From Margaritispora aquatica (lineage: Eukaryota > Ascomycota > Leotiomycetes > Helotiales > Discinellaceae), in the NCBI GenBank assembly GCA_007644065.1, contig VJWN01000041.1, forward strand, positions 2,120 to 66,119: a stretch of DNA of 64,000 nucleotides, read 5' to 3'. Position numbers and translations under genes: made by a program. How positions within the stretch are numbered: position 1 is the first letter of the stretch; each line of letters starts with the position of its first letter. Positions 1-64,000 of this stretch are shown here, in pieces. The notes beneath the pieces were generated by a model. That model was not told where the DNA came from. It searched no databases and was given only the letters and a program-made list of their open reading frames with translations.

Positions 1-3000
1 CTGGAAAGAGGATGTAGAAGCCCTCCAGGACAGTATTCGGACAGTTAAGTTAGATTTGATTATGTGAGTGTACTTTTAATGTTGCCTTTATTTTAGAGCC
101 AACATTCCTACAGATTCAACACACGCCACACCTTACTACGACAAGAGGAACATATGCTAGTAACTCGGAATCTCCTCTCGTCATCGCTCGCCTCAAGCTT
201 TGGGGGTGAAACTGTCACAACTTCTCCATCACCATTCACATCATCCTCATATCCATCTGACCAGCCCGCGCTTGTTAACCGCACTATCACCTGCGCACAA
301 TCTTCTCAGTACAGACATAACTGGAACTGTGCAGAAAGGCACTGCTCCTGTCGCTGCCACCACACAGTAAGAATAAAACGACGCTTCTCGGCAATAGAAT
401 ATACACTTGGTTTAATATCCCGCCGGACTTGCAACAACAAATTTTGCAATGGTACTAAGTATGGAGTATCTTTCAGCTTCGCACTTTCACAGTGTGGAAT
501 TCCATGGTCGGCGACAATTGAGCTTTTTGTTCTCGCTGCACAAGCCAGATTCTCGCTTCGTCCTACTTTCGAAGTGGAACACATCGTTCGATATACTTCT
601 CCTGGGTTTGAGACCTTGTTGAGATATCAGGAAGGTATCATGACAGTCGAAGAAGCACGAGATAAATTTCTTCATCTCTTTCGGTCAGATTCGACCTTTA
701 AAAATCACGTCAACCCGGCCGGACGTTCGTATATTGAGGTAAGATTCTTAGGTTCATGACTAGTCAATGTGTATAACAATTGAGATAGGAACTCGTAAGG
801 GTACCGGGCTGGAGCCCAGTGAGTAGAGCAGGTCAATATTTCCTTCTCGAGCTCTTTATGGGCGAGTTTCGGATGACGCGGGGAACAAAAGATCTGAGGT
901 AAGAATGTCTTAATATTTGTTCATTAAGCAGACTGCATGCGCAGTATAATGTTCCAAGTACGTTTAATTGACGAGATACTTCTATAGATTTCTCATTCCC
1001 TGTGTAAATTGGATTGGGGAAGGGCCTCATCTAGAATTGCTAGACCATCTTCTTGATCTTGGCCTCGATGTTACTATATTCGACTCTCCGCTGGCACAGA
1101 ACTGGCCTTCCCCATCTTCACCAAATTGGATAGCCGAGGACAGAGTGGATGATCCATTCTTCCTTGAGTACTTAGGAAAGCTACTTAAGAACAATCAAGG
1201 TAAGTCGCATCCTCAACTACGACGTCAACCGTTTTGTGCTAATCTTCCTACATAGGCTTTGCTGATATGTCACCCCTTCATGAAGCCGTTTTACTTGGCT
1301 CGGATGAGTCATTTAACAAATGGCTCTCTAGCTCTGCCAAAGATGAAAAGAACTTCCTGGATCAGACGCCTATGCACCTTGCAACTTCCAACTGCCGGCG
1401 TCTCGTTGCACTAATTGAAGCTGGTCACAATTTAGATGCTACAGATATCTATGGCATCACACCTCTCATGTACGCGGCTGGCTCAAACTCGGAGGATTGT
1501 TTTATCGCACTCCTGGAATACGGAGCAAACCCAAATATCCAGTGTACACGATACAACCGTACCTTTGTGCAATATGCTGCTGTTCGTGGCAATTGGGACC
1601 TGCTTTTTGCATTCCTCTGCTGGTTAGAAAAGGTTGTTGAAGACGATGCGTTAGAAAAGATAATAACTGAGAGCTGGGCGCGAATGCTCACGAATTGCTA
1701 TTACGTGGCCTACCCAGACTATCTTGGAGAAAGAAAGGTGTCATTTCAGCAATTCCTTGCTAAGTGTAGCTCGGTTGAATTTATGATTGACGACCAGGAC
1801 AGAGAGTTGCAGGACAATACCCTTTTGCATTACGTCAGATCTGCAGAGGAAATTGACATTCTGCTTGAGAAAGGCTTCACACGAATCAATCACGTGAATA
1901 GTGCTGGTCAACACGCGCTTATCACAGCAATGTACAATCACTGTAGTTTGCCGGAAGTGGCGCGCAGGCTTCTTGCTATTGGTGTAGAAATCGACATCCA
2001 GGACAACTCACACCATACTGCACTTCACCATATGCTTTATAGCTTGCAGCGCTCTGTATCAAGCAATACTTGGGGAGCTATCGACACTCTATGCGTACTT
2101 CTCGCCAACGATGCAGAACCACTGTGTATCGATAACTGTAGGTGTCCCTGCTCACTTGGTGGCTGCCTTCCTTCCTCGGTACTTTGCATGCAAGCTCAAA
2201 CTGGTAGCTTTTTCGACACTACCGTGCCTATATGGTCACTAGAATGGCTCACTCTGATTCTCAAACACCGAAATGTAATTAAGGCCAGAGTTATTGTTCT
2301 TTCTCTCATTCGCAGAGCGAAATTTGACGACCTGGGAATGACACATGTTTGCTGCGGCCGCCGTTGGCGCGATTTATCTCCGCGAAACTTTCAGAGGCAC
2401 GCCCCAATGCCCGATGAAGATATCGATGCAATTCTGGAGGAAGAGGTCGAGTTTATCGACATGTTACAAGAAGAAATGGCGCTGAGTTCAGCTAAGCCGT
2501 ATGAAGAACTTGTTGATGAATGGATAAAACAAATCAAAGCGGCACTTAAAAAATCTTGCATAGAAGCAAGTGAGAAAGATGAAAGCATCGTAAAGGAAAA
2601 ATTCATCCACGGGGTATATTCCCCACATCTTTACCGCTACCATGAATATTAAGCTAATCCAGAGCAGCCACAGCCCGAATATGAAGTGGACAGCAAAAAG
2701 GACTGCTTTAGATTTAGGCCTTCCCCTGTTTACTCTTGGAACAGAAATCCAGCTGAATCTGCGAAACGAGATATTGTCGAATATATCCACTGGATGGAGT
2801 ATGAATATCATTGTGGAAAGACTTCTGGACCGTGCAAAGGCGTGGATGGATTTACCAAGGACGACTGGTACCTCAGCAGGCATTCTTGGCTGTTTAAACT
2901 CGTCAACGAGTTAGGGATTTCAATGGCAGAAATTGCTGCCAGCATGAGGGATAAAAACGAGCCACATCCAGAATATCTGGTTGAGCAGCCTATCGGGGTG

Positions 3001-3063
3001 GAAGAAATCACCAAACACCTGATAGCGTCGTGGCGTATATGGGAAGAACGTCGAGATTTGTAG
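1..3063 (+). CDS. Ankyrin-repeat protein of the fungal STAND/NLR-associated type, 5' end outside window
   Basis: Intact spliced gene, probably a cytosolic sensor or scaffold acting through protein-protein contacts. Exons I infer: 1-43 (partial), 97-738, 789-898, 988-1199, 1256-2613, 2668-3063. Introns 739-788, 899-987, 1200-1255 and 2614-2667 have GT..AG borders and restore one frame; the first (44-96) is less sure. From nt 97 the product is about 905 residues. The short upstream exon reads as an amphipathic helix like the N-terminal helix of fungal STAND proteins. A CxCxCH motif (CSCRCH, near residue 83) is typical of this family. Ankyrin repeats lie near residues 325-450 (SPLHEAV, TPMHLA, TPLMYAA) and 505-600 (NTLLHY, ALHHM). 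An acidic helical region follows at about 715-770. No internal stop and normal CpA/TpG content, although the DNA just downstream is RIP-mutated. The last intron could instead end at 2673. A ligand or partner cannot be told. Confidence 0.8.
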
Positions 3064-4845
3064 GATGGGAAGTTTGAAGTATAGTTAAGCAAATAGCTGC
3101 TGAAGTACTGGTTTCTTGATATAATTTTGTAAAAGGCTTTAGCCTAATACACATAAGGTTCATCTTCGCACTGCTGACCGACCTATCATTCTACAAAACG
3201 AGAGCTTTGTTACGAGACTCGGCTAAGGATTGAGAAGTTTGTAAAGTTCTTCCGCAGGTAGTTCAGCTAGGTATGCAAGCTGTTTGAGTCTTACTATTAG
3301 ATCATGGCCCGGAGCTGTAAAGAATCGCTTCACTGGCTCGGATAAAAAGTAAAGAGCATGGCGAGAATCGAGTAGAGATTCGCTCCAAGCTAGGCTGGTA
3401 GATACCTACCAATACGTTAGAGGGTGTCGAGTCTCTAGTGCCTATCTATAAAAGTCAGTGGCGTTACTTATTAAACGTGATAAAGACTTACTTTGATTGT
3501 CAATATCTACTTATCTATCGACTAGCTAAGTTTTTAAAGTTTTCGAAGGTATCGAGCCAAGTTATTAGTAGAGTTAAATCGCCTATCAAGGAATTTTGAT
3601 ACCGTAAGCTCCTTATAGGCAAGTATATGCCTTACTAGAGTATAAAAGGGGATCTTCCTAAAATCTATTAAAGTTCGAATAGTAATTCTTTCGGCGATTG
3701 TGGCTATATCTATAGAAGGTAAGGTATAGAGAATCCAACTTTAATCTTTAACTAGAAGAGATCGCGAATACGTCGGGCGTAATAAGCCAATAATCTCTCT
3801 TGCTATTTATAAATTATTATAAAGCCAAACCTTATTACCTCGAAGACTACTTAAAAATTAATTAAGCTAATGTAAGGTTCGCTTGGTAAGGTGGTAAGAA
3901 TTAGTGTTATAGGAATCATAATCTTGTTAAAACTTCTCTCTACTTCTACTAAGTTACTCTTAACTCCTATTTATATACAAGAAGTAAAGTAACTAGATAC
4001 TAGTTAGAGGTATAGCTAACGGGTCCGTAACTCTCTATTATTTAACGCTTCTATTATATCTATACTATATAACCTATACTACTTATATATTATTTTTAAT
4101 ATTATTCCTTCTTTAGGCTTATACCTTTACGAGTCGATAATAGTAGTATTCCTATTAATAGTAATACTATAATAATAACGTTAACTATCCTTTTTTACTC
4201 TTTTTTATATATAAGTAATATCTTAAATATAATATTAACTCTTTACTATTATAGGTCCCTTAAGCGAAACTATTATAATAGTATATAAACTCTTTTTTAT
4301 AACTTAAATAGCTTACTATTATAAGCTTTATATTAAAATTATTATAATAGTAAGTTAGTTAAAGTAGTATATAAATAGCTTTTTATACTTAAATTAACTT
4401 AATATTTTATTATATTAATTACTAATTCTATTACTACTACTACTATAACTCTACTACTATTACTATAAGCTCTTTCGCTACATATCCGTTATATCTCTAT
4501 TCTTTTTATACTTATTATACAAAGCTAGCTTCTATTAATATATACTATATTTATAAGTTTAATAAAAGAATTTTGATTAAGTACTTTTATTATTATATAT
4601 AAAAGTTTAATTATAACTAAGTAATTACTTCCTAAACCCCTTTTGTTTACCTTCTATTTTAACTCTAATAACTATTTCGCTTTCTTTAGATTCGTATAGA
4701 AAAGCTAAATCGCTTTTAATAACTTCTCTAAGTTAATAATATTTCTAATATATATATATAAACCTTCCTTTCTACTAACTCTTATACCTCTAAGGATATT
4801 AGGATTTATATAAAGATATTTAATCGTTAAAATACTTCTCCTAAG
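3064..4845. other. RIP-mutated AT-rich sequence, no intact gene
   Basis: TpA-rich sequence without usable frames. Around 3070-3700 the minus strand can be read as short coding-like stretches broken by TAG/TAA, so a decayed gene is possible, but I recognise no family. From about 4020 to 4840 the sequence is nearly pure A/T-rich low complexity. Confidence 0.6.
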
Positions 4846-5194
4846 TGTTACGAATCACCTGACCTATAGCCCTAAGGCTCGGTAGCCTAAGGCTATATAG
4901 AGAAGCTATAGAAAGAGGATTATTAGGATTATAGTCTTAGTATTATAATCTAAAGAATCTTTTAGGAATACGTAACTAGGATTATTAGGATTATAGTATT
5001 TAGTTAATAATCTATAGAATCTAGAAAAATAAAGGTTCTATATAAGTAAATAGATTTCTTTAGATAAGAGTTTTGTACTTAACTTTAAATAGTAATTTAT
5101 ATTTATTAGTAATATACTTAGGATTAATACGTTTTAATCTACTATACTCTAAATCCTTACCTTTTACCTTAAAACCAGCGACAAGGTCGTTACA
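4846..5194. repeat. Left LTR of the remnant element
   Basis: Begins TGTTACGAATCACCTG and ends GGTCGTTACA, so the outermost bases TG/CA and the short inverted TGT.../...ACA ends fit an LTR. It pairs with 6273-6650. It carries the motif TCACCTGACCTA at 4855-4866, whose reverse complement recurs in the cargo-gene upstream regions of the 42.7-56 kb element. Confidence 0.6.
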
Positions 5195-5602
5195 CTAAGA
5201 GTATCGAAAAGTTAACCTAAGCTCTCTTTACGAAACAAAAGAAAACTAATACTTTTCTTAAGTAATTAGTTAAATTCGTTACTATTACTATAAGTACTCT
5301 CTAAGTACCTTCCGTCCTTCTTCTATTCTAACCTTAATAAGTTAGTCTCTAAGATAATAATAAGGATACTAAAGAAAAAATTAAAGAAAATAATTATAAA
5401 AAGATTAATTTTTTAAAAAAAAATAGTTTTTAAAGGAATTTAATTTAAATAGTTATATAATCTTTTATAAATTATAATATAATCTTTATAATTTAAATTT
5501 TAACTTTTTTTTTAAACTTTATTATATATATATATATTTAAAATATAAAATTTTCGAAAATTTCGAAAAATCTTATTTATTATTATACTTTCTATTTATA
5601 AC

Positions 5603-5682
5603 GTCGTAGCTTTTATTTTATCTTAGTATATATAAGATAAACTTCGTAGCTTTTATTTTATCTTAGTATATATAAGATAAAC
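5603..5682. repeat. Tandem duplication of a 40-bp unit
   Basis: Two head-to-tail copies of a unit containing CGTAGCTTTTATTTTATC followed by TTAGTATATATAAGATAAAC. They are practically identical, so the duplication is younger than the decay of the surrounding remnant. Confidence 0.8.
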
Positions 5683-6272
5683 TTATTAATAATAATATTT
5701 TAAAAGTACTTTTAAAGCTTTTCTTTTATATTCTTTAAATATTCTAATAGTTTTTATATATTTTTATTAAATTTATATCTCTTTTATTTTACTAAGTATT
5801 TTTTTTTATTATTACTTTTATAGTATACTTAAATAACCTTTGTTTTATACTTTAACTTATCTTAGATTTATACTTTTTTTATAAATATTTTTATTTTTTT
5901 ATAATTTTTTTATAGTTTTAATAATAATATATAAAAAACGTTATATATTTAGTAGTATTATAAAAGCTTTAGTTAGTAAGCTTATTTATACTAACCTTTA
6001 ATCATTATAATTTTAAAAGATTTAAAAAATTTATTAAAAAGTTTTTTATTAAAATATAATTAATAAATATTTTTAATTAATAATAATACTTTATTTTTAA
6101 TTTTAAATCTTATTAAATTATACTTTTTATTATAAAACTTTTTATATAATTTAACTATATTATAAAAGGTTACTTTAGTTTTTTTTTAATCTTAAATAAG
6201 TATTTTAATTCTTTTTTTAATAATAAATACTTTTTTAATAAAAATAACATCTTTAACGTTTATATTTAGTTT

Positions 6273-6650
6273 TGTTACGAATCACCTGGCCCATAGCCCT
6301 AAGGCTCGGCAGCCTAAGGTTGTATAGAGAAGCTATAAGAAAGAAAAGAATTTAGTTATAGGACTAGACTAACGTAATTATAGAAGATAGCCAAAGGGGT
6401 TACGTAATAAAGCGACCTTAGTAGAGCTCTAGAGTAAAAGCGCGCTTTAGCTCTAGCGTTCTATAGTCTAGCGTTCTTAAGAGAACGAAGGTTTTATATA
6501 ATAAATTAAGTTTTTTTAAATAAAAACTTTATACTTAACTTTAAATAGTAATTTATATTTATTAGTAATATACTTAAGATTAATATACTTTAATTTATTA
6601 TATTTTAAATCTTTACTTTTTATTTTAAAACTAACGATAAGGTTATTATA
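6273..6650. repeat. Right LTR of the remnant element
   Basis: Second copy of the 4846-5194 repeat. It begins TGTTACGAATCACCTGGCCC. In its first part it keeps CpA/TpG sites that are mutated in the left copy, while its second half is strongly A/T-converted. Its 3' limit is less clear because the terminal TTACA reads TTATA. Confidence 0.55.
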
Positions 6651-6845
6651 CTTTAAGTACTATATTTATAAAGTACTTATTTAAATATATAAATATTATT
6701 ATATTTTTATAAAGTAATTTAATTAAAAAAAGAGTAAAAACTTTTTTCTTATTAACTCTATAACCTTATAGTTAACTAATTAAAAAATAAATTATAATAA
6801 AAATATTAATATAAATAAACTAAGAATTATAAATTATAATCTATA

Positions 6846-8330
6846 CCGTGGTGTTGGCCCCCCCTGGGTTTAGCGGTCGCCGCATGCGGCAAGGCGCGTG
6901 CACGGGCCCACCGCCGCTTTCGCGAGGTATAAGACCGCGACTTCATCTCGCGCTCCCCTTACCATCCTTCTTCCTCTTTCAACAACCCAAGCCCCTCCAC
7001 CTTCGCAACGCTCAGTGTTCGCGCTGTCTACGCTTTCGGCCCTTCTTACCTGGACTCGTTCTCTCTCACCAGGCTTCCCTTGATCGGCCATGCCGCAGTT
7101 AAGGAGACCGCGCCAGCGAGGTGCAGGGCAGCTTCAGCCAGGAAGCCATCATCGCCCCATACATTATCGATTTCCTAAGGAGCAGTGACGCGGATGTCCT
7201 CGCAGCGCTGCCTCACATTGGCCGGGTTACGAGCTGGGCAGTATCCAGGGACCCTTGTTCGCAATCTACATCGCCGTCGCACCATTACCACCGCCTCGCG
7301 GCGCGAGGCGCTCCAGAGACTGAGCGGAGAGCCCGCGGACCGGGCCAGTCCTTGCTGCAGCACAATAGCCAGTCGCAGAAGTGCCTCACGACGATGCGGC
7401 CTGGCTCTTGCCTCGCTGTACCCAGCGTTTTGCGGGTGGATGACACGTGGGCAGCTTCCTAGTGAGTTTCCCCTTGCTGCGGCACGTTTCGTCTTCGTCT
7501 TGATTGCGTGGCCCTAGGCTGACTCGAGATGGCAGGGATATACGAAGCTCTACCAGGAGTACTGCTGAGGATCCGCCAATGCTGCGCCAGCTGGAGGATT
7601 GGCAGCTGAGGACGACGGGAAGGATTTGGAATGTGCCAATCTGCCTCGAGCCATATACGGGTGGAAAGCGCAATATCCGAAGCCATGCGACCCCTCTTTC
7701 GCACTAGCTGACCCGCATGAGCTGAGATGCCAACGACGAGAGCGCCTCGTGTGTGCAAGTCTGCCTGAAGCTTTTGGATGAGTGGGTACGGTGATCTGCG
7801 AGTTTACACACCTCCTCCCTCCGATCGGCATTGCCTACTGGCTTATCTGTCCGCGGCCTCGCCGACGATCGAGAAAGGATACTGTGATCGGTCGATTATG
7901 GTAGACAGCGAAGTGGAGATAGTAGCTACGGATAGGCAATAGGTATCTGCCGGTATAAGAGCACAGGATCGAAGGTCTTAGGGCCTTACAGTTACGATAG
8001 ATCTCCCTATACGAGATGGGCAGATGAGGCATTTTTGGCGGTGGATACGTCAGAGGAGAAGGGAACAGCACGTAAGGAGGATACGGTTCGCCACAGAGTG
8101 TGTTCCGGTTCTGCGCGAGTAGTGCGAGAAGGGTACATAACTCCTTTCGTATTCCCCCCTCCACTATCATTTTACAGCCCAGTTTTTTCAGCCAGCAGCA
8201 GACAAAGAATTCATTGAATACTTCCTATTATTTCCACGCGCTTAAAATAGCTACATTTAACCCTATCTCCTACACCTATGTGCCAACTGCTCCCCACAGT
8301 AAGAGCACAACGGCTCGCCTCAAACCTACC
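6846..8330. other. GC-balanced island that escaped RIP; possible promoter and gene fragment
   Basis: Base composition switches abruptly near 6846 from almost pure A/T to GC-rich DNA with normal CpA and TpG. A TATA-like GTATAAGA (6927-6934), then a CT-rich stretch typical of fungal 5' leaders, then an ATG at 7090 look like a transcription start. The ATG frame closes after 32 codons, however, and no long frame continues. A possible intron runs from about 7461 (GTGAGT) to near 7534. The last part (about 8100-8280) is pyrimidine-rich and may be the 5' leader of the dead SANT/Myb-like gene that follows. No family recognised. Confidence 0.4.
6927..6934 (+). promoter_or_regulatory. TATA-like element in the un-mutated island
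   Basis: GTATAAGA, about 160 bp before an ATG and followed by a CT-rich leader-like stretch. Only a pattern match; no stable gene can be attached to it. Confidence 0.25.
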
Positions 8331-10446
8331 TCGTAGTAGTCTAGTATCCCGTACACAACTCTAAGCGAGGCAGAAGCCAGCACGCCCTAACCAGTAGTAG
8401 CTAATATTAGAGTTAAGAGGCTTAGAATCCGAGGTATGTCTAGAGATCGAGAAGTTCAGGTTAGTAGTAATAGTAACTAACCTATAGATACCTAGATAAA
8501 GAATAGTTTAGTTAATAATAGCGACAATAACAGAAACAACGACGACTATAGCCTTTCCTCTATCGAACAACTACTACTTACTACGCTACAGAAGGAGGGC
8601 TTTGTAAAAGACTAGCGTCTGAATAATATAGCCTTTAGAGTTAGAGATATAAGTATAGAAGAGAGAGGCGACTCTGTTTATAATAAGGGATTAGTACTAG
8701 TTAATATCTTAGACGGTAGTTAAGGTAAGTATACCTACTATCCTTCTATTATAAAAGTAGACGCCCGGTTTTCTAATACAATGTAGGAGATCTAATTCTA
8801 CTACTAGATGACAACGACGTCTTAAGTGCCTCTAAAGCTGAACCTGATACTGATAACGATAATATTCGTACAGAAAGCGGAGCGGTAGAGGATGGCCTTT
8901 TTGGCAGTTCCGAGATAGACATCGACTCGACAACTCTAGCCCGTCCTTCTAATCCTGATATACTGTACGATATTGATAACTTTCCTAAGACAGTATAGCG
9001 CCGGTAGCGATCTAAACAAAACCCTTTAACGCTCGATTATGTACGCCTTAATACCCCTTCTTCTTTTACCTCGGGCGAGCTATTACAAGACTACGTTAAT
9101 ATAGCAGGCTAATGTATAGACCTAATCAGATCCGAGACCATAATGTCCTATTCTAGCCGTCCTTATAATCAAGCCCTAGATTATATATTTACAGAGCGAA
9201 GCGGAGGAGACGAGTATAATAAGCTAATCCGCTATCTACTAACTCCTAATATCTTTGATAGGAAGGAGAGGTAGTAGCGGCAGGAAGAGAGGCAGGAGCA
9301 GCAGGATAACGACAATAACAATAAGGACAGCAGGCAACCGTAGCAGGAGGTGACGGAGGAGGTGGCAGCTACGTAGATTACTGGGACGGTTGGCGATACC
9401 CACCTATGCAAGAAAGGTAAAAGCCAAGGGCTGGCTAACTACGATTTATCTTTAAAGGGTTAGAATAAGTTAGGAAACCACAACGATCGCTACCGTTATC
9501 TCGAGCTTAAAAGCAAGCCCGAGTCAGACGATGATAATAGGGAGGTACGTCCTACTAAGTAGAGACGACCGACTTCATCTAATAGCCTAATACACGTAAA
9601 GCGTAAGCACTATCCTAAACAGAGATCTACCTATTAGTATATACCGTACTCGAGGTCCTATCGGGATATAGAGGAGCTGTAGGAGTAGCGGAGTAAGAAG
9701 TGGCGGTACTAGGGCGCGGCTAAGGAGGTCGGCAGCGGTATCTCGAAGTCCGAAGGTGACGAACATAGTATAGGCGGCGAAGAGGATAAGGAGCCACGAC
9801 CTGCAAAGCGGCGGAAGCAGCCCTCGTTATCAAGCGGCCTAGCTCTTACGCCGCCTCTTAAGCATAGCGTAACATCGTACCTTAGACGACCTCACCTTCC
9901 CCGCGCTACACTACCCTCCACTATATAGTACTAAAGAGACAACGCGTCACTACAAGCTACTTACTAGTATCTTTTAACCATAGGAGATAACGCGCACTAC
10001 TATACCCCGCCTACTTCTCGCAGTCCCTTAGCTACGGCTACCCCAGAATCAGCACTTGTTGCAGAGTACCGAGAATAGCCCTTTCAAGGCTTCTTCAAAC
10101 GCGTCACGATTGGAGGTCAGATAATATATAATCTTGAATTCTCGTTCCTATATAATACCGAGCAACTTAACTTACTACTATACTCGGAAGTTTTAGGTAC
10201 TAGCTCGAAGGAACCGGTAGATACTACTATCTCCCTCTAGGCTAGGTCTCGCAAATTAGACGAAGGGCTGACCAAGGATTAAGAAAGTCTATTAGCCAAG
10301 ATAGTAGGCGATAATAAGACCTAGGAAGCGATAGGACGGTACTTCCCCGGCTATACCCTCCTATCGTTGAAGGATAATTATTTTATAAAGCAAGGTAGAG
10401 AGCCTCGAAAGCGGGGTCGAAAACCCGGTATAAAGAGTAGGCGGTA
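8260..10446 (+). pseudogene. RIP-killed SANT/Myb-like DNA-binding protein gene
   Basis: Reading TAG/TAA through gives a long plus-strand protein, so this is a former coding gene inactivated by CpA to TpA change. The N-terminal two thirds are acidic, Asp/Asn/Ser-rich and low complexity, with basic patches, as in a nuclear protein. The C-terminal part (about 10060-10440) has a block starting PFQGFFKRVTIGG, then YNLEFSFL, then a helical SANT/Myb-like unit (LTKD.ESLLAKIVGDNKT, EAIGRYFPGYTLLSLKDNY). It ends in a basic KRGRKPG tail that looks like an AT-hook. In known fungal proteins this arrangement binds DNA; a link to chromatin or to transposons is inference. RIP begins sharply at about 8330-8400. 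A damaged piece of a related gene lies at 13080-13165. Confidence 0.6.
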
Positions 10447-10483
10447 GATAAGAATAGAACAAGCTTTGTATTATAAGTCCGGA

Positions 10484-10750
10484 GTTCATTCAGTTCATTC
10501 AGTTCATTCAGTTCATTCAGTTTATTTAGTTCATTTAGTTCATTCAGTTCATTTAGTTCATTCAGTTCATTCAGTTCATTCAGTTCATTCAGTTCATTTA
10601 GTTCATTCAGTTCATTCAGTTCATTCAGTTCATTCAGTTCATTCAGTTCATTCAGTTCATTCAGTTCATTCAGTTCATTCAGTTCATTCAGTTCATTCAG
10701 TTCATTCAGTTCATTCAGTTCATTCAGTTCATTCAGTTCATTCAGTTCAT
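10484..10750 (+). repeat. 9-bp minisatellite (GTTCATTCA)n, about 29 copies
   Basis: Uninterrupted 9-bp repeat. The variants (GTTTATTTA, GTTCATTTA) differ by CpA to TpA changes. In one frame it would encode Val-His-Ser repeats (frame open 10466-10771), but flanking sequence gives no gene. Most units keep both CpA sites, unlike the DNA around them. Confidence 0.95.
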
Positions 10751-13079
10751 TTCCATACTAAGCGTTTCTGACGAGATCGTAATCGATATTCTCCGTTTCT
10801 CAGAGCACTTCCCTAGTAACTTCCTGAATAGAGACCAGGCTACCTATTCCGTTTTCCTTACAGAATCCATCTATACACTTAAGAGCCCGAAAGCCTTGTA
10901 CTCCAGTAACGTCCGCTCTTGCTACAACCTTACTAACTCTAAACCTAAGATCTAGCGTAGTATCTATAGCTCTTAATATCTAATGGTGGACGAATACGGA
11001 GTATACGTAATTTCTAATTTCTCTTTCACGGATCTTACTATTTACACTATCCTCTCCTTCTAGTCGCCTATCCTCTATATATTTACTAATAAGGCTTTTT
11101 ATCGTTTTATAAGGATAGGCTTCTCTCTCCTCGCGAGGGAGTAGTTCGGCGAAGCTAGACAGAGTATAAGTATATATAAGTACTTAAATACGGTTCACCT
11201 TATATTATAATGTCTACTTCCTTCTGTTCCTAGACACTCTTTTCACCGTGGAAGAAATTAACTGCCTGACGAATAAATACCCTATGTATAGTATTGATAT
11301 ACTGCTGAGATTTGCTAGAAGCGAACCCGGCACGTGTAGTAATAGGTCTAGTTTTGTAAGTATAGTAAACTAGTTTAGTATTAATAGACGATCGATTTTA
11401 GATTATAACTAAGTAGTATTTAAATTCTTTATTAGGTCGAAGATATATTATCTTAGCTAGAGGTATACTATACTAAAGTTTTTAAAGTATTACCGTGGTT
11501 ATAACGAGAAATTTGCGATTTGAATTAGGGCCGTCATTTAAGCTTGTAGATAATATGAGCGACTTTATATAGCTCTATAACTTCTTTACGCTTAACGACC
11601 CCTATAGACTACGTGGGTCAATTCTACTTCTAGCTAGTATTACGTAGATATACTGTATAGTCCTAAACAAGGATCCTGTGGTTAATACTATCTATAGCGC
11701 TCTGAACGATTTTAGTATAGATACTCCTAGACATATATTAGTAGCTTTTTGGTTCCCTCCACTTTCACCGGCTGTTTCCCGAAACAAATACAGATACCTT
11801 TTATAATTATTAAGAAACTATATCCGATAGTTTTGCTACTTATTCTCCTACTCCTTTATATTAGTAACGCCCTTACTACGTCTCTCTCTCGTTATTGTCG
11901 GATCGAAACATTTAGAGATCATCTCGAGTCGAGTTTGGCATTTATATTACGTGATATTAGATAACACTACTATAAGTTCTAATCACTAGCTTACTAGATT
12001 TATAGTCAGAAAGCAGAGGTCAAATAGTCCCGTATTCTTTTAATCGTACATCTTATATTCCCTAGGGACAACAGTACCCGACTAATACTCTAGCATACCT
12101 TAATAACAAGTACTTAACCGTATATCGCTCCCTTTATATACCCCTTAACGTCATTGGATCTAGAAGGAGATATTAACGGTTATATCTCTTTATATAAACT
12201 AGTTGATTCTTAGGGCTCTGGGCCTTCTTTCCTTAATCGAGCTTTCTGTAATACTATCTATTACTTCTATAGAACCCCTATAATCCACACTACGGCCGCT
12301 CTATTTCCCCTCTGTACATCCGTATAGCTATACCTCTAGGAATTTATACCTAATTTTTTCCTATCTTTTACGACAGGCGTTTGACGTAATAGTCTTGTAA
12401 TAGGACTCCTAGATTAAGTCCCAACTTATATTCTTACGGCGGGTATCTGTAATAATCCGTTCTTTCTTCGAATTCCATTCCTTTTCTAATACTACTAATA
12501 TGTTAGGTTAACGAGATATCTAGTCTAGAGAGTCAATATAATAGTCTTACCTATATACTTTTTCTTTATATAATTCTAATATATATCTTCCCTTATACCC
12601 TTCTATTTATACCCTTTAATAATATAAGGCTTCTGTTCGTTAACTTCTTTATTATAAACTATATTCTTTAAGTGTCTATCTAAATCGTAACTACGGCTAA
12701 AACTCTTCTCATACTTAAGGCACTTAGGACGTATAGTTCAAGATTCGTAGAATTAAAGCAGGTAGGCAATCAAGTATAAGGTAAACCGCAAGATGAATAA
12801 GATAACGAGGTATCTTATATTACGCGTTCCACTTTGAACGCCCTATATGAGACTAATAGTACATAAGTATACTATAAGACGTATTCAGGTCAGCGACGAG
12901 AGCTAGGGTAACAACGCAATGGAGCCGATAATGCCACTTGCTAAGTTCACTAGTGAAGCCAATGCTACGTATGCTGCCTAATACTTGACCCGGGAACATA
13001 GGGGTGGCTGCACATTCTTCTGCTCCCCGGCTAAGGGCCAAGTGTCTATTAGAACTGGTAGGGGTGTAGTAGCAGGTTG
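10751..13079. other. RIP-mutated former coding DNA, unidentified
   Basis: From 10769 to about 11130 the plus strand reads as protein with few interruptions (for example SDEIVIDILRFSEHF). The family is not recognised. The remainder is TpA-rich with many stops in all frames. 12105-12180 belongs to a dispersed repeat also found near 20692-20770. Confidence 0.5.
12105..12180 (+). repeat. Dispersed degraded repeat, copy 1 part a
   Basis: The block with CTCCCTTTATATACCCCTTA and ATCTAGAAGGAGATATTA aligns with 20692-20770 (CTCCCCTTATATAAAACCCC, ACCTAGAAGAAGATATTA). Same orientation, diverged mainly by transitions. Confidence 0.5.
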
Positions 13080-13165
13080 AGAAGATGAGCAGCAAGAAGT
13101 GGCGGCACTAGAGTATAGGAGGCGAGGAGGGAACCACGGCCTACAAAGCGGCAGAAGGAATTTAT
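13080..13165 (+). pseudogene. Fragment related to the SANT/Myb-like gene at 8.3-10.4 kb
   Basis: The stretches AAGAAGTGGCGGCACTAG and ACCACGGCCTACAAAGCGGC match 9696-9820 (AAGAAGTGGCGGTACTAG, GCCACGACCTGCAAAGCGGC) with a deletion between them. It is a damaged partial second copy of the same low-complexity coding region. Confidence 0.55.
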
Positions 13166-13314
13166 TCAATGTATTTTTAATACCGACTCCTAGTCTATAG
13201 CTTCGGGGAAAACAGTAGTGATATACCGCTCTAGCTAGTCCGAAATCACTGAACCAAAGGGCCGACCAAAGCACTGATGCCATTTTGGTTACTAGAATCA
13301 TTGTCGCTCTTCAC

Positions 13315-13440
13315 GTAGTAAAACTAGCCTATTCTCACGCCCCTTACCCGCCTCGCTACTTAATTAATCGTTCTAACATTAAATCCTAACGCCAGCTACT
13401 TGATCCTATCCTCTAATATTACTTTAGTGTCTACTTTAAA
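13315..13440 (+). repeat. Dispersed degraded repeat, copy 1 part b
   Basis: Contains AGCCTATTCTCACGCCCCTT and ends near TATTACTTTAGTGT. It aligns with 20898-21020 in the same orientation. In copy 2, parts a and b are about 130 bp apart; here they are about 1.1 kb apart, with the SANT/Myb-like fragment between them. Confidence 0.6.
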
Positions 13441-14500
13441 GCTATATATAATTAGCTTGAAATAGCTAACAAGAACCACGTATCTTCTAACTATTAGAAT
13501 CCTCGTCTAGAAAACTCTCTCCTCTCCTACTATATCCCCTTCACCTCCGCGTAGGGCTGACAAGCCTTTAGCTTACAGTATATACACTCCTAAATGTACT
13601 AATTCGGGCCGCTATAGCACATAGAGCAAACCTATTAAATAAGTGTTGATTCTGACTTAAAGAGTTGGAATAAGTAGCTATAATTAATTAAGACAGCTAT
13701 AATAGAAGTCTACTTACTAGTTAATTCTCTTTTACGTTTAGATAGTTAAAGGTAAAGTAAACTTACTGACTTAGAATATAGATAACCGGGTTAGTACTTA
13801 GATAGTGAAAGTCTAAGGGCTAAAGATAGACCTAAAGACACGTTAAGACAATAGATAAAGACAACAATAACAATAAGAAGGTAGAGGGTAGGTAGAAGGT
13901 AATATACTAGCGAAGGCCTAGTTGTTATAAAAGGGTTCGAGGCGTTTTACGTAGGTGCTATCGGCACGGTAATATTCGAGATAGACGGGCATATAAGTTG
14001 GAGTATCCGACTCTATGAATAGTTCCAAGTTGGCTGTAGACGACGTGGAGATCTTCTCTGTTGGTCTTTGTTGCTTCTTGAATTCCTGTTTAATGCGTTT
14101 CTTATTTAGGTTATATAGATCTTGTAGACATTCTATATAGCTAAAAACGGGAACTAGTGTCTGCTCTAGGTACTTGGGATTATCGGTTCCTGAAGACTTG
14201 TATAAAGTGGTCTTCTGCTATAGTCGTACATATAGGCCAAAGCCTTAAATCTTGTCAATTCGTGGTCCTTTTCTTTATTCCAAGTTTTGTAAGTACAATG
14301 GAATATAAAAGAATAGTAGTAGTATTTAGTAACGAAGTTAGTACTATACCGTTATATCTCTTCGGTAAGAATTAACCCTATATCGTTTATAGATCTTCGT
14401 TTTTATAGTTAACTATACAAGGCCTAAGGATCCGTTACTAAACCTTCCTAAATTAATCTTCTTTTACGTTTAACCGATATTACGTTCGATAGAGGTACTT
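13441..14500. other. RIP-mutated sequence, unidentified
   Basis: At 13880-14110 the minus strand reads as a coding-like stretch of about 60 codons (including TANLELFIESDTPTYMPVYL) with a single TAG. The family is not recognised. The rest is TpA-rich without gene signals. Confidence 0.4.
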
Positions 14501-14511
14501 AAAGGTACTAG

Positions 14512-15421
14512 TACATGATTTCTTGGTGGAGATTGGGTATAATATATCCTTAGATCTAGGGGAACTAGCTATACTAACTAGAGAACCAAGAAGTAAGTTT
14601 ATAGTTTAGGAGCTACTTACCGGCTAGCTCGCTCTAAAAGATAAACAAAGCAAAGGTGGTAAAAAGAGTAAGAAGCTAAACGGCAATATTTATAAGGAGG
14701 CCAGCAAAGATAATCAAGGCCCTATTATCACACTAACGACCTCCTCGGCGAATATTAAGCTGTTCATTGCTAGGCACAGTTAATCTACTACGTATAGATC
14801 CGTGTTAATCTATAACCAGTAGCTTCGCGTTAATGTCACCTTCGTCTTAATATTAAGTAATCGCCCGGAGGATATCTATTAGTCGTACAAGGACAAGGGC
14901 AAGGAATAGTAAAGTACGATACTATAGTTAGATAGGAAGAATATTGTGTTACTTTAAAATACCAATTTAGGGCTCTAAAAGAATAACGTAAAACTTTTAT
15001 AATTTAGAGATATAAAAAGTCTATAACTTTATATAGCTTAAATTCAAGAGGAAGCCGCTTGTCCTATCACTCTACTCGACTAATTACTAAACTATAATAC
15101 CATATCCTTCCAGAAATACCCTAAGAACATTAAGGGTTTTCCCTAGTACTATTAGATATAGAGCCTTCCTGACTATTTTCGTTCTAAGACTGTCTCGTAA
15201 ACCTAAAATCGTCCGTCCATTCCCTTAAACCAATACTAGATTCCGTTATTGTATATATCTAGTACATTAAGCCCAATCTTAATCCGGTTATACTACTACA
15301 AACTTAAGCCGTAATAGTAGAACTATTCGAGAACCCGTCGCTAGTTACTATCGCGCTCTATTAAAAGTACCGTTCCTAGTAAAGTCACGTCTAGACGCTC
15401 GCGAAGAAACACAGTGTATTA
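14512..15421 (+). pseudogene. RIP-killed hypothetical protein gene
   Basis: About 300 codons in one plus-strand frame are interrupted only by TAG/TAA. Recognisable stretches are VHDFLVEIGYNISLDLGELA near the start, then a Lys-rich basic block (KDKQSKGGKKSKKLNG), then a part with YKDKGKE. It ends in an Arg-rich tail near 15390. No frameshift is needed, so decay was by point change only. I do not recognise the family; the basic block suggests a nuclear or nucleic-acid-binding protein. Confidence 0.45.
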
Positions 15422-16197
15422 GCTACCTCCTAAGACTTTAATAATACTAGAAATACCTAATATTATCTTGAACTTATCTTGTAACTTAAGTAAGCTAGAT
15501 TCTACACCGAGTAAAGATACTTACTATTACTTCATTCATAGTTATTATCTTTATAGTCATGTTAACCACTTTGCTATTAACGCAAATAGTAACCTTACGA
15601 GTAACAGAGGAACTTGACGAGCTAGACTCGCTAGTAACCATAACTACGTAAGTAGATTTAGACATCGTATATATAATCGATTAAGAGACAAGGATAGAAC
15701 CATGTCCTGGCTAGATAATAAAGTATAATTGTTCTAGCTTGAGAAGGGGCGTAATTACTAGCTACCTTATTGTTATAGTCTAACAACGAGAGAGTAAGCG
15801 TAAAGTAGATACTAGAACTAGGATAAGGAGGTACTTGTATATTTGCCTCGTTCTGTAGTGTCTTCTTATACATTAAAATAGATCCCTACGTTCGAACGGA
15901 AATATAAGCAAAATTCAAAGTCTACAAAGGTAGGTAGCTAGTCCGATTAAATTCTACTTACCTTCTATATTTCTAGGGTAAGGTTTAGTATTATTATTTA
16001 CTAGACTAGATAAGTTATTATATTTAGAGATACGATTTTAGTAGACTTGCCTAACAAAGGCAGGTAAAAAGAGAAAAAGAAGTGGAATAGAAATTCATAG
16101 GCTAATCCGTTATTTTATAATCACGGGATAAAGAAACGCGTTAGTAAAGGATAAAAAATATTCCAAAGTTAGATAGGTGATCCTCTATGGATATACG
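15422..16197. other. RIP-mutated spacer
   Basis: TpA-rich with stops in all frames. I see no gene, RNA or repeat here. Confidence 0.4.
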
Positions 16198-16277
16198 TCC
16201 TATAACGTTAATCTATAATCGTCTACCTGGTGAAAGTACTTTCACCAGGCAGACGATTATAGATTAACGTTATAGGA
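16198..16277. repeat. 80-bp near-perfect palindrome with no spacer
   Basis: Left arm 16198-16237, right arm 16238-16277. The arms are reverse complements over 40 bp with one mismatch (GTCTACC against GTCTGCC), and that mismatch is itself a TpG/TpA change. The centre reads GGTGAAAGTACTTTCACC. It could be a fold-back or MITE-type remnant, or joined terminal inverted repeats. No clear target duplication flanks it. Confidence 0.9.
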
Positions 16278-17340
16278 ATAAGAGGCAAGATCTGGACCTA
16301 GTTAGAATCGTAAATTCCTTTACGAAAATATCAACCTCCTTTAATTACACTACTTAGCTATAGTTACTGTTAGTAAAATCATTAGTATACTTAGATTGTA
16401 CGATAAGAATCTTACTGTTGAGAAGTTAATATAAAAGCCGGAGACAAGTCTCTCTTTCTCTCGATTAGAGTAATTAGCTTATTCGTTAAGGTTATAACCT
16501 TTCTAAACAAAGTCCTCGATTCCTTACCTAAAAAATCAAAAATAGCTACTCGAAAGCTACTCTCTTGTACGAAAAACGGCTCGAAGAAGAAAGTAGAAAA
16601 AAATTTTTATCTTATAGTAATCTTTAAAGTAAAAGAAATCACTCTACCTGTCGAGGTATATAAGGTATTCGTTACGTGTAAAGCAAACCCTTTAGAATTT
16701 TAGAACTTTCTTAGACTTTAACTAGATATCGGATAAAGTACCGGGAAATTAAGGTATTATACTAGGGAATCTAGAGTTGATTTTGCTATTATAAAAGCCT
16801 ACCTAGGTCTTAAAGGACTTAGTATCAAACGAAAATGGGATACTATTATCTAGAGATTCTATACACTCTTCCTCTACGAGCTTGTATCGCTAGTAAGTGA
16901 TGGCCGTGTCCTCCTTACAACTTATATACTCGGCCGACTTCTTAAAGTCCTTACTACCTCATTCCTAATCAACGATAATTGTAAGACGATTGAGGAGAAT
17001 CTGAGAAAATGGACTACTGCTGGCTCTAGGTATAATAAACTATGTTCTTCGCTGAGTGTAGGCGCTTTGTTTTTGTTTCCGTAACTACTAGATACTACGT
17101 ATGTTAACTTCTTCTATAATCAAGGATCGTGCTAATAAGTAGGTAAGAGGATAAATCCCTAAACGGTGTAGCCTATAAGTCTATAATCGAGTATCTTGTT
17201 AGTTGTAAGATCTGCGAGCGGTTAGAAAGCCTTAGGGCTGACGACCTAGTTACGAAAATCCGAGCAGCTGCTCTCGACCCTTTTCGATAGAATACTAAAG
17301 GGCCTCAATTAAGAGAATAATCTTATAATAAATATACTTC
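16278..17340 (+). pseudogene. RIP-killed hypothetical protein gene
   Basis: The plus strand reads as protein with occasional TAG/TAA. The best stretch is 16770-17060, with AYLGLKGLSIKRKWDTII and then FYTLFLYELVSLVSDGRVLL, followed by a KWTTAGSRYNKL segment. The composition is that of an ordinary globular protein. I have the impression of a conserved uncharacterised fungal family but cannot name it. 16278-16700 is more decayed and may be an N-terminal part or separate. Confidence 0.35.
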
Positions 17341-17978
17341 TGAACTAGTAACCGAGGGCGTCGGTTCCTTTCCTAATGTACAAGGAGTATCTAGTATCTA
17401 GTATAAAGGATTATATAGAGCTGTACCTAGAAGCTCTTTAATCGAAGCGTTAATATTTATAGCTCTAGCGCCTCTTTATAACGTCCCGTAAACTGGGCAT
17501 TTACAAGGTGAGTATCGTAGCTAAAATTTTCGATAAAACTAATAATAGATAGAAGATAATAGAGCACCGATAGACCTTCTCTATAAAGCTATAGTCTAAG
17601 CAAGTATAAATGAGCAAATGTCTAGTAAGTAGATCCTCTAATTAAACTATATATTTTTCAGGGATATAGCTAACTAACTATTTAAGCCACTACCTATGAT
17701 CGGTCCAACATACCAAACACCCGCTACGACCAAGCTACCGTACAATACGGACAAGCCGAAGAATTGTCTGCTACCTATACAAGAACAACAAACTTAGCAT
17801 TTATACAATTAATACCAAATCAAGGCTAGGGTAGTAAGTAAGCACCGGAAAATGTTAAAAGCACTAATCTAATATATTAAGATATTAAGAGCTAAGAAGT
17901 CTCTAGGAATCGGCGGTAACTTCTCTAAATTATACAATCCCGCGAGGAAGCTTCAGTAATAATGATTATACTTCTCTA
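17341..17978. other. RIP-mutated spacer
   Basis: No continuous frame or repeat recognised. It may contain the N-terminal part of the peptide-repeat gene that follows. Confidence 0.3.
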
Positions 17979-18173
17979 GACTATTATCCGTCCGATTTTA
18001 TTAATAGTGTTTATATCCCTCCTTCCGACTAATATCTACCCGATTTTATTAATAGTGTTTTTATCTCTCTACCTAACTAGAGAATTCTAGTCGATTTCTG
18101 TACTAGTATCTTTGTTCCTTCTTCTAACTAGTGTCCACCTGATTTCGCCGCTAGTGTTTATATCCCTCCTCTA
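17979..18173 (+). pseudogene. Remnant of a gene with four tandem 16-residue peptide repeats
   Basis: Four consecutive units of 48, 48, 51 and 48 bp encode variants of one peptide with an invariant DF and a following S-(V/I)-(Y/F)-(I/V), for example SDFINSVYIPPS and PDFAASVYIPPL. TAA or TAG stands where each later unit would have a Gln. The period is kept in codons, so it evolved under coding selection before RIP. Flanking frames are too decayed to define the gene's ends, and no family is recognised. Confidence 0.5.
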
Positions 18174-20691
18174 AGCCAAATTCTTTAGTAGAACTTCGAC
18201 AACAGTACTACGTAACCCAATACCTATATTTCGTGGGACAACGTATGCGTTACTGGGCTATAAAGACGAAGTAAAACCCTGGTTGTATATCTACGTCGCT
18301 TGTAAGTTGTATATATAACCTAACTTTTATAGCCTCGCCTAATATACAGGGAGTCCTGTTAATCGTAGTCGGTATCAAGAGTATCGATACAGACATAAGC
18401 AATAGTATAGTTTTATTAAATCGGAAAGCTTGGAGTAGGGAAGGTCTATTACTAAACTAGTTTTATCTAGAGGTTAGCTTACAAATTATTATAGATCTTA
18501 GATAAGTTTACCTTTAACTAAGGAGTAAATTTCGTAACAAATGTACGTAAAGCACTCTTAAGCCTAGTTAGGTCATCGCAGACTTCGTAGTCACCTCGTG
18601 ATTGAAATTTTAGGTCGCTAATCTACTCTACGTACTCCGAAGCTACTTTTAGTACATCCTGGCTCAAGTCTACGACTTTTAGATATTCGAGAACTATTGC
18701 TATAGTGTCCGAATAAATATAGTTGTAGGTAGCCATTACCTTAAAAGAGGTGTCGATAGAAGGGTAACCAAAAAAATCGTTAGAGGCCTTAGTTAGGCAT
18801 TAATTTTAACCGCTCCGTACAAACGTCAAAATTATATAATTAATTATCCTCGCTTTATCTCAGGTACTAAGGTTATACTTGTGTCTAAGGCGACTAGACC
18901 ATACACCTCTTAGCCTAAAAGGCTTTTAAAGCCATTAGGCCTAACCGCCCTAGAGGTGTTTTCGGTTAGTATCGGACCGTAGACCAAATCATATTATTAT
19001 TATCACTTTATATTACTGTATTAAAGCTGTAATTAGTATAGACAAATAGGAACAAACTCAGTCTCACTTATATCTATTCTTCTGAGGCTCTCTTGTGGCT
19101 ATATCCTTTTGTCGATTTGCTGATTAGCCTGCCTAAAAAGGTAGATAGGACATTATAAGTTAGCGTGATAAATTATATAACTAGTTAATTTTATAGCAGG
19201 TGGAGAACTACCCCTCCTTATCAACGCGATCCTAGTCCTCTTCTTAATAAACATATCTAAAGCCTAACAATAAATTAATGTTACGCCCGACGAGTTACAA
19301 TCCTAATGAAAAGTTTAACCCTGCTAATCACGTGTATATTGATGTAATATACCCCTACCTAAAAGTCCTTGTCTCTTGTTTTGATATATAAAATGTCAAA
19401 ATGTCTTTAAAACAGACTCTTAAGGACCTAGTATATATATACTCTAGTACCGTTATTAAAATTTATATCTACGACATTAAACAAATTTCCTTCTCGTCTA
19501 TAGTAAGAGGGATTGGCTATTCCCTAATGTCTCGGATATACTCCGTTATCAAACCGCCTACTCTATCTTAGGTAGCGGAGGATCTAGCTTTGTATAGATA
19601 GTAGTTATCTAGTACATTAGGGGCGACGCCTCGCTAATTTTGTAGAAGAAGCTTGTCGCGTACTAGCTGAAGAGCCAAAGTACGTGGGAAAGCGACCGTA
19701 GACACTATAATAGAAGGAAGCTATAAGGGAGGGAACATCGGAGAATAGGTAGGTGTTAGGATAGGACTAGTAGGAGGGAAAGGGCTATAAACAATGTATA
19801 TATACACCTATCGCCTAATAATACTCTTAATTTAAAATATAAGACTATCGGTTACTATATATATTCTCTTTATTTACCTCTTTATCTTTATCTTCCTCTT
19901 CCTTAACCTTCTTAACTTCCTATAATTACTCCCTTCCCTCTCCTATCGCCTCTTCTACCACACTATCACCTAGTAGTGACTTGAAGTTTATATTAACGTT
20001 AATCTTAATTACAAGATAATACAAGTACTTTCTACGATATCTAAAGGAGTAACTAAGGTTTATATAATACCTATAAACGAAAATAGGTTCTAATATAAGT
20101 TTAGATATTAGCTATTACCGAGTAACCGTACTGTATCCCACCTCTAGTATATAAGCCATTAGTTTCGAAGTCTACTTCTACAGGTACTACATAACCTACG
20201 AGTACTATTCAACCTACGAGTACCGCACGGTGTCCAAAGGGAACTTACGACCTTAACTATCCTCTATATATATATATATAAGTTGGTCTGGTTTGTGTTA
20301 GGATTTTGGTTACTACTCCTCTCGAAGCAGGTTTAGCTTGCTTCGCTTGCTATAGACTGGACTATTTTATTTACGACCTTACTTGCAAGAATCGCAACGA
20401 CGGGCTTCGTAGCAACGTTGTAGTAGGATATATATATAGATCTTGATAAAGGAGGGTTAAGGAAAGGGTAAAGAAACGAGCTAGTAAAACCTAGTTAAGA
20501 TAGTAGCGATATTAGAAAGCTGATGTTAGGCTTTAGGAACTACGATAGAGTATTAGGTAGGGCTTGTTCTTGGGTTTCCAATGAAGTAGTTCTTAAAGTC
20601 TATACTAGAGAACGTTATTTATTCTTAGTTTAACTCTATCTAACGTTAAATTCACGTATCTTCTAACTCTTCGCTTTCTTCTTATCTCTAG
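18174..20691. other. RIP-mutated sequence with low-complexity tracts
   Basis: Stops in all frames. 19850-19960 is a pyrimidine-rich CTT/CCT tract and 20264-20282 a short (TA)n run. I checked 19750-20300 for an LTR because of two TGTTAGGAT-type starts about 540 bp apart, but the sequences after them do not match. Confidence 0.4.
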
Positions 20692-21020
20692 CTTTTATAG
20701 TAAGAACTTAACTATTTATCTCCCCTTATATAAAACCCCTAACATCCTTAAACCTAGAAGAAGATATTAGCTGAAGGCTTTCTAAATTTCTCTTACGTAA
20801 GCCGAGCCACTAACCTATATAATTCACTAACAAATAGCTAGAGAAGGACGTCCAAGATAATTGTACGAACTATATAAGTACAATACTCTAACCCTAGTAG
20901 AAGTAGCCTATTCTCGCGCCCCCTACCCGTTTCGCTACTCCATCGAGTATCCTAATGTCAAGTCCTAGCGCTAGCTATTTAATCCTACCCTCTAGTGCTA
21001 CTTTAGTATAATCTCTACAA
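20692..21020 (+). repeat. Dispersed degraded repeat, copy 2 (parts a and b)
   Basis: 20692-20770 matches 12105-12180 and 20898-21020 matches 13315-13440, in the same order and orientation. Part b starts GTAGCCTATTCTCGCGCCCC and still has more CpG/CpA than copy 1. Two copies at this divergence are enough to have been RIP targets. Confidence 0.55.
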
Positions 21021-22693
21021 AGTTAAGTAATATATCTCCTAATGTTAAGTTTCTTGTGGAAAATACCTTATACGTAGGGACGGTACAACGGAATAGAGGC
21101 TAGGACATTGGTTATGCCTATAATCGTCGAGTGTATAGTATTATATCTTTCGGTGCTGGTTTCTTTACTTATAGCTATCCTTGCCTTAGTATCCTTATAC
21201 CGAGAGAATTGATTATGCGCCTAGCGGCGATACCGTGGGTCCTAAATCCTAATTTTCAGAATATCCGAAACCTACGAGTATTTAAGTACCGTGTCGGTTA
21301 TATTATAGAGACGGTGGCCTTGATTAAAGTTGTCGTAGAAGTTGCTTTTAGGATATATGATTAACTTAAAGAAAGAACGTATACGAGATTTATGACCCTT
21401 GAGACTATTGTTTATATCTAGGATATAATAGAACTTCTCAAAGGATTTCTTAATAGCCCTATTAAGTATATCCTTTATATTAAATCGATAGTACTATAAA
21501 TAATGTATAGGCTCGCTTGCTCGCTTAAGTTCGAGGCTGAATTCGTCTATATAATTAAAAACAGACGATACTAGTTGAAAAGCTAGTGTTTGTTATATAC
21601 GTTAGAACACCTTCTTCGTGGTACTCTTCGAAATATATTGGAATTAAAATTAAGGATGTTCTTAGATTTGAGACTAACCTTATACTTAAGGTTAAGGTTA
21701 AAGTTGTAATTCAACTTAAGATAGTAGTTAAGATTGTAATTAAAGTAGATCTATAAAAGAGATATTGTTGTATCGCTTTTACTTTATATTAAGATAGTAA
21801 TAAATAACTTTTAAGAAGACATACTATGTTTGAGCTTCTTGCTTTCTGTACCTGTTCACAAACCTCCGCTAAGAGAGCTAGATTGGTATATTTTGGGTTA
21901 TTTATATTTATAACTATACTTCTATAAGCTGTTCAGTTTGGCGGAGTAAGTGGAATGGAATAAAGTTAAAGTGAATGTGAGAGACTACTTCTTCTTATGT
22001 AGTAAGATGAGATAGAACAAGTTCTAGAGCTTGTGTAGCCTAGGCGGGCACTTGCATAGCGTGACGCCCAGGTGCTGCGACGATATATTTCATATTCAGC
22101 CCTTCTTTCGGCCTCAATATACTAGGCTGTATATATAGCTAGTAAGTATATAAACTGTGGGGTTAGTACAAATGGCCGAGTTGGCCACTACGGGCCAGGA
22201 GAGAATACGATTAGGGTTAAGTTATTTTAGAGACAATACTTTATAAATCAATCTCTATATTTCTAGAAAGCTATAAGTGATATCAACACTACTTAGACGT
22301 TCCCTATCCCTTCCCTTTCTATAAGGCTGATGGACTTACGAGGAAGTAGGGACGTTGGGTTCGTGATTAGGTTCCTTTGAGGAATATACTACGTCTGGAG
22401 GTGTATCTAGGTAAAAATAGAAGGTTAGTAGAAGCTATAGAAGAGAATAAAGCTAGAATCCTATCTTTACTCTCTTGGAGTAACTCGAGTTGAAGGGAGC
22501 CTTTGGTAGTAGGCTATTGTTGTAAAGGCCGCTAAGGTTAGTAAGATCTAGTGCTACTTATAGCGACGAGTGATATAGTAGTAGATAAGGTGTATTAGGA
22601 CAACTTGATAGAGGTAGTTTTATTGTAACTAATACTGCTACTGTTTTGCATGTCGCGGTGCACGGCTACTAATCACGTGATATCATAAGTGCC
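21021..22693. other. RIP-mutated sequence, no gene recognised
   Basis: One frame of 77 codons is open at 21131-21364, but it has no recognisable domain and reads like chance in TpA-rich DNA. 22030-22090 and 22640-22690 are short GC-richer patches with intact CpA/TpG. Confidence 0.4.
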
Positions 22694-22768
22694 GGTGCAG
22701 CTGCACTGGTTAGCCGTATAGTAGGGTGCAGCTGCACTGGTTAGCCGTACAGTGGGGTGCAACAACTG
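22694..22768. repeat. 31-bp tandem repeat containing the palindrome GTGCAGCTGCAC
   Basis: Copies start at 22694 and 22725, with a partial third at 22756. Unit: GGTGCAGCTGCACTGGTTAG followed by CCGTATAGTAG. Each full unit holds a 12-bp palindrome. CpA and TpG are retained here, unlike the neighbourhood. Confidence 0.8.
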
Positions 22769-25700
22769 AAGGGACCCCCCCCTACAAGCTGATGGTTCTA
22801 TTGTATATTGTTAGCAACTTCCTATTACTTTTAAGTACTAACCTCCTCGATAGAGAGTACTAGGCCCTTACTCGTCTAGTAATATAGCGACTTTCTTGGT
22901 TTATATCGTCTCGTTCGAATTATATAAGAGTCAGGATTTGGGGTCAAGAATTGTATTTCCTATATTTAGTAGCGAAATTGTTATAGTAGTAATAATAAAG
23001 GGCGGTACTTGAGTAATATTTATACACCTTTCTAGTAGTATCGAAAGTAATCACGATTATAATACTAGAAACCCTAAAAAGCTATACTTTATTCCTTCTA
23101 TTTATACCGATAATATAATAACTGATCCTAATTCTATAATTAGTTATGAGGTCTATTAAGCCTTATAGAAACCCACCTTAGATTAAGTTCTTCTATCGAT
23201 CCGATTCTACGCCCTAATCTATACGTACTACTGGTGCTCTCTATAGTACTGATACTTCGAGCGTCTGTACCACTTCTGGGTCTGGCTCTAGCTCGTGTAA
23301 TAATAATATAGTTCGCTAGTTATATATCGTAGCTAATATATTTCTTAACCCTACTTTAGTTTCCCCTTCTATAGTAGTAATGGCCCTGTTAACGACTAAA
23401 ATCTGGAGTTTCTAAAGGATCCCTCTTGCTAATGTAAAACGTCTCCTCTTCTCCCTTCTAAAACTATCTCCTCTGTAAGATAGTAGAGTATTGTAGGTCC
23501 CGGGGAACCTCGTAATAGTATTATATATATTGACTTCTTGATAGGTAGCAATTACGGTCTGATCTTCGATACTTTCTAAGTCTCGTAAACTATATCTGAG
23601 GCTTTGTATGATCGTTTTCCCTAAAAGCTTGTATTCGCGTGGGAGGAAGCCAATTTTACGTCGCAAAAGGTCAGTAGAGTATTTTTGGATGTCGAATCCC
23701 TTAATTCTAATAGTGCTATTCTATAAATCAGTAATACAGATAAGACGGTATCCTAGAGTTTGTCTCTCGTAATCTAAAAGATTAGATATAGTAGTAATTC
23801 TACCCTCTTTACACTACAGGTCTAGAGACTTGGACCTGACTTTCACTGATTCGAACTCTATATTAGCGGCCTTAATAATCTCTATTCCACCTATAGTGTT
23901 TATTCTTTTCGAATCTTCTATTAATATACGTAATATACGCTCGGTATCCACGACTCTATTAAGGAATTCTTGTACTAAAGCTCCCAATGAATCTAGTGTC
24001 TCTTGTAACTGCTTTATAAACGTAAGTAAAAGGACAAGGTGCTGTATAGTTCTATGTTCATTTGTTATTTACTAAAGTATAAAAGTAGACATAATAAAAG
24101 ATCCTACAAGAAAGACTATATTTAGAAATATTGTCTAAAATATTAGAGCAATAGATGTATTCAGCTTTTAGTTATAGTAGCTATCTTACGCTACCTTAAA
24201 ATTGTTAACTTCTCTTTTAATACTATTTTATAGGACAATATCGAGTATAGCTCCAAGGATTAGCTTTCTAGAATATAGTTAGGAAATAGTCTTTAACATT
24301 AGTTCTAGAAATCAATATACGTAACTATATCTTTCTATCGCTTCGATCTAACTACTCCTCGGCTCAAAGGTAGAGAGCGATGGGCATTACGTACGATACA
24401 ATATATATAATATACGCTTATTGAAGCACACAAAAAGCTGTAGGTCATACTAAGAAGTAAGTATACTAATATTACTATTATAACGAGATCAAAGGCTACC
24501 GTGGTCTAGACAAATATTACCTACTCGAGGCATTTGTTCAGACAACCGTCTTTATTAAAATCAGATAGTAAGCCACTAGTAGCCTACTTCTTATCTTCTA
24601 AACAGTTGAATATCTTATCTAAAAACTTTAAAGCAATTACTTACTAGGATCTTAAGACGACTTCTAGCTAAAGCTAGGACTAGAGATTTTTGCACACGTA
24701 GTCCTTAACAAACCGGCAAACGAGGAGTCCGTTCAACAAAATCTAGACCTATATATCCCGTTTCCTATCCTCGAGAGCCTTGATTAGACTCCTAAAAAGG
24801 TACGGCACGAGTATATATAGGACACGATATAGAAAAAATATTCCAAAGCACTAAATCGGTCGATATTGGAAGCCGCTTTCCTTATCTGGCCATACTAGTA
24901 ACAGTGTATATTAAAATGCTTTGAGGTACCTATCGTACGTATCTCTCAAATATCCGAAAGAGCTCTCCTATACTACTCGTTTATCTTTAATATACTCTAT
25001 TAAACCACTATAGTGTAACCGCGAGTACTATAAGTAAACTCTAGCCGGTTTAATTAGAGGTAATCTTTTATAATATATGTTACGTCGACCTGGCTAAGGA
25101 GTTATTTTCTGTCTCGAGAAGAATCTATATAATGTTCAGATAGTATTATCGCTACGAAGTGTTGGCTATAAATATATAGTAAATCATACCTAAACTTTCA
25201 TGAAGTACGACATTAAGACATTGACCGTAGCAAGAAACAAATAGTACCCCCCGATTCGGTCTTGGTAATGTAGTAAGCGATTGATAATGTATGTATACAC
25301 ACAGCTGTCAGTCAATATAACAGACTAATACAGGGAACTAAAGCCAAAAAAAAGGCCCTCTAGACACTAATATCTAATCGGTAGAAGCGGACATTATGAT
25401 CGTCTTTTAAAGGTACAAGCAAATTCAATATGTTTTTATTGTATAATAGAAAACTACCTACTAGGTAAGCTGAATTCTATCTCTATAATTATTATAGTAA
25501 TAACTATCTTTCCTGCCATCCTCCTAGCTATGTCTAGCAAAATCTCTAGAAAGACTTAGCATTAGAGCGTAAGGAATATTAAACAGTAAGATATATACCC
25601 ACTCCTACATCTATCGCTAATTAATCCTTTATCTATCCTAGTCTCGTCCCTCGGCCTCTACAAAATAAGTTTCTAATCCAAGTCTCCAAAAATATAAGAA

Positions 25701-25900
25701 CTTACTAGATAATGTATATATAGAGCGTTGTTTACCTAAACCTAGCGGATATAATTATAAGTTAACTAGTACTTACATTTATATTTGGAATAACGTCCTC
25801 CTATTGCGACTAGAGAGAATGTTCAAAAAATGGTTTCTACTTTATTTATTTAATCAAGGTAGGCTTATTTATCTTAATAATTAAATACTAAGCACTACCT
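22769..25900. other. RIP-mutated sequence with a coding-like stretch on the minus strand
   Basis: 23409-23750 on the minus strand is open apart from isolated stops (including SLRYSLRDLESIEDQTVIAT) and its codon pattern looks like former protein. The family is not recognised. The plus-strand frame 23830-24075 has no recognisable domain. Nothing else stands out. Confidence 0.4.
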
Positions 25901-26080
25901 ATAATATTCTAGTAAAAATATAATATCCTAGTGAAATGTACATGATATCCTTGGTTAAATATAATATCCGTAAAAATATAATATCCTGGTCAAATATAAT
26001 AGCCTAGTAAAAACATAATATCTTGGTCAAATATGATATCCTAGTGAAAACGTAATATCCTAGTTAAATATAATATCCTT
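25901..26080. repeat. Imperfect tandem repeat around TAATATCCTAG
   Basis: About ten units with a period of 17-21 bp; the core TAATATCCTAG varies as GATATCCT, AATAGCCTAG and AATATCTTGG. AT-rich minisatellite-like array in non-coding DNA. Confidence 0.8.
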
Positions 26081-27430
26081 ACACTCTCTTAACCATATAC
26101 TATATAACTAACGTTTAAGCAAAGGTACTTATAGCTAGATCAAACTGAATAGCCTTCTCTTTGCCTTAATTTTACAAACCAACTTTAATTATTCGTTATA
26201 ATATAAGTGGCTCCCCTTAGAATATTATTACTAGCTAGACTTTAATAATAAATTAGGTGTTTATTTGGGCGTCGTGAATACCTATATAGTTATAGCTACT
26301 ACTATGTTGCTAAGTGGTGCTAGCCGTATAAGGACAAAGGCCGTCATGGCTATAAGAAAAAATACGATTATATCGACCACTTTAGTACTTGTAGTAAGTG
26401 CCTCGGTTTTCCTATTCTACGCAAAAACTAAAGCGGAGCTTAGGAAAGTATAAGGTACTATTAAAGAACCTACCTCCAATCTCGAGGCAGTGGCGGGTAC
26501 TAACCATCCGCCTTCTCCACGGTAATAAGCATCCTACGGACATATATACAAGAGATAACGAATATTCCGCCGTCTTTAGAAACGTTCTAGGTCATCTTCT
26601 ATAGCCACAGAAACTAGGATATCCTAGAATTTAGTTTCGGACAAGGAAACTTTAGTATATATAGTAGAGGTCACCCGAATACTTTAAAGTATTTCTAGAG
26701 GTAAAAACTTTAAGAGACTTCGAATACTAGGTACGAGCTTCATATTAGATCGACCTTGTGATTTAGAATAGGAAAGCTTAGAGTATAAGATTGATAGAGA
26801 TAACGGAAAGATATAAGGGTTAATACTATACGTTTATAATTGTTATTGTTATTATAATCTAAACTTTACTTTCGTTTATCTGTATATTAGTGAAATTAAG
26901 ATAACTAGCTATACTATAGAAATACTACCTTGTTACAATCCCTTACTATATATGATATTAACTATTTCTTATCCTAGTAATAGGCTACAAGGTAGGCAGC
27001 CTAAAACTTATTCGGCTACTACGCAAGTCTCGCAGCTATATTCATAGTCTGTACTATAAGTAATCCGTTCTAGGTAAGCGGTAATTTTATGAGCTCGCGA
27101 GAGTGTAAGATCGTTATCCTAACTCTATGTACTTCCGCGTTTGAATGGGATACTACAAGCCTGGAATCCCTGGTTGATTTGGTCTTGATCAAATACGTGT
27201 GCTGGGAGTTTGTAAGGTTGGGAGATTGCGAGATTGCATTCGGCTACATGTATATAGCTAGTCCACGGGCCAGCCTATACGTCTTAGTCTGGAAAAGGCT
27301 ATATGTCTCATATTAGCTACGCCACAATAATTTAGTCGTACTCTTAAGAGAGGATCGACCGTAAAGTATTGACCAACACAGTAGCTTCTTTTAACCCAGT
27401 AAACTTTTCGTTATAGACTTGTAGAACATC
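26081..27430. other. RIP-mutated sequence, no gene recognised
   Basis: The open frames 26265-26453 and 27089-27316 have no recognisable motif, and their flanks are closed in the same frame. I see no RNA gene or repeat. Confidence 0.4.
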
Positions 27431-28350
27431 TTTAGCCAAGACCTTAGCTTAAAAGAAGACCTTACTAGCTATTTACTAGAAGAGGAACTTATCGTCGAAT
27501 CACCCCGAGACTTCGCTTTAATAGTACCAATAGAAGACTTGATTATCGAACTACCTTAAGACCTTACTTCTGCGGTACTAATATAGGACTTAAACCTCGG
27601 ATTACCCCCAAAGGTCACTTTTATATTACTAATAATAGACTTTATCTATTCATTATACTAAAGGGAATCACTAATAACACACTCGTCACTACTTCTATTG
27701 CTAAAAGAAAACGTTATCACTCCGCTACCTATCGCCGTTTTATTACTAAGCAAGCCCTCTACTTTAATATTACTAAAGGAAGATCTCGTCGATATATTAC
27801 TAGATAGAAACACTATCCTTATATTACTAGAAGAAAAGCTGCCTCCTACGGGACAGTAAACTCTGAACTATTATAAGAAGAGGAAAAGATTATTAACCAC
27901 CTCTCCTCAAGTAACTGAAGTACTACAAACTAGGCGACAAAATCCTAAAAGACAAGCTAAAGCTAAAGCTAGGTTAGTAGCGATTCAGATTAGTAATATC
28001 GTTATTGTTAATATATCTAAAGAATAAGATGTAGCTTATATACTATTATTTACTAATAATATTGTTCATATCCGCTATCTTTGGAAGCCTAAGTTAGCTA
28101 CAAGAATACTTAATCAACCTAAGCTTATAAAGAAAAACGAGTATTACTATACATTTTAGTACTAGGAAATAGACTGATCGGAGATTATTTATACTGAAAG
28201 ATATACTAAGTGGAAGATAACGGGTACCCTTAATAAGAAGACACGTGTAATGGAACCACTGGGACTAGAGATCGAAAAGCGTATATAGATAACAAAGAAA
28301 CAGGATAAGATACAGAGAGTCCAAAAGAGAGGTAAGTACAAATAAGAAAT
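27431..28350 (+). pseudogene. RIP-killed hypothetical protein with Leu/Glu-rich repeats and a basic region
   Basis: The plus strand reads as protein interrupted by TAA/TAG. The first half has irregular repeats of about 15-20 residues built around LLLKEDLV / LLEEKLP-type motifs. The middle is strongly basic (RRQNPKRQAKAKARLVAIQ). The last part is mixed. This could be a nuclear protein with a short-repeat linker. I do not recognise it, and the repeat may only reflect low complexity. Confidence 0.35.
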
Positions 28351-30480
28351 GAAAAGAACAACAGCTAATAGCTTGAGAATACTCTAGGAGGTAACTTCTC
28401 AAATCGCTTTAGTATAGGCCTCAACGTGCCAAAGTTTGGCTAAATAAGAAAGTTTAGTCTCGGTTCCCTTAGACTTACTGTCAGCGGGTGGTAGTATATA
28501 TAAGGTAGAGGACAATTCGAAATGTTTAAAGAATAACAGTATTAATAAAACGAAGATTAGTTCGGAGATTTCTATAGAGTTGAAGTATAGACAATTAATC
28601 TATTAGTATTAAACTATATTCCTTAAATTTAACAAATATACGAAAGGATATGCTACCTAGATTGCCTATATCCGCGCGAGAGAGAAAGCGATATTTGAAG
28701 AGCCCTGGGGTCTTTGTAATCCGCAGTGGGTTCCTTAATTCGATCTCTATAGTAGCTACGGACGATACTTAATAACAGATTCGACGATCTCTAGTCCTTT
28801 GGCTAATTAGGAAGTGGTACAAATGTAGAAGAGATTCTCTATAAATTAGATCTTCTTCGAAGGATTTTAGAAGCTTGAATTGCTTCGTAGATATCGAGAA
28901 GCATTCGAAAGTCTCTTTGGAGCTACTCTAGTCCGATTCTATATATATGTTAGCGATATTAATCCGCTATTACTTTATTTACTTCTTAGTGAAATATTAT
29001 ATGCTTCTCTATCTTTAAATATAACCCTAGAGGACTGTAAATCATTTCCTAACTTTGCTTGAACAGAAGGGACGTATAGGGTATCATATGGTCTAGGAGC
29101 CTATGATTCTGTCTTTATACTAACTACTAAAGTGGTATATAGTCTACGATATATTACGATTAGAATAGAAGGTAGTTCTTTGATCTCTATCGAAGGATAA
29201 TTTAGAAAGGCGAAAAAAGATGGATGTTTTGTTCTAGTTATAGAGATTATACGATAGAAAGATGGAAGGGTTATACTATAATCTGAATAGTTAAACATAA
29301 ACATAGCTTACTCTAATATAGGGATTGTTCTCTATATGGATAAGACTTTATTACTTCTTAGATGTAGCAAGCTATTTACTTTTCAAAGATTGGAGTACTC
29401 CTCTTATTATCTAGATGTGATTTTCTTTAGAAAAGGATTATTGACAGCGGGTGTGGCACTAGATTAGGGAGGTCCGTAGTTGTCCTAATTCTATCTTACA
29501 AACGATGATAAAGTAGAGATTTATAAAAATCTATAGATTATATCCGACGTCCTTGAAACTACAACCGCTATTCAGTCTCTAGGTGTTATACGACGTACTT
29601 TGACTAAATAGTAGGCGGAACGATCTATTCGGATAAGGAAAGTCCTTATAGACTTTATCTAAGAGACGAGTTTAAGGCGAGCAATAAGGAATATTAAGAT
29701 ACGAGGCCTCGGTTGTCTTCTATATCTTGATTCTCGAGACGTAGTACACCACGGAGTACAAGGCGTAGGTGGTGGAAAGGGAGTTGTGCGATAGATACTA
29801 GTTCTTGATTATACTATAGAAGATGTTACTAACCTCAAGAAAAAGATGTTTAGCCCTCTCTCTAAAATATACTGTAAAGCTATAGGTAGAGACTCACGTA
29901 TAACGATAGATATTTATAGTAGTTATAGGTATTCTAGTCCTACAGAGACTACTGTATTCTGTGAGCGTTGTTGTGTGTCTATATATAGGAAGTGTAGGAA
30001 GAAAGTAACGTATAAATGTTTAGTGGCTTAGAAAGAGAGGTAGCAATTAGCACGATGTCTTTGCTCGTTAGCGTTTTGAAGTTCTCTATATCAAGTGCTG
30101 TCTGCTTTGAACTATGACTTTGTTAAAGGGAGGGGTCTACTAGGAATATACGACATTCATTGCTAGTCCAGATAAAATCTATATTACGTGTACCTCTTAT
30201 AGCACGGACAAATATTACAGTATTCCGAATCCGTTTTATAAGCAAGTAGACTATGCCTTATCTATTTCTACAATACGCCCTACTACAAAACAACGCTCTT
30301 ACTATAGAAGATTTTTAAGTTAGTAAACTTAGCGATGTTTCTTATCCGTTGCTTACCGTGAATATAAAAGTAATAAGAACCGAGCATGTAACGATTTAAG
30401 AGATAAAGAAAATCTACTTTTCTTCCGTATCTAGCTAGCGACGGGGATAGTCGAAAGAGGACATATTAGACACTTACTGG
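28351..30480. other. RIP-mutated coding-like DNA, unidentified
   Basis: Several plus-strand stretches read as protein with isolated stops. One (29846-30031) is Cys-rich, with FCERCCVSIYRKC and a further Cys, suggesting a metal-binding knuckle. Frames are not continuous enough to define a gene. Confidence 0.35.
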
Positions 30481-30779
30481 TTGTACTCTAATAGTTTATC
30501 GGATTATATTATATGCCTCTTTTATAAATATAAGGGTTTACTAGATGTTTTCGTATATACCGTTATAAAAGGAAGACAAAAAGGAAAAAGGTTAGCTACA
30601 ACACTTAAGGAACTGCTGGAGACTACCCTAGAAGCTCTTATTATAGAACTTAAGCTTCTAAAACTAATCGACAACGAGAGTTGGAAGTAGATTCAACTAT
30701 AGTAACCTGTTAAGAGTATATATAGTATAGCAATTCTAAAATCAACCCTGCACATACTTACACTAGCTTATTCGAAGAC

Positions 30780-31173
30780 TCCCTTAGAATTACCTTTCCT
30801 TACTAGAAACCCTGATACTTATAAACTATTGCTCTTAATCGCACGCCTTGGTGCCGAGGTCCACGAGATATTATTCTTATATACTAAAGTAGATTATACT
30901 CTTTATAATAGCTCTGGCGAGCCCGCGAGGCTCCCTCCTTTGGATCTCCCTACTATATTTACTAATAGCTAGCGGAAAGATAACGCTATATTGTTCCTTA
31001 TAAAATCCGACTATCTTGAACGTACAGCTGCCCTTACCTATACTATACCACTTAAAGTTATCGAAATGCTCGAACGGGAAGTTTCTCTGGCCATCAAGGC
31101 CGTAGCAATGATGTATTGCTCCAAACTCTTATGCCACGTATTTCCACCGTGCCAGGACTTACTTCTAGTTAGG
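30780..31173 (+). pseudogene. RIP-killed hypothetical protein, fragment
   Basis: One plus-strand frame is open except for a TAG at about 30972. It includes NPDTYKLLLLIARLGAEVHE and ERTAALTYTIPLKVIEMLER. Predominantly helical composition with a Cys-containing end. It may belong to the same dead gene as 31290-32560. Family not recognised. Confidence 0.35.
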
Positions 31174-31289
31174 TAGGAGACTATTAATGTAATAGTACAC
31201 AGATTAGCTGACTAGATTTAATAGTTATAGCATAACCGGTAGAAAACTACTCCTTAACGTTTATCACGTTATAGAGTATCTAGTATAAA

Positions 31290-32560
31290 AGGATAGCTAT
31301 TAACTAAGGTCTTACTTCGAGCTTAAGTACTAAGAGCGGCTAGTCGAGTTCTACTTATTATTTTTAATTCTATCTTCTAGAGAAGACAAGTTCCTCGGAC
31401 TTAAAGTCGCTTCTAAAGTCGTAGAGCTAGACCCTTAAGGGCTCTTCGCTACACGAATTAATCTATAGAAGAAAGAATTATATCGGTTATATCCTTCTAG
31501 GAATACGTTTTTATTTCGTGGTTCTATAACGAAATATCTATAATAAAGCGGAAATACCTATTTTAGAGAATTATTACTTTTTAATATTCAGTATATAATT
31601 AACATCGATGATCTTCCTTAAGCCTAAGCGAAGCTAGATCTATTTAAGCCGTTAAATACTATATTTCTATCTGAACTTAAGTCCCGGTTTATAGCTAGGA
31701 TCATTTTGTTTAGAGGGAGAATTTGCCGGTTTATAGGAAGATTTCATGACGTAAAGACTTATTTATATTAGCTTCTACATTCCTTAACGAGAGATATCTC
31801 CGCTAAACTCGAGCTAATGATTATTACGTACCTTATAGCTATATACTGCGAACTTGGAACTTTTAATGAAGTAAGGCTTCTACTGAATACTAAGGAGGAA
31901 AATATAATGTTTTTAATATAGAAAGATTATAGGAGGGGTCGGCGATTTGCTCTAGTACAAGCAGAAATTTATCTAATGGAGGCTCTTTCTTTATATCTAA
32001 CCGACGTGCAAACTACTCGAATTCTACTCTAGTAAGCTAAGAATACCTACAGACTTCTTCTCCAGTACTATCAACAGCTAGCGACTCCTAGCCTTCCTCT
32101 ATGCCTGAATAAATTCGAAGCATCTACGGGCCTTGTAATGAATGTACATATGTTCTACGAAATCTTAGATATAGCTAATAAATCGCTATATATGGAGGCA
32201 ATTTGCTAGTAGGAAGCAACTCTAGATATTACAAACTTAAATAGTAGAACCTTTAGCTGGCTACCTAATTTCTAATAGATAATCATCTTCTATTCGATAA
32301 GCGACCTATTGTTTAGACTTAATTAGAAAAACCTAGTGGAAGTAAATCTAGAAAAGGTAAGGAATCTTTACTCTACTTCCGGGTACTAAACTTATTATAT
32401 CGGCCTTAGCTCGGTCTAGTTCCGAATCATTAGCTAGTAAACAGCTCGGGGACAGCGGAACATAATCGGCGTATTGACAAAAGTAGATAACGATTATCTA
32501 TTTAAGCTTGGGAGTACCTGGCCGGTATAGTGATATACTAGAGAATGTAATTTTAACATT
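31290..32560 (+). pseudogene. RIP-killed helical (TPR-like) hypothetical protein
   Basis: About 400 plus-strand codons are interrupted by TAG/TAA only. The segment 31860-32300 is clearly helical and repeat-like: FNEVRLLLNTKEENIMFLI, then RRFALVQAEIYLMEALSLYL, then the YRLLLQYYQQLAT block and SLYMEAIC. This resembles tetratricopeptide-type helix pairs, but I cannot name the family. It ends shortly before the dead folylpolyglutamate synthase gene on the same strand. Whether the two were neighbours in an ancestral locus that was duplicated and then mutated is inference. Confidence 0.4.
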
Positions 32561-32884
32561 ATAGAGCTTTATTTTTCAGGTACCTCAGCATATAATTCTT
32601 TTGATAAACCTTAAATTTCCGAAGACTCGTTATTCTACATTGATAAACCTTATTGTACGATACTTAGGATACTAAACTATACTATCTTAACGTTATGTCT
32701 TCCTACTTTCAAGCCCGTTAGAAGGTCGATATTCTCGTTGAAGGTAAATACGTCCGACGATAGCCCTCAAATATATAAGGTTGAGTACGAGGTAAATCCA
32801 AGTCCTAAAAGTCTGATACTAACTAATTGCTTAAGAATACTATTGTAATTTTAAATTAATATCAGAAACGCCCTTCATTATACA

Positions 32885-34320
32885 AAGGCTAAAAACGTAC
32901 CGTGTACGCTAGAGATCGAACTAGGATATGGCTCACTCTCCTCGGCTATAAGCTTAACTTGCCTATTATCTATATTACTAGCTCTAAAGGGAAAGGCACG
33001 ACCGCTTACTACTATAATCATCTTCTAAACAAACATCGATATCTTACTACGAGTAGCTACAAGATCGGCTACTATACAAGCCTATATTAGGTCGAGGTCT
33101 GTGAACGTATTCAAATTAATAGAGAGAAGATCTCTAAACAGCTATTCGTATCTTATGTTTATAACCTTTATGAGAAGCTAAAATCGAGTAATGAGATTCC
33201 GAGGCCTAGTTATCCTAGGTTCCTAGCCCTTCTTGCTTTTTATATATTTATATCTAAAGACGTTAATATTACTATAGTTGAAACAGGTATCGGCGGGGAG
33301 TATAACTTAACAAACGCCTTGACGTCCCCTATAGTAGTAGGCATAACAACAATTAGGCTTAACTATATTAATACGTTAGAAACAACTTTAGAGCAGATTA
33401 CATAATATAAAGGAGGTATATTTAAATCTAGATCGCTAGCGTTATCTGTTGCTTAAGACGACCGCGTTCTAAATGTTCTACGTCAGAGAGTAAATAAGAA
33501 AGGTTATAATCTCCAGATTGTTAACAATATAACACTTCTTAAGTATAACGCTTCTATACTCCTTAATATACGCTATTAAAGGCTGAATACTTTGCTCGCG
33601 ATTGAACTTGTAGATATCTACCTAAAATCCGTATTTCCTAACTTCGATACTATAAGCGAAATTACTTAAACCTTAATAGAAGTGAACCTACCAGGAAGAA
33701 GTTAAATTATTAAAAGGCGTAAGGATTAGTAGTACCTAAGCATTGTGTATAATATTGATAGCTTAAGAGAGACTATAGATTAGTACAAGGAAGTAGTTAT
33801 AGCTTTAAAGTAAGTACCTCTTCGTAATCTACAAGTATACTCCTAATATCTTAGGAACAATAAACCTCTAATTATAGTCTTTAACTAAAATCGTAATGTT
33901 TCTTTACTAAGAGATCTATTCCTCTTACTAGAGCAAATTCATAATACCCTTGGCAAGTTCGTACTGTAATCTATTATCTTTTATAGTGACTAGTCCCACC
34001 TAAGTGGGGAAGAAAAACCAGGTATGTACTCAAAACCGCCTGCCTGCCCATAAACTAGGATCTAACAAGAGATATAGATCTAATTAACTTACGTAAAGAT
34101 ATTAGAGTTCCTCTCAAACTCCAACAGGATAATACTAAAATATAGCGGTTACTCCAAGGATCTAGCCAAATCATAGTCGCTTATACTATCGAGGATATGA
34201 TTGGGCTTGTGGAGAGCGAAGGTCAAGGTACAAACGTGCTTATAACTAGGAGTAGCTTTCTCGTTGGTCGGCTTCTTTATATGTTTCAAGCTGAGAGCAC
34301 GTCACTTAGTAGAGACGGAC
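32885..34320 (+). pseudogene. RIP-killed folylpolyglutamate synthase gene
   Basis: Folylpolyglutamate synthase is an ATP-dependent ligase that adds gamma-linked glutamates to folates in cytosol and mitochondria. The dead copy keeps the family's order of motifs on the plus strand. First comes a helix with WLTLLGY and a P-loop now reading TSSKGKGTT (32965-33006; usual form is GTKGKGS). Then KIGYYTSLY, VCERIQINREKISKQLF, PRFLALLAFYIF and VETGIGGEYNLTNAL (about 33280-33320). The C-terminal TIEDMIGLVESEGQGTNV and LVGRLLYMF lie at about 34185-34300. Many stops are TAG/TAA at Gln/Trp positions, and the P-loop Gly and Cys are changed by G to A. A working copy must exist elsewhere because folate polyglutamylation is a core function. 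The length fits a nearly full gene; the 5' end and introns are not resolved. Confidence 0.75.
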
Positions 34321-35320
34321 TAAAAATTTGATAAACGTACAACACTGCGCTGAATAAACGAGTTTTATAGCTTTACTAAATTACTTTAAACAAGACAACT
34401 TTCAAGTAAATCAAATCTAATAATTTTTATATCTATCTTTTATCCTTAGAACTGTCTATATATATTAACATTATATAATATAAGTTTGGTTAGTTTTGAA
34501 ATTGAATAAAATTTCCTTATAAACATTGCTTACAAGTAAGACTTCTACTACGCCTATAATACTATTGATGAAATAAAACTACTACGCTTGTAATATATAC
34601 TTAAGTTAATTAATCCTACAAAATACTAAGTTTATTTTATTAACGAATCTGATTTGTCTTAAGTTATTTACTTAAGTATATCTTAATATTATGAATTCCT
34701 AGCTTGTATCTTGCTTAGAATGTCAATATTTCTATAACTAATCTAATATAACTTGTAGTTTTATTAGAAAACAATTAATAGCTCCGATTAGCTTACCCTT
34801 GGGTAAAAAAGTTAAAGCCTATAATTAGTGATTGGTTGTTGTAGAATATAAATTCACTGATATTATAAGGACTATTAGGGCTCGGTTGTATTGCGTATTA
34901 AACGGAATTGATCGATATTGGACATATTCCGTTCTAGCAGCCATAGAGTGCTACCTATTCGAGTGGCTGTATACTCTTCTTATCTTTTGCAGCATATAAT
35001 GTAGTGTGTACAGTTAGAGAATGACACTTGGTATCATTAAAAGCCACCAGTGTAATTTTTTAATATATAGAATCCTCCGATCCGCTATTAATTAGAGACG
35101 CAAAGCTTACTCCGAAGTAAAGAGCCGTAAATATATATTTTAGACTAATAGTCTATTAGCGTTGGAGTTACTTAATGCTTACTTACCTACAAAGAAGACA
35201 TAACTATTCAGTTTAAATTACTAACCAAATAAATAAATAGTTTAAAGATTGTCTTTCAAGACTATTTATACTATCTAATTTATCGATTCTAGAAACCATC
35301 TCTTCTTAAATCCAATAGTC
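34321..35320. other. AT-rich RIP spacer
   Basis: Very TpA-rich, no frame, repeat or RNA signal that I can see. Confidence 0.5.
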
Positions 35321-35389
35321 TGACGAATACAATGGCCTGTCGGATACAATGGCCTGTCGGATACAATGGCCTATCGAATCCAACGGCTT
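35321..35389. repeat. 17-bp tandem repeat, four units
   Basis: Unit GTCGGATACAATGGCCT; the cores start at 35331, 35348, 35365 and 35382. The last unit differs (ATCGAATCCAACGGCTT). Confidence 0.85.
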
Positions 35390-35608
35390 TATTCAGTTGT
35401 CTAATCAACCGAAACGTATTATTGTCAAACTAAAGCGTCGAACTTAGATTCGGTGCTTTTTAAAAAGTCTAATCGTATAAGAGGTGTAAGTTGTTGGCGT
35501 ATATAAGTAAACATAGGCTAGTCAACATTATATTACAGTACGACGATATAACCGTAGTAAAATTAAGTTAAATTACTATAGACTATTTAAATATAGAGAT
35601 TATTCTAA

Positions 35609-37942
35609 TTAAAGTAGTAAGGGATTAATAGAAAATTTACTAGAAAGACTTCGATAGGACGCCTCACGGTCGAGGTAAAGGCGCTTCCGCTTCCGGTAAG
35701 GCGAGACCTCTTAGAGAATTATTAACTACTTTAAAATCTCTAAACGCTTGAAATCTACTAGCACTATACTTTTGATCTCAGGATTCTATAACACATTCGG
35801 TAGCCGTATATCACGATGCTCTACTCCGTAACTTAATATCTTCTTAACTACCTTGTTCGTTTCTATAGCCAAATCCCGTCCTACTAGTATCGAATCCTTA
35901 CGTACCTGCTCGCCTACCTATAAAATTAGTAGTATATGAACTATTCTAACCCTAAAGTCAAGAAAGTAAGGACGGACGAGAGAGACGTTTCTAAGGTAGA
36001 CTGGTATAAGCTGTCCCTGAACTTCGTCTAAATATCGGTAGACCAATCCTTTATGCTTTAGCTCTGCTCGAAATGCCGTCACAGTCCTTTTTACAACGAA
36101 AGTATATCTATACGATTCTAGAGTTAATCTGAATAGAGTACCATAAGCGCCCTACTTTCTAAGTAGCTTATATCTATTGTTAGGGTCTTCCGCGAGCTAA
36201 TATAATATAAGTTTCGTAAGGGCTTCCCGCCCTAAGGCATGTTTGTTGCCGGGTTTATAAGTACGATGTAAGTTAATATTTAGACAAGAATCATCTAAGG
36301 GATATTTTCGTATAAGCCCTAATAAACAGACCTGTGTATAATATTATCGGCGACGAACATCGCTCTTTTTAACCGTTTACGATGATTTGACCGGACGTAC
36401 CTGTCTAGGTCTAGACGGGTGTATACAAGCCCTTGACTTGCTTAGAGTTTCAATGTCTAAGGCCTTATCTAATAAATTAGATAGAGTTTATAGATCCTCG
36501 TATATAATTATCTTCGTAGAACTATAGCTATTCCTTACTATTCGTAACTTCTTAGATCTTAATATAAAAGGTAACCGCTTAAAAGAATTAATTCGCGCCT
36601 AATATACTAAGGATAGAGGGGTTAAGGTATTCTCTTCGGTAGGAATTTGTTGCAAGATTGCTTCGTGATTAATCTTAGTCCTATAGGTAGTCTCTAGTGT
36701 ATGATTTCGCTATTTCTAGCTACGAGGCTTTAAGCCTAATGTCATTAAGCACAAGGTTAAGGTCTGGGCGACTATAGTACAATAAAGTAGGATATCGACA
36801 TCGCTGTGCGCTTCGGCTTCGATGGTAGGCTCTGCGAGGTAATAGTAGAGAGTATATAGTTTATTCTCCTTAACCAAAAGGAAAACATCTACTTCTCCTA
36901 TAGCTAATTTACTGTACTCAAGGCTGTTCTTAATTATATATCTATAAGTCTACGTTAAAGCTACCGCTGTAAGCCGCTCGGAGTAATATATAAACTTCTT
37001 ATCTATATCGGTCGGTATTGTAATCCGATTAATAATATCCTTTAGAATATCTATAGACCCGTTGTTAGCTCGTAGAAGCCTAGCTCGTAAGTTGAAGGCC
37101 GATAGCTTGTAAGACGGTTTATATTCTATAAGCATATATAGGCTCCGTATTCCCTCTACGTCCTTGTATATATAAATCTGATTAGCGTTCCGCGGTTTTT
37201 AGTTCGAGGTTAAGGGTTTTTCTTTGCCTAAGATACGTAGATCCTATAAACTTTGCTAGACCTCTTTATTACTATCACTGAGCGTGTTAGTATAGTTTTC
37301 GAAAGTAATACCACTGTTTAAGCTAAACTTACAGCGAGTCTCTTCTATCTAAAAGAGATAGAAGATAATGTATATCGTTGGTCGCTTAATTGCTAAACGC
37401 TAATATACCTCTAAATCCTTCTCGCTCGCTAATGGCCGGTCGTAGATATCCTGCCTAAGCTTAGTGAGATACTGAGTAGAGCTGAAAATTTCTGCTTCTC
37501 GTGGTATGTATTCGTAAACCCTTTTAAAAAGCTGCTACTGTAGGACTGGAAAGTCTTTCTAAGGCTTTAATAGATTTAGGTAGGTTTTGTTCTTCGGACT
37601 TATGATAGAGCTCTATGTACTAAGGCTCTTATTTGTCTAAATACGGAGTAGTTTCGAAAGAAATATGTGGCAATCGCGTATATACTCTTTAAATATTATA
37701 GATCTTGTCTTCTATTCTTCGATCTATATATAAGACTCTACTCTTTGTCGAGCTCGCTGCTTATCTTCCGTACGCTTTTGTTCTTGTTCTGTCCTCTTAT
37801 CGGCTTCCTTCGTACGCCTTTGTTCCTGTTCTGCCCTCTTATTGGCTTCCTCTGTACGTCTTCGTTCCCGCTCTGTCCGCTCATAAGCTTCTTAAAGTAG
37901 TTGCTTAAGTCGTACAAAATCTAATTCCTACCTTAAGGACAT
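35609..37942 (-). pseudogene. RIP-killed gene: coiled coil, ExK nuclease-like motif, protein-kinase-like C-terminus
   Basis: A single minus-strand frame runs from an ATG at 37940-37942 to a TAA at 35609-35611 (777 codons) with no frameshift. The internal breaks are TAG/TAA. Order: a charged coiled coil built of 14-residue repeats (RTEEANKRAEQEQR type, 37770-37890); a middle region with IEYKPSYKLSAF, where E-Y-K at 37118-37126 fits the ExK motif of PD-(D/E)XK nucleases; and a C-terminal kinase-like domain with GAYGTLF, FVVKRTVTAF (probable beta-3 Lys), VEHRDIRLPN (HRD at 35810-35818) and VLVDFKR in place of DFG. Known fungal proteins combine a restriction-endonuclease-like domain with such a kinase, some of them Crinkler-type effectors. 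Assignment to that class is inference. No signal peptide. Non-functional as it stands. Confidence 0.6.
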
Positions 37943-38319
37943 TTTATAAGAATAATATTATTTAGAGTTAAACCTAGTAACGGTGCGTTAAAGACACTAG
38001 GCAGATCACTTACTATTGTCCAGGTAACGTAGTACCAGGTAGTGTAGCCGAGTTACATAAACAGAAAAAAACACTTACCTCTAGAACTACGGAGGTATAG
38101 GGGGTAAATATTTACTTACCGCTTAGTTCTACTAGTACAAAACTCGAGTATCCAACCTTACCACTTATAGTCCCGCAAACTATAATTTCATCTAAATGAC
38201 TGATTACTTCTACGTCACCTAAGCTACCTAAATACTTATATTCTTCCCTTATCTCGAATCGTATATTAAGTAGCGTATACTAACTTCACCCTTAAACCAG
38301 ACTCTACGATTTCTATAAT
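37943..38319. other. RIP-mutated intergenic region
   Basis: Upstream of the minus-strand kinase-like pseudogene. No promoter motif is recognisable after mutation. Confidence 0.4.
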
Positions 38320-39370
38320 ATCACGATATAACTCGTTTGTAGAGGTATTTAAAAATCTCGATATCGCTCTCGGGGATAACCAACGGCTTAAGGACTAGGT
38401 GTCCGTCTTTCTGCTAGACGAGGTGGTAGTTACTCAAATAAGAGAGATAATAACGCTACTAAACTACCGTAAGGTCGTTAAGGACTAGTTACTAGTAGCT
38501 AGACACGTTAAAGAGAAGATAAAGAACTAATAAGCAACCCTAATAGAGAATACTCTAGTATATCTAGTAGAGATAAGATTAGGTCTACTTTCTATTTAAG
38601 ATATAACGAGAGAGATTATTACTGTTAAGAACACTAGCTATAGGGGTAGTACTATACAATTCTTAATTGTAGGTAAAAATTATATAGATATTAGGAACAT
38701 ATTATTCGGAGACAACGTAAAGCAGGTCGTAGGTACTATAAGTAAAGAGACGCTCCAGCACATATTAGCACACTTTCCCGGCCCCCTTCGCCACGAGCCA
38801 GGGAAGTAGCTTATAGAAGGAACGAGGGTATTATAGCTAAGAGTTAGCAATTAATAAACAATTACTTACTCTAGTCTTCGTTATTTAGGACAGAAACCTT
38901 TTATATTTTTAACTAATCAAATCAGGATACTAGGTCTCTTAAAGAAGCTGACAGTCAAACAAGCCGTATTGGTCCGCGCTTCTAGTAGTCGTACTATAGC
39001 CCTTTTATCCTTAAAAGGAATTAGTAAGTAGGTCCAAGATATAGGTAGTAACTAGTATTTATACTTATAGGTTAGATTAGTATCCTTCCTCAAGGCGAGT
39101 ATAGTCAATTATAGAAGAGATAGAAACGCTAGAGGAACAAGGGAATTATTATAAGTATATATAAGGAAGCGTTTAAAGTGGATTCAGTATAAGGGCAAGA
39201 AGGTATCGCGGATTTATTAGAACACAGTATAGCGTAATTTAGATGTACTAATGTTATTACCTATTACTATCTACTCACATCCGTCGTCTCTTTCTACGTC
39301 CACCAAATTCAGTAGCAGCAGGACGCTTTCCTAGGATAGGGCTATCCTCCCCCGATTTCCGACGTAAAAA
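38320..39370 (+). pseudogene. RIP-killed hypothetical protein gene
   Basis: About 350 plus-strand codons in one frame are interrupted by TAG/TAA. Segments such as LLDEVVVTQIREIITLL, IQFLIVGKNYIDIRN and VGTISKETLQHILAHF read as an ordinary globular protein; the C-terminal third is Arg/Ser/Lys-rich. The family is not recognised. It may be the plus-strand neighbour transcribed away from the kinase-like gene. Confidence 0.4.
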
Positions 39371-42300
39371 GCAAACACAATTGTCCTCTGCTAATAAGGA
39401 TGTATTCTTATGATTCGGACGGCTAAAGAGGGTATGTATTATCTACTTTTTTTTAAACTACTCTATTGAACGTAAGAAGCTACTAATTCTATAAAGAAAG
39501 AGTTTGTTGAATACTAGCTGTATATTAACAACCTCGCTTAGGTAACGAACTTAGAAGGCAACGGACTTCTAATACCGTCCGTAAGTTATACACAGATCCG
39601 TATCACTAAGGCCTCCTAGTATAGTATTATTGTCGGTGACGAAGTTTGTATACAGAAATTCGAACGTAAAGTTCTCGATAAGTAAGCAGTTATCGGAGCT
39701 CTGGGAAAAGATAGAACCGTAGTATATATACAAATGACCTCTACGGATTAGAGGTACGTTCAGCTTAAAGAAGAAAGACGCCGCCTTAAATACCCTTGTT
39801 AAATCCTTCAAGTCTCTAATATAAGATCGAGCTAGTTCTTAGAGTAAGACTATCTTATCCACTTTATTAATCCTAGGCTTATAACTATTTAGAGGCAAAT
39901 CAAGCCGGAAGTGATATGCCCTCGTATCCTACTCGAGTCTATAGAAGTGATCTCTCTAGTTGTTCTCCCCACTAAGAGATAAGGATAACATCGAAGCACG
40001 GTAAAGCCTTATTAAGGCTCTATCCTAGAAGAGGTTTCTGAAGTATGGTGCTCGCGGAGAATTAGGCTCTACCTGAAAACTAGTGCCTATCGAAACCACT
40101 AGATTATATTCGCCGTCTTTCTATACATCCCTAACTGCCCGTATACCTAGTTTGACCGGACTGTTATACTTGAGTACTCCGTCTTGGAATATACCGTATA
40201 GGAGTAGCTTCTTTGGCTTAAAGAACCTGTATATCTTAGCATCAATCCTATATAGAAAAGTACATGCTTACTATGGCGTAGCTGTGGTATATCTCGCCCT
40301 ATCAATAAGTGCATTAGTATAGCCCGCTGATGGAGCAGAGAGACTTACGCTTCCTAGAGCTATATCTCTTCCGAAGCTTGCTAAGCACGAAAGCGTTTAC
40401 AACCTACGGGCCCGTTAGCAGCTAGTCCTAGGAATAACACAGGATATATACGAAAGTCGTCCCCTTACGTAGCCGATCCGTTATAATTAGAAAAGAGACA
40501 CAGTATAGCATCCGATATCGTGGTCGCAGTTACGGCCAGCTTCATGCCCGAAGTCTGAGTGCTATTGGGACCGAAGAGCAAGCCTGTCCTAAAAGCTTCT
40601 CGAAGGTTAGCCTTTATCGCGAGATCATCGTACTACTTGTTAGCTAAGAAAGAGAAGAATATCTTCCGGAACTTTGCTAAGAAGGAGCCTTGGAGCCTAG
40701 ACTATGTAGGAAATATACGTTAAGCGAAGCGATGATAAAATTCAAGGCTCTTTTTAGTGGTCTAGAATTTTACAAACAAGGCTAAAACAGTCAAAGCACT
40801 TGCCGGATATTAGATAATTCTAAATAAAAGAGTAATTAGGCTAACCTAAGCTAGTCCTAATTACGAAATCAAAATAGTGTTAAATCAGGTATAGCAAGCC
40901 TATAATATCTTGAAGTATATTAAGATAGATTAAAGAAATAATACCACGATAACTACTACTATTAATACTAATTAAACGAGCACTATAAGTTAGAGGGAGC
41001 AATCTCACTTTAAGGTTACTTCTAGTGTCGTAGAACAAACACTTACTAAAAGAGAAGTGGTATTCAAGACCCTGTATAGGGACTCTATAAATATCTACAT
41101 AAACATCGTATATTATATAACCGTAGTCGAAGGAGTACTCCGGTTTTCTCTAGAGGTAGTATAGACATGTCGTGTTTAATCGGAGTAGGCTGAGCTAGGG
41201 AAGGTTCTATACGTACAAAGCAGCGCTCGTCTGACCTCTAGAGATTATCCGAGAGAACAGATCTACTAGATAACGCTTTATACTACATCGGACGAGCCGT
41301 ATAGACATCTTATAGATCTCGGCAAAGGCCTTTAGACAGGGTTCGTCATATAGGGCATCGTAAACGTCAGATGATTAGAAACCTAAAATAGTTAGCTTAG
41401 AGAACCCTTCTTGGTAAAAGCATATACTATGTATACCTGGTGGGTAGGTATCTATTAAAATAGTAGAGGCATAGATTATACTTACGGCTACAGGGAAAAA
41501 ATCGCGATCTTTATAGAGTTTAAGATATACCGTTAGGTATCCCCTGAAGTCGGGATTAATAGGTGTGAAGTGTCGTGCAGCCGTCAACGGGTTAAAGGTC
41601 ACGGTAATGTTACAAGTAAGGCCTTCTAAAGTACGTTCAAATAAAACGGATAGGTAGGTTGCTGTAAACAAGGTCGAGGACTATACCCGTTAGAGTTATA
41701 CTAGTTGCGACTCGTCGTTTAAGGTCTCTGATAAGTATCCTATATTAGCTTAACTTACTCTAGCGATATTGATAATTTTAAGAGTAGAGAAAGAGCTCCT
41801 TATATCAGGAATTAATAGTAGTCGGGACTTATATAACGTTGCTTCTAAAGAAAAAATAAGATCTTATTCTTGTATTACAACTATAACCCGTGGAAGTATG
41901 TTTTTGGACATCTTTGATACTAACCTAAGTTCAGCCTAGGTGGTTAAGATAGCAACTACTCTAGCAAACCTACTATAATTAGTACTAAAGAGACAAATAA
42001 CATCCGAGAAGAGAAATATAAGCCTAGTACGAATTGATTTAACCACCTTATCTAACTATAGTATCTATTCTACGGTAGGCGAGATAGTATGTAGTTGGAC
42101 TTCGTAACATTGCTTGTCTGTTGACGGGTGAAATCGAGGTATCTCTAAAGTTAGTAAAGTATTAAAGATAATAGTAGGGTTGTCGTTATTGATTGTATTA
42201 ATATTAACAAAGGCGTTTACGATACTTTATTGTCTATAGCAAGGGATATAGTTGTTAGGAAAGAGTTTCTAAATAACTTTGTTTTTAAACGTTTTCCCAA

Positions 42301-42544
42301 GGAAGTAAATAATAGATAGTTATTAACGATTAGAATAAAGTAAATTTTTTACGAGGCGATCTAACCGTCGGCTATAGTGAACCGTGAAGTCGGTTTCGTC
42401 CTAGATAACCTAAAGTAATTTAGGATAAGTATATATTAAAATAGTATCGAATCTAGGAAAAGAAGTTTATAATATAATAGACTTTCTTCTTATTTATTTA
42501 AAAGCTTATTCTATTAATTAAAGGTTTTCCGGCCTTCGTCTTCT
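39371..42544. other. RIP-mutated coding-like DNA, unidentified
   Basis: On the minus strand, 39569-39811 and 41375-41671 are open and continue past single stops (for example DVYDALYDEPCLKAFAEIYK just after the 41375 stop), so one or two dead genes are likely. 40083-40322 is open on plus with no recognised motif. 41700-42540 is plain TpA-rich sequence, the left flank of the gypsy insertion. Confidence 0.4.
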
Positions 42545-42629
42545 AAGGCCTACTCTTTCTCGAGGCCTACTATCCTTCGAGGCCTACTTATCCTCGAGGC
42601 CTGCTCTCGTTCGAGGCCTGCGAGGTTTG
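42545..42629. repeat. 17-bp tandem repeat, five units
   Basis: Unit (C/T)TCGAGGCCTACTNTCC; GAGGCC cores start at 42545 (AAGGCC), 42562, 42579, 42596 and 42613, exactly 17 bp apart. It ends about 60 bp before the left LTR of the gypsy element. Confidence 0.85.
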
Positions 42630-42684
42630 TTCCTCTCTGAGATTATCTCCTTTCTTTAGAGTTTCTTTTTATCTAACGATATAG

Positions 42685-42688
42685 ATAT
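42685..42688. repeat. Target-site duplication ATAT (left)
   Basis: ATAT directly before the left LTR; the same four bases follow the right LTR at 55956-55959. A 4-bp duplication of A/T is weak alone but fits the LTR ends exactly. Confidence 0.6.
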
Positions 42689-42931
42689 TGTAAAGGCTAC
42701 AAAACTGCTGTGCTACAGGGGGAGTAGTGTGAGAGGATAGGGTAGCACTAGGTCTATAACGCTCTGGTCTAGCACGTCTAATACGTAGGAAAAAGGGCCC
42801 GTCACATTAGTTGGGAAAGAAGAAGATGATTTGCTATGTAATATCGAGAGCTCCCTATAAAAGACCTATCCTATATCACGTGCCCTGATCAGCTAACAGA
42901 TCAGGTGACCGGCTAGCCCTTAACTACTACA
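42689..42931 (-). repeat. 3' LTR of the gypsy element
   Basis: On the plus strand starts TGTAAAGGCTACAAAACTGC and ends CCCTTAACTACTACA. Aligned to 55713-55955 it differs at 6 positions. Five are TpA here against CpA there, one is TpG here against TpA there; all are RIP-type. Confidence 0.92.
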
Positions 42932-42948
42932 TTCGTCCCCCCCTCCTT
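42932..42948 (-). promoter_or_regulatory. Polypurine tract (plus-strand primer site)
   Basis: On the minus strand AAGGAGGGGGGACGAA abuts the 3' LTR, as expected for the primer of second-strand synthesis. Confidence 0.7.
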
Positions 42949-43104
42949 TAGTAGTCGACCCTGACTACTACCAGGCTAGGCACGCAACCTCCTCCATAGG
43001 CGACAAAATAGTACACCCGGTGTATGAAATGACAAAGCACTTTCGTTCAAACAGCGCTGCGGACGAAAGAAGGGAGAAGAAAAAAAGAAAACAGGAAGAC
43101 TAAT

Positions 43105-45765
43105 CTATATTATACTTCTAGCATCAGCGTCTATTTTCTCTACAAAATTGTCTCGTCCCCTTGGAGCGCTTTCTTCTTTATTAGTGTCAAAACCTTCGTT
43201 ATCCTCTAGAGTAAGAAACGGAATACTGTCCGCTTCTAGCCTTCCTAGGTAAAAGAAGTACGATTTCTTACTGAAAGCGCGACGCTCTTCCTGCTTGACC
43301 AGTTCGAAAGCTTCCTAAGCAACTGTTACAGCTCGTGCTCTCCAGTTCCGGATATACTTAGCGGCTGTTTCGTCAGACCCTGTGAGTAGCAGGTCTCTGT
43401 CCTTCAAAACCAACGGAGAATCCCAGCGCCTTCTATACACGAGAGCGTCTGACAAAGCTCCTAGACCCGTCACCTCAACTGTGGCTAGGAAACGGTATGG
43501 AATAGCACCGTATTTGTTGGCTAGACCGGATAGCGTGGCGGCAGGCGAAATCATATCTCTATGTGCTATAGTAAGCATGTCCTATAACCCTCCTTCCACG
43601 ACCTCCAGATTCTTGAGATCTTCTTGAAGCCCTACTAGCCACGGAAGCATCAGGCGCCGCTCTTTCTTGGCTGGGCCGTCTGTACCGTGTGGGATTTGGG
43701 GAACGAAAATGCGGGCTTGCTCTCTCTTTCCGGGCTTAAAGGCCTAGTCCACACCTAGTAGTTTAGAGTCTTCCTTGGTGAACATCTTCTCGGTAACCTT
43801 ATGGACGAGGCTATCCGATCCTTGTCCTCGATCCAAAACTCTCTTCTACTAGGCTCTAAGACACCTGTGCATCCCTAGGATCATGACAGTGTAATTTGTC
43901 TCATCTTTATCATTTATTGAGACGAATCCTTAGATTATACTAGTGCCTCGCTACTTTTCTACCATAAGTGGGACGTTTAAGTCTATATGTCGGAATTAGG
44001 TGCTGTCTCCTTTCACATTGTATTTGGCATAGTACGGGTAGGACACGAGTCTCTATTGCTTGTCTGGACGGAGTGCAGCATAGGCCGTATAGTAAACAGG
44101 ATCCTGGCGCATTAATTGTTGACTAATCGAGAAGAACATATTCCGTAGCCATCCGTAGTTCGTAATCCTATTGATTTGTCTTAGATAGTGTTTATACATG
44201 TCGAACTCCTAGTCCACGATCGCACTAATAGGCGTTTCCTACTACTATGTGAAGATGTTTAGTGCAACGGTACCTTCATTATCCTAGACCTTTATGTCGA
44301 TTCTATCGCAAATTCGTTTCTGCACGAGACTCTGATCAAAGTCCTACTGTTTTATACCGTCGTTATGGTGGAACTTGTAGGGGCCTAGGTTGTCGGAAGG
44401 TCTCGTAGGCCGATTTCCTTTTCGGAACTATCGGTACGTTGTCTTGTCGGTTTTCATTTTTCCTAGATGTAGCTTGTTCTTGTGTATAATTTTTAGTCTC
44501 TGGTTTATGACTTCTGTATTAAGGGTTTTGACGCGTAGGCCCACGTGAGCAGCAACGCCTTTCGTGTGTGCGAAACAGACTTTCCTGAAACCCATTATCT
44601 AGTCTAGTAGCTTTAGGTTTACGAACTCCTCGTAGGTGGCAGTTTTGAGTACTATCTGCTTATAGGAATCCGAGACCTCCTCCGAGCACTCGCAGTTGCC
44701 TTTTCTCCGCTTCCTGGGCCGCTCATCGTCGTCCTTACTGGCTGATGCGAAGACTGGGAGGCTCGCTTCTTCGACTTCTTTGGCCGCCTCCTTCAGGGCT
44801 GCTTCGTCGACTGTATATTGTACAGTTGTAGCTTCTAGTTCCTTGTCTTGTAGGGCACTTTCGTCGATATACTTAGAGGCCGAAGTTTTACTCCGCGGTG
44901 AAGATTTAGTTTTCGAGGGGTCGCTACTTAGTTCGTGTATTTCACGCGCCGGGAGCGGGAAATCGGGGCTCGGTTTAGGTTCCGCGATGTCTATGATCTC
45001 TTGCTGTCCCTCCTCAATGAGGCCCCCGCGGCCGATTCTCATTCCGTGACCAGCCAGCTGCGCGTTCGTGGGGTTTTCCGTGGCGCTTGACTTGCTTGCC
45101 TTGTCTAGGTCCGCCGTTTCAACCGTCTTTTTACTTGAGATCCCTTTTCCGCGCTTGTTTAGGCGATTGATGATTTCGTTGTTGATTCTAACTACGGCTA
45201 GTTCCTAGCTACATGCGCTAGACAGTTTTCGGATCTCGGCTATAAACCTCTACGAGACCTTCTCAGAACTTACTGTCCTACGTTTAGTTAGGTACTCGAT
45301 AATGTCCTCGTCCTAGTTACTAAGGGCAGCGCGCCTAGCTTCGTCGATCCTATCTCGTCGCTCCGTATTGTTCTTGATCACAACGACGGCTTTACTCTAG
45401 CGCGCTAGGAATTCTTCTTTAGAGATGGTCGCTCTAAAGGCCCTATCCTCCCGGATGTACTTGAAGATCTCTTCGACCGTATCGCCCGAATTAGTATAGT
45501 ATCTAAGTATCTGGTCCAATACCTCCGCTTGTACATCGCTTCTTTCGCGCTCATCTTCAATGCTCTGCATAAAGCTTATAGCGTCCTTAGTCGTTTCGAT
45601 CTGGATTGCTGTCCCTCTAACCGTGATCTGTTAGTTGGGTTCGTCTATTGTTCTTCCGGCTATCCTGTGGCGGGTACTCTCGATCTGGTTAGTGCTCTCT
45701 GGTGCTAGTAATAACACCCTTCTATTATCGAAATAGTTTAAAACTTTTTGGTGAAGTTTTTGGAA
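43105..45765 (-). pseudogene. Cargo gene C: 2-oxoglutarate/Fe(II) dioxygenase-like protein (RIP-killed)
   Basis: One minus-strand frame of up to 887 codons, no frameshift, about twenty internal TAG/TAA stops. It is bounded upstream by an in-frame TGA (45766-45768); the true start is uncertain. Order: Glu/Arg-rich helical N-terminus; acidic, Ser/Pro-rich linker with PAREI (about residue 272) and a nuclear-localisation-like RPRKRRKG (about 350); then a globular domain from about residue 390. It has FRHIDLNV (H-x-D at 593-595, nt 43981-43989), then IPHGTDG with a His 100 residues later (nt 43687-43689) and an Arg about 10 residues after that. H-x-D, distal H and the following R are the iron and 2-oxoglutarate ligands of this fold. 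Substrate unknown. TET/JBP-type nucleic-acid oxidation is conceivable given the mobile context, but a phytanoyl-CoA-hydroxylase-like relative is equally possible. Its start lies about 300 bp from divergent gene A. Confidence 0.55.
44938..44957 (-). repeat. Copy 1 of a shared 16-20 bp sequence
   Basis: Minus strand CGCTCCCGGCGCGTGAAATA, inside gene C where it encodes part of LPAREI. All 20 bases match 49225-49244; the last 16 match 46877-46892. Confidence 0.9.
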
Positions 45766-46076
45766 TCAAATTCCCTTTTGAAGTCGCTGAAACTCTATTG
45801 TTAAGTTACTATCAATTCAGCTTTTTGGCGTTAGGTCAGGTGACTTTTTCGCTTAATTTAGGACGAATTTAGCTTTTTAGCCTCTTCCCTTCTAGATTCC
45901 TAATTATTTATTCGCGATTTCGTTATAAATTCCTTTAACTTTTTTCAAACAATTTCGATTATAGTTTTCGGTCTATATACCTTTCCCTTCCTTCCTCTGA
46001 CCCCTCTCCTTATACGGCAGTACTTATACCAACTCACAGCTTGTAGCTCCGTTACCTTCCCCGCTTTGGTGTAACC
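45766..46076. promoter_or_regulatory. Divergent promoter region between cargo genes C and A
   Basis: Non-coding region with GTTAGGTCAGGTGACT (45830-45845), TCGCTTAATT, AACTTTTTTCAA and TTCGGTCTATATAC blocks. The same blocks in the same order precede gene B at 47840-48053, so the genes were duplicated with their upstream region. The TCAGGTGA core contains an E-box-like CAGGTG. Confidence 0.5.
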
Positions 46077-47510
46077 ATAACTCCTCAACCTAAAGCAGAT
46101 GAACTAGCTACCCGTAAGGTTCTTAATCCCGCTGAAGGCACTATACATATATGTGACCTTATTGACATAGCCAAGGACGGTGTGTACAACAAGGATATTC
46201 TATCCTCGTACTTAGTCGGCCTCGTTGCTCTTTCTGTTAAGTTAGGGATCATTTCGGCATAGGAGGGTTCTCTGTTCCAAATTCCGTTCGTCAAGGGTCC
46301 TAAGCTCCGCGCTAATACTATCATGATCGGCGATCCTTGCATTGGTCCTAATGGCCTTGTATTAGCTATCGACGATGTCATCCTCCGCGGCGGCCTTGAT
46401 TACTATGAGCAGCATGCTAACCCTGGCATCTCACTGCTCGGCATTGAAGGTATCAAGACCCACGCTAACTTTGAAGCATAGAAGCGAGACTACTTTTTTG
46501 CTGGCGGCAACAAGGGCTCTGGTGTTTATGATCGCGTTGGCAGTCTCAATAGCCTGAAAACCATTGATGCATACGTTAATGGTCGCAATTACACTCCCGG
46601 TCCTAACATAGTACTCCAGAACACTCTTAAGCCTCGTAGTAGTTCACGCTCTTCTCGCGCCTCCGGCTCCGCTTCTCAGTCACGCTCTCAACCTCGCACT
46701 CCGTAAGTCCAGACCGCTCCAGTTTAACCCGCCCCACCGCAGCCCGCTCGTAACTCCGGCGGCGAATCTAGCAGAGCTACTCCCGTCCCCTCAAATAACA
46801 AGAAACGCAAGCGCTCGTCTACTACGCCTAAGTCTTCTGAACGTATCACACCCGCAGACGACGAGGATTTTGCGAGCCCGGCGCGTGAAATAAAGGCGGA
46901 GGGTTCCGGCAGAAAGAAATCCAGAACTAGAAGGCAAAAGAGCAAGTAGAAGGAGGACAGTCCCGCCGTTGATTCGGATGGTGCCACCGGTGGTATGACT
47001 AAGGCTGAATTTCTTCGGGATTACAATATTCGACTCTACGGCCGCTCCACCACTCCCGAGGCTGGAACCCCAACGCTCCCCTAACCTCACGACCCTGAAC
47101 TGCAGGAGCTCGTTGATAGTGTGATGTTCGATTCTCTTCTACATAATAGCGATAATGGCGGGGAGAAGGATGACGAAGGTGAACAGGTCCTAGCTATTGC
47201 GTCTTCCCCCGCTATTCTTAGACGTCTGACCAGTTCGCTACTTTCCTTCCTCTCGCAAACTCCGGCTATCGATAGTAACGTAAGCGATGACAATGATAGC
47301 GAGTCCGCCGGGGAGGGTGCTAAGCGTAGTGGACATGATTCTGATGGTGACTGGGATAGCTTGCCTCGACCACGTCGTAAGGGTAAGGGAAAGGCTAAGA
47401 AGACTCCTGTCAAGGCTACTTCTAAGTCAGTTAAGACTCCAACCGAGCGGGGTACTAAGCTTAAGCTTGTCGTGTCTTGCAAGGCGGGTAGTCGCGGTAG
47501 AGAGAACTAG
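46077..47510 (+). pseudogene. Cargo gene A: paralogue of gene B with long basic/acidic C-terminal tail (RIP-killed)
   Basis: 478 plus-strand codons in one frame with six internal stops (first at 46260-46262). The presumed start ATG is now ATA (46077), a TpG to TpA change. The N-terminal domain (about 1-185) aligns with gene B: VLNPAEGTIHICDLIDIAKD against VFNPPAGSIYVSDLIAIARD, ILSSYLVG against YLSSYLMG, and IGDPCIGPNGLVLAIDDVIL against VGDPYLGPDTALIEFDDIVL. A Ser/Pro/Arg-rich linker follows (SSSRSSRASGSASQSRSQ), then basic NLS-like clusters (NNKKRKRSS), PAREIK (shared with gene C) and an acidic then Lys-rich tail. It is antisense to pol. Domain family unrecognised; the tail suggests a nuclear or nucleic-acid-associated protein. 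Confidence 0.6.
46877..46892 (+). repeat. Copy 2 of the shared 16-bp sequence
   Basis: CCCGGCGCGTGAAATA inside gene A, where it encodes PAREI. Same 16 bases as at 44938-44953 (minus) and 49229-49244 (plus). Confidence 0.9.
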
Positions 47511-47839
47511 GTCTTAGTCGCTCCCTTTCTATTCTTTTGTTCTTCGTATAGGTTTTCTTTCTCGATAGGTCCTCTTGCCTAGCAATTTGATTAATGCGTC
47601 CGGTGTGTAGTTCGCGGGTAGCGCTTATGAAATACAATGGTTTTTACAAACAGAAAGATGAAATTTAAATATAATTTTGAAGTGTAATATAGTAAGCGGC
47701 TAAATCCGTGAAATATAGTGATAGGGAGAGAAACAGAAAACAAAAACAGCGGGGATAAAGGAAACGTTCTTTGCTCGTCACAGCAGTTAGTTGTACGGGC
47801 TCTCCTCCTCTCATTCTTATGATGTATTACTACGGCGTC
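47511..47839. other. Spacer between cargo genes A and B
   Basis: Presumed 3' region of gene A, T-rich at first (47521-47580). No gene or repeat seen. Confidence 0.5.
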
Positions 47840-48053
47840 GTTAGGTCAGGTGACTTCCTCGCTTAATTCAAGAATTCGACTTTTTTGCTTATTTTAGCTC
47901 GCTTTTTCAGCTATTTAGCTTTTATTTCGGTCGTAATTCCTCCAACTTTTTTCAAGTAATTTTAAGTCCAGCCTTCGGTCTACATACTCTTCTCTTCTCG
48001 TCCGCTTATCGGCTAACGATCGTAGGTTACCCCTGGCCTATCTTCTCGCGACT
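47840..48053 (+). promoter_or_regulatory. Duplicated upstream region of cargo gene B
   Basis: Starts with GTTAGGTCAGGTGACT (47840-47855) and keeps the same ordered blocks (TCGCTTAATT, AACTTTTTTCAA, TTCGGTCTACATAC) as the gene A upstream region. CT-rich from 47980 to the ATG at 48054, as in fungal 5' leaders. Confidence 0.5.
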
Positions 48054-48824
48054 ATGAGTACCCCTCTGGAACGTGCTAGGGTCTTCAATCCCCCAGCGGG
48101 CTCCATTTATGTCAGCGACCTGATCGCTATAGCTCGCGATGGCATTCACGCCAATAACTACTTGTCATCCTATTTGATGGGTACGCTCCTGTTTAGCTGT
48201 AAGCTCGGACTCGTTAACCTAGAGGACCTTTCACTTTTTAAGCTTTCTTTTCCTAAGGGTGCCCGTCTTCTTCCCAGCACGCTTTTGGTTGGTGACCCAT
48301 ACCTTGGCCCGGATACTGCACTTATAGAGTTTGACGACATCGTCCTCTATAGCTGCCATTCCTACTACAAGGATAAGGACGATCCAGGTATTACTCCAAA
48401 TTCTCTTGAGGAGCTTGCGGGTCATCCTCGTCTTGACAGGTAGGTTCGAACCAACCTTTACTACGGCGGTAGCGAGAACGATCGCACCTACGTTCGAGCT
48501 TATGGTACAGAAGCGGGCAAGGTTGATCTTAGTCCAAACACAGTTCCTTTCGACGAGTCCGACTTTCATGTCGCACGTAAGCTCCGTCCTTTCTCCTAGC
48601 TACGCCAGTACCGTTTTAGTCAGGCCAGAATCCGCTTTCCCGCTCCCAGCAAGCCTAAGAAGAAGCTTAATCCTTCCTTCGACTATACCTACCGTCCTAA
48701 CTTTGGTAAGACCGAGGAAGAACAAGCTCGCATAGATTCCCTCGAACACCGAATTACGTATATAGAGAGGAACCGGTTCTTTTCGAGGGTATGTTTACAT
48801 CTTCTAAGCAGCTTTCGATTATAA
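48054..48824 (+). pseudogene. Cargo gene B: paralogue of gene A (RIP-killed, two internal stops)
   Basis: 257 codons from ATG 48054 to TAA 48822-48824, broken by TAG at 48441-48443 and 48597-48599. An intact ATG and only two breaks make it the best preserved cargo gene. The N-terminal 185 residues align with gene A throughout, including DPGI (A: NPGI) and a YYGGSENDRTY against FFAGGNKGSGVY block. The C-terminal tail is shorter and basic (APSKPKKKLN) with a helical end. The two paralogues therefore share a conserved domain with different tails. No catalytic motif recognised. It converges on the 3' end of pol (49255), so gene B and pol transcripts would meet in 48824-49255. Confidence 0.6.
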
Positions 48825-49254
48825 AAAAAAAATCTAATAGTTATTTTAGTATTAGAGGTCGGTTATAGTTTCTAATATAGGTCTGAATCGCTCTTCGGAG
48901 TTAACGCTCGATATGTTTTTCTCTTCGCTAGGTCTTTTGCTTCGGCCTATTATGATGTACTTTTAGTACGTCTTACGAATTTCCTCTTAGGGAGTAAAAA
49001 TAGAAGTCTTACGTGTAAAATAAAATCAAATCGAAACTTCGTAGCAGGGGAAGTAGAATTAAGCCTAAAATTTTATAACAAAAGAAAATAAACAAAACGA
49101 GGGTAAACATAGCTTCCTTTTAAAGGGCGGGTGTAAATAGAAACGAAGAAAGTTAAGAAAATTTTGGTGCCGGCTAAAACTCCAGTCGCTTACTCCCTTC
49201 TCCCCCTTTTTTTTTTTCATTTCACGCTCCCGGCGCGTGAAATAGCAATCTTTC
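48825..49254. other. Convergent spacer between gene B and pol
   Basis: Contains two A/T homopolymer runs (48829-48837 and 49207-49217) that could serve polyadenylation of the two converging genes, and the hairpin plus 16-bp repeat at 49219-49244. Confidence 0.5.
49219..49244. repeat. Hairpin containing copy 3 of the shared 16-20 bp sequence
   Basis: Plus strand ATTTCACGC, 7-nt loop TCCCGGC, GCGTGAAAT: a 9-bp perfect stem just 3' of the pol stop codon. 49225-49244 is identical to the 20-mer in gene C. Confidence 0.8.
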
Positions 49255-52200
49255 TTACTTCTCTATTACCACCGTAAAGCGGCTTCCCCCTGGAATTGCC
49301 TTCCTGCGTCGATCTTGGCTTTCCAGCTCTTGCTGTCTACTCTCGGCCCCTCGCGTAGTTGCCTGTACCCGCTTACCTTCTCTATTAGAATCTTCGGTAT
49401 TGCTTCCCGGCACGCTCGCGCCCTCCGATGCTTCCTCCTCGGTTCCACTCTCGGGCTCTACCGGCGTCCCGCCTCGGATCTCCGAATAGTTTTTAGGTAC
49501 GAATCCTTTTAGCCTATTGCCAGAGTATGTCCCTTTTATTAGTGTTCCATCTAGCTCTTCAAGCGTGTAGGTTCCCTTCCGATTTGCAGATGTTACTCTA
49601 AACGGGCCCAACCATCTATAGCCTAGTTTAGACCTAACGGACATGTCGATCTCTTGCACTATATCATAAAGTAGAACCAGTGCGCCGACCATCAATTCCT
49701 CTCTTCTCAGGCTCTACCATTCATCGAACGCTTCTTTTCCTTCCAACCTTTTCCTTCGTACCATTAACCGAGCCTCCTAGAGGTCCTCTTCTTTTCTTTT
49801 CAGCTGAATAGCTCTTTGCTGTAGTAGACTCGTAGTATCCTTGACTTTACCCTAGTCCCTTAACCTCCATATCGGCAGACTTATCTCAATAGGGAGAATC
49901 GCTTCTCGACCGTATAATAAATAGAAGGGGGTTTGGTTAGTAGTTACCTTTGTCGTACATCGATCAGCAAACAGAATAGCCGCAAGATTTGTCACCTAGT
50001 CCCCCTCCCCTCCATCGGTCATTTTCGCAAGTGCATCGACAACAGCCCTATAACCCCTTTCAACCATTCCATTTGCTTTTAAGTTATATACCGATATCAC
50101 TACTCTCTTGATACTATATCTTTTCATAAAGTACTCGACGTGCTTCTTGTTTTCAGGGCCTCCATCAACCACTAGCCTTCCAAAAACCCTATAGCGACAT
50201 ACAACCTCTTCCCATAGGAACTTGGCTACCGATTTGGAAGATGCCACTCCTAAGGCTCTGGCCTCCACCCACCCGGAAAGATCCTCCCTAGTAGCTACTA
50301 TATACTTCTTGCCTTACGCGTTCGGCATATAGACGATATCGAGCCCCACCTTCGACCATATACCAGACGTCCAAGTCGCAAATAACTCCTCGGGTTTTTG
50401 ATTACCCGTCCGTAATTGGCAGTTCTCGCAACTCCTTATATACTTAACGCAGTCCCCGTAGTATTCTTTCCAGTAGTAGCGGTCCGTAATTCGCCTATAG
50501 GTCGCTTCCCTTCCCTTATGACCTATATCGTCATATATACTTTTCAGGATCTCATGTTTCTCTCCCACGGAATCCACTACTCTAGTTTGAGGGGTGCTCT
50601 TTGTCGCTCGTCGGTATAATACGCTATTTTGGACCAGGTGTTTCAATGCCTCCGTCTTAAAACGTAAGTACTCTTTACGTTCCATCCTATCAGGTCTTCG
50701 TAATGTAGTTAACTAATTTACGATAGCTTTCGATTTTACACTCTACGTATCCCCCTCCAGATTGTTCTGTATCTCTTCTCGTTGTAGTACGTCTGAACTA
50801 TTTTCGCTAGCTAAAAGGGGGGCAATCCTAAGGTAGTTTAGCTCCGCTTCTACATAGTTATCTAGATCCGTATTTTCTTCCGTATCCGATTCTACTTTTG
50901 GCCTTCGTGACAGACTATCCGCTACTGTATACTTCTTCCCTAGCACGTGTCTAACTTCGAAGTCGAATAGCTGAATCCAGGCTAGCCATCTTGTTACTAA
51001 AGCCCCCGGCAGATCAGCGGCGCCCCTGTTCAGTTGAGCTACTAAGATATTCGTATCAGTTTCGAGGACAAATAGCATACCGTATAGCCACGCTTTGCAC
51101 TTCTTTAGAGCTTTGAGTACCGCTCTACACTCGCGTTTTGTAGCGTTATACCACGCTTTAGCTTCCGTCTAAATTCCGCTTTCGTAACGACACGGGTGGC
51201 GAAGGCCTTCACTGTCAACTTGCATCAGCACTACTCCTTATCTAGTTAGACTTGCATCGGTGGCGAGTATAATTTCTCCCGCCCCCTTGCTGTATTCTAT
51301 CTTGACTAGAGCTGGCGCCGTCGTTAGTGCCTCCTTTAGCGTATTTATAGCTTTTATCTATTCTTCCCTCCAAGCAAATAGGGTGCCTTTCTTGAATAGC
51401 TTATAGATTGGCTTTGTGATCTCTCCAAACTTCGGTATCCAAATTCTATAGTAGACGTATACCCCGACGAATGCTCGAGCCTCTCTAATATCTTTGTAGT
51501 CACTCTACCGAAGGATCTTGACTACCTTAGAGCTACTAGGGCGTCTCCCGTCTTCATTACACACGAACCCCACAGCATTAATACTATTAACGTAGAATTG
51601 GGACTTAGGACTAATCGTACAGCTAGCTCTTTCGATATTAGCCAGCACCTTACTTAGGTTTTGTAGGTGGAGGAGAACAAATTTCCGTATCCCGGGTACT
51701 ACCTCCTTATCATTGAACCTAGAGTAAGGGCCTTTTACCCCGACATCGTCCACGAAAGGGAAGCATATGTTTAGGATATGTTCACGGAGAATCGTAGTTA
51801 CGATTCTACAGAACTGGGCTACCGAGTTTGTCGCTCCTTAAGGCAATGTCGTCTGGCGTAATAACCCTAAAAGCGTTATAATAGCCGTAAGATCTCTGCT
51901 TGTTTTAGCTAAGTCTATCTGGTCGTATCTTAAGAAGAAGTCGATAAGGGAAGCAACAGCGTACCCTGCAAATTCTTCCGAAAACTCGTCGACAGAAGGT
52001 AGTAGATTCGTATCCCTAATGGTAACACTGTTCATTTTCATCGCTGCGTTGATAAGCCTGTATTTATTTTCCTTCTTTTTGACCAAAAACCAGGGATTCC
52101 TGTAGGGCCCATAGCTATGCTCCAGAACACCTCTGTCCAGTCTGTCCTGCACCATCTCTATGACGATGTCTCTCAAGGATTTAGGTACAGGGAATCTAGG

Positions 52201-53290
52201 TTCTTGCTATGCTTTATGCTCGATAGTTCGAATCTCCTGTAGAGGCGCTACTTTAGGTTTGACTTTCCTATATTCCGAGAAATCGAAGGCAATAGCTGCT
52301 TCCCGATAGTAAAGCATCTCCTCTAGTAACTCTCTCTCCTCCTTCGTTAGTTCTTCTCCCACTACTAAGGTATTTAGCCGCTCCCGCGTTAGTCGTTGTC
52401 CTTTCTTTAGTGTCGAAAATTTTGGTTCAAACTAATGATTATACTTTCTAATCTGCTCCGTCCCTTTTGCGCCCTGAATAGCTTTCGCCTTCTATCCAAT
52501 TTCTCCTCCCGGGTTAGTCCCGTCCGACGTCCCTAGGTTTACGGGTATAACTTTTACAGCTTTTCTTTTATATACTACAAACACTTTCCCCTTTTTGGTG
52601 AATCTAGCAATTAACTTTTAGGCTGTCCAGGTATATCTTGTCGTCTAATAGTAGCGCCCGGGTCCCCGTTTAGATTCGTTCTCACCTGTACCTCGCTTAC
52701 TTAGCTTATTTCTTACGCCCGGCTCAAGAAATGTCGAACTACGTAGACTTCCAATTCTACCTTCTCGTATCCCAGATTCCTCAATAAACTCTAGGCTTCC
52801 TATAACAAATGAAACCTTCTTACCTACCTTTTTCTTTTCCGGGGTTCGCTCTCTGCCGGCCCTCTCCCCGCTCAGGACGGCTAATCTTCCCCCGATTCCC
52901 TGCTCCGCTCTCCCGGAAGCTGTGCGACTCTTACTCTCACTTCGTTACCGCCTTTTAGGTCCTATATTACGGCGTATTGCCCATCCTTCCTGTATTCGTA
53001 TGAAAGCCGTATAGTAAAGCTAAAAGGTTAACCGAGTAAAAGAGCGTGGTCTCCTTCCTTTGCAACATAGAGGTGTTGTAGGACTCGAATCCCTCCGATC
53101 TCAAGCTCGACGTTTTCATATATGCCATTAAAGTAGGATGCCTCCCCGCTATACGGAATCATTATCATACTATTATTCCGTCTAATTGCTAGTCTAACGG
53201 ATGTTGCCAGCTCTCTGGTTATAACATTCATTTCCGCACCGGTATCTAGTAGCGAGAAGGTCGGGTAGCCGCCGTTCACTAACACTCTAG
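49255..53290 (-). pseudogene. Gypsy pol: protease, reverse transcriptase, RNase H, integrase (RIP-broken)
   Basis: Minus-strand coding region split by RIP stops. Protease: LLDTGAEMNVI with the catalytic DTG at 53238-53246. Reverse transcriptase: from about 52176, with WFLVKKKENKYRLI, DQIDLAKTSRD and a catalytic FVDD at 51745-51756. RNase H ends with TVADSLSRRP near 50900. Integrase: zinc-binding domain (GHKGREATYRRI, CVKYIRSCENC, about 50400-50540), first Asp in LDIVYMP, second in VVDGGPEN (50164-50166), Glu in GMVERGY (50059-50061) with 34 residues between, against the usual 35. A GPF module (LGPFRV) and a charged, Gln/Glu-rich tail end at 49255. It copies element RNA into cDNA and inserts it. 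No chromodomain is visible. Confidence 0.85.
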
Positions 53291-55640
53291 CTTTCGGGCT
53301 GTCCGTAAGAAGGAATGGCCTACCTTTTAGGGCATTTATATGACCTACTCTCTTTCCCGTTAGAGTGTCGTCGATAACTTCTGATCGTTTGAACAGTAAC
53401 TCTCTAATCTCACTGGAAAGACCGATGAGCTCCTCTATAGAGATTTGTAACTCCCTACCTAGGACTCTGTTCAGTATCTCTTACGGGTCCGAGCGAGCTT
53501 TAAGGCGGTCCTCTAGAGTTTCTCTTTTCTTTCGTATTCTAGTAGTTTCTTCAACAACTTCCTTCTTTTGTTTACTAGTAGCTCGTGTACACGGAGCCTT
53601 AGGCTTGGTGTCCATTATCTCAATATCCTCTTCTTCTGAATCGGCATTACTTCTAACCTGGCTTCCTTTCGGCACTTTAGGTGATATATACTTCTTTTCT
53701 TCATTTCTCCGTTTCTTCATCACCTTTTTTGTATTCGTCTACTTGTCGTCCTTTGGATCCTTTTTCTTACTTCGGACAGCTCTTACCCCAGCGCCCTTAA
53801 GCCCCTCTGAGTCGGAGTCTTCTTTAGAACTTAACTTAGAGTCGACTTTATTGGATACCTAATACGCTCTTAGTACGTTATTATTGGACGGTTTCTGTAT
53901 CACAGTCACTAGCTTCGGCGGCTCCTCTTCCTCCACGCGACTTAACTACTGTTGTGACTGCTGCTGCATCCCCCCCATCCCTTCATACTGCTGTCTGTTA
54001 ATGGGCTGCTAAGGCGAGGGGCCCTACCCTCTACTTCCTATCCGAAGGTTGTTTTGTTGTATAACTTGTTCTCTCTCGGTCGTACCTCTATACTTGAACA
54101 TTACTCTTGCTCCCGGTGTGTACGGTCCGACTGCAATCTTATTTATATCATTTATATGGCAGTACCTCGCCTAGATGTCCTAGTGTAGCATTTCGTATTC
54201 CCTCTTAAAATGTCCTCGCCCTCCGTAGTAGTAGCATCTACTCGATCCCTGACTATTCCTGCTCATCATTGCGTTGAGATTGGATACTAGGGTTTCCTAG
54301 GTTCGAGCGTCTTACTAGCTATAAGGCTATAGACCGCGGTACTGCCCTTAGGGGTAACCTTGATTTGCTACGCCGGGTACGGGAAATCTAAGTGTCTGCT
54401 GCTTTGGTATACCTTGTAGCACAGCAAGTAAGAGTTTCTATATTCCTTAGACAATGTCCGATAGCTAAGCTTCTACCCCGCGATCTACTTGTATAGGCTG
54501 AGGTACAACTAGCGGGGCTAACTTGAGGTCCAGAGCGACCGCCTCCCTTTTCTTTTAAGTTTGTTCAACGAGCTTCTATATGTCCTTATCTACTACTCTT
54601 GTTCCTATAAAGTCTCGAACAGTTTTATTCGTTGTGTCAATATCGATAATAGTTTTAGCTATCTTATCGAACTTGACCGTACTTGGCTACTCAGTTTTAA
54701 CTTTATGCTTCCGAATAACTTTGTCTCGAATACACGTCGGGAGTCCGTTCAAAAACTATATTCCCCGCGTATATTTATCTAGGATTTACTTCTTAGTAAA
54801 GTGTTTAGAGATAGCCGTGAACTGTCTTACATACTGTCTCAAATCATCCGTGTCTTTACGCGGGGTGCTTGTAAATGTTTCAAGGAAGCGTCTTAAGAAC
54901 ATCTACTAAAATACGTCCTGATCTTTATATTCAGAGAGTAAGGCACTCTTGAAACTAAGCCAGTCCTTCAACCCATACTTAGGTATATTCTTGATGAATT
55001 GTCCGACAGTGGTTTCGTAGTATCGCGGCAGCCTCTTCGTTATCTTATTATCCCTAACTCTATGGTCTGTACATAGCTCTTCAAATCTGTCCAAAAACTC
55101 TGTCACATTCGCTCCATCGAAGTAGGGTGCTCTAGGAGCTCCCGCTAGCGGTATAGGTACGCGGAAGGTCACCATTCTACTCTGATCTCCTATAATTAAC
55201 GTGTTCCTCAGCGCTTCCTTAGGCTCTTAACTTGGTTCTACTGATAATTCCTCGGTCCGATCGATCTCTCCTACTAGTATTTCTTCGAATAAGATATAAC
55301 TCATCAACAAGTCGACTACCTTCTGTACCGTTTTTACTATCAATGCCCATGCACACAGCGTTGTCCATACCGTCTCTATTAGTACCGTCTCTCCCAAGAG
55401 TAGGAGTTCTTCTCCCCTCTTCTTTTCTTCCTTCTCTTTTTCGTTCCTTTCCTTATTCTTTTCCTAAGTAGAGTATATATACTCCTTGTCTTTCCTTACC
55501 TTCGATTTATTTTATCCTAGCCTTCGTATTTTCCTACCTATATTCGCGATTCTAGGTAAGACATTAATCTCCGCTCTCTTCCGTCCTCCCTACCTATCGT
55601 TTTCTGTATACTCTTTTATCGCCTCCTGTTCGTTTTCAAC
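53291..55640 (-). pseudogene. Gypsy gag (capsid/nucleocapsid), RIP-broken
   Basis: Gag packages element RNA. The N-terminal part (about 55640-55200) is Lys/Glu-rich with helical segments. The capsid-like core includes APYFDGANVTEFLDRFEELC, ITKRLPRYYETTVG and LSEYKDQD (55175-54906), a typical ascomycete gypsy Gag signature. A zinc knuckle at about 54191-54237 reads CYYYGGRGHFKREY. The usual C-x2-C-x4-H-x4-C is kept except that two Cys codons are TAC, a TpG to TpA change. The 53481-53723 stretch is a basic/acidic linker before the protease. The start codon is not certain, and whether gag and pol were one frame or two is unclear. Confidence 0.75.
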
Positions 55641-55700
55641 TACAAAAAACCGTAACTAGACTAGTATGTATATAGATCCTTCCTATAAACAAAGCCTCTC

Positions 55701-55711
55701 GTCGGGCGCCA
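55701..55711 (-). promoter_or_regulatory. Primer binding site (minus-strand initiation)
   Basis: Minus strand TGGCGCCCGAC, one base inside the 5' LTR. It is complementary to a tRNA 3' end GTCGGGCGCCA; the first ten bases equal those of the tRNA-Lys primer site used by lentiviruses, but which fungal tRNA was used cannot be read here. Confidence 0.75.
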
Positions 55712-55712
55712 A

Positions 55713-55955
55713 TGTAAAGGCTACAAAACTACTGTGCTACAGGGGGAGTAGTGTGAGAGGATAGGGTAGCACTAGGTCTATAACGCTCTGGTCTAGCACG
55801 TCTAATACGTAGGAAAAAGGGCCCGTCACATTAGTTGGGAAAGAAGAAGATGATTTGCTATGTAATATCGAGAGCTCCCTATAAAAGACCCATCCCATAT
55901 CACGTGCCCTGATCAGCTAACAGATCAGGTGACCGGCCAGCCCTCAACCACTACA
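55713..55955 (-). repeat. 5' LTR of the gypsy element
   Basis: 243 bp, matching 42689-42931 at all but six positions. In minus orientation it begins TGTAGTGGTTGAGGG and ends GCCTTTACA. It should hold the element's promoter. CACGTG and CAGGTG E-box-like sites lie in it (plus strand ATCACGTGCCC, ATCAGGTGACC). Confidence 0.92.
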
Positions 55956-55959
55956 ATAT
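55956..55959. repeat. Target-site duplication ATAT (right)
   Basis: Matches 42685-42688 immediately outside the left LTR. Confidence 0.6.
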
Positions 55960-56201
55960 CTTTTTAAAAAGATTACGGTGTATGTTTCTAGTATCAGTTA
56001 TATAATAAATCTCGCTACTAATATAAGAACGAGCTCTAGTGTCAAGAGTTTTATTTAGGAATAAGAGTAATTGTAAAAGTATAATATTTTGTTAGGGGAT
56101 TTTTTCTCTAAGTATAAAACAATTTAAAGTATAAGTAATCCGATCTATAAACAATCTTAAATATAAGTAGTCCAAACCTCTAAATAACCCCGTATTCCGT
56201 A

Positions 56202-56250
56202 CACCCATCACCCATCACCTATCACCCATCACCCATCACCTATCACATCA
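56202..56250. repeat. 7-bp minisatellite (CACCCAT)n with 21-bp higher order
   Basis: Six units in the pattern CACCCAT, CACCCAT, CACCTAT, twice. The CACCTAT variant is a CpA to TpA change, so the 21-bp block was duplicated after that mutation. Not the TTAGGG telomere repeat. Confidence 0.9.
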
Positions 56251-56707
56251 CTGCCTATTCTGTCAAGTAAACGACATAATTTATATACTTAGAGACTTCG
56301 AGTTCGAAGTGAATCATAATTAAGTAAACACATGAAGTCTGGTTAGGCAATTCCAGACATATAGTAACTATAAAATCGAACCTTTTTATCGTCGTCTACC
56401 TCGGGCGACTAGTATAGTATCGACATAGTATAAATGTCGTAATATATACTTCTCTTTATCTCAACACCTTCTAGAGTCCCCTCCCCTAAAACTTAAGCCT
56501 GCTAATAACCCTCTTCCTCCTTAATACTATCCGCCTAGGCCTTAACCGTCCTGGCCTTCCTATTGACTTTCTACTAAACAAGCTTCGAAATCTAGCGAGC
56601 ATATCTCTTAGAAATATATATTCATTTTTAGATAACCTAGTTCATTTTTTCTTCGTTGATAAAAATAATAAGGTACATCGTTGGACTATTGGTGATTAAT
56701 TGTTATA

Positions 56708-56830
56708 TAAGAGTGTGAAGGTAGTACGTAGGTGGTGCGTATGAAGGTGGAGGTGTGAAGGTGTGTATAGGTGGTGCGTATAAAGGTGTGTGCGCAGGTG
56801 CGTATAAAGGTATATTAAAGGAGATAAAGG
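56708..56830. repeat. G-rich imperfect tandem repeat
   Basis: Irregular repeats of GGTGGTGCGTATGAAGGTG / GGTGTGTATAGGTGGTGCG type on the plus strand, with period roughly 20-30 bp. Confidence 0.6.
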
Positions 56831-57479
56831 TGGTATGTTTTGGTAGCTGAGTATAATAAGAATAACTAGGAGAGACCTTACTATTTATATATATTCCAAG
56901 ATAACAAGATCTAATTAAAAATAATAAGAATTGACGGCACTACTCTAGGCGTAAATAATCTAGCTAAGGCGACCAGATTCGATATAGTTAAACACCTGTT
57001 TATTTTACTTATAAAAACATAATAAATAAGTTAATTAATTAATAAAATAAAATCTATAAAATCTGAACTATCTAAACTTTTCTTTTTACTCGACTAAAAA
57101 ATTAATACTTCGAAATCAATACCTAATTTATCCCCTCCTATTATTTTCTTTATCCTCTTATCTCTAAGATAGTCTTCTATATTATTCAGCTACCGCTCTC
57201 CTATCTAACTAATCTATACTTATCCTACTTAAATTATTACTAATATTAATCTTATTAGCTACTATAGCTACTCTCCTACCGCGTGTATTTGAACTCCTAC
57301 TCATGCTCCTATCTACTTTTCTCTGTTCCTTTCTCTGTCCCTTTACAGCTACTCCGCTTATCTTCGGATCTCCTATACCACTTCTTATCGTGTTCTAAGA
57401 TACTGTCTCGTTTCCTCCCTCGATTATCTTTTTTTCCTCGTTTGATTTCTAGTCTTTATAGCGCTTTTCTTACTTTATA

Positions 57480-59255
57480 GCTATATCGTAAATAGCTTTA
57501 TCTACAACTTTATAGCCCTATATACTTCGTAGCTTCGAACGCGTCTCCTATATAAATAGTAGTTTATCTTTGTAATATAACTTACAAAAGACCTAAATAT
57601 CTACTGTTACCTTAGTACTATCTTTTCTTTCTAATAGGAGAGAATCCTTAGGTCTCGGTTAGAGATATTCAAGTGTAGTAGAAAATATATACTAGAGATC
57701 TAGGTCCTCTCTCTAAGCTATACCTATAATACTATGAAGTTTGATAGGGTCGATCTATAATTTTCTACAAAGTCTGCTATCGGGGAGCCTTAGGTCTATC
57801 AAGTCGACAGCTGATGGTGGTCGCGATAGAGCATAATCCTTAGGCTTACGGATCCTCTAACTAGGTGTCTCCGTAGGACTAGAAGCGGTGACGTAAACAT
57901 AATTACGTCCTTACTGTTTATAGAACTTAATGCGTATATCTTTCATTCTAGCATTATTGTATACTATTTGAGGGCTCCAAAGTTCCTCGGGATCGAGAAG
58001 TGAAAGAGCTGAAGATATTAGTACGATATTACTTAGAGACATTAAAGTGTTTGGCGCTATCTTATGTCCTAGTAGTGCTTTTGTAACTAGTGTTGTAGTT
58101 ACATTATTTAAAGTTAGAGTTATACTTTTTAAAGTTATAGTTATACCTTTTAGATCTTTCTTAGTAGTAATAGATATAATTTTTAGAGTTTTTAGGATAA
58201 GAGCTTCAATGGATTCTATTATGGTCTATAACTTAGAATATCCGCACTCTTTATTATTAAGTCTTAAATTCGAGTCAAGCTCTTCGAGTTTAGTTAATAC
58301 AGCTTTATTTTGAGGATCTACTACGAGGGCAAGGTAATAGGGTTTTGTAAATTAGTTATAGGATATATACGTGTCGAAAGCGATACTAAGCTACTGGGAA
58401 TCGATTCTATCCTTTTTATTTTGTACCTTAATTTGATTATTAAAGACTTTGAACTACTTAGAAAATTATAGCTTTTCGACCTTGTTTAGTAGATTAACTA
58501 GTATTTCCTAGATAAGTGACGTAGCGAGTTTATAAATCTTTAAATAGGCCTTATTTAGCTTGTAAATCATAATCTCCTCTTCCTCCTCCTACTCCTCCTC
58601 TTTATCCCTACTCTCTTTATCCCTAGACAAATATATACTTAAGTAAAACTTTTCTTAATATACGTCGAAGGTATCTTTACTTTCTAAGGCTTTAAACTTT
58701 TTTAGATCGTTATTATATTTTACTCTTTAGTTAGAATCTATTAAAACTTTATAAGCTTCTGTAATAACTACTAATTATTTTAGTATTAATATCGATCTTA
58801 TATTAAAAGAGAAAATAACTTACTTTTAAAAGCCTTCGTTACGTGTTTCTTATCTTTTCTATTCTTATTAGAATAGGTTAATAAAGCTAGAGCCCTATAC
58901 TATTTCTTAGCTTCGATAGTTGAAAAATCCTACTTAAGCCCGAGAACCTTGTAGTAATTATTCTTGTACGTTAAAACGTGTTTAATAGTATCGTAACGGT
59001 TTTGCTTATTATACTTATAGGTTTTGGTATTAGTTAGTAGGGTGTTTTCTTTAGTTTCTAGGCTATTAATTAACCTTTCAGGATCTTGCTCGCTGTCGTT
59101 AGAGTGTAACTCGCCTATAGAGGTTGAAATAACGTCAAATATAGAGAGAGATATAGTAGATGCTATTTCGTATTTAGTTAAACGGGGTTTAGTAGTAGGA
59201 GCAAAGTTAAAAGGTACATTACTATTAAGCTTAAGAATTTATTATATTTATAGTT
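57480..59255 (-). pseudogene. RIP-killed gene for a DnaJ (J-domain) protein
   Basis: A minus-strand frame with TAG/TAA breaks. After about 80 N-terminal residues comes a J-domain: YYKVLGL (about 58940-58960), TIEAKK, YRALALLTYSNKN and, after a probable 55-bp intron (donor GTAAGT near 58830), TEAYKVLIDSN. J-domains activate Hsp70 ATPase through an invariant HPD; here the position reads YSN (58868-58879 region). All three residues are explained by C to T or G to A changes. The long C-terminal part (about 58620-57480) is helical and Lys/Leu/Thr-rich with no zinc-finger or other DnaJ-A/B motif, so it was a class-C type. Partner and role unknown. The end is uncertain because the frame fades. Confidence 0.6.
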
Positions 59256-59631
59256 ATAATATAAGGTAGTAGAAAAAGGTAATATATGGAAAAAGGTAGT
59301 ATATTGAAAAAGGTAACATGTACAAAGAGAAGGTAAAACATAGATAGTTATTTTATTTTTCTATATAAATTTCTCTATATTAAAATAAATAGAATTTCTA
59401 AGCGTTAGCTAGGAGATATTAATAGTATCTAAGTGTCGGCTAGGCTTGGAAATATATAAGCTAACTAGAATAAAATTAGATAAAAGATTCTAATAAGACT
59501 CGTTATAAGTTCTTTTTTCGAGAATTATTCGGAAGAATAAAGGGCCGTACTACCTCGTTAAACGAAGCGATAGTTATATAATTATAGCTTCGCTATAGCT
59601 ACGTGATTACCCATTAACGCCAATACCTTGC
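59256..59631. other. RIP-mutated spacer
   Basis: Short GGTAATAT / AAAAAGGTA near-repeats at 59262-59330. No gene seen. Confidence 0.4.
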
Positions 59632-59860
59632 TTATATCCTAGAAAGTGTATAAGCTAGCTACGGTGTTGTTTCGAATGTTGGTCAGTCTTTATATCCTAG
59701 AAGGTATATAATCTGGCTACAGTATTGTTTCGAATATTAGTTAGTCTTTATATCTGAGAAGATGTAGAAGTTAGTTACGATAGATTTTTACTATTAGCTA
59801 GCCTTATATCCTAGAAGGTGCATAAGCTGGCTACGATAGATTTTCGGTTATTAGCGTTAG
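59632..59860. repeat. Tandem repeat, four units of about 55-58 bp
   Basis: Each unit starts TTATATCCTAGAAGGTGTAT and continues AAGCTGGCTACGGTATTGTT. Units begin near 59632, 59690, 59748 and 59803. Units 1-2 and 3-4 differ in their second halves, suggesting stepwise duplication. Confidence 0.8.
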
Positions 59861-61503
59861 AAGTTAGAAGATAGCTATTACGACATTATTAGTTAAGAAT
59901 AAGGTTAGGTATATTAAGATTTATATATAATTAGATATATTATACGCTCGTCTAAGTAGCGATTAACCAAGTCCTTTACTTTCTAACCAAAGATCTCCTT
60001 ATACTATTAATCTTAAATACTTCTAAGATCTATCTCTATCTTTAATATAAAACCAATAGTTTCCGTAACAATAGCGTTAGTGCTTGTACTATTGTCGCTA
60101 GTTTTATCCTAACGTAGGTAGCGCTATCGAAGTAAGTAGAGCTCGTTGAACCGTTAACCTATATGTTTGTCTAACGAGAGTAGCCCGTATAGACCCGAGC
60201 CGACCCCGATTACGGAGATATAGGGAGACCCGGGGAAGTGGTAGCGATTCGCTATAGGTGTAGAACAGGGGCAGGAGCCGAGAAGGGCGGAGTGGACGTT
60301 AAGTATGCCTAAGGTAACAAGCTAGCCCTCTTACCTAATCTTCGACACTAGTACTCCGACAAGTACTATACTGGCTCCGTCGGGTACGACATTGTCTCTG
60401 TTAAATACACTATCTCCGCTATAGCTACTATTAACAGTAGATAGAGGCTATCGATTTCAGGCTAAAGGGTTATTGTCCGTTGTTATCGCTCTCGTAGTTA
60501 CCCTTTTCTATTTGTTGGTCTAAGATTCTATATCTATAATAGGGTATTAGTACCTAGGTATTAATAAAACCTGATTATTTTATATAAATTTATAATAAAA
60601 TTTTTCGTTGTGTTTATCCCGTGACTATATGGACTACGCCTTTAATAAGCCTAAGAGTTAAGGTATTATTATTAAATATAAAAAAAGAAAATACAATCCG
60701 CTATCTAATCTAGGCTTACAAAGATTTCGTAGACTGCGCCTAATATGCTGTAGACAGTGGTAAGGAAAACGGTAAAATTGGATATAGTAGGAATTAAAGT
60801 TCAGCAAGTAGTATAAGCGACCAAGACGGCGAACTTAATCTTGGACTCTTCTTAATCGAAGACACTAGTAGGAAATCTGATTCGTACTTCTGGTCTAAAG
60901 ACTTAATAAGCTTATTCTAAAGAAAAAAAAGGTAATAAGTATACTACCTTATATATTTTATTATGTTATGTCTTACAAGCTCTTACTAACTAGGTAGCCA
61001 TGTAGGATCCTTGGTTGTCTTCAACGTGTACCAACGACTATTCCTAAAAATGACTATATATAGCTTAGCGTTACAGACATGCTTCATTTTAAAGGCATTC
61101 TTTATTATTGTTTTCTTACGCCGTCGGAATACTTCGCCCTTATATCTCTTCCGGGTCCTTATAACATTATACACTACTTCTTCGATAGTCTATATACGTT
61201 CTATAACGATGATTATAAATTCGTAAGGGGTAGTAGAAATAAGGTACAAAAGGGGTACAAATAGTTTATTCCTCTCTAAGGAAGAAATTAGTAGTAAGAT
61301 TATATACGAGACAACGGGTGTCTAAACAGGTCGACGAGACTAGGACCCGGAGATCTAAGGCCTGCAGAGAATAGTAGCATAGCAGAGTTAACGAAACCTA
61401 GACCAGAGAGGCTAGGTAGAACAAGACAAAACTAGAACTAAGATTGCTATATCTGCCGTAGCAGTTTCTGTTTAGTAACTACTATACTCGACTTTATATA
61501 GCG
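59861..61503. other. RIP-mutated sequence, no gene recognised
   Basis: 60180-60320 is a GC-richer patch. The plus strand from about 60306 reads as a short coding-like stretch with two TAG codons and a hydrophobic end (60470-60520), too short to name. The open frames at 60986-61264 overlap on both strands and look like chance. Confidence 0.4.
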
Positions 61504-63130
61504 ATGGAAGACATTTTTAAATTAATCAACTCGTCGAAGATAGCTCTTCCTATCGGGTACGTTATTACTTTTAGGGTACTCTGTAGCTTATAGCTCATAC
61601 TCCGTTTCTTTGCCTAGTTATCTAAGATAGTTGTTGTATAGATAGTCTTTTTCTTACTTAAGTATTTCGTTTATCCTTATCTTTTTAAAAGGCTTTTATT
61701 CTAGAATCCGATTACACGACTTTAAGCTTCGTCGTGGCTACTCTACGTATCTATTAATATTACTTGTATAGCCATTAGTATCACTTCCTGGTCAGACTTT
61801 AGTAGACGTGTGGGCACGATGTCGATTGTAAACATTATCCCTCTTATTTGTAGCCCACGCCTGCTACTTATAACGAAGATTCTAGGAATCTCTCTCTAAA
61901 CTTAACACCGTATATATTGTTAGATTAGACAGACTACTATCTATTAAGTATTGATTTACTCTATCTTCTCTATAATACAGACTAAACCCTTTAAATAGAT
62001 AGAGTTGAACTTATTAGGGGTTATTGTAAGCTACTATTCCTCTTAAGAGGATGAGAGGAACTGAATTGAACGTAACTTAGGCTAGCTCTGCCTTAAAGGT
62101 GCTCTTAATCCTTTCCTTAAATTTCGTTAGACGTTTGGCCTATAAGTTTTTCTTATGTTCGTATTTTATCTTAATGGCGGCTGCTATTGCTACGATCTGG
62201 ATTCACCTAGCTTCTAAGAAACCTGTTGGACGTCTTATTCTACAAATTACAATGGGTTTTTGGGTCTTAATTACTGTTATATATGGCATTCTATTTACGA
62301 TACGTAATATTGTACGACGTAAATCTCTTACTATCGTCTAAATCATAAGTCTTCTAAACGTAATCCGTGTTAAGATTTAAGTACCGAGACTGTAGCAGGT
62401 TAAGGCTAGACAATATATACATTTAGTAATTCCTAGTACTAGGATTAGGTATACGTTCCAAAGCTATCCGTTTATAATTACTTGGTAGTAGCGCGATAGT
62501 AATAGACTTACTATCTCCCTTCTTATTAAGCTAAGACGAGGCTTCACGGGAATTCTAGGTAGACTCTCGGGCGGAGATCGGCTAGCCTTAATCGACGGTC
62601 TATATGGTTTGGACTACGATCTTAGACAATTTAGGACGGTACTAATGTTCGTTACCGGGATTGGTATTACTAGCTATCTCTCTTTCCTCAAAGAGATCCT
62701 AAGCGGATATAATAATTATATAGTTCGTACTCGCCGGGTAGTGCTGGTTTGGCAGCTTGACTAAGAGAGTAAGTTAATTAAAGTCGATATTTTATATAAA
62801 TTAACGCTGTATAGCCTATCAGCAATGGATCAAGGAATAGATAGATAATATTATCGAGATGGACACGGGCTACGTAAGTACTAAAGCCTCGCGAATCTCA
62901 CTTACCGATTAAGTTGTATAGATTCTTAAGATTAACTTATATATTCTTGTACGGAGTGTCCTCACGGCTGTAATCGATGTTCCAAATCTACCTGCTTAGC
63001 TGAAAGTTGCCGAAGTCGAGCTAGTCAAGTATAGTATACATAGTAGAATCGAAAAGAAGTTTCATTGACTATAGGTTACGGACGTTCTAAGAGAGGAATT
63101 TGTATCCTGGAGGAGTGAGATAGCAGTTTC
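61504..63130 (+). pseudogene. RIP-killed ferric-chelate reductase (FRE-type) gene
   Basis: Ferric reductases are plasma-membrane flavocytochromes that pass electrons from NADPH through FAD and two haems to extracellular iron. The dead gene starts at ATG 61504 and keeps the family's layout. First come hydrophobic segments (61520-62080) with LLYVSINITCIAISITSWSD and SIVNIIPLICSPRL. A further membrane part (62099-62330) has FILMAAAIATIWIHLASKKP. The FAD-binding motif reads SYPFIIT (62461-62481; usual form HPFT), with QYIHLVIP before it. The NAD(P)H part has FVTGIGITSYLSFLKEI (about 62645-62695) and VVLVWQL. Stops are TAG/TAA, and several His codons are now TAC/TAT (Tyr). FRE genes are among genes often carried by Starship elements, but no captain recombinase was found here, so that link is only a suggestion. 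Confidence 0.65.
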
Positions 63131-64000
63131 TGGTGGGGCTTTTACAAATGTACAAAGGTGCTTTCAAATTTTACTAATAAGATATATAGTCTATACAAAC
63201 AAAAGCCTTACGACTAAGATTCGGGGGGTAGTGTAGCGAGATATAGATAAAGGTATCCGGTTAGTGGAGTTGGATTTTAGTCCCTTGCTACGGGTATCCT
63301 CTCGCGTTAGAAAGTCGACGATAGACTTCTATTATAAAGGTCTTGTATAATATTAAGGGAGGACAGTTATTAGTATTACTATAGGGTAAGAATTATTAGT
63401 TAGATCTTAATATAGAAAGGTATAGGTAGATTAGCTAAAAAAATAGTAATAAGTTACTATAGCTATAGGAATTGTAATAAGTTTTATATTAGTTCGGATA
63501 GTTTGAATCACATTGGTAATTTTCTTTGGCTATCTATAAAAATTATAAGAACTAAGCTGCCGGATAGCCGCCAGATAACCTATCTTCGCTAAATACTAAA
63601 TCTACCTGGTCACTGTTTGACCAGCTCTAATATTAAAAGGAATAGAAATACTCTTTAATTATAAGATTATTATTAAAAACCCCCTCCGAAGGTATGCCTT
63701 GACGTTGGCTATACTACTAGTGTGATACTATCTAAACCTCTATATTTCTATATACTAAATATACTAGGATACTATGTTACTATTCGTAATACCCACAATG
63801 TCTAACAAGTTTTATTATCTACTAGAGGTCCTAGAACTCGGTATATAGAATATTAGAGATTATAGAAGTTAATATATCCGTCTAAGCCCCGGACGCTAGC
63901 CACCTCACGCTATAAGCTAAGATAAATAAAACAAACTCCTTCTACTAATTATTTATATAAGATCTCGATTCGTAAACATGAGCGCTTACCTTAGTACAAG
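63131..64000. other. RIP-mutated sequence, no gene recognised
   Basis: TpA-rich with stops in all frames to the end of the window; no repeat or RNA signal seen. Confidence 0.5.

Follow-up and report, generated by a model that had tools for sequence, protein, structure and literature searches.

The window, a 64,000-nucleotide stretch of a Margaritispora aquatica contig, contains one Ty3/gypsy element at positions 42689–55955, which reads on the minus strand in the domain order PR-RT-RNase H-integrase and has copies dispersed in the genome. Its LTRs (5′ LTR at 55713–55955 and 3′ LTR at 42689–42931, both on the minus strand) are 243 bp each and 98% alike, and their six differences are all transitions. 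They have TG...CA ends, and the element is bordered on both sides by the short target duplication ATAT (42685–42688 and 55956–55959). Just inside the 5′ LTR lies a sequence resembling a primer-binding site of the TGGCGCC type, TGGCGCCCGACGAGAGG (55695–55712, minus strand), whose primer role is putative; just inside the 3′ LTR lies a purine tract, GGAGGGGGGGACGAA (42932–42949, minus strand). The preliminary description of this DNA had taken these parts as belonging to a single 13.3-kb unit, and all of them were found, the primer site as a putative one.

Pfam searches gave matches above cut-off on the minus strand for the gag-asp protease, RVT_1, RT_RNaseH, and Integrase_H2C2, while the match to the integrase core (rve) is weak (17.6 bits, cut-off 32.6). 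Within pol (49255–53100, minus strand) these signals place RT at about 51565–52080, RNase H at about 51067–51372, and the integrase H2C2 domain with the weak core match at about 50083–50562. The gag region (53022–55300, minus strand) was delimited by its open frame only, no gag model in Pfam having matched the element; the aspartic protease occupies its 3′ end (about 53022–53288, minus strand) in a frame that differs from that of RT.

About 6 kb separating pol from the 3′ LTR holds three further genes. Gene A (43105–45663, minus strand, about 852 codons) is a 2OG-Fe(II) dioxygenase-like gene in pol orientation, as had been proposed, a label that rests on its relatives, gene A itself having no Pfam match above cut-off. 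Genes B (46077–47510, about 477 codons) and C (48054–48803, 3′ end uncertain) lie on the plus strand, antisense to pol, and C is a paralogue of the N-terminal domain of B (36% identity over 145 aa). The stretches upstream of B (45829–45990, plus strand, where A and B diverge) and of C (47839–47997, plus strand) are 70% alike, in agreement with the earlier view of two antisense paralogues with upstream regions of their own. Duplication has thus involved both the genes and the stretches upstream of them, and the two genes represent a second fungal family.

The module contains repeated copies of a 16-bp motif that forms part of a dyad, and no occurrence was found outside copies of this element. 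Four sites were located: site 1, degraded in this copy by changes of the C-to-T type, in the interval from the 3′ LTR to gene A (43016–43031, plus strand); site 2, a dyad inside gene A (44938–44963, minus strand); site 3 inside gene B (46877–46892, plus strand); and site 4 directly past the pol stop (49219–49244, plus strand), a perfect dyad ATTTCACGC-N7-GCGTGAAAT. Direct 16-bp copies stand near both edges of the module, at 43016 and 49229. The motif could in part reflect a peptide signal, as two of the four sites fall within coding sequence and 12 of the 105 relatives of A contain a similar peptide, F[PATS].P..E[IM]. Rfam gave no match on the window.

Copies of the element and their mutations

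The preliminary description had suggested that the module travels with the element, and the genome bears this out. A second complete copy (C15) is 13.27 kb long and has different flanks and a different target duplication (ATAG, versus ATAT in the window); a third, nearly complete copy in the same genome also has the module. In all three copies assembled across the interval between pol and the LTR, the module is present at the same junctions. Neither of the contrary signs named beforehand was seen within the scope of the searches: the genome searches, which scored best candidates only, so that copy counts are lower bounds, revealed no module-free copy, and no inverted repeat of at least 15 nucleotides pairing the two module ends was reported. 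Further traces of the family are an older copy on C22 (72–76% identical), an LTR-linked fragment on C17 found with A and B protein queries, and short LTR pieces on C26, C23, C37, and at C15:209869. We conclude that this 13.27-kb Ty3/gypsy family has the three-gene module in every copy assembled over the interval.

Differences between copies are nearly all transitions, mostly at CpA (691 transitions and one transversion in 12.3 kb), which is the pattern left by repeat-induced point mutation (RIP). All three module genes now contain stops, and in each the coding frame has the fewest. Over 853 codons, the frame of gene A contains 23 stops including the terminal one, whereas each of the five alternative frames has between 30 and 63; gene B has seven, the terminal one counted, against 13 to 64; and gene C has two, both internal, against 5 to 22. 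The element transposed recently together with its module, and RIP-type mutation broke the copies afterwards. The idea that the module was shielded from RIP was rejected, its mutation load being similar to that of gag and pol: the window and C15 copies differ by 4.8–7.5% in the module genes and by 5.7–6.2% in pol and gag. The C22 copy was likewise rejected as an old sister family for a selection test. Its differences in the compared stretches add up to 1,970 transitions and 41 transversions, an excess that marks it as an older and more heavily RIPed copy, so that dN/dS is unreadable from it.

Protein families of the module

For gene A, 105 relatives were found; Sclerotinia borealis, Venustampulla, and Coleophoma are among the fungi with genes of this family. 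The model of an intact relative, P0001, rather than of gene A itself, has the double-stranded beta-helix of 2OG-Fe(II) dioxygenases of the PhyH/DUF1479 type, with HxD...H. The corresponding columns of P0001 (540, 542, 640, and 650/651) are conserved in at least 90% of 50 relatives, and H, D, and H of the triad are readable in the window copy of gene A; by analogy, these residues would be a metal triad and a basic 2OG ligand. Modelling thus assigns gene A to a fungal family with the predicted fold and metal triad of PhyH/DUF1479-type dioxygenases. Fold matches start at residue 335 of the P0001 model or later, and the long N-terminal part of A relatives contains a CxC...CxxH motif. Among solved structures, the closest folds are those of PhyH/DUF1479, EctD, GriE, and further small-molecule enzymes. 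Most of the listed chains either act on small molecules or are uncharacterised, and one subunit of a trypanosome RNA-editing complex appears further down the list.

Among ten scanned relatives, PhyH (PF05721) scored above cut-off in one (P0064, 26.2 bits versus 22); P0104, scanned separately, stayed below it at 17.5. Neither gene A nor these ten relatives matched a Pfam model of TET/JBP (at E ≤ 1) or AlkB. TET/JBP identity was set aside for A, given the lack of a profile match and top folds of the PhyH/DUF1479 class, though the fold lists leave room for it. A PDB sequence search with A was without result, the alignment of the A family matched no viral contigs, and NCBIfam gave nothing above cut-off for six proteins. 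A host match to A on C12 is weak (25% over residues 530–640, E 3.2e-7). One relative of A has a helicase gene as its neighbour, on a contig of 4.4 kb where no pol was seen; the contig that was the sole match of the genome-contig search probably represents fungal DNA assigned to a bacterial bin.

Genes B and C are members of an undescribed family. In gene B, the conserved N-terminal domain spans about 180 aa, and the tail is basic and of low complexity. A protein search with B gave no match within its length limits, which excluded both the 200-aa and the 979-aa relative. An intact relative of B lies elsewhere in the same genome, on C9, and the Botrytis protein P0104 fuses B-like and A-like domains. 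Pfam yielded nothing above cut-off for B and C, the C9 relative had no sequence match in PDB, and the AlphaFold model of the C/B domain carries no confidence (pLDDT 41); DNA binding by B and C is therefore a guess.

Possible roles of the module

What the module does we can only infer. Taken as a whole, the observations seem to us best explained, with slightly better than even confidence, by a RIP-broken gypsy family whose travelling A/B/C module serves the element, and the module may help it in conflict with the host. As for the mechanism, we tentatively propose, as less likely than not, an accessory system working for the element and not for the host, in which B and C would be adaptors and the dioxygenase would act against silencing. 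B and C would be made from their own antisense promoters and would bind either the element-specific dyad and its half sites or the local chromatin; once bound, they would recruit A to the element, where it would oxidise a silencing mark, be it carried by histone, DNA, or RNA. With the mark oxidised, transcription of the element would be possible until RIP and heterochromatin silenced it. The most specific version, a sequence-specific counter-silencing system in which antisense B and C read an element-only dyad and the PhyH-type A removes the mark, is doubtful.

The preliminary description had raised chromatin or nucleic-acid modification by the module. This is plausible. The fold of A is of the PhyH/DUF1479 class, with listed chains that for the most part act on small molecules or are uncharacterised, and no TET/JBP or AlkB model in Pfam was matched. 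To our knowledge, A's PhyH-type family has no link to chromatin. We counted against the mechanism that no known eraser is among the closest solved folds, which are either uncharacterised or those of enzymes acting on small molecules, that RIP has affected the module as well, and that the helicase-side relative of A was seen without pol.

The module may instead be passenger cargo, a host metabolic dioxygenase captured with its neighbours, acting on a small-molecule substrate and carried by luck or to the benefit of the host. Those same small-molecule folds fit this reading, as does the existence of both families outside the element, seen in the C12 match to A and the intact B relative on C9. 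Yet chance capture should seldom bring in two genes of families that are joined elsewhere (P0104), one of them duplicated together with its upstream region, and the relatives of A have the long N-terminal part outside the matched fold; we hold cargo to be possible, though not probable. A replication or packaging role, with A and the antisense genes acting on element RNA or particles (RNA demethylation, nuclear import) and not on chromatin, we consider unlikely, as neither A nor the scanned relatives match AlkB in Pfam and no RNA-binding domain scored above cut-off.

Alternatively, the module could be a separate element that entered a gypsy master copy once, with amplification following, and the direct motif copies near both module edges would suit such an event. 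The motif also occurs inside A and B, however, the module ends lack pairing inverted repeats of at least 15 nucleotides, and genome searches with the A and B proteins brought up no further module, their additional matches being the single-gene relatives on C9 and C12 and the C17 fragment; we hold a nested insertion to be very improbable. Least credible of all is an artefact of assembly or segmental duplication, by which one locus was assembled several times. The copies on C43 and C15 have 27 bp of left flank in common, so C43 could represent the C15 site a second time, as a duplicate or an allele; against this, the window and C15 copies differ in flanks and target duplications, and each copy has mutations of its own (pairwise comparison of gene A gave 143, 148, and 155 differences).

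Comparison with known systems

Accessory genes in the interval from pol to the 3′ LTR are not new in themselves, though few have a known purpose. Boty-like elements with brtn were reportedly described by Zhao et al. in 2011. The preliminary description was fair in remarking that Ty3/gypsy elements seldom have more than an env-like or small extra frame in this position, but precedents exist. Boty-like Ty3/gypsy elements of Botrytis and Sclerotinia have an antisense gene, brtn, between pol and the 3′ LTR (PMC7264820, PMC8365987, PMC4227169); the likeness to our element is one of position and strand, and one extra antisense gene is described for Boty whereas three genes are found here, one of them a sense-strand dioxygenase. 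The second precedent is a 25-kb gypsy element of Phalaenopsis, also with a separate 2OG-Fe(II) dioxygenase frame: its ORF2 is described as an AlkB-type enzyme similar to the RNA demethylase AlkBH5, with RNA demethylation proposed (PMC9289625). In contrast to that plant AlkBH5-type enzyme, gene A is fungal, of the PhyH/DUF1479 type, and accompanied by two antisense partner genes. Compared with DUF1479/PhyH proteins (YbiU, GIG2, and others), relatives of A have about 400 further N-terminal residues, rarely match Pfam, and are 11–14% identical to the solved chains. Among the titles and abstract openings listed by searches of open-licence PMC articles, none dealt with this element or with an LTR retrotransposon that has a gene of the PhyH type.

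Here a whole module, comprising an enzyme of recognisable fold, a duplicated partner family that elsewhere is joined to this type of enzyme, and a short element-specific motif, has moved with a retrotransposon in a heavily repeat-mutating fungus, and the question of accessory genes becomes testable through the substrate of A and the binding target of B and C. In the VANDAL21/VANC anti-silencing system of Arabidopsis, demethylation and binding were demonstrated, and the motifs are mainly noncoding and often in tandem repeats (PMC5735166). Both systems combine an element-encoded protein with a short repeated motif, element-enriched there and element-specific here; our element, however, has few motif sites, two of them in coding sequence, and binding by B and C is putative. 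Fungal TET/JBP elements are described as DNA transposons and Helitrons whose dioxygenase is speculated to counter C-to-T hypermutation (PMC12730594). A dioxygenase gene in a fungal mobile element is common to both cases, although gene A has no TET/JBP match, and the element described here would widen fungal element-borne dioxygenases beyond DNA transposons to retrotransposons.

Element structure and copies of the module

The window lies in C36, one of the 49 contigs (C-numbers) of the 42.4-Mb assembly. Its minus-strand element (42689-55955) is bounded by two 243-bp LTRs (42689-42931 and 55713-55955) that share 98% identity and, on the coding strand, start with TG and end with CA. ATAT is present on either side of the element, and a TGGCGCC-type primer-site-like sequence and a purine tract adjoin the LTRs. 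Two minus-strand frames have Pfam matches: the gag frame encodes an aspartic protease, and the second frame RT, RNase H and an integrase zinc-binding domain; the integrase core scored under the cut-off, and no gag model gave a match. Judged from this domain order, we assign the element to Ty3/gypsy. Gag-protease and RT occupy separate frames (52900-53100), which makes a frameshift between protease and RT likely.

As DNA queries against this genome we used pol, the left end of the element and two segments of the module (the stretch from pol to the 3′ LTR that holds genes A, B and C), and a local comparison complemented these searches. A complete copy at C15:5302-18567 is collinear across 13.27 kb (93.5–96.7% identity by piece) and is bordered on either side by ATAG. 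The copy on C43, an 11.6-kb contig, spans the 3′ LTR, the module and pol and reaches into gag; because its left flank equals that of the C15 copy over 27 bp, it may represent the C15 site in duplicate or as another allele, but it has mutations of its own. The C22 copy begins within the module, just ahead of gene C, and extends to the 5′ LTR, the C42 copy stops at the contig end inside pol, a C5 match runs from the 5′ LTR into gag (ending 152 bp short of the contig end), and the C17 fragment combines an LTR piece with the 3′ portion of gene A.

The module sits at the same junctions in all three copies assembled over the pol-to-3′-LTR interval, representing two or three insertion sites, and no copy without it was found among the best candidates scored in the genome searches, on which these counts rest; the genome has further short LTR matches. 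The check proposed in the preliminary description, for full-length copies sharing these junctions, therefore upholds the claim that the module travels with the element, the second complete copy having a different target duplication. Transposition has been recent, and every copy able to show the module contains it. Within the stretches compared, LTRs on C13 and C32 had no internal element sequence alongside. C13:7187-12006 and 116451-121260 hold the same LTR fragment set in mirrored order with equal scores, as if a region of ~5 kb had undergone inverted duplication.

Age and RIP damage

Over 12,266 bases (a 1-kb block straddling the two pieces compared was excluded), the window and C15 copies differ by 691 transitions, 560 of them in CpA/TpG context, a single transversion and 2 gap positions. 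The C42 copy differs from that of the window by 231 transitions and no transversions over 4,265 bases, and genes A, B and C have no transversions in the three pairings of three copies. CpA and TpG stand at 0.67 and 0.68 of expectation inside the element, with stronger depletion outside. This pattern is the signature of repeat-induced point mutation (RIP); the copies are young, and their damage is later than insertion. Gene A has 23, 24 and 25 in-frame stops in three copies (880 codons compared). Of the 38 stop sites, 11 are common to all three, 12 to two and 15 are confined to one, so much of the breakage arose after the copies diverged. With 72–76% identity and 1,970 transitions versus 41 transversions, the C22 copy is a more heavily RIPed member of the same family. 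A lower RIP load in the module overall (A 5.4%, B 7.5%, C 4.8%) than in pol (5.7%) and gag (6.2%) was not found.

At the window start, an ankyrin-repeat gene (1267-2652) is open and composition is ordinary; farther in, TAG is abundant and CAG scarce in most 4-kb blocks.

Relatives of the module genes and a repeated motif

Gene A, dioxygenase-like, belongs to a family with 105 relatives found, an intact one of which is modelled with a PhyH/DUF1479-type fold. On the 4.4-kb contig VBAU01000193.1 (L035), an A-family gene (418-2610, 730 aa) and a DEAD/Helicase_C gene (2735-4375) are neighbours in convergent orientation. Given this neighbour, and since nothing on that contig matched the B, C and pol segments, the A family is not tied to retrotransposons alone. 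The contig, binned as a Bacteroidetes MAG, is probably fungal DNA. The closest relative, P0001, is assigned to the moss Sphagnum balticum but probably comes from fungal DNA contaminating that assembly. A short open frame at C12:1995417-1995749 (L025/L034; 128 aa from ATG), near other open frames, matches part of the dioxygenase domain of gene A at 25% identity.

B and C are kin, with 36% identity over 145 aa and upstream regions 70% alike across ~160 bp; the B tail is basic and serine-rich. No fold or function was recognised in either sequence. An intact 200-aa frame at C9:236514-237041 (L029:1504-2106), surrounded by other open frames, has 37% identity to B and could be either a source gene or a copy that was domesticated. 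The B family is also linked to A: P0104 from Botrytis cinerea (979 aa) has a B-like domain first and an A-like dioxygenase last and, as a real fusion or as two genes joined by the annotator, sets both families side by side outside the element. A B-family profile found a B-like part in this one alone of the 105 A relatives, but contained P0104 itself; independent support comes from the pairwise comparison (32% over 195 aa, E 3.6e-25 for a nominal database of 10 million).

The motif CCCGGCGCGTGAAATA has three exact sites and one decayed site within the element: close to the 3′ LTR, inside A, inside B and directly after pol, where it belongs to a perfect dyad, ATTTCACGC-N7-GCGTGAAAT. Genome-wide, at most one mismatch allowed, all 10 matches fall within element copies (C36, C15, C43), which are not mutually independent; the reversed control had no match. 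It is the only 16-mer occurring at least three times in the internal region, a count made after the motif had been spotted; no such 16-mer arose in 100 shuffles or in two of three other 12.8-kb window stretches, the third containing a tandem repeat. In A and in B the motif encodes one and the same peptide, PAREI, and a similar peptide occurs in 12 of the 105 A relatives (17 with a looser pattern). The two extragenic sites favour a DNA signal and the peptide a protein signal; the motif may be both. Separately, window 10483-10751 holds ~30 copies of the 9-bp tandem repeat AGTTCATTC (96% matching).

Possible role and comparison with known elements

We infer that the module may act on silencing to the benefit of the element, which would be in keeping with a strong-RIP fungus and with the speculation in PMC12730594 that element-borne dioxygenases counter hypermutation. 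The module may instead be cargo or act at the RNA level, and the PhyH/DUF1479 class includes many small-molecule enzymes.

In the open-licence papers searched, we found no account of an LTR retrotransposon with a PhyH-type dioxygenase module. Extra genes in the interval from pol to the 3′ LTR have been described (PMC7264820, PMC6431247) and include the antisense brtn of Boty (Botrytis, Sclerotinia), which occupies the same position as the module. An orchid gypsy element carries an AlkB-type dioxygenase (PMC9289625), whereas the gene A family has a PhyH/DUF1479-type fold. The fungal carriers of TET/JBP genes are DNA transposons, with none found on retrotransposons according to PMC12730594, whereas the dioxygenase carrier here is an LTR retrotransposon.
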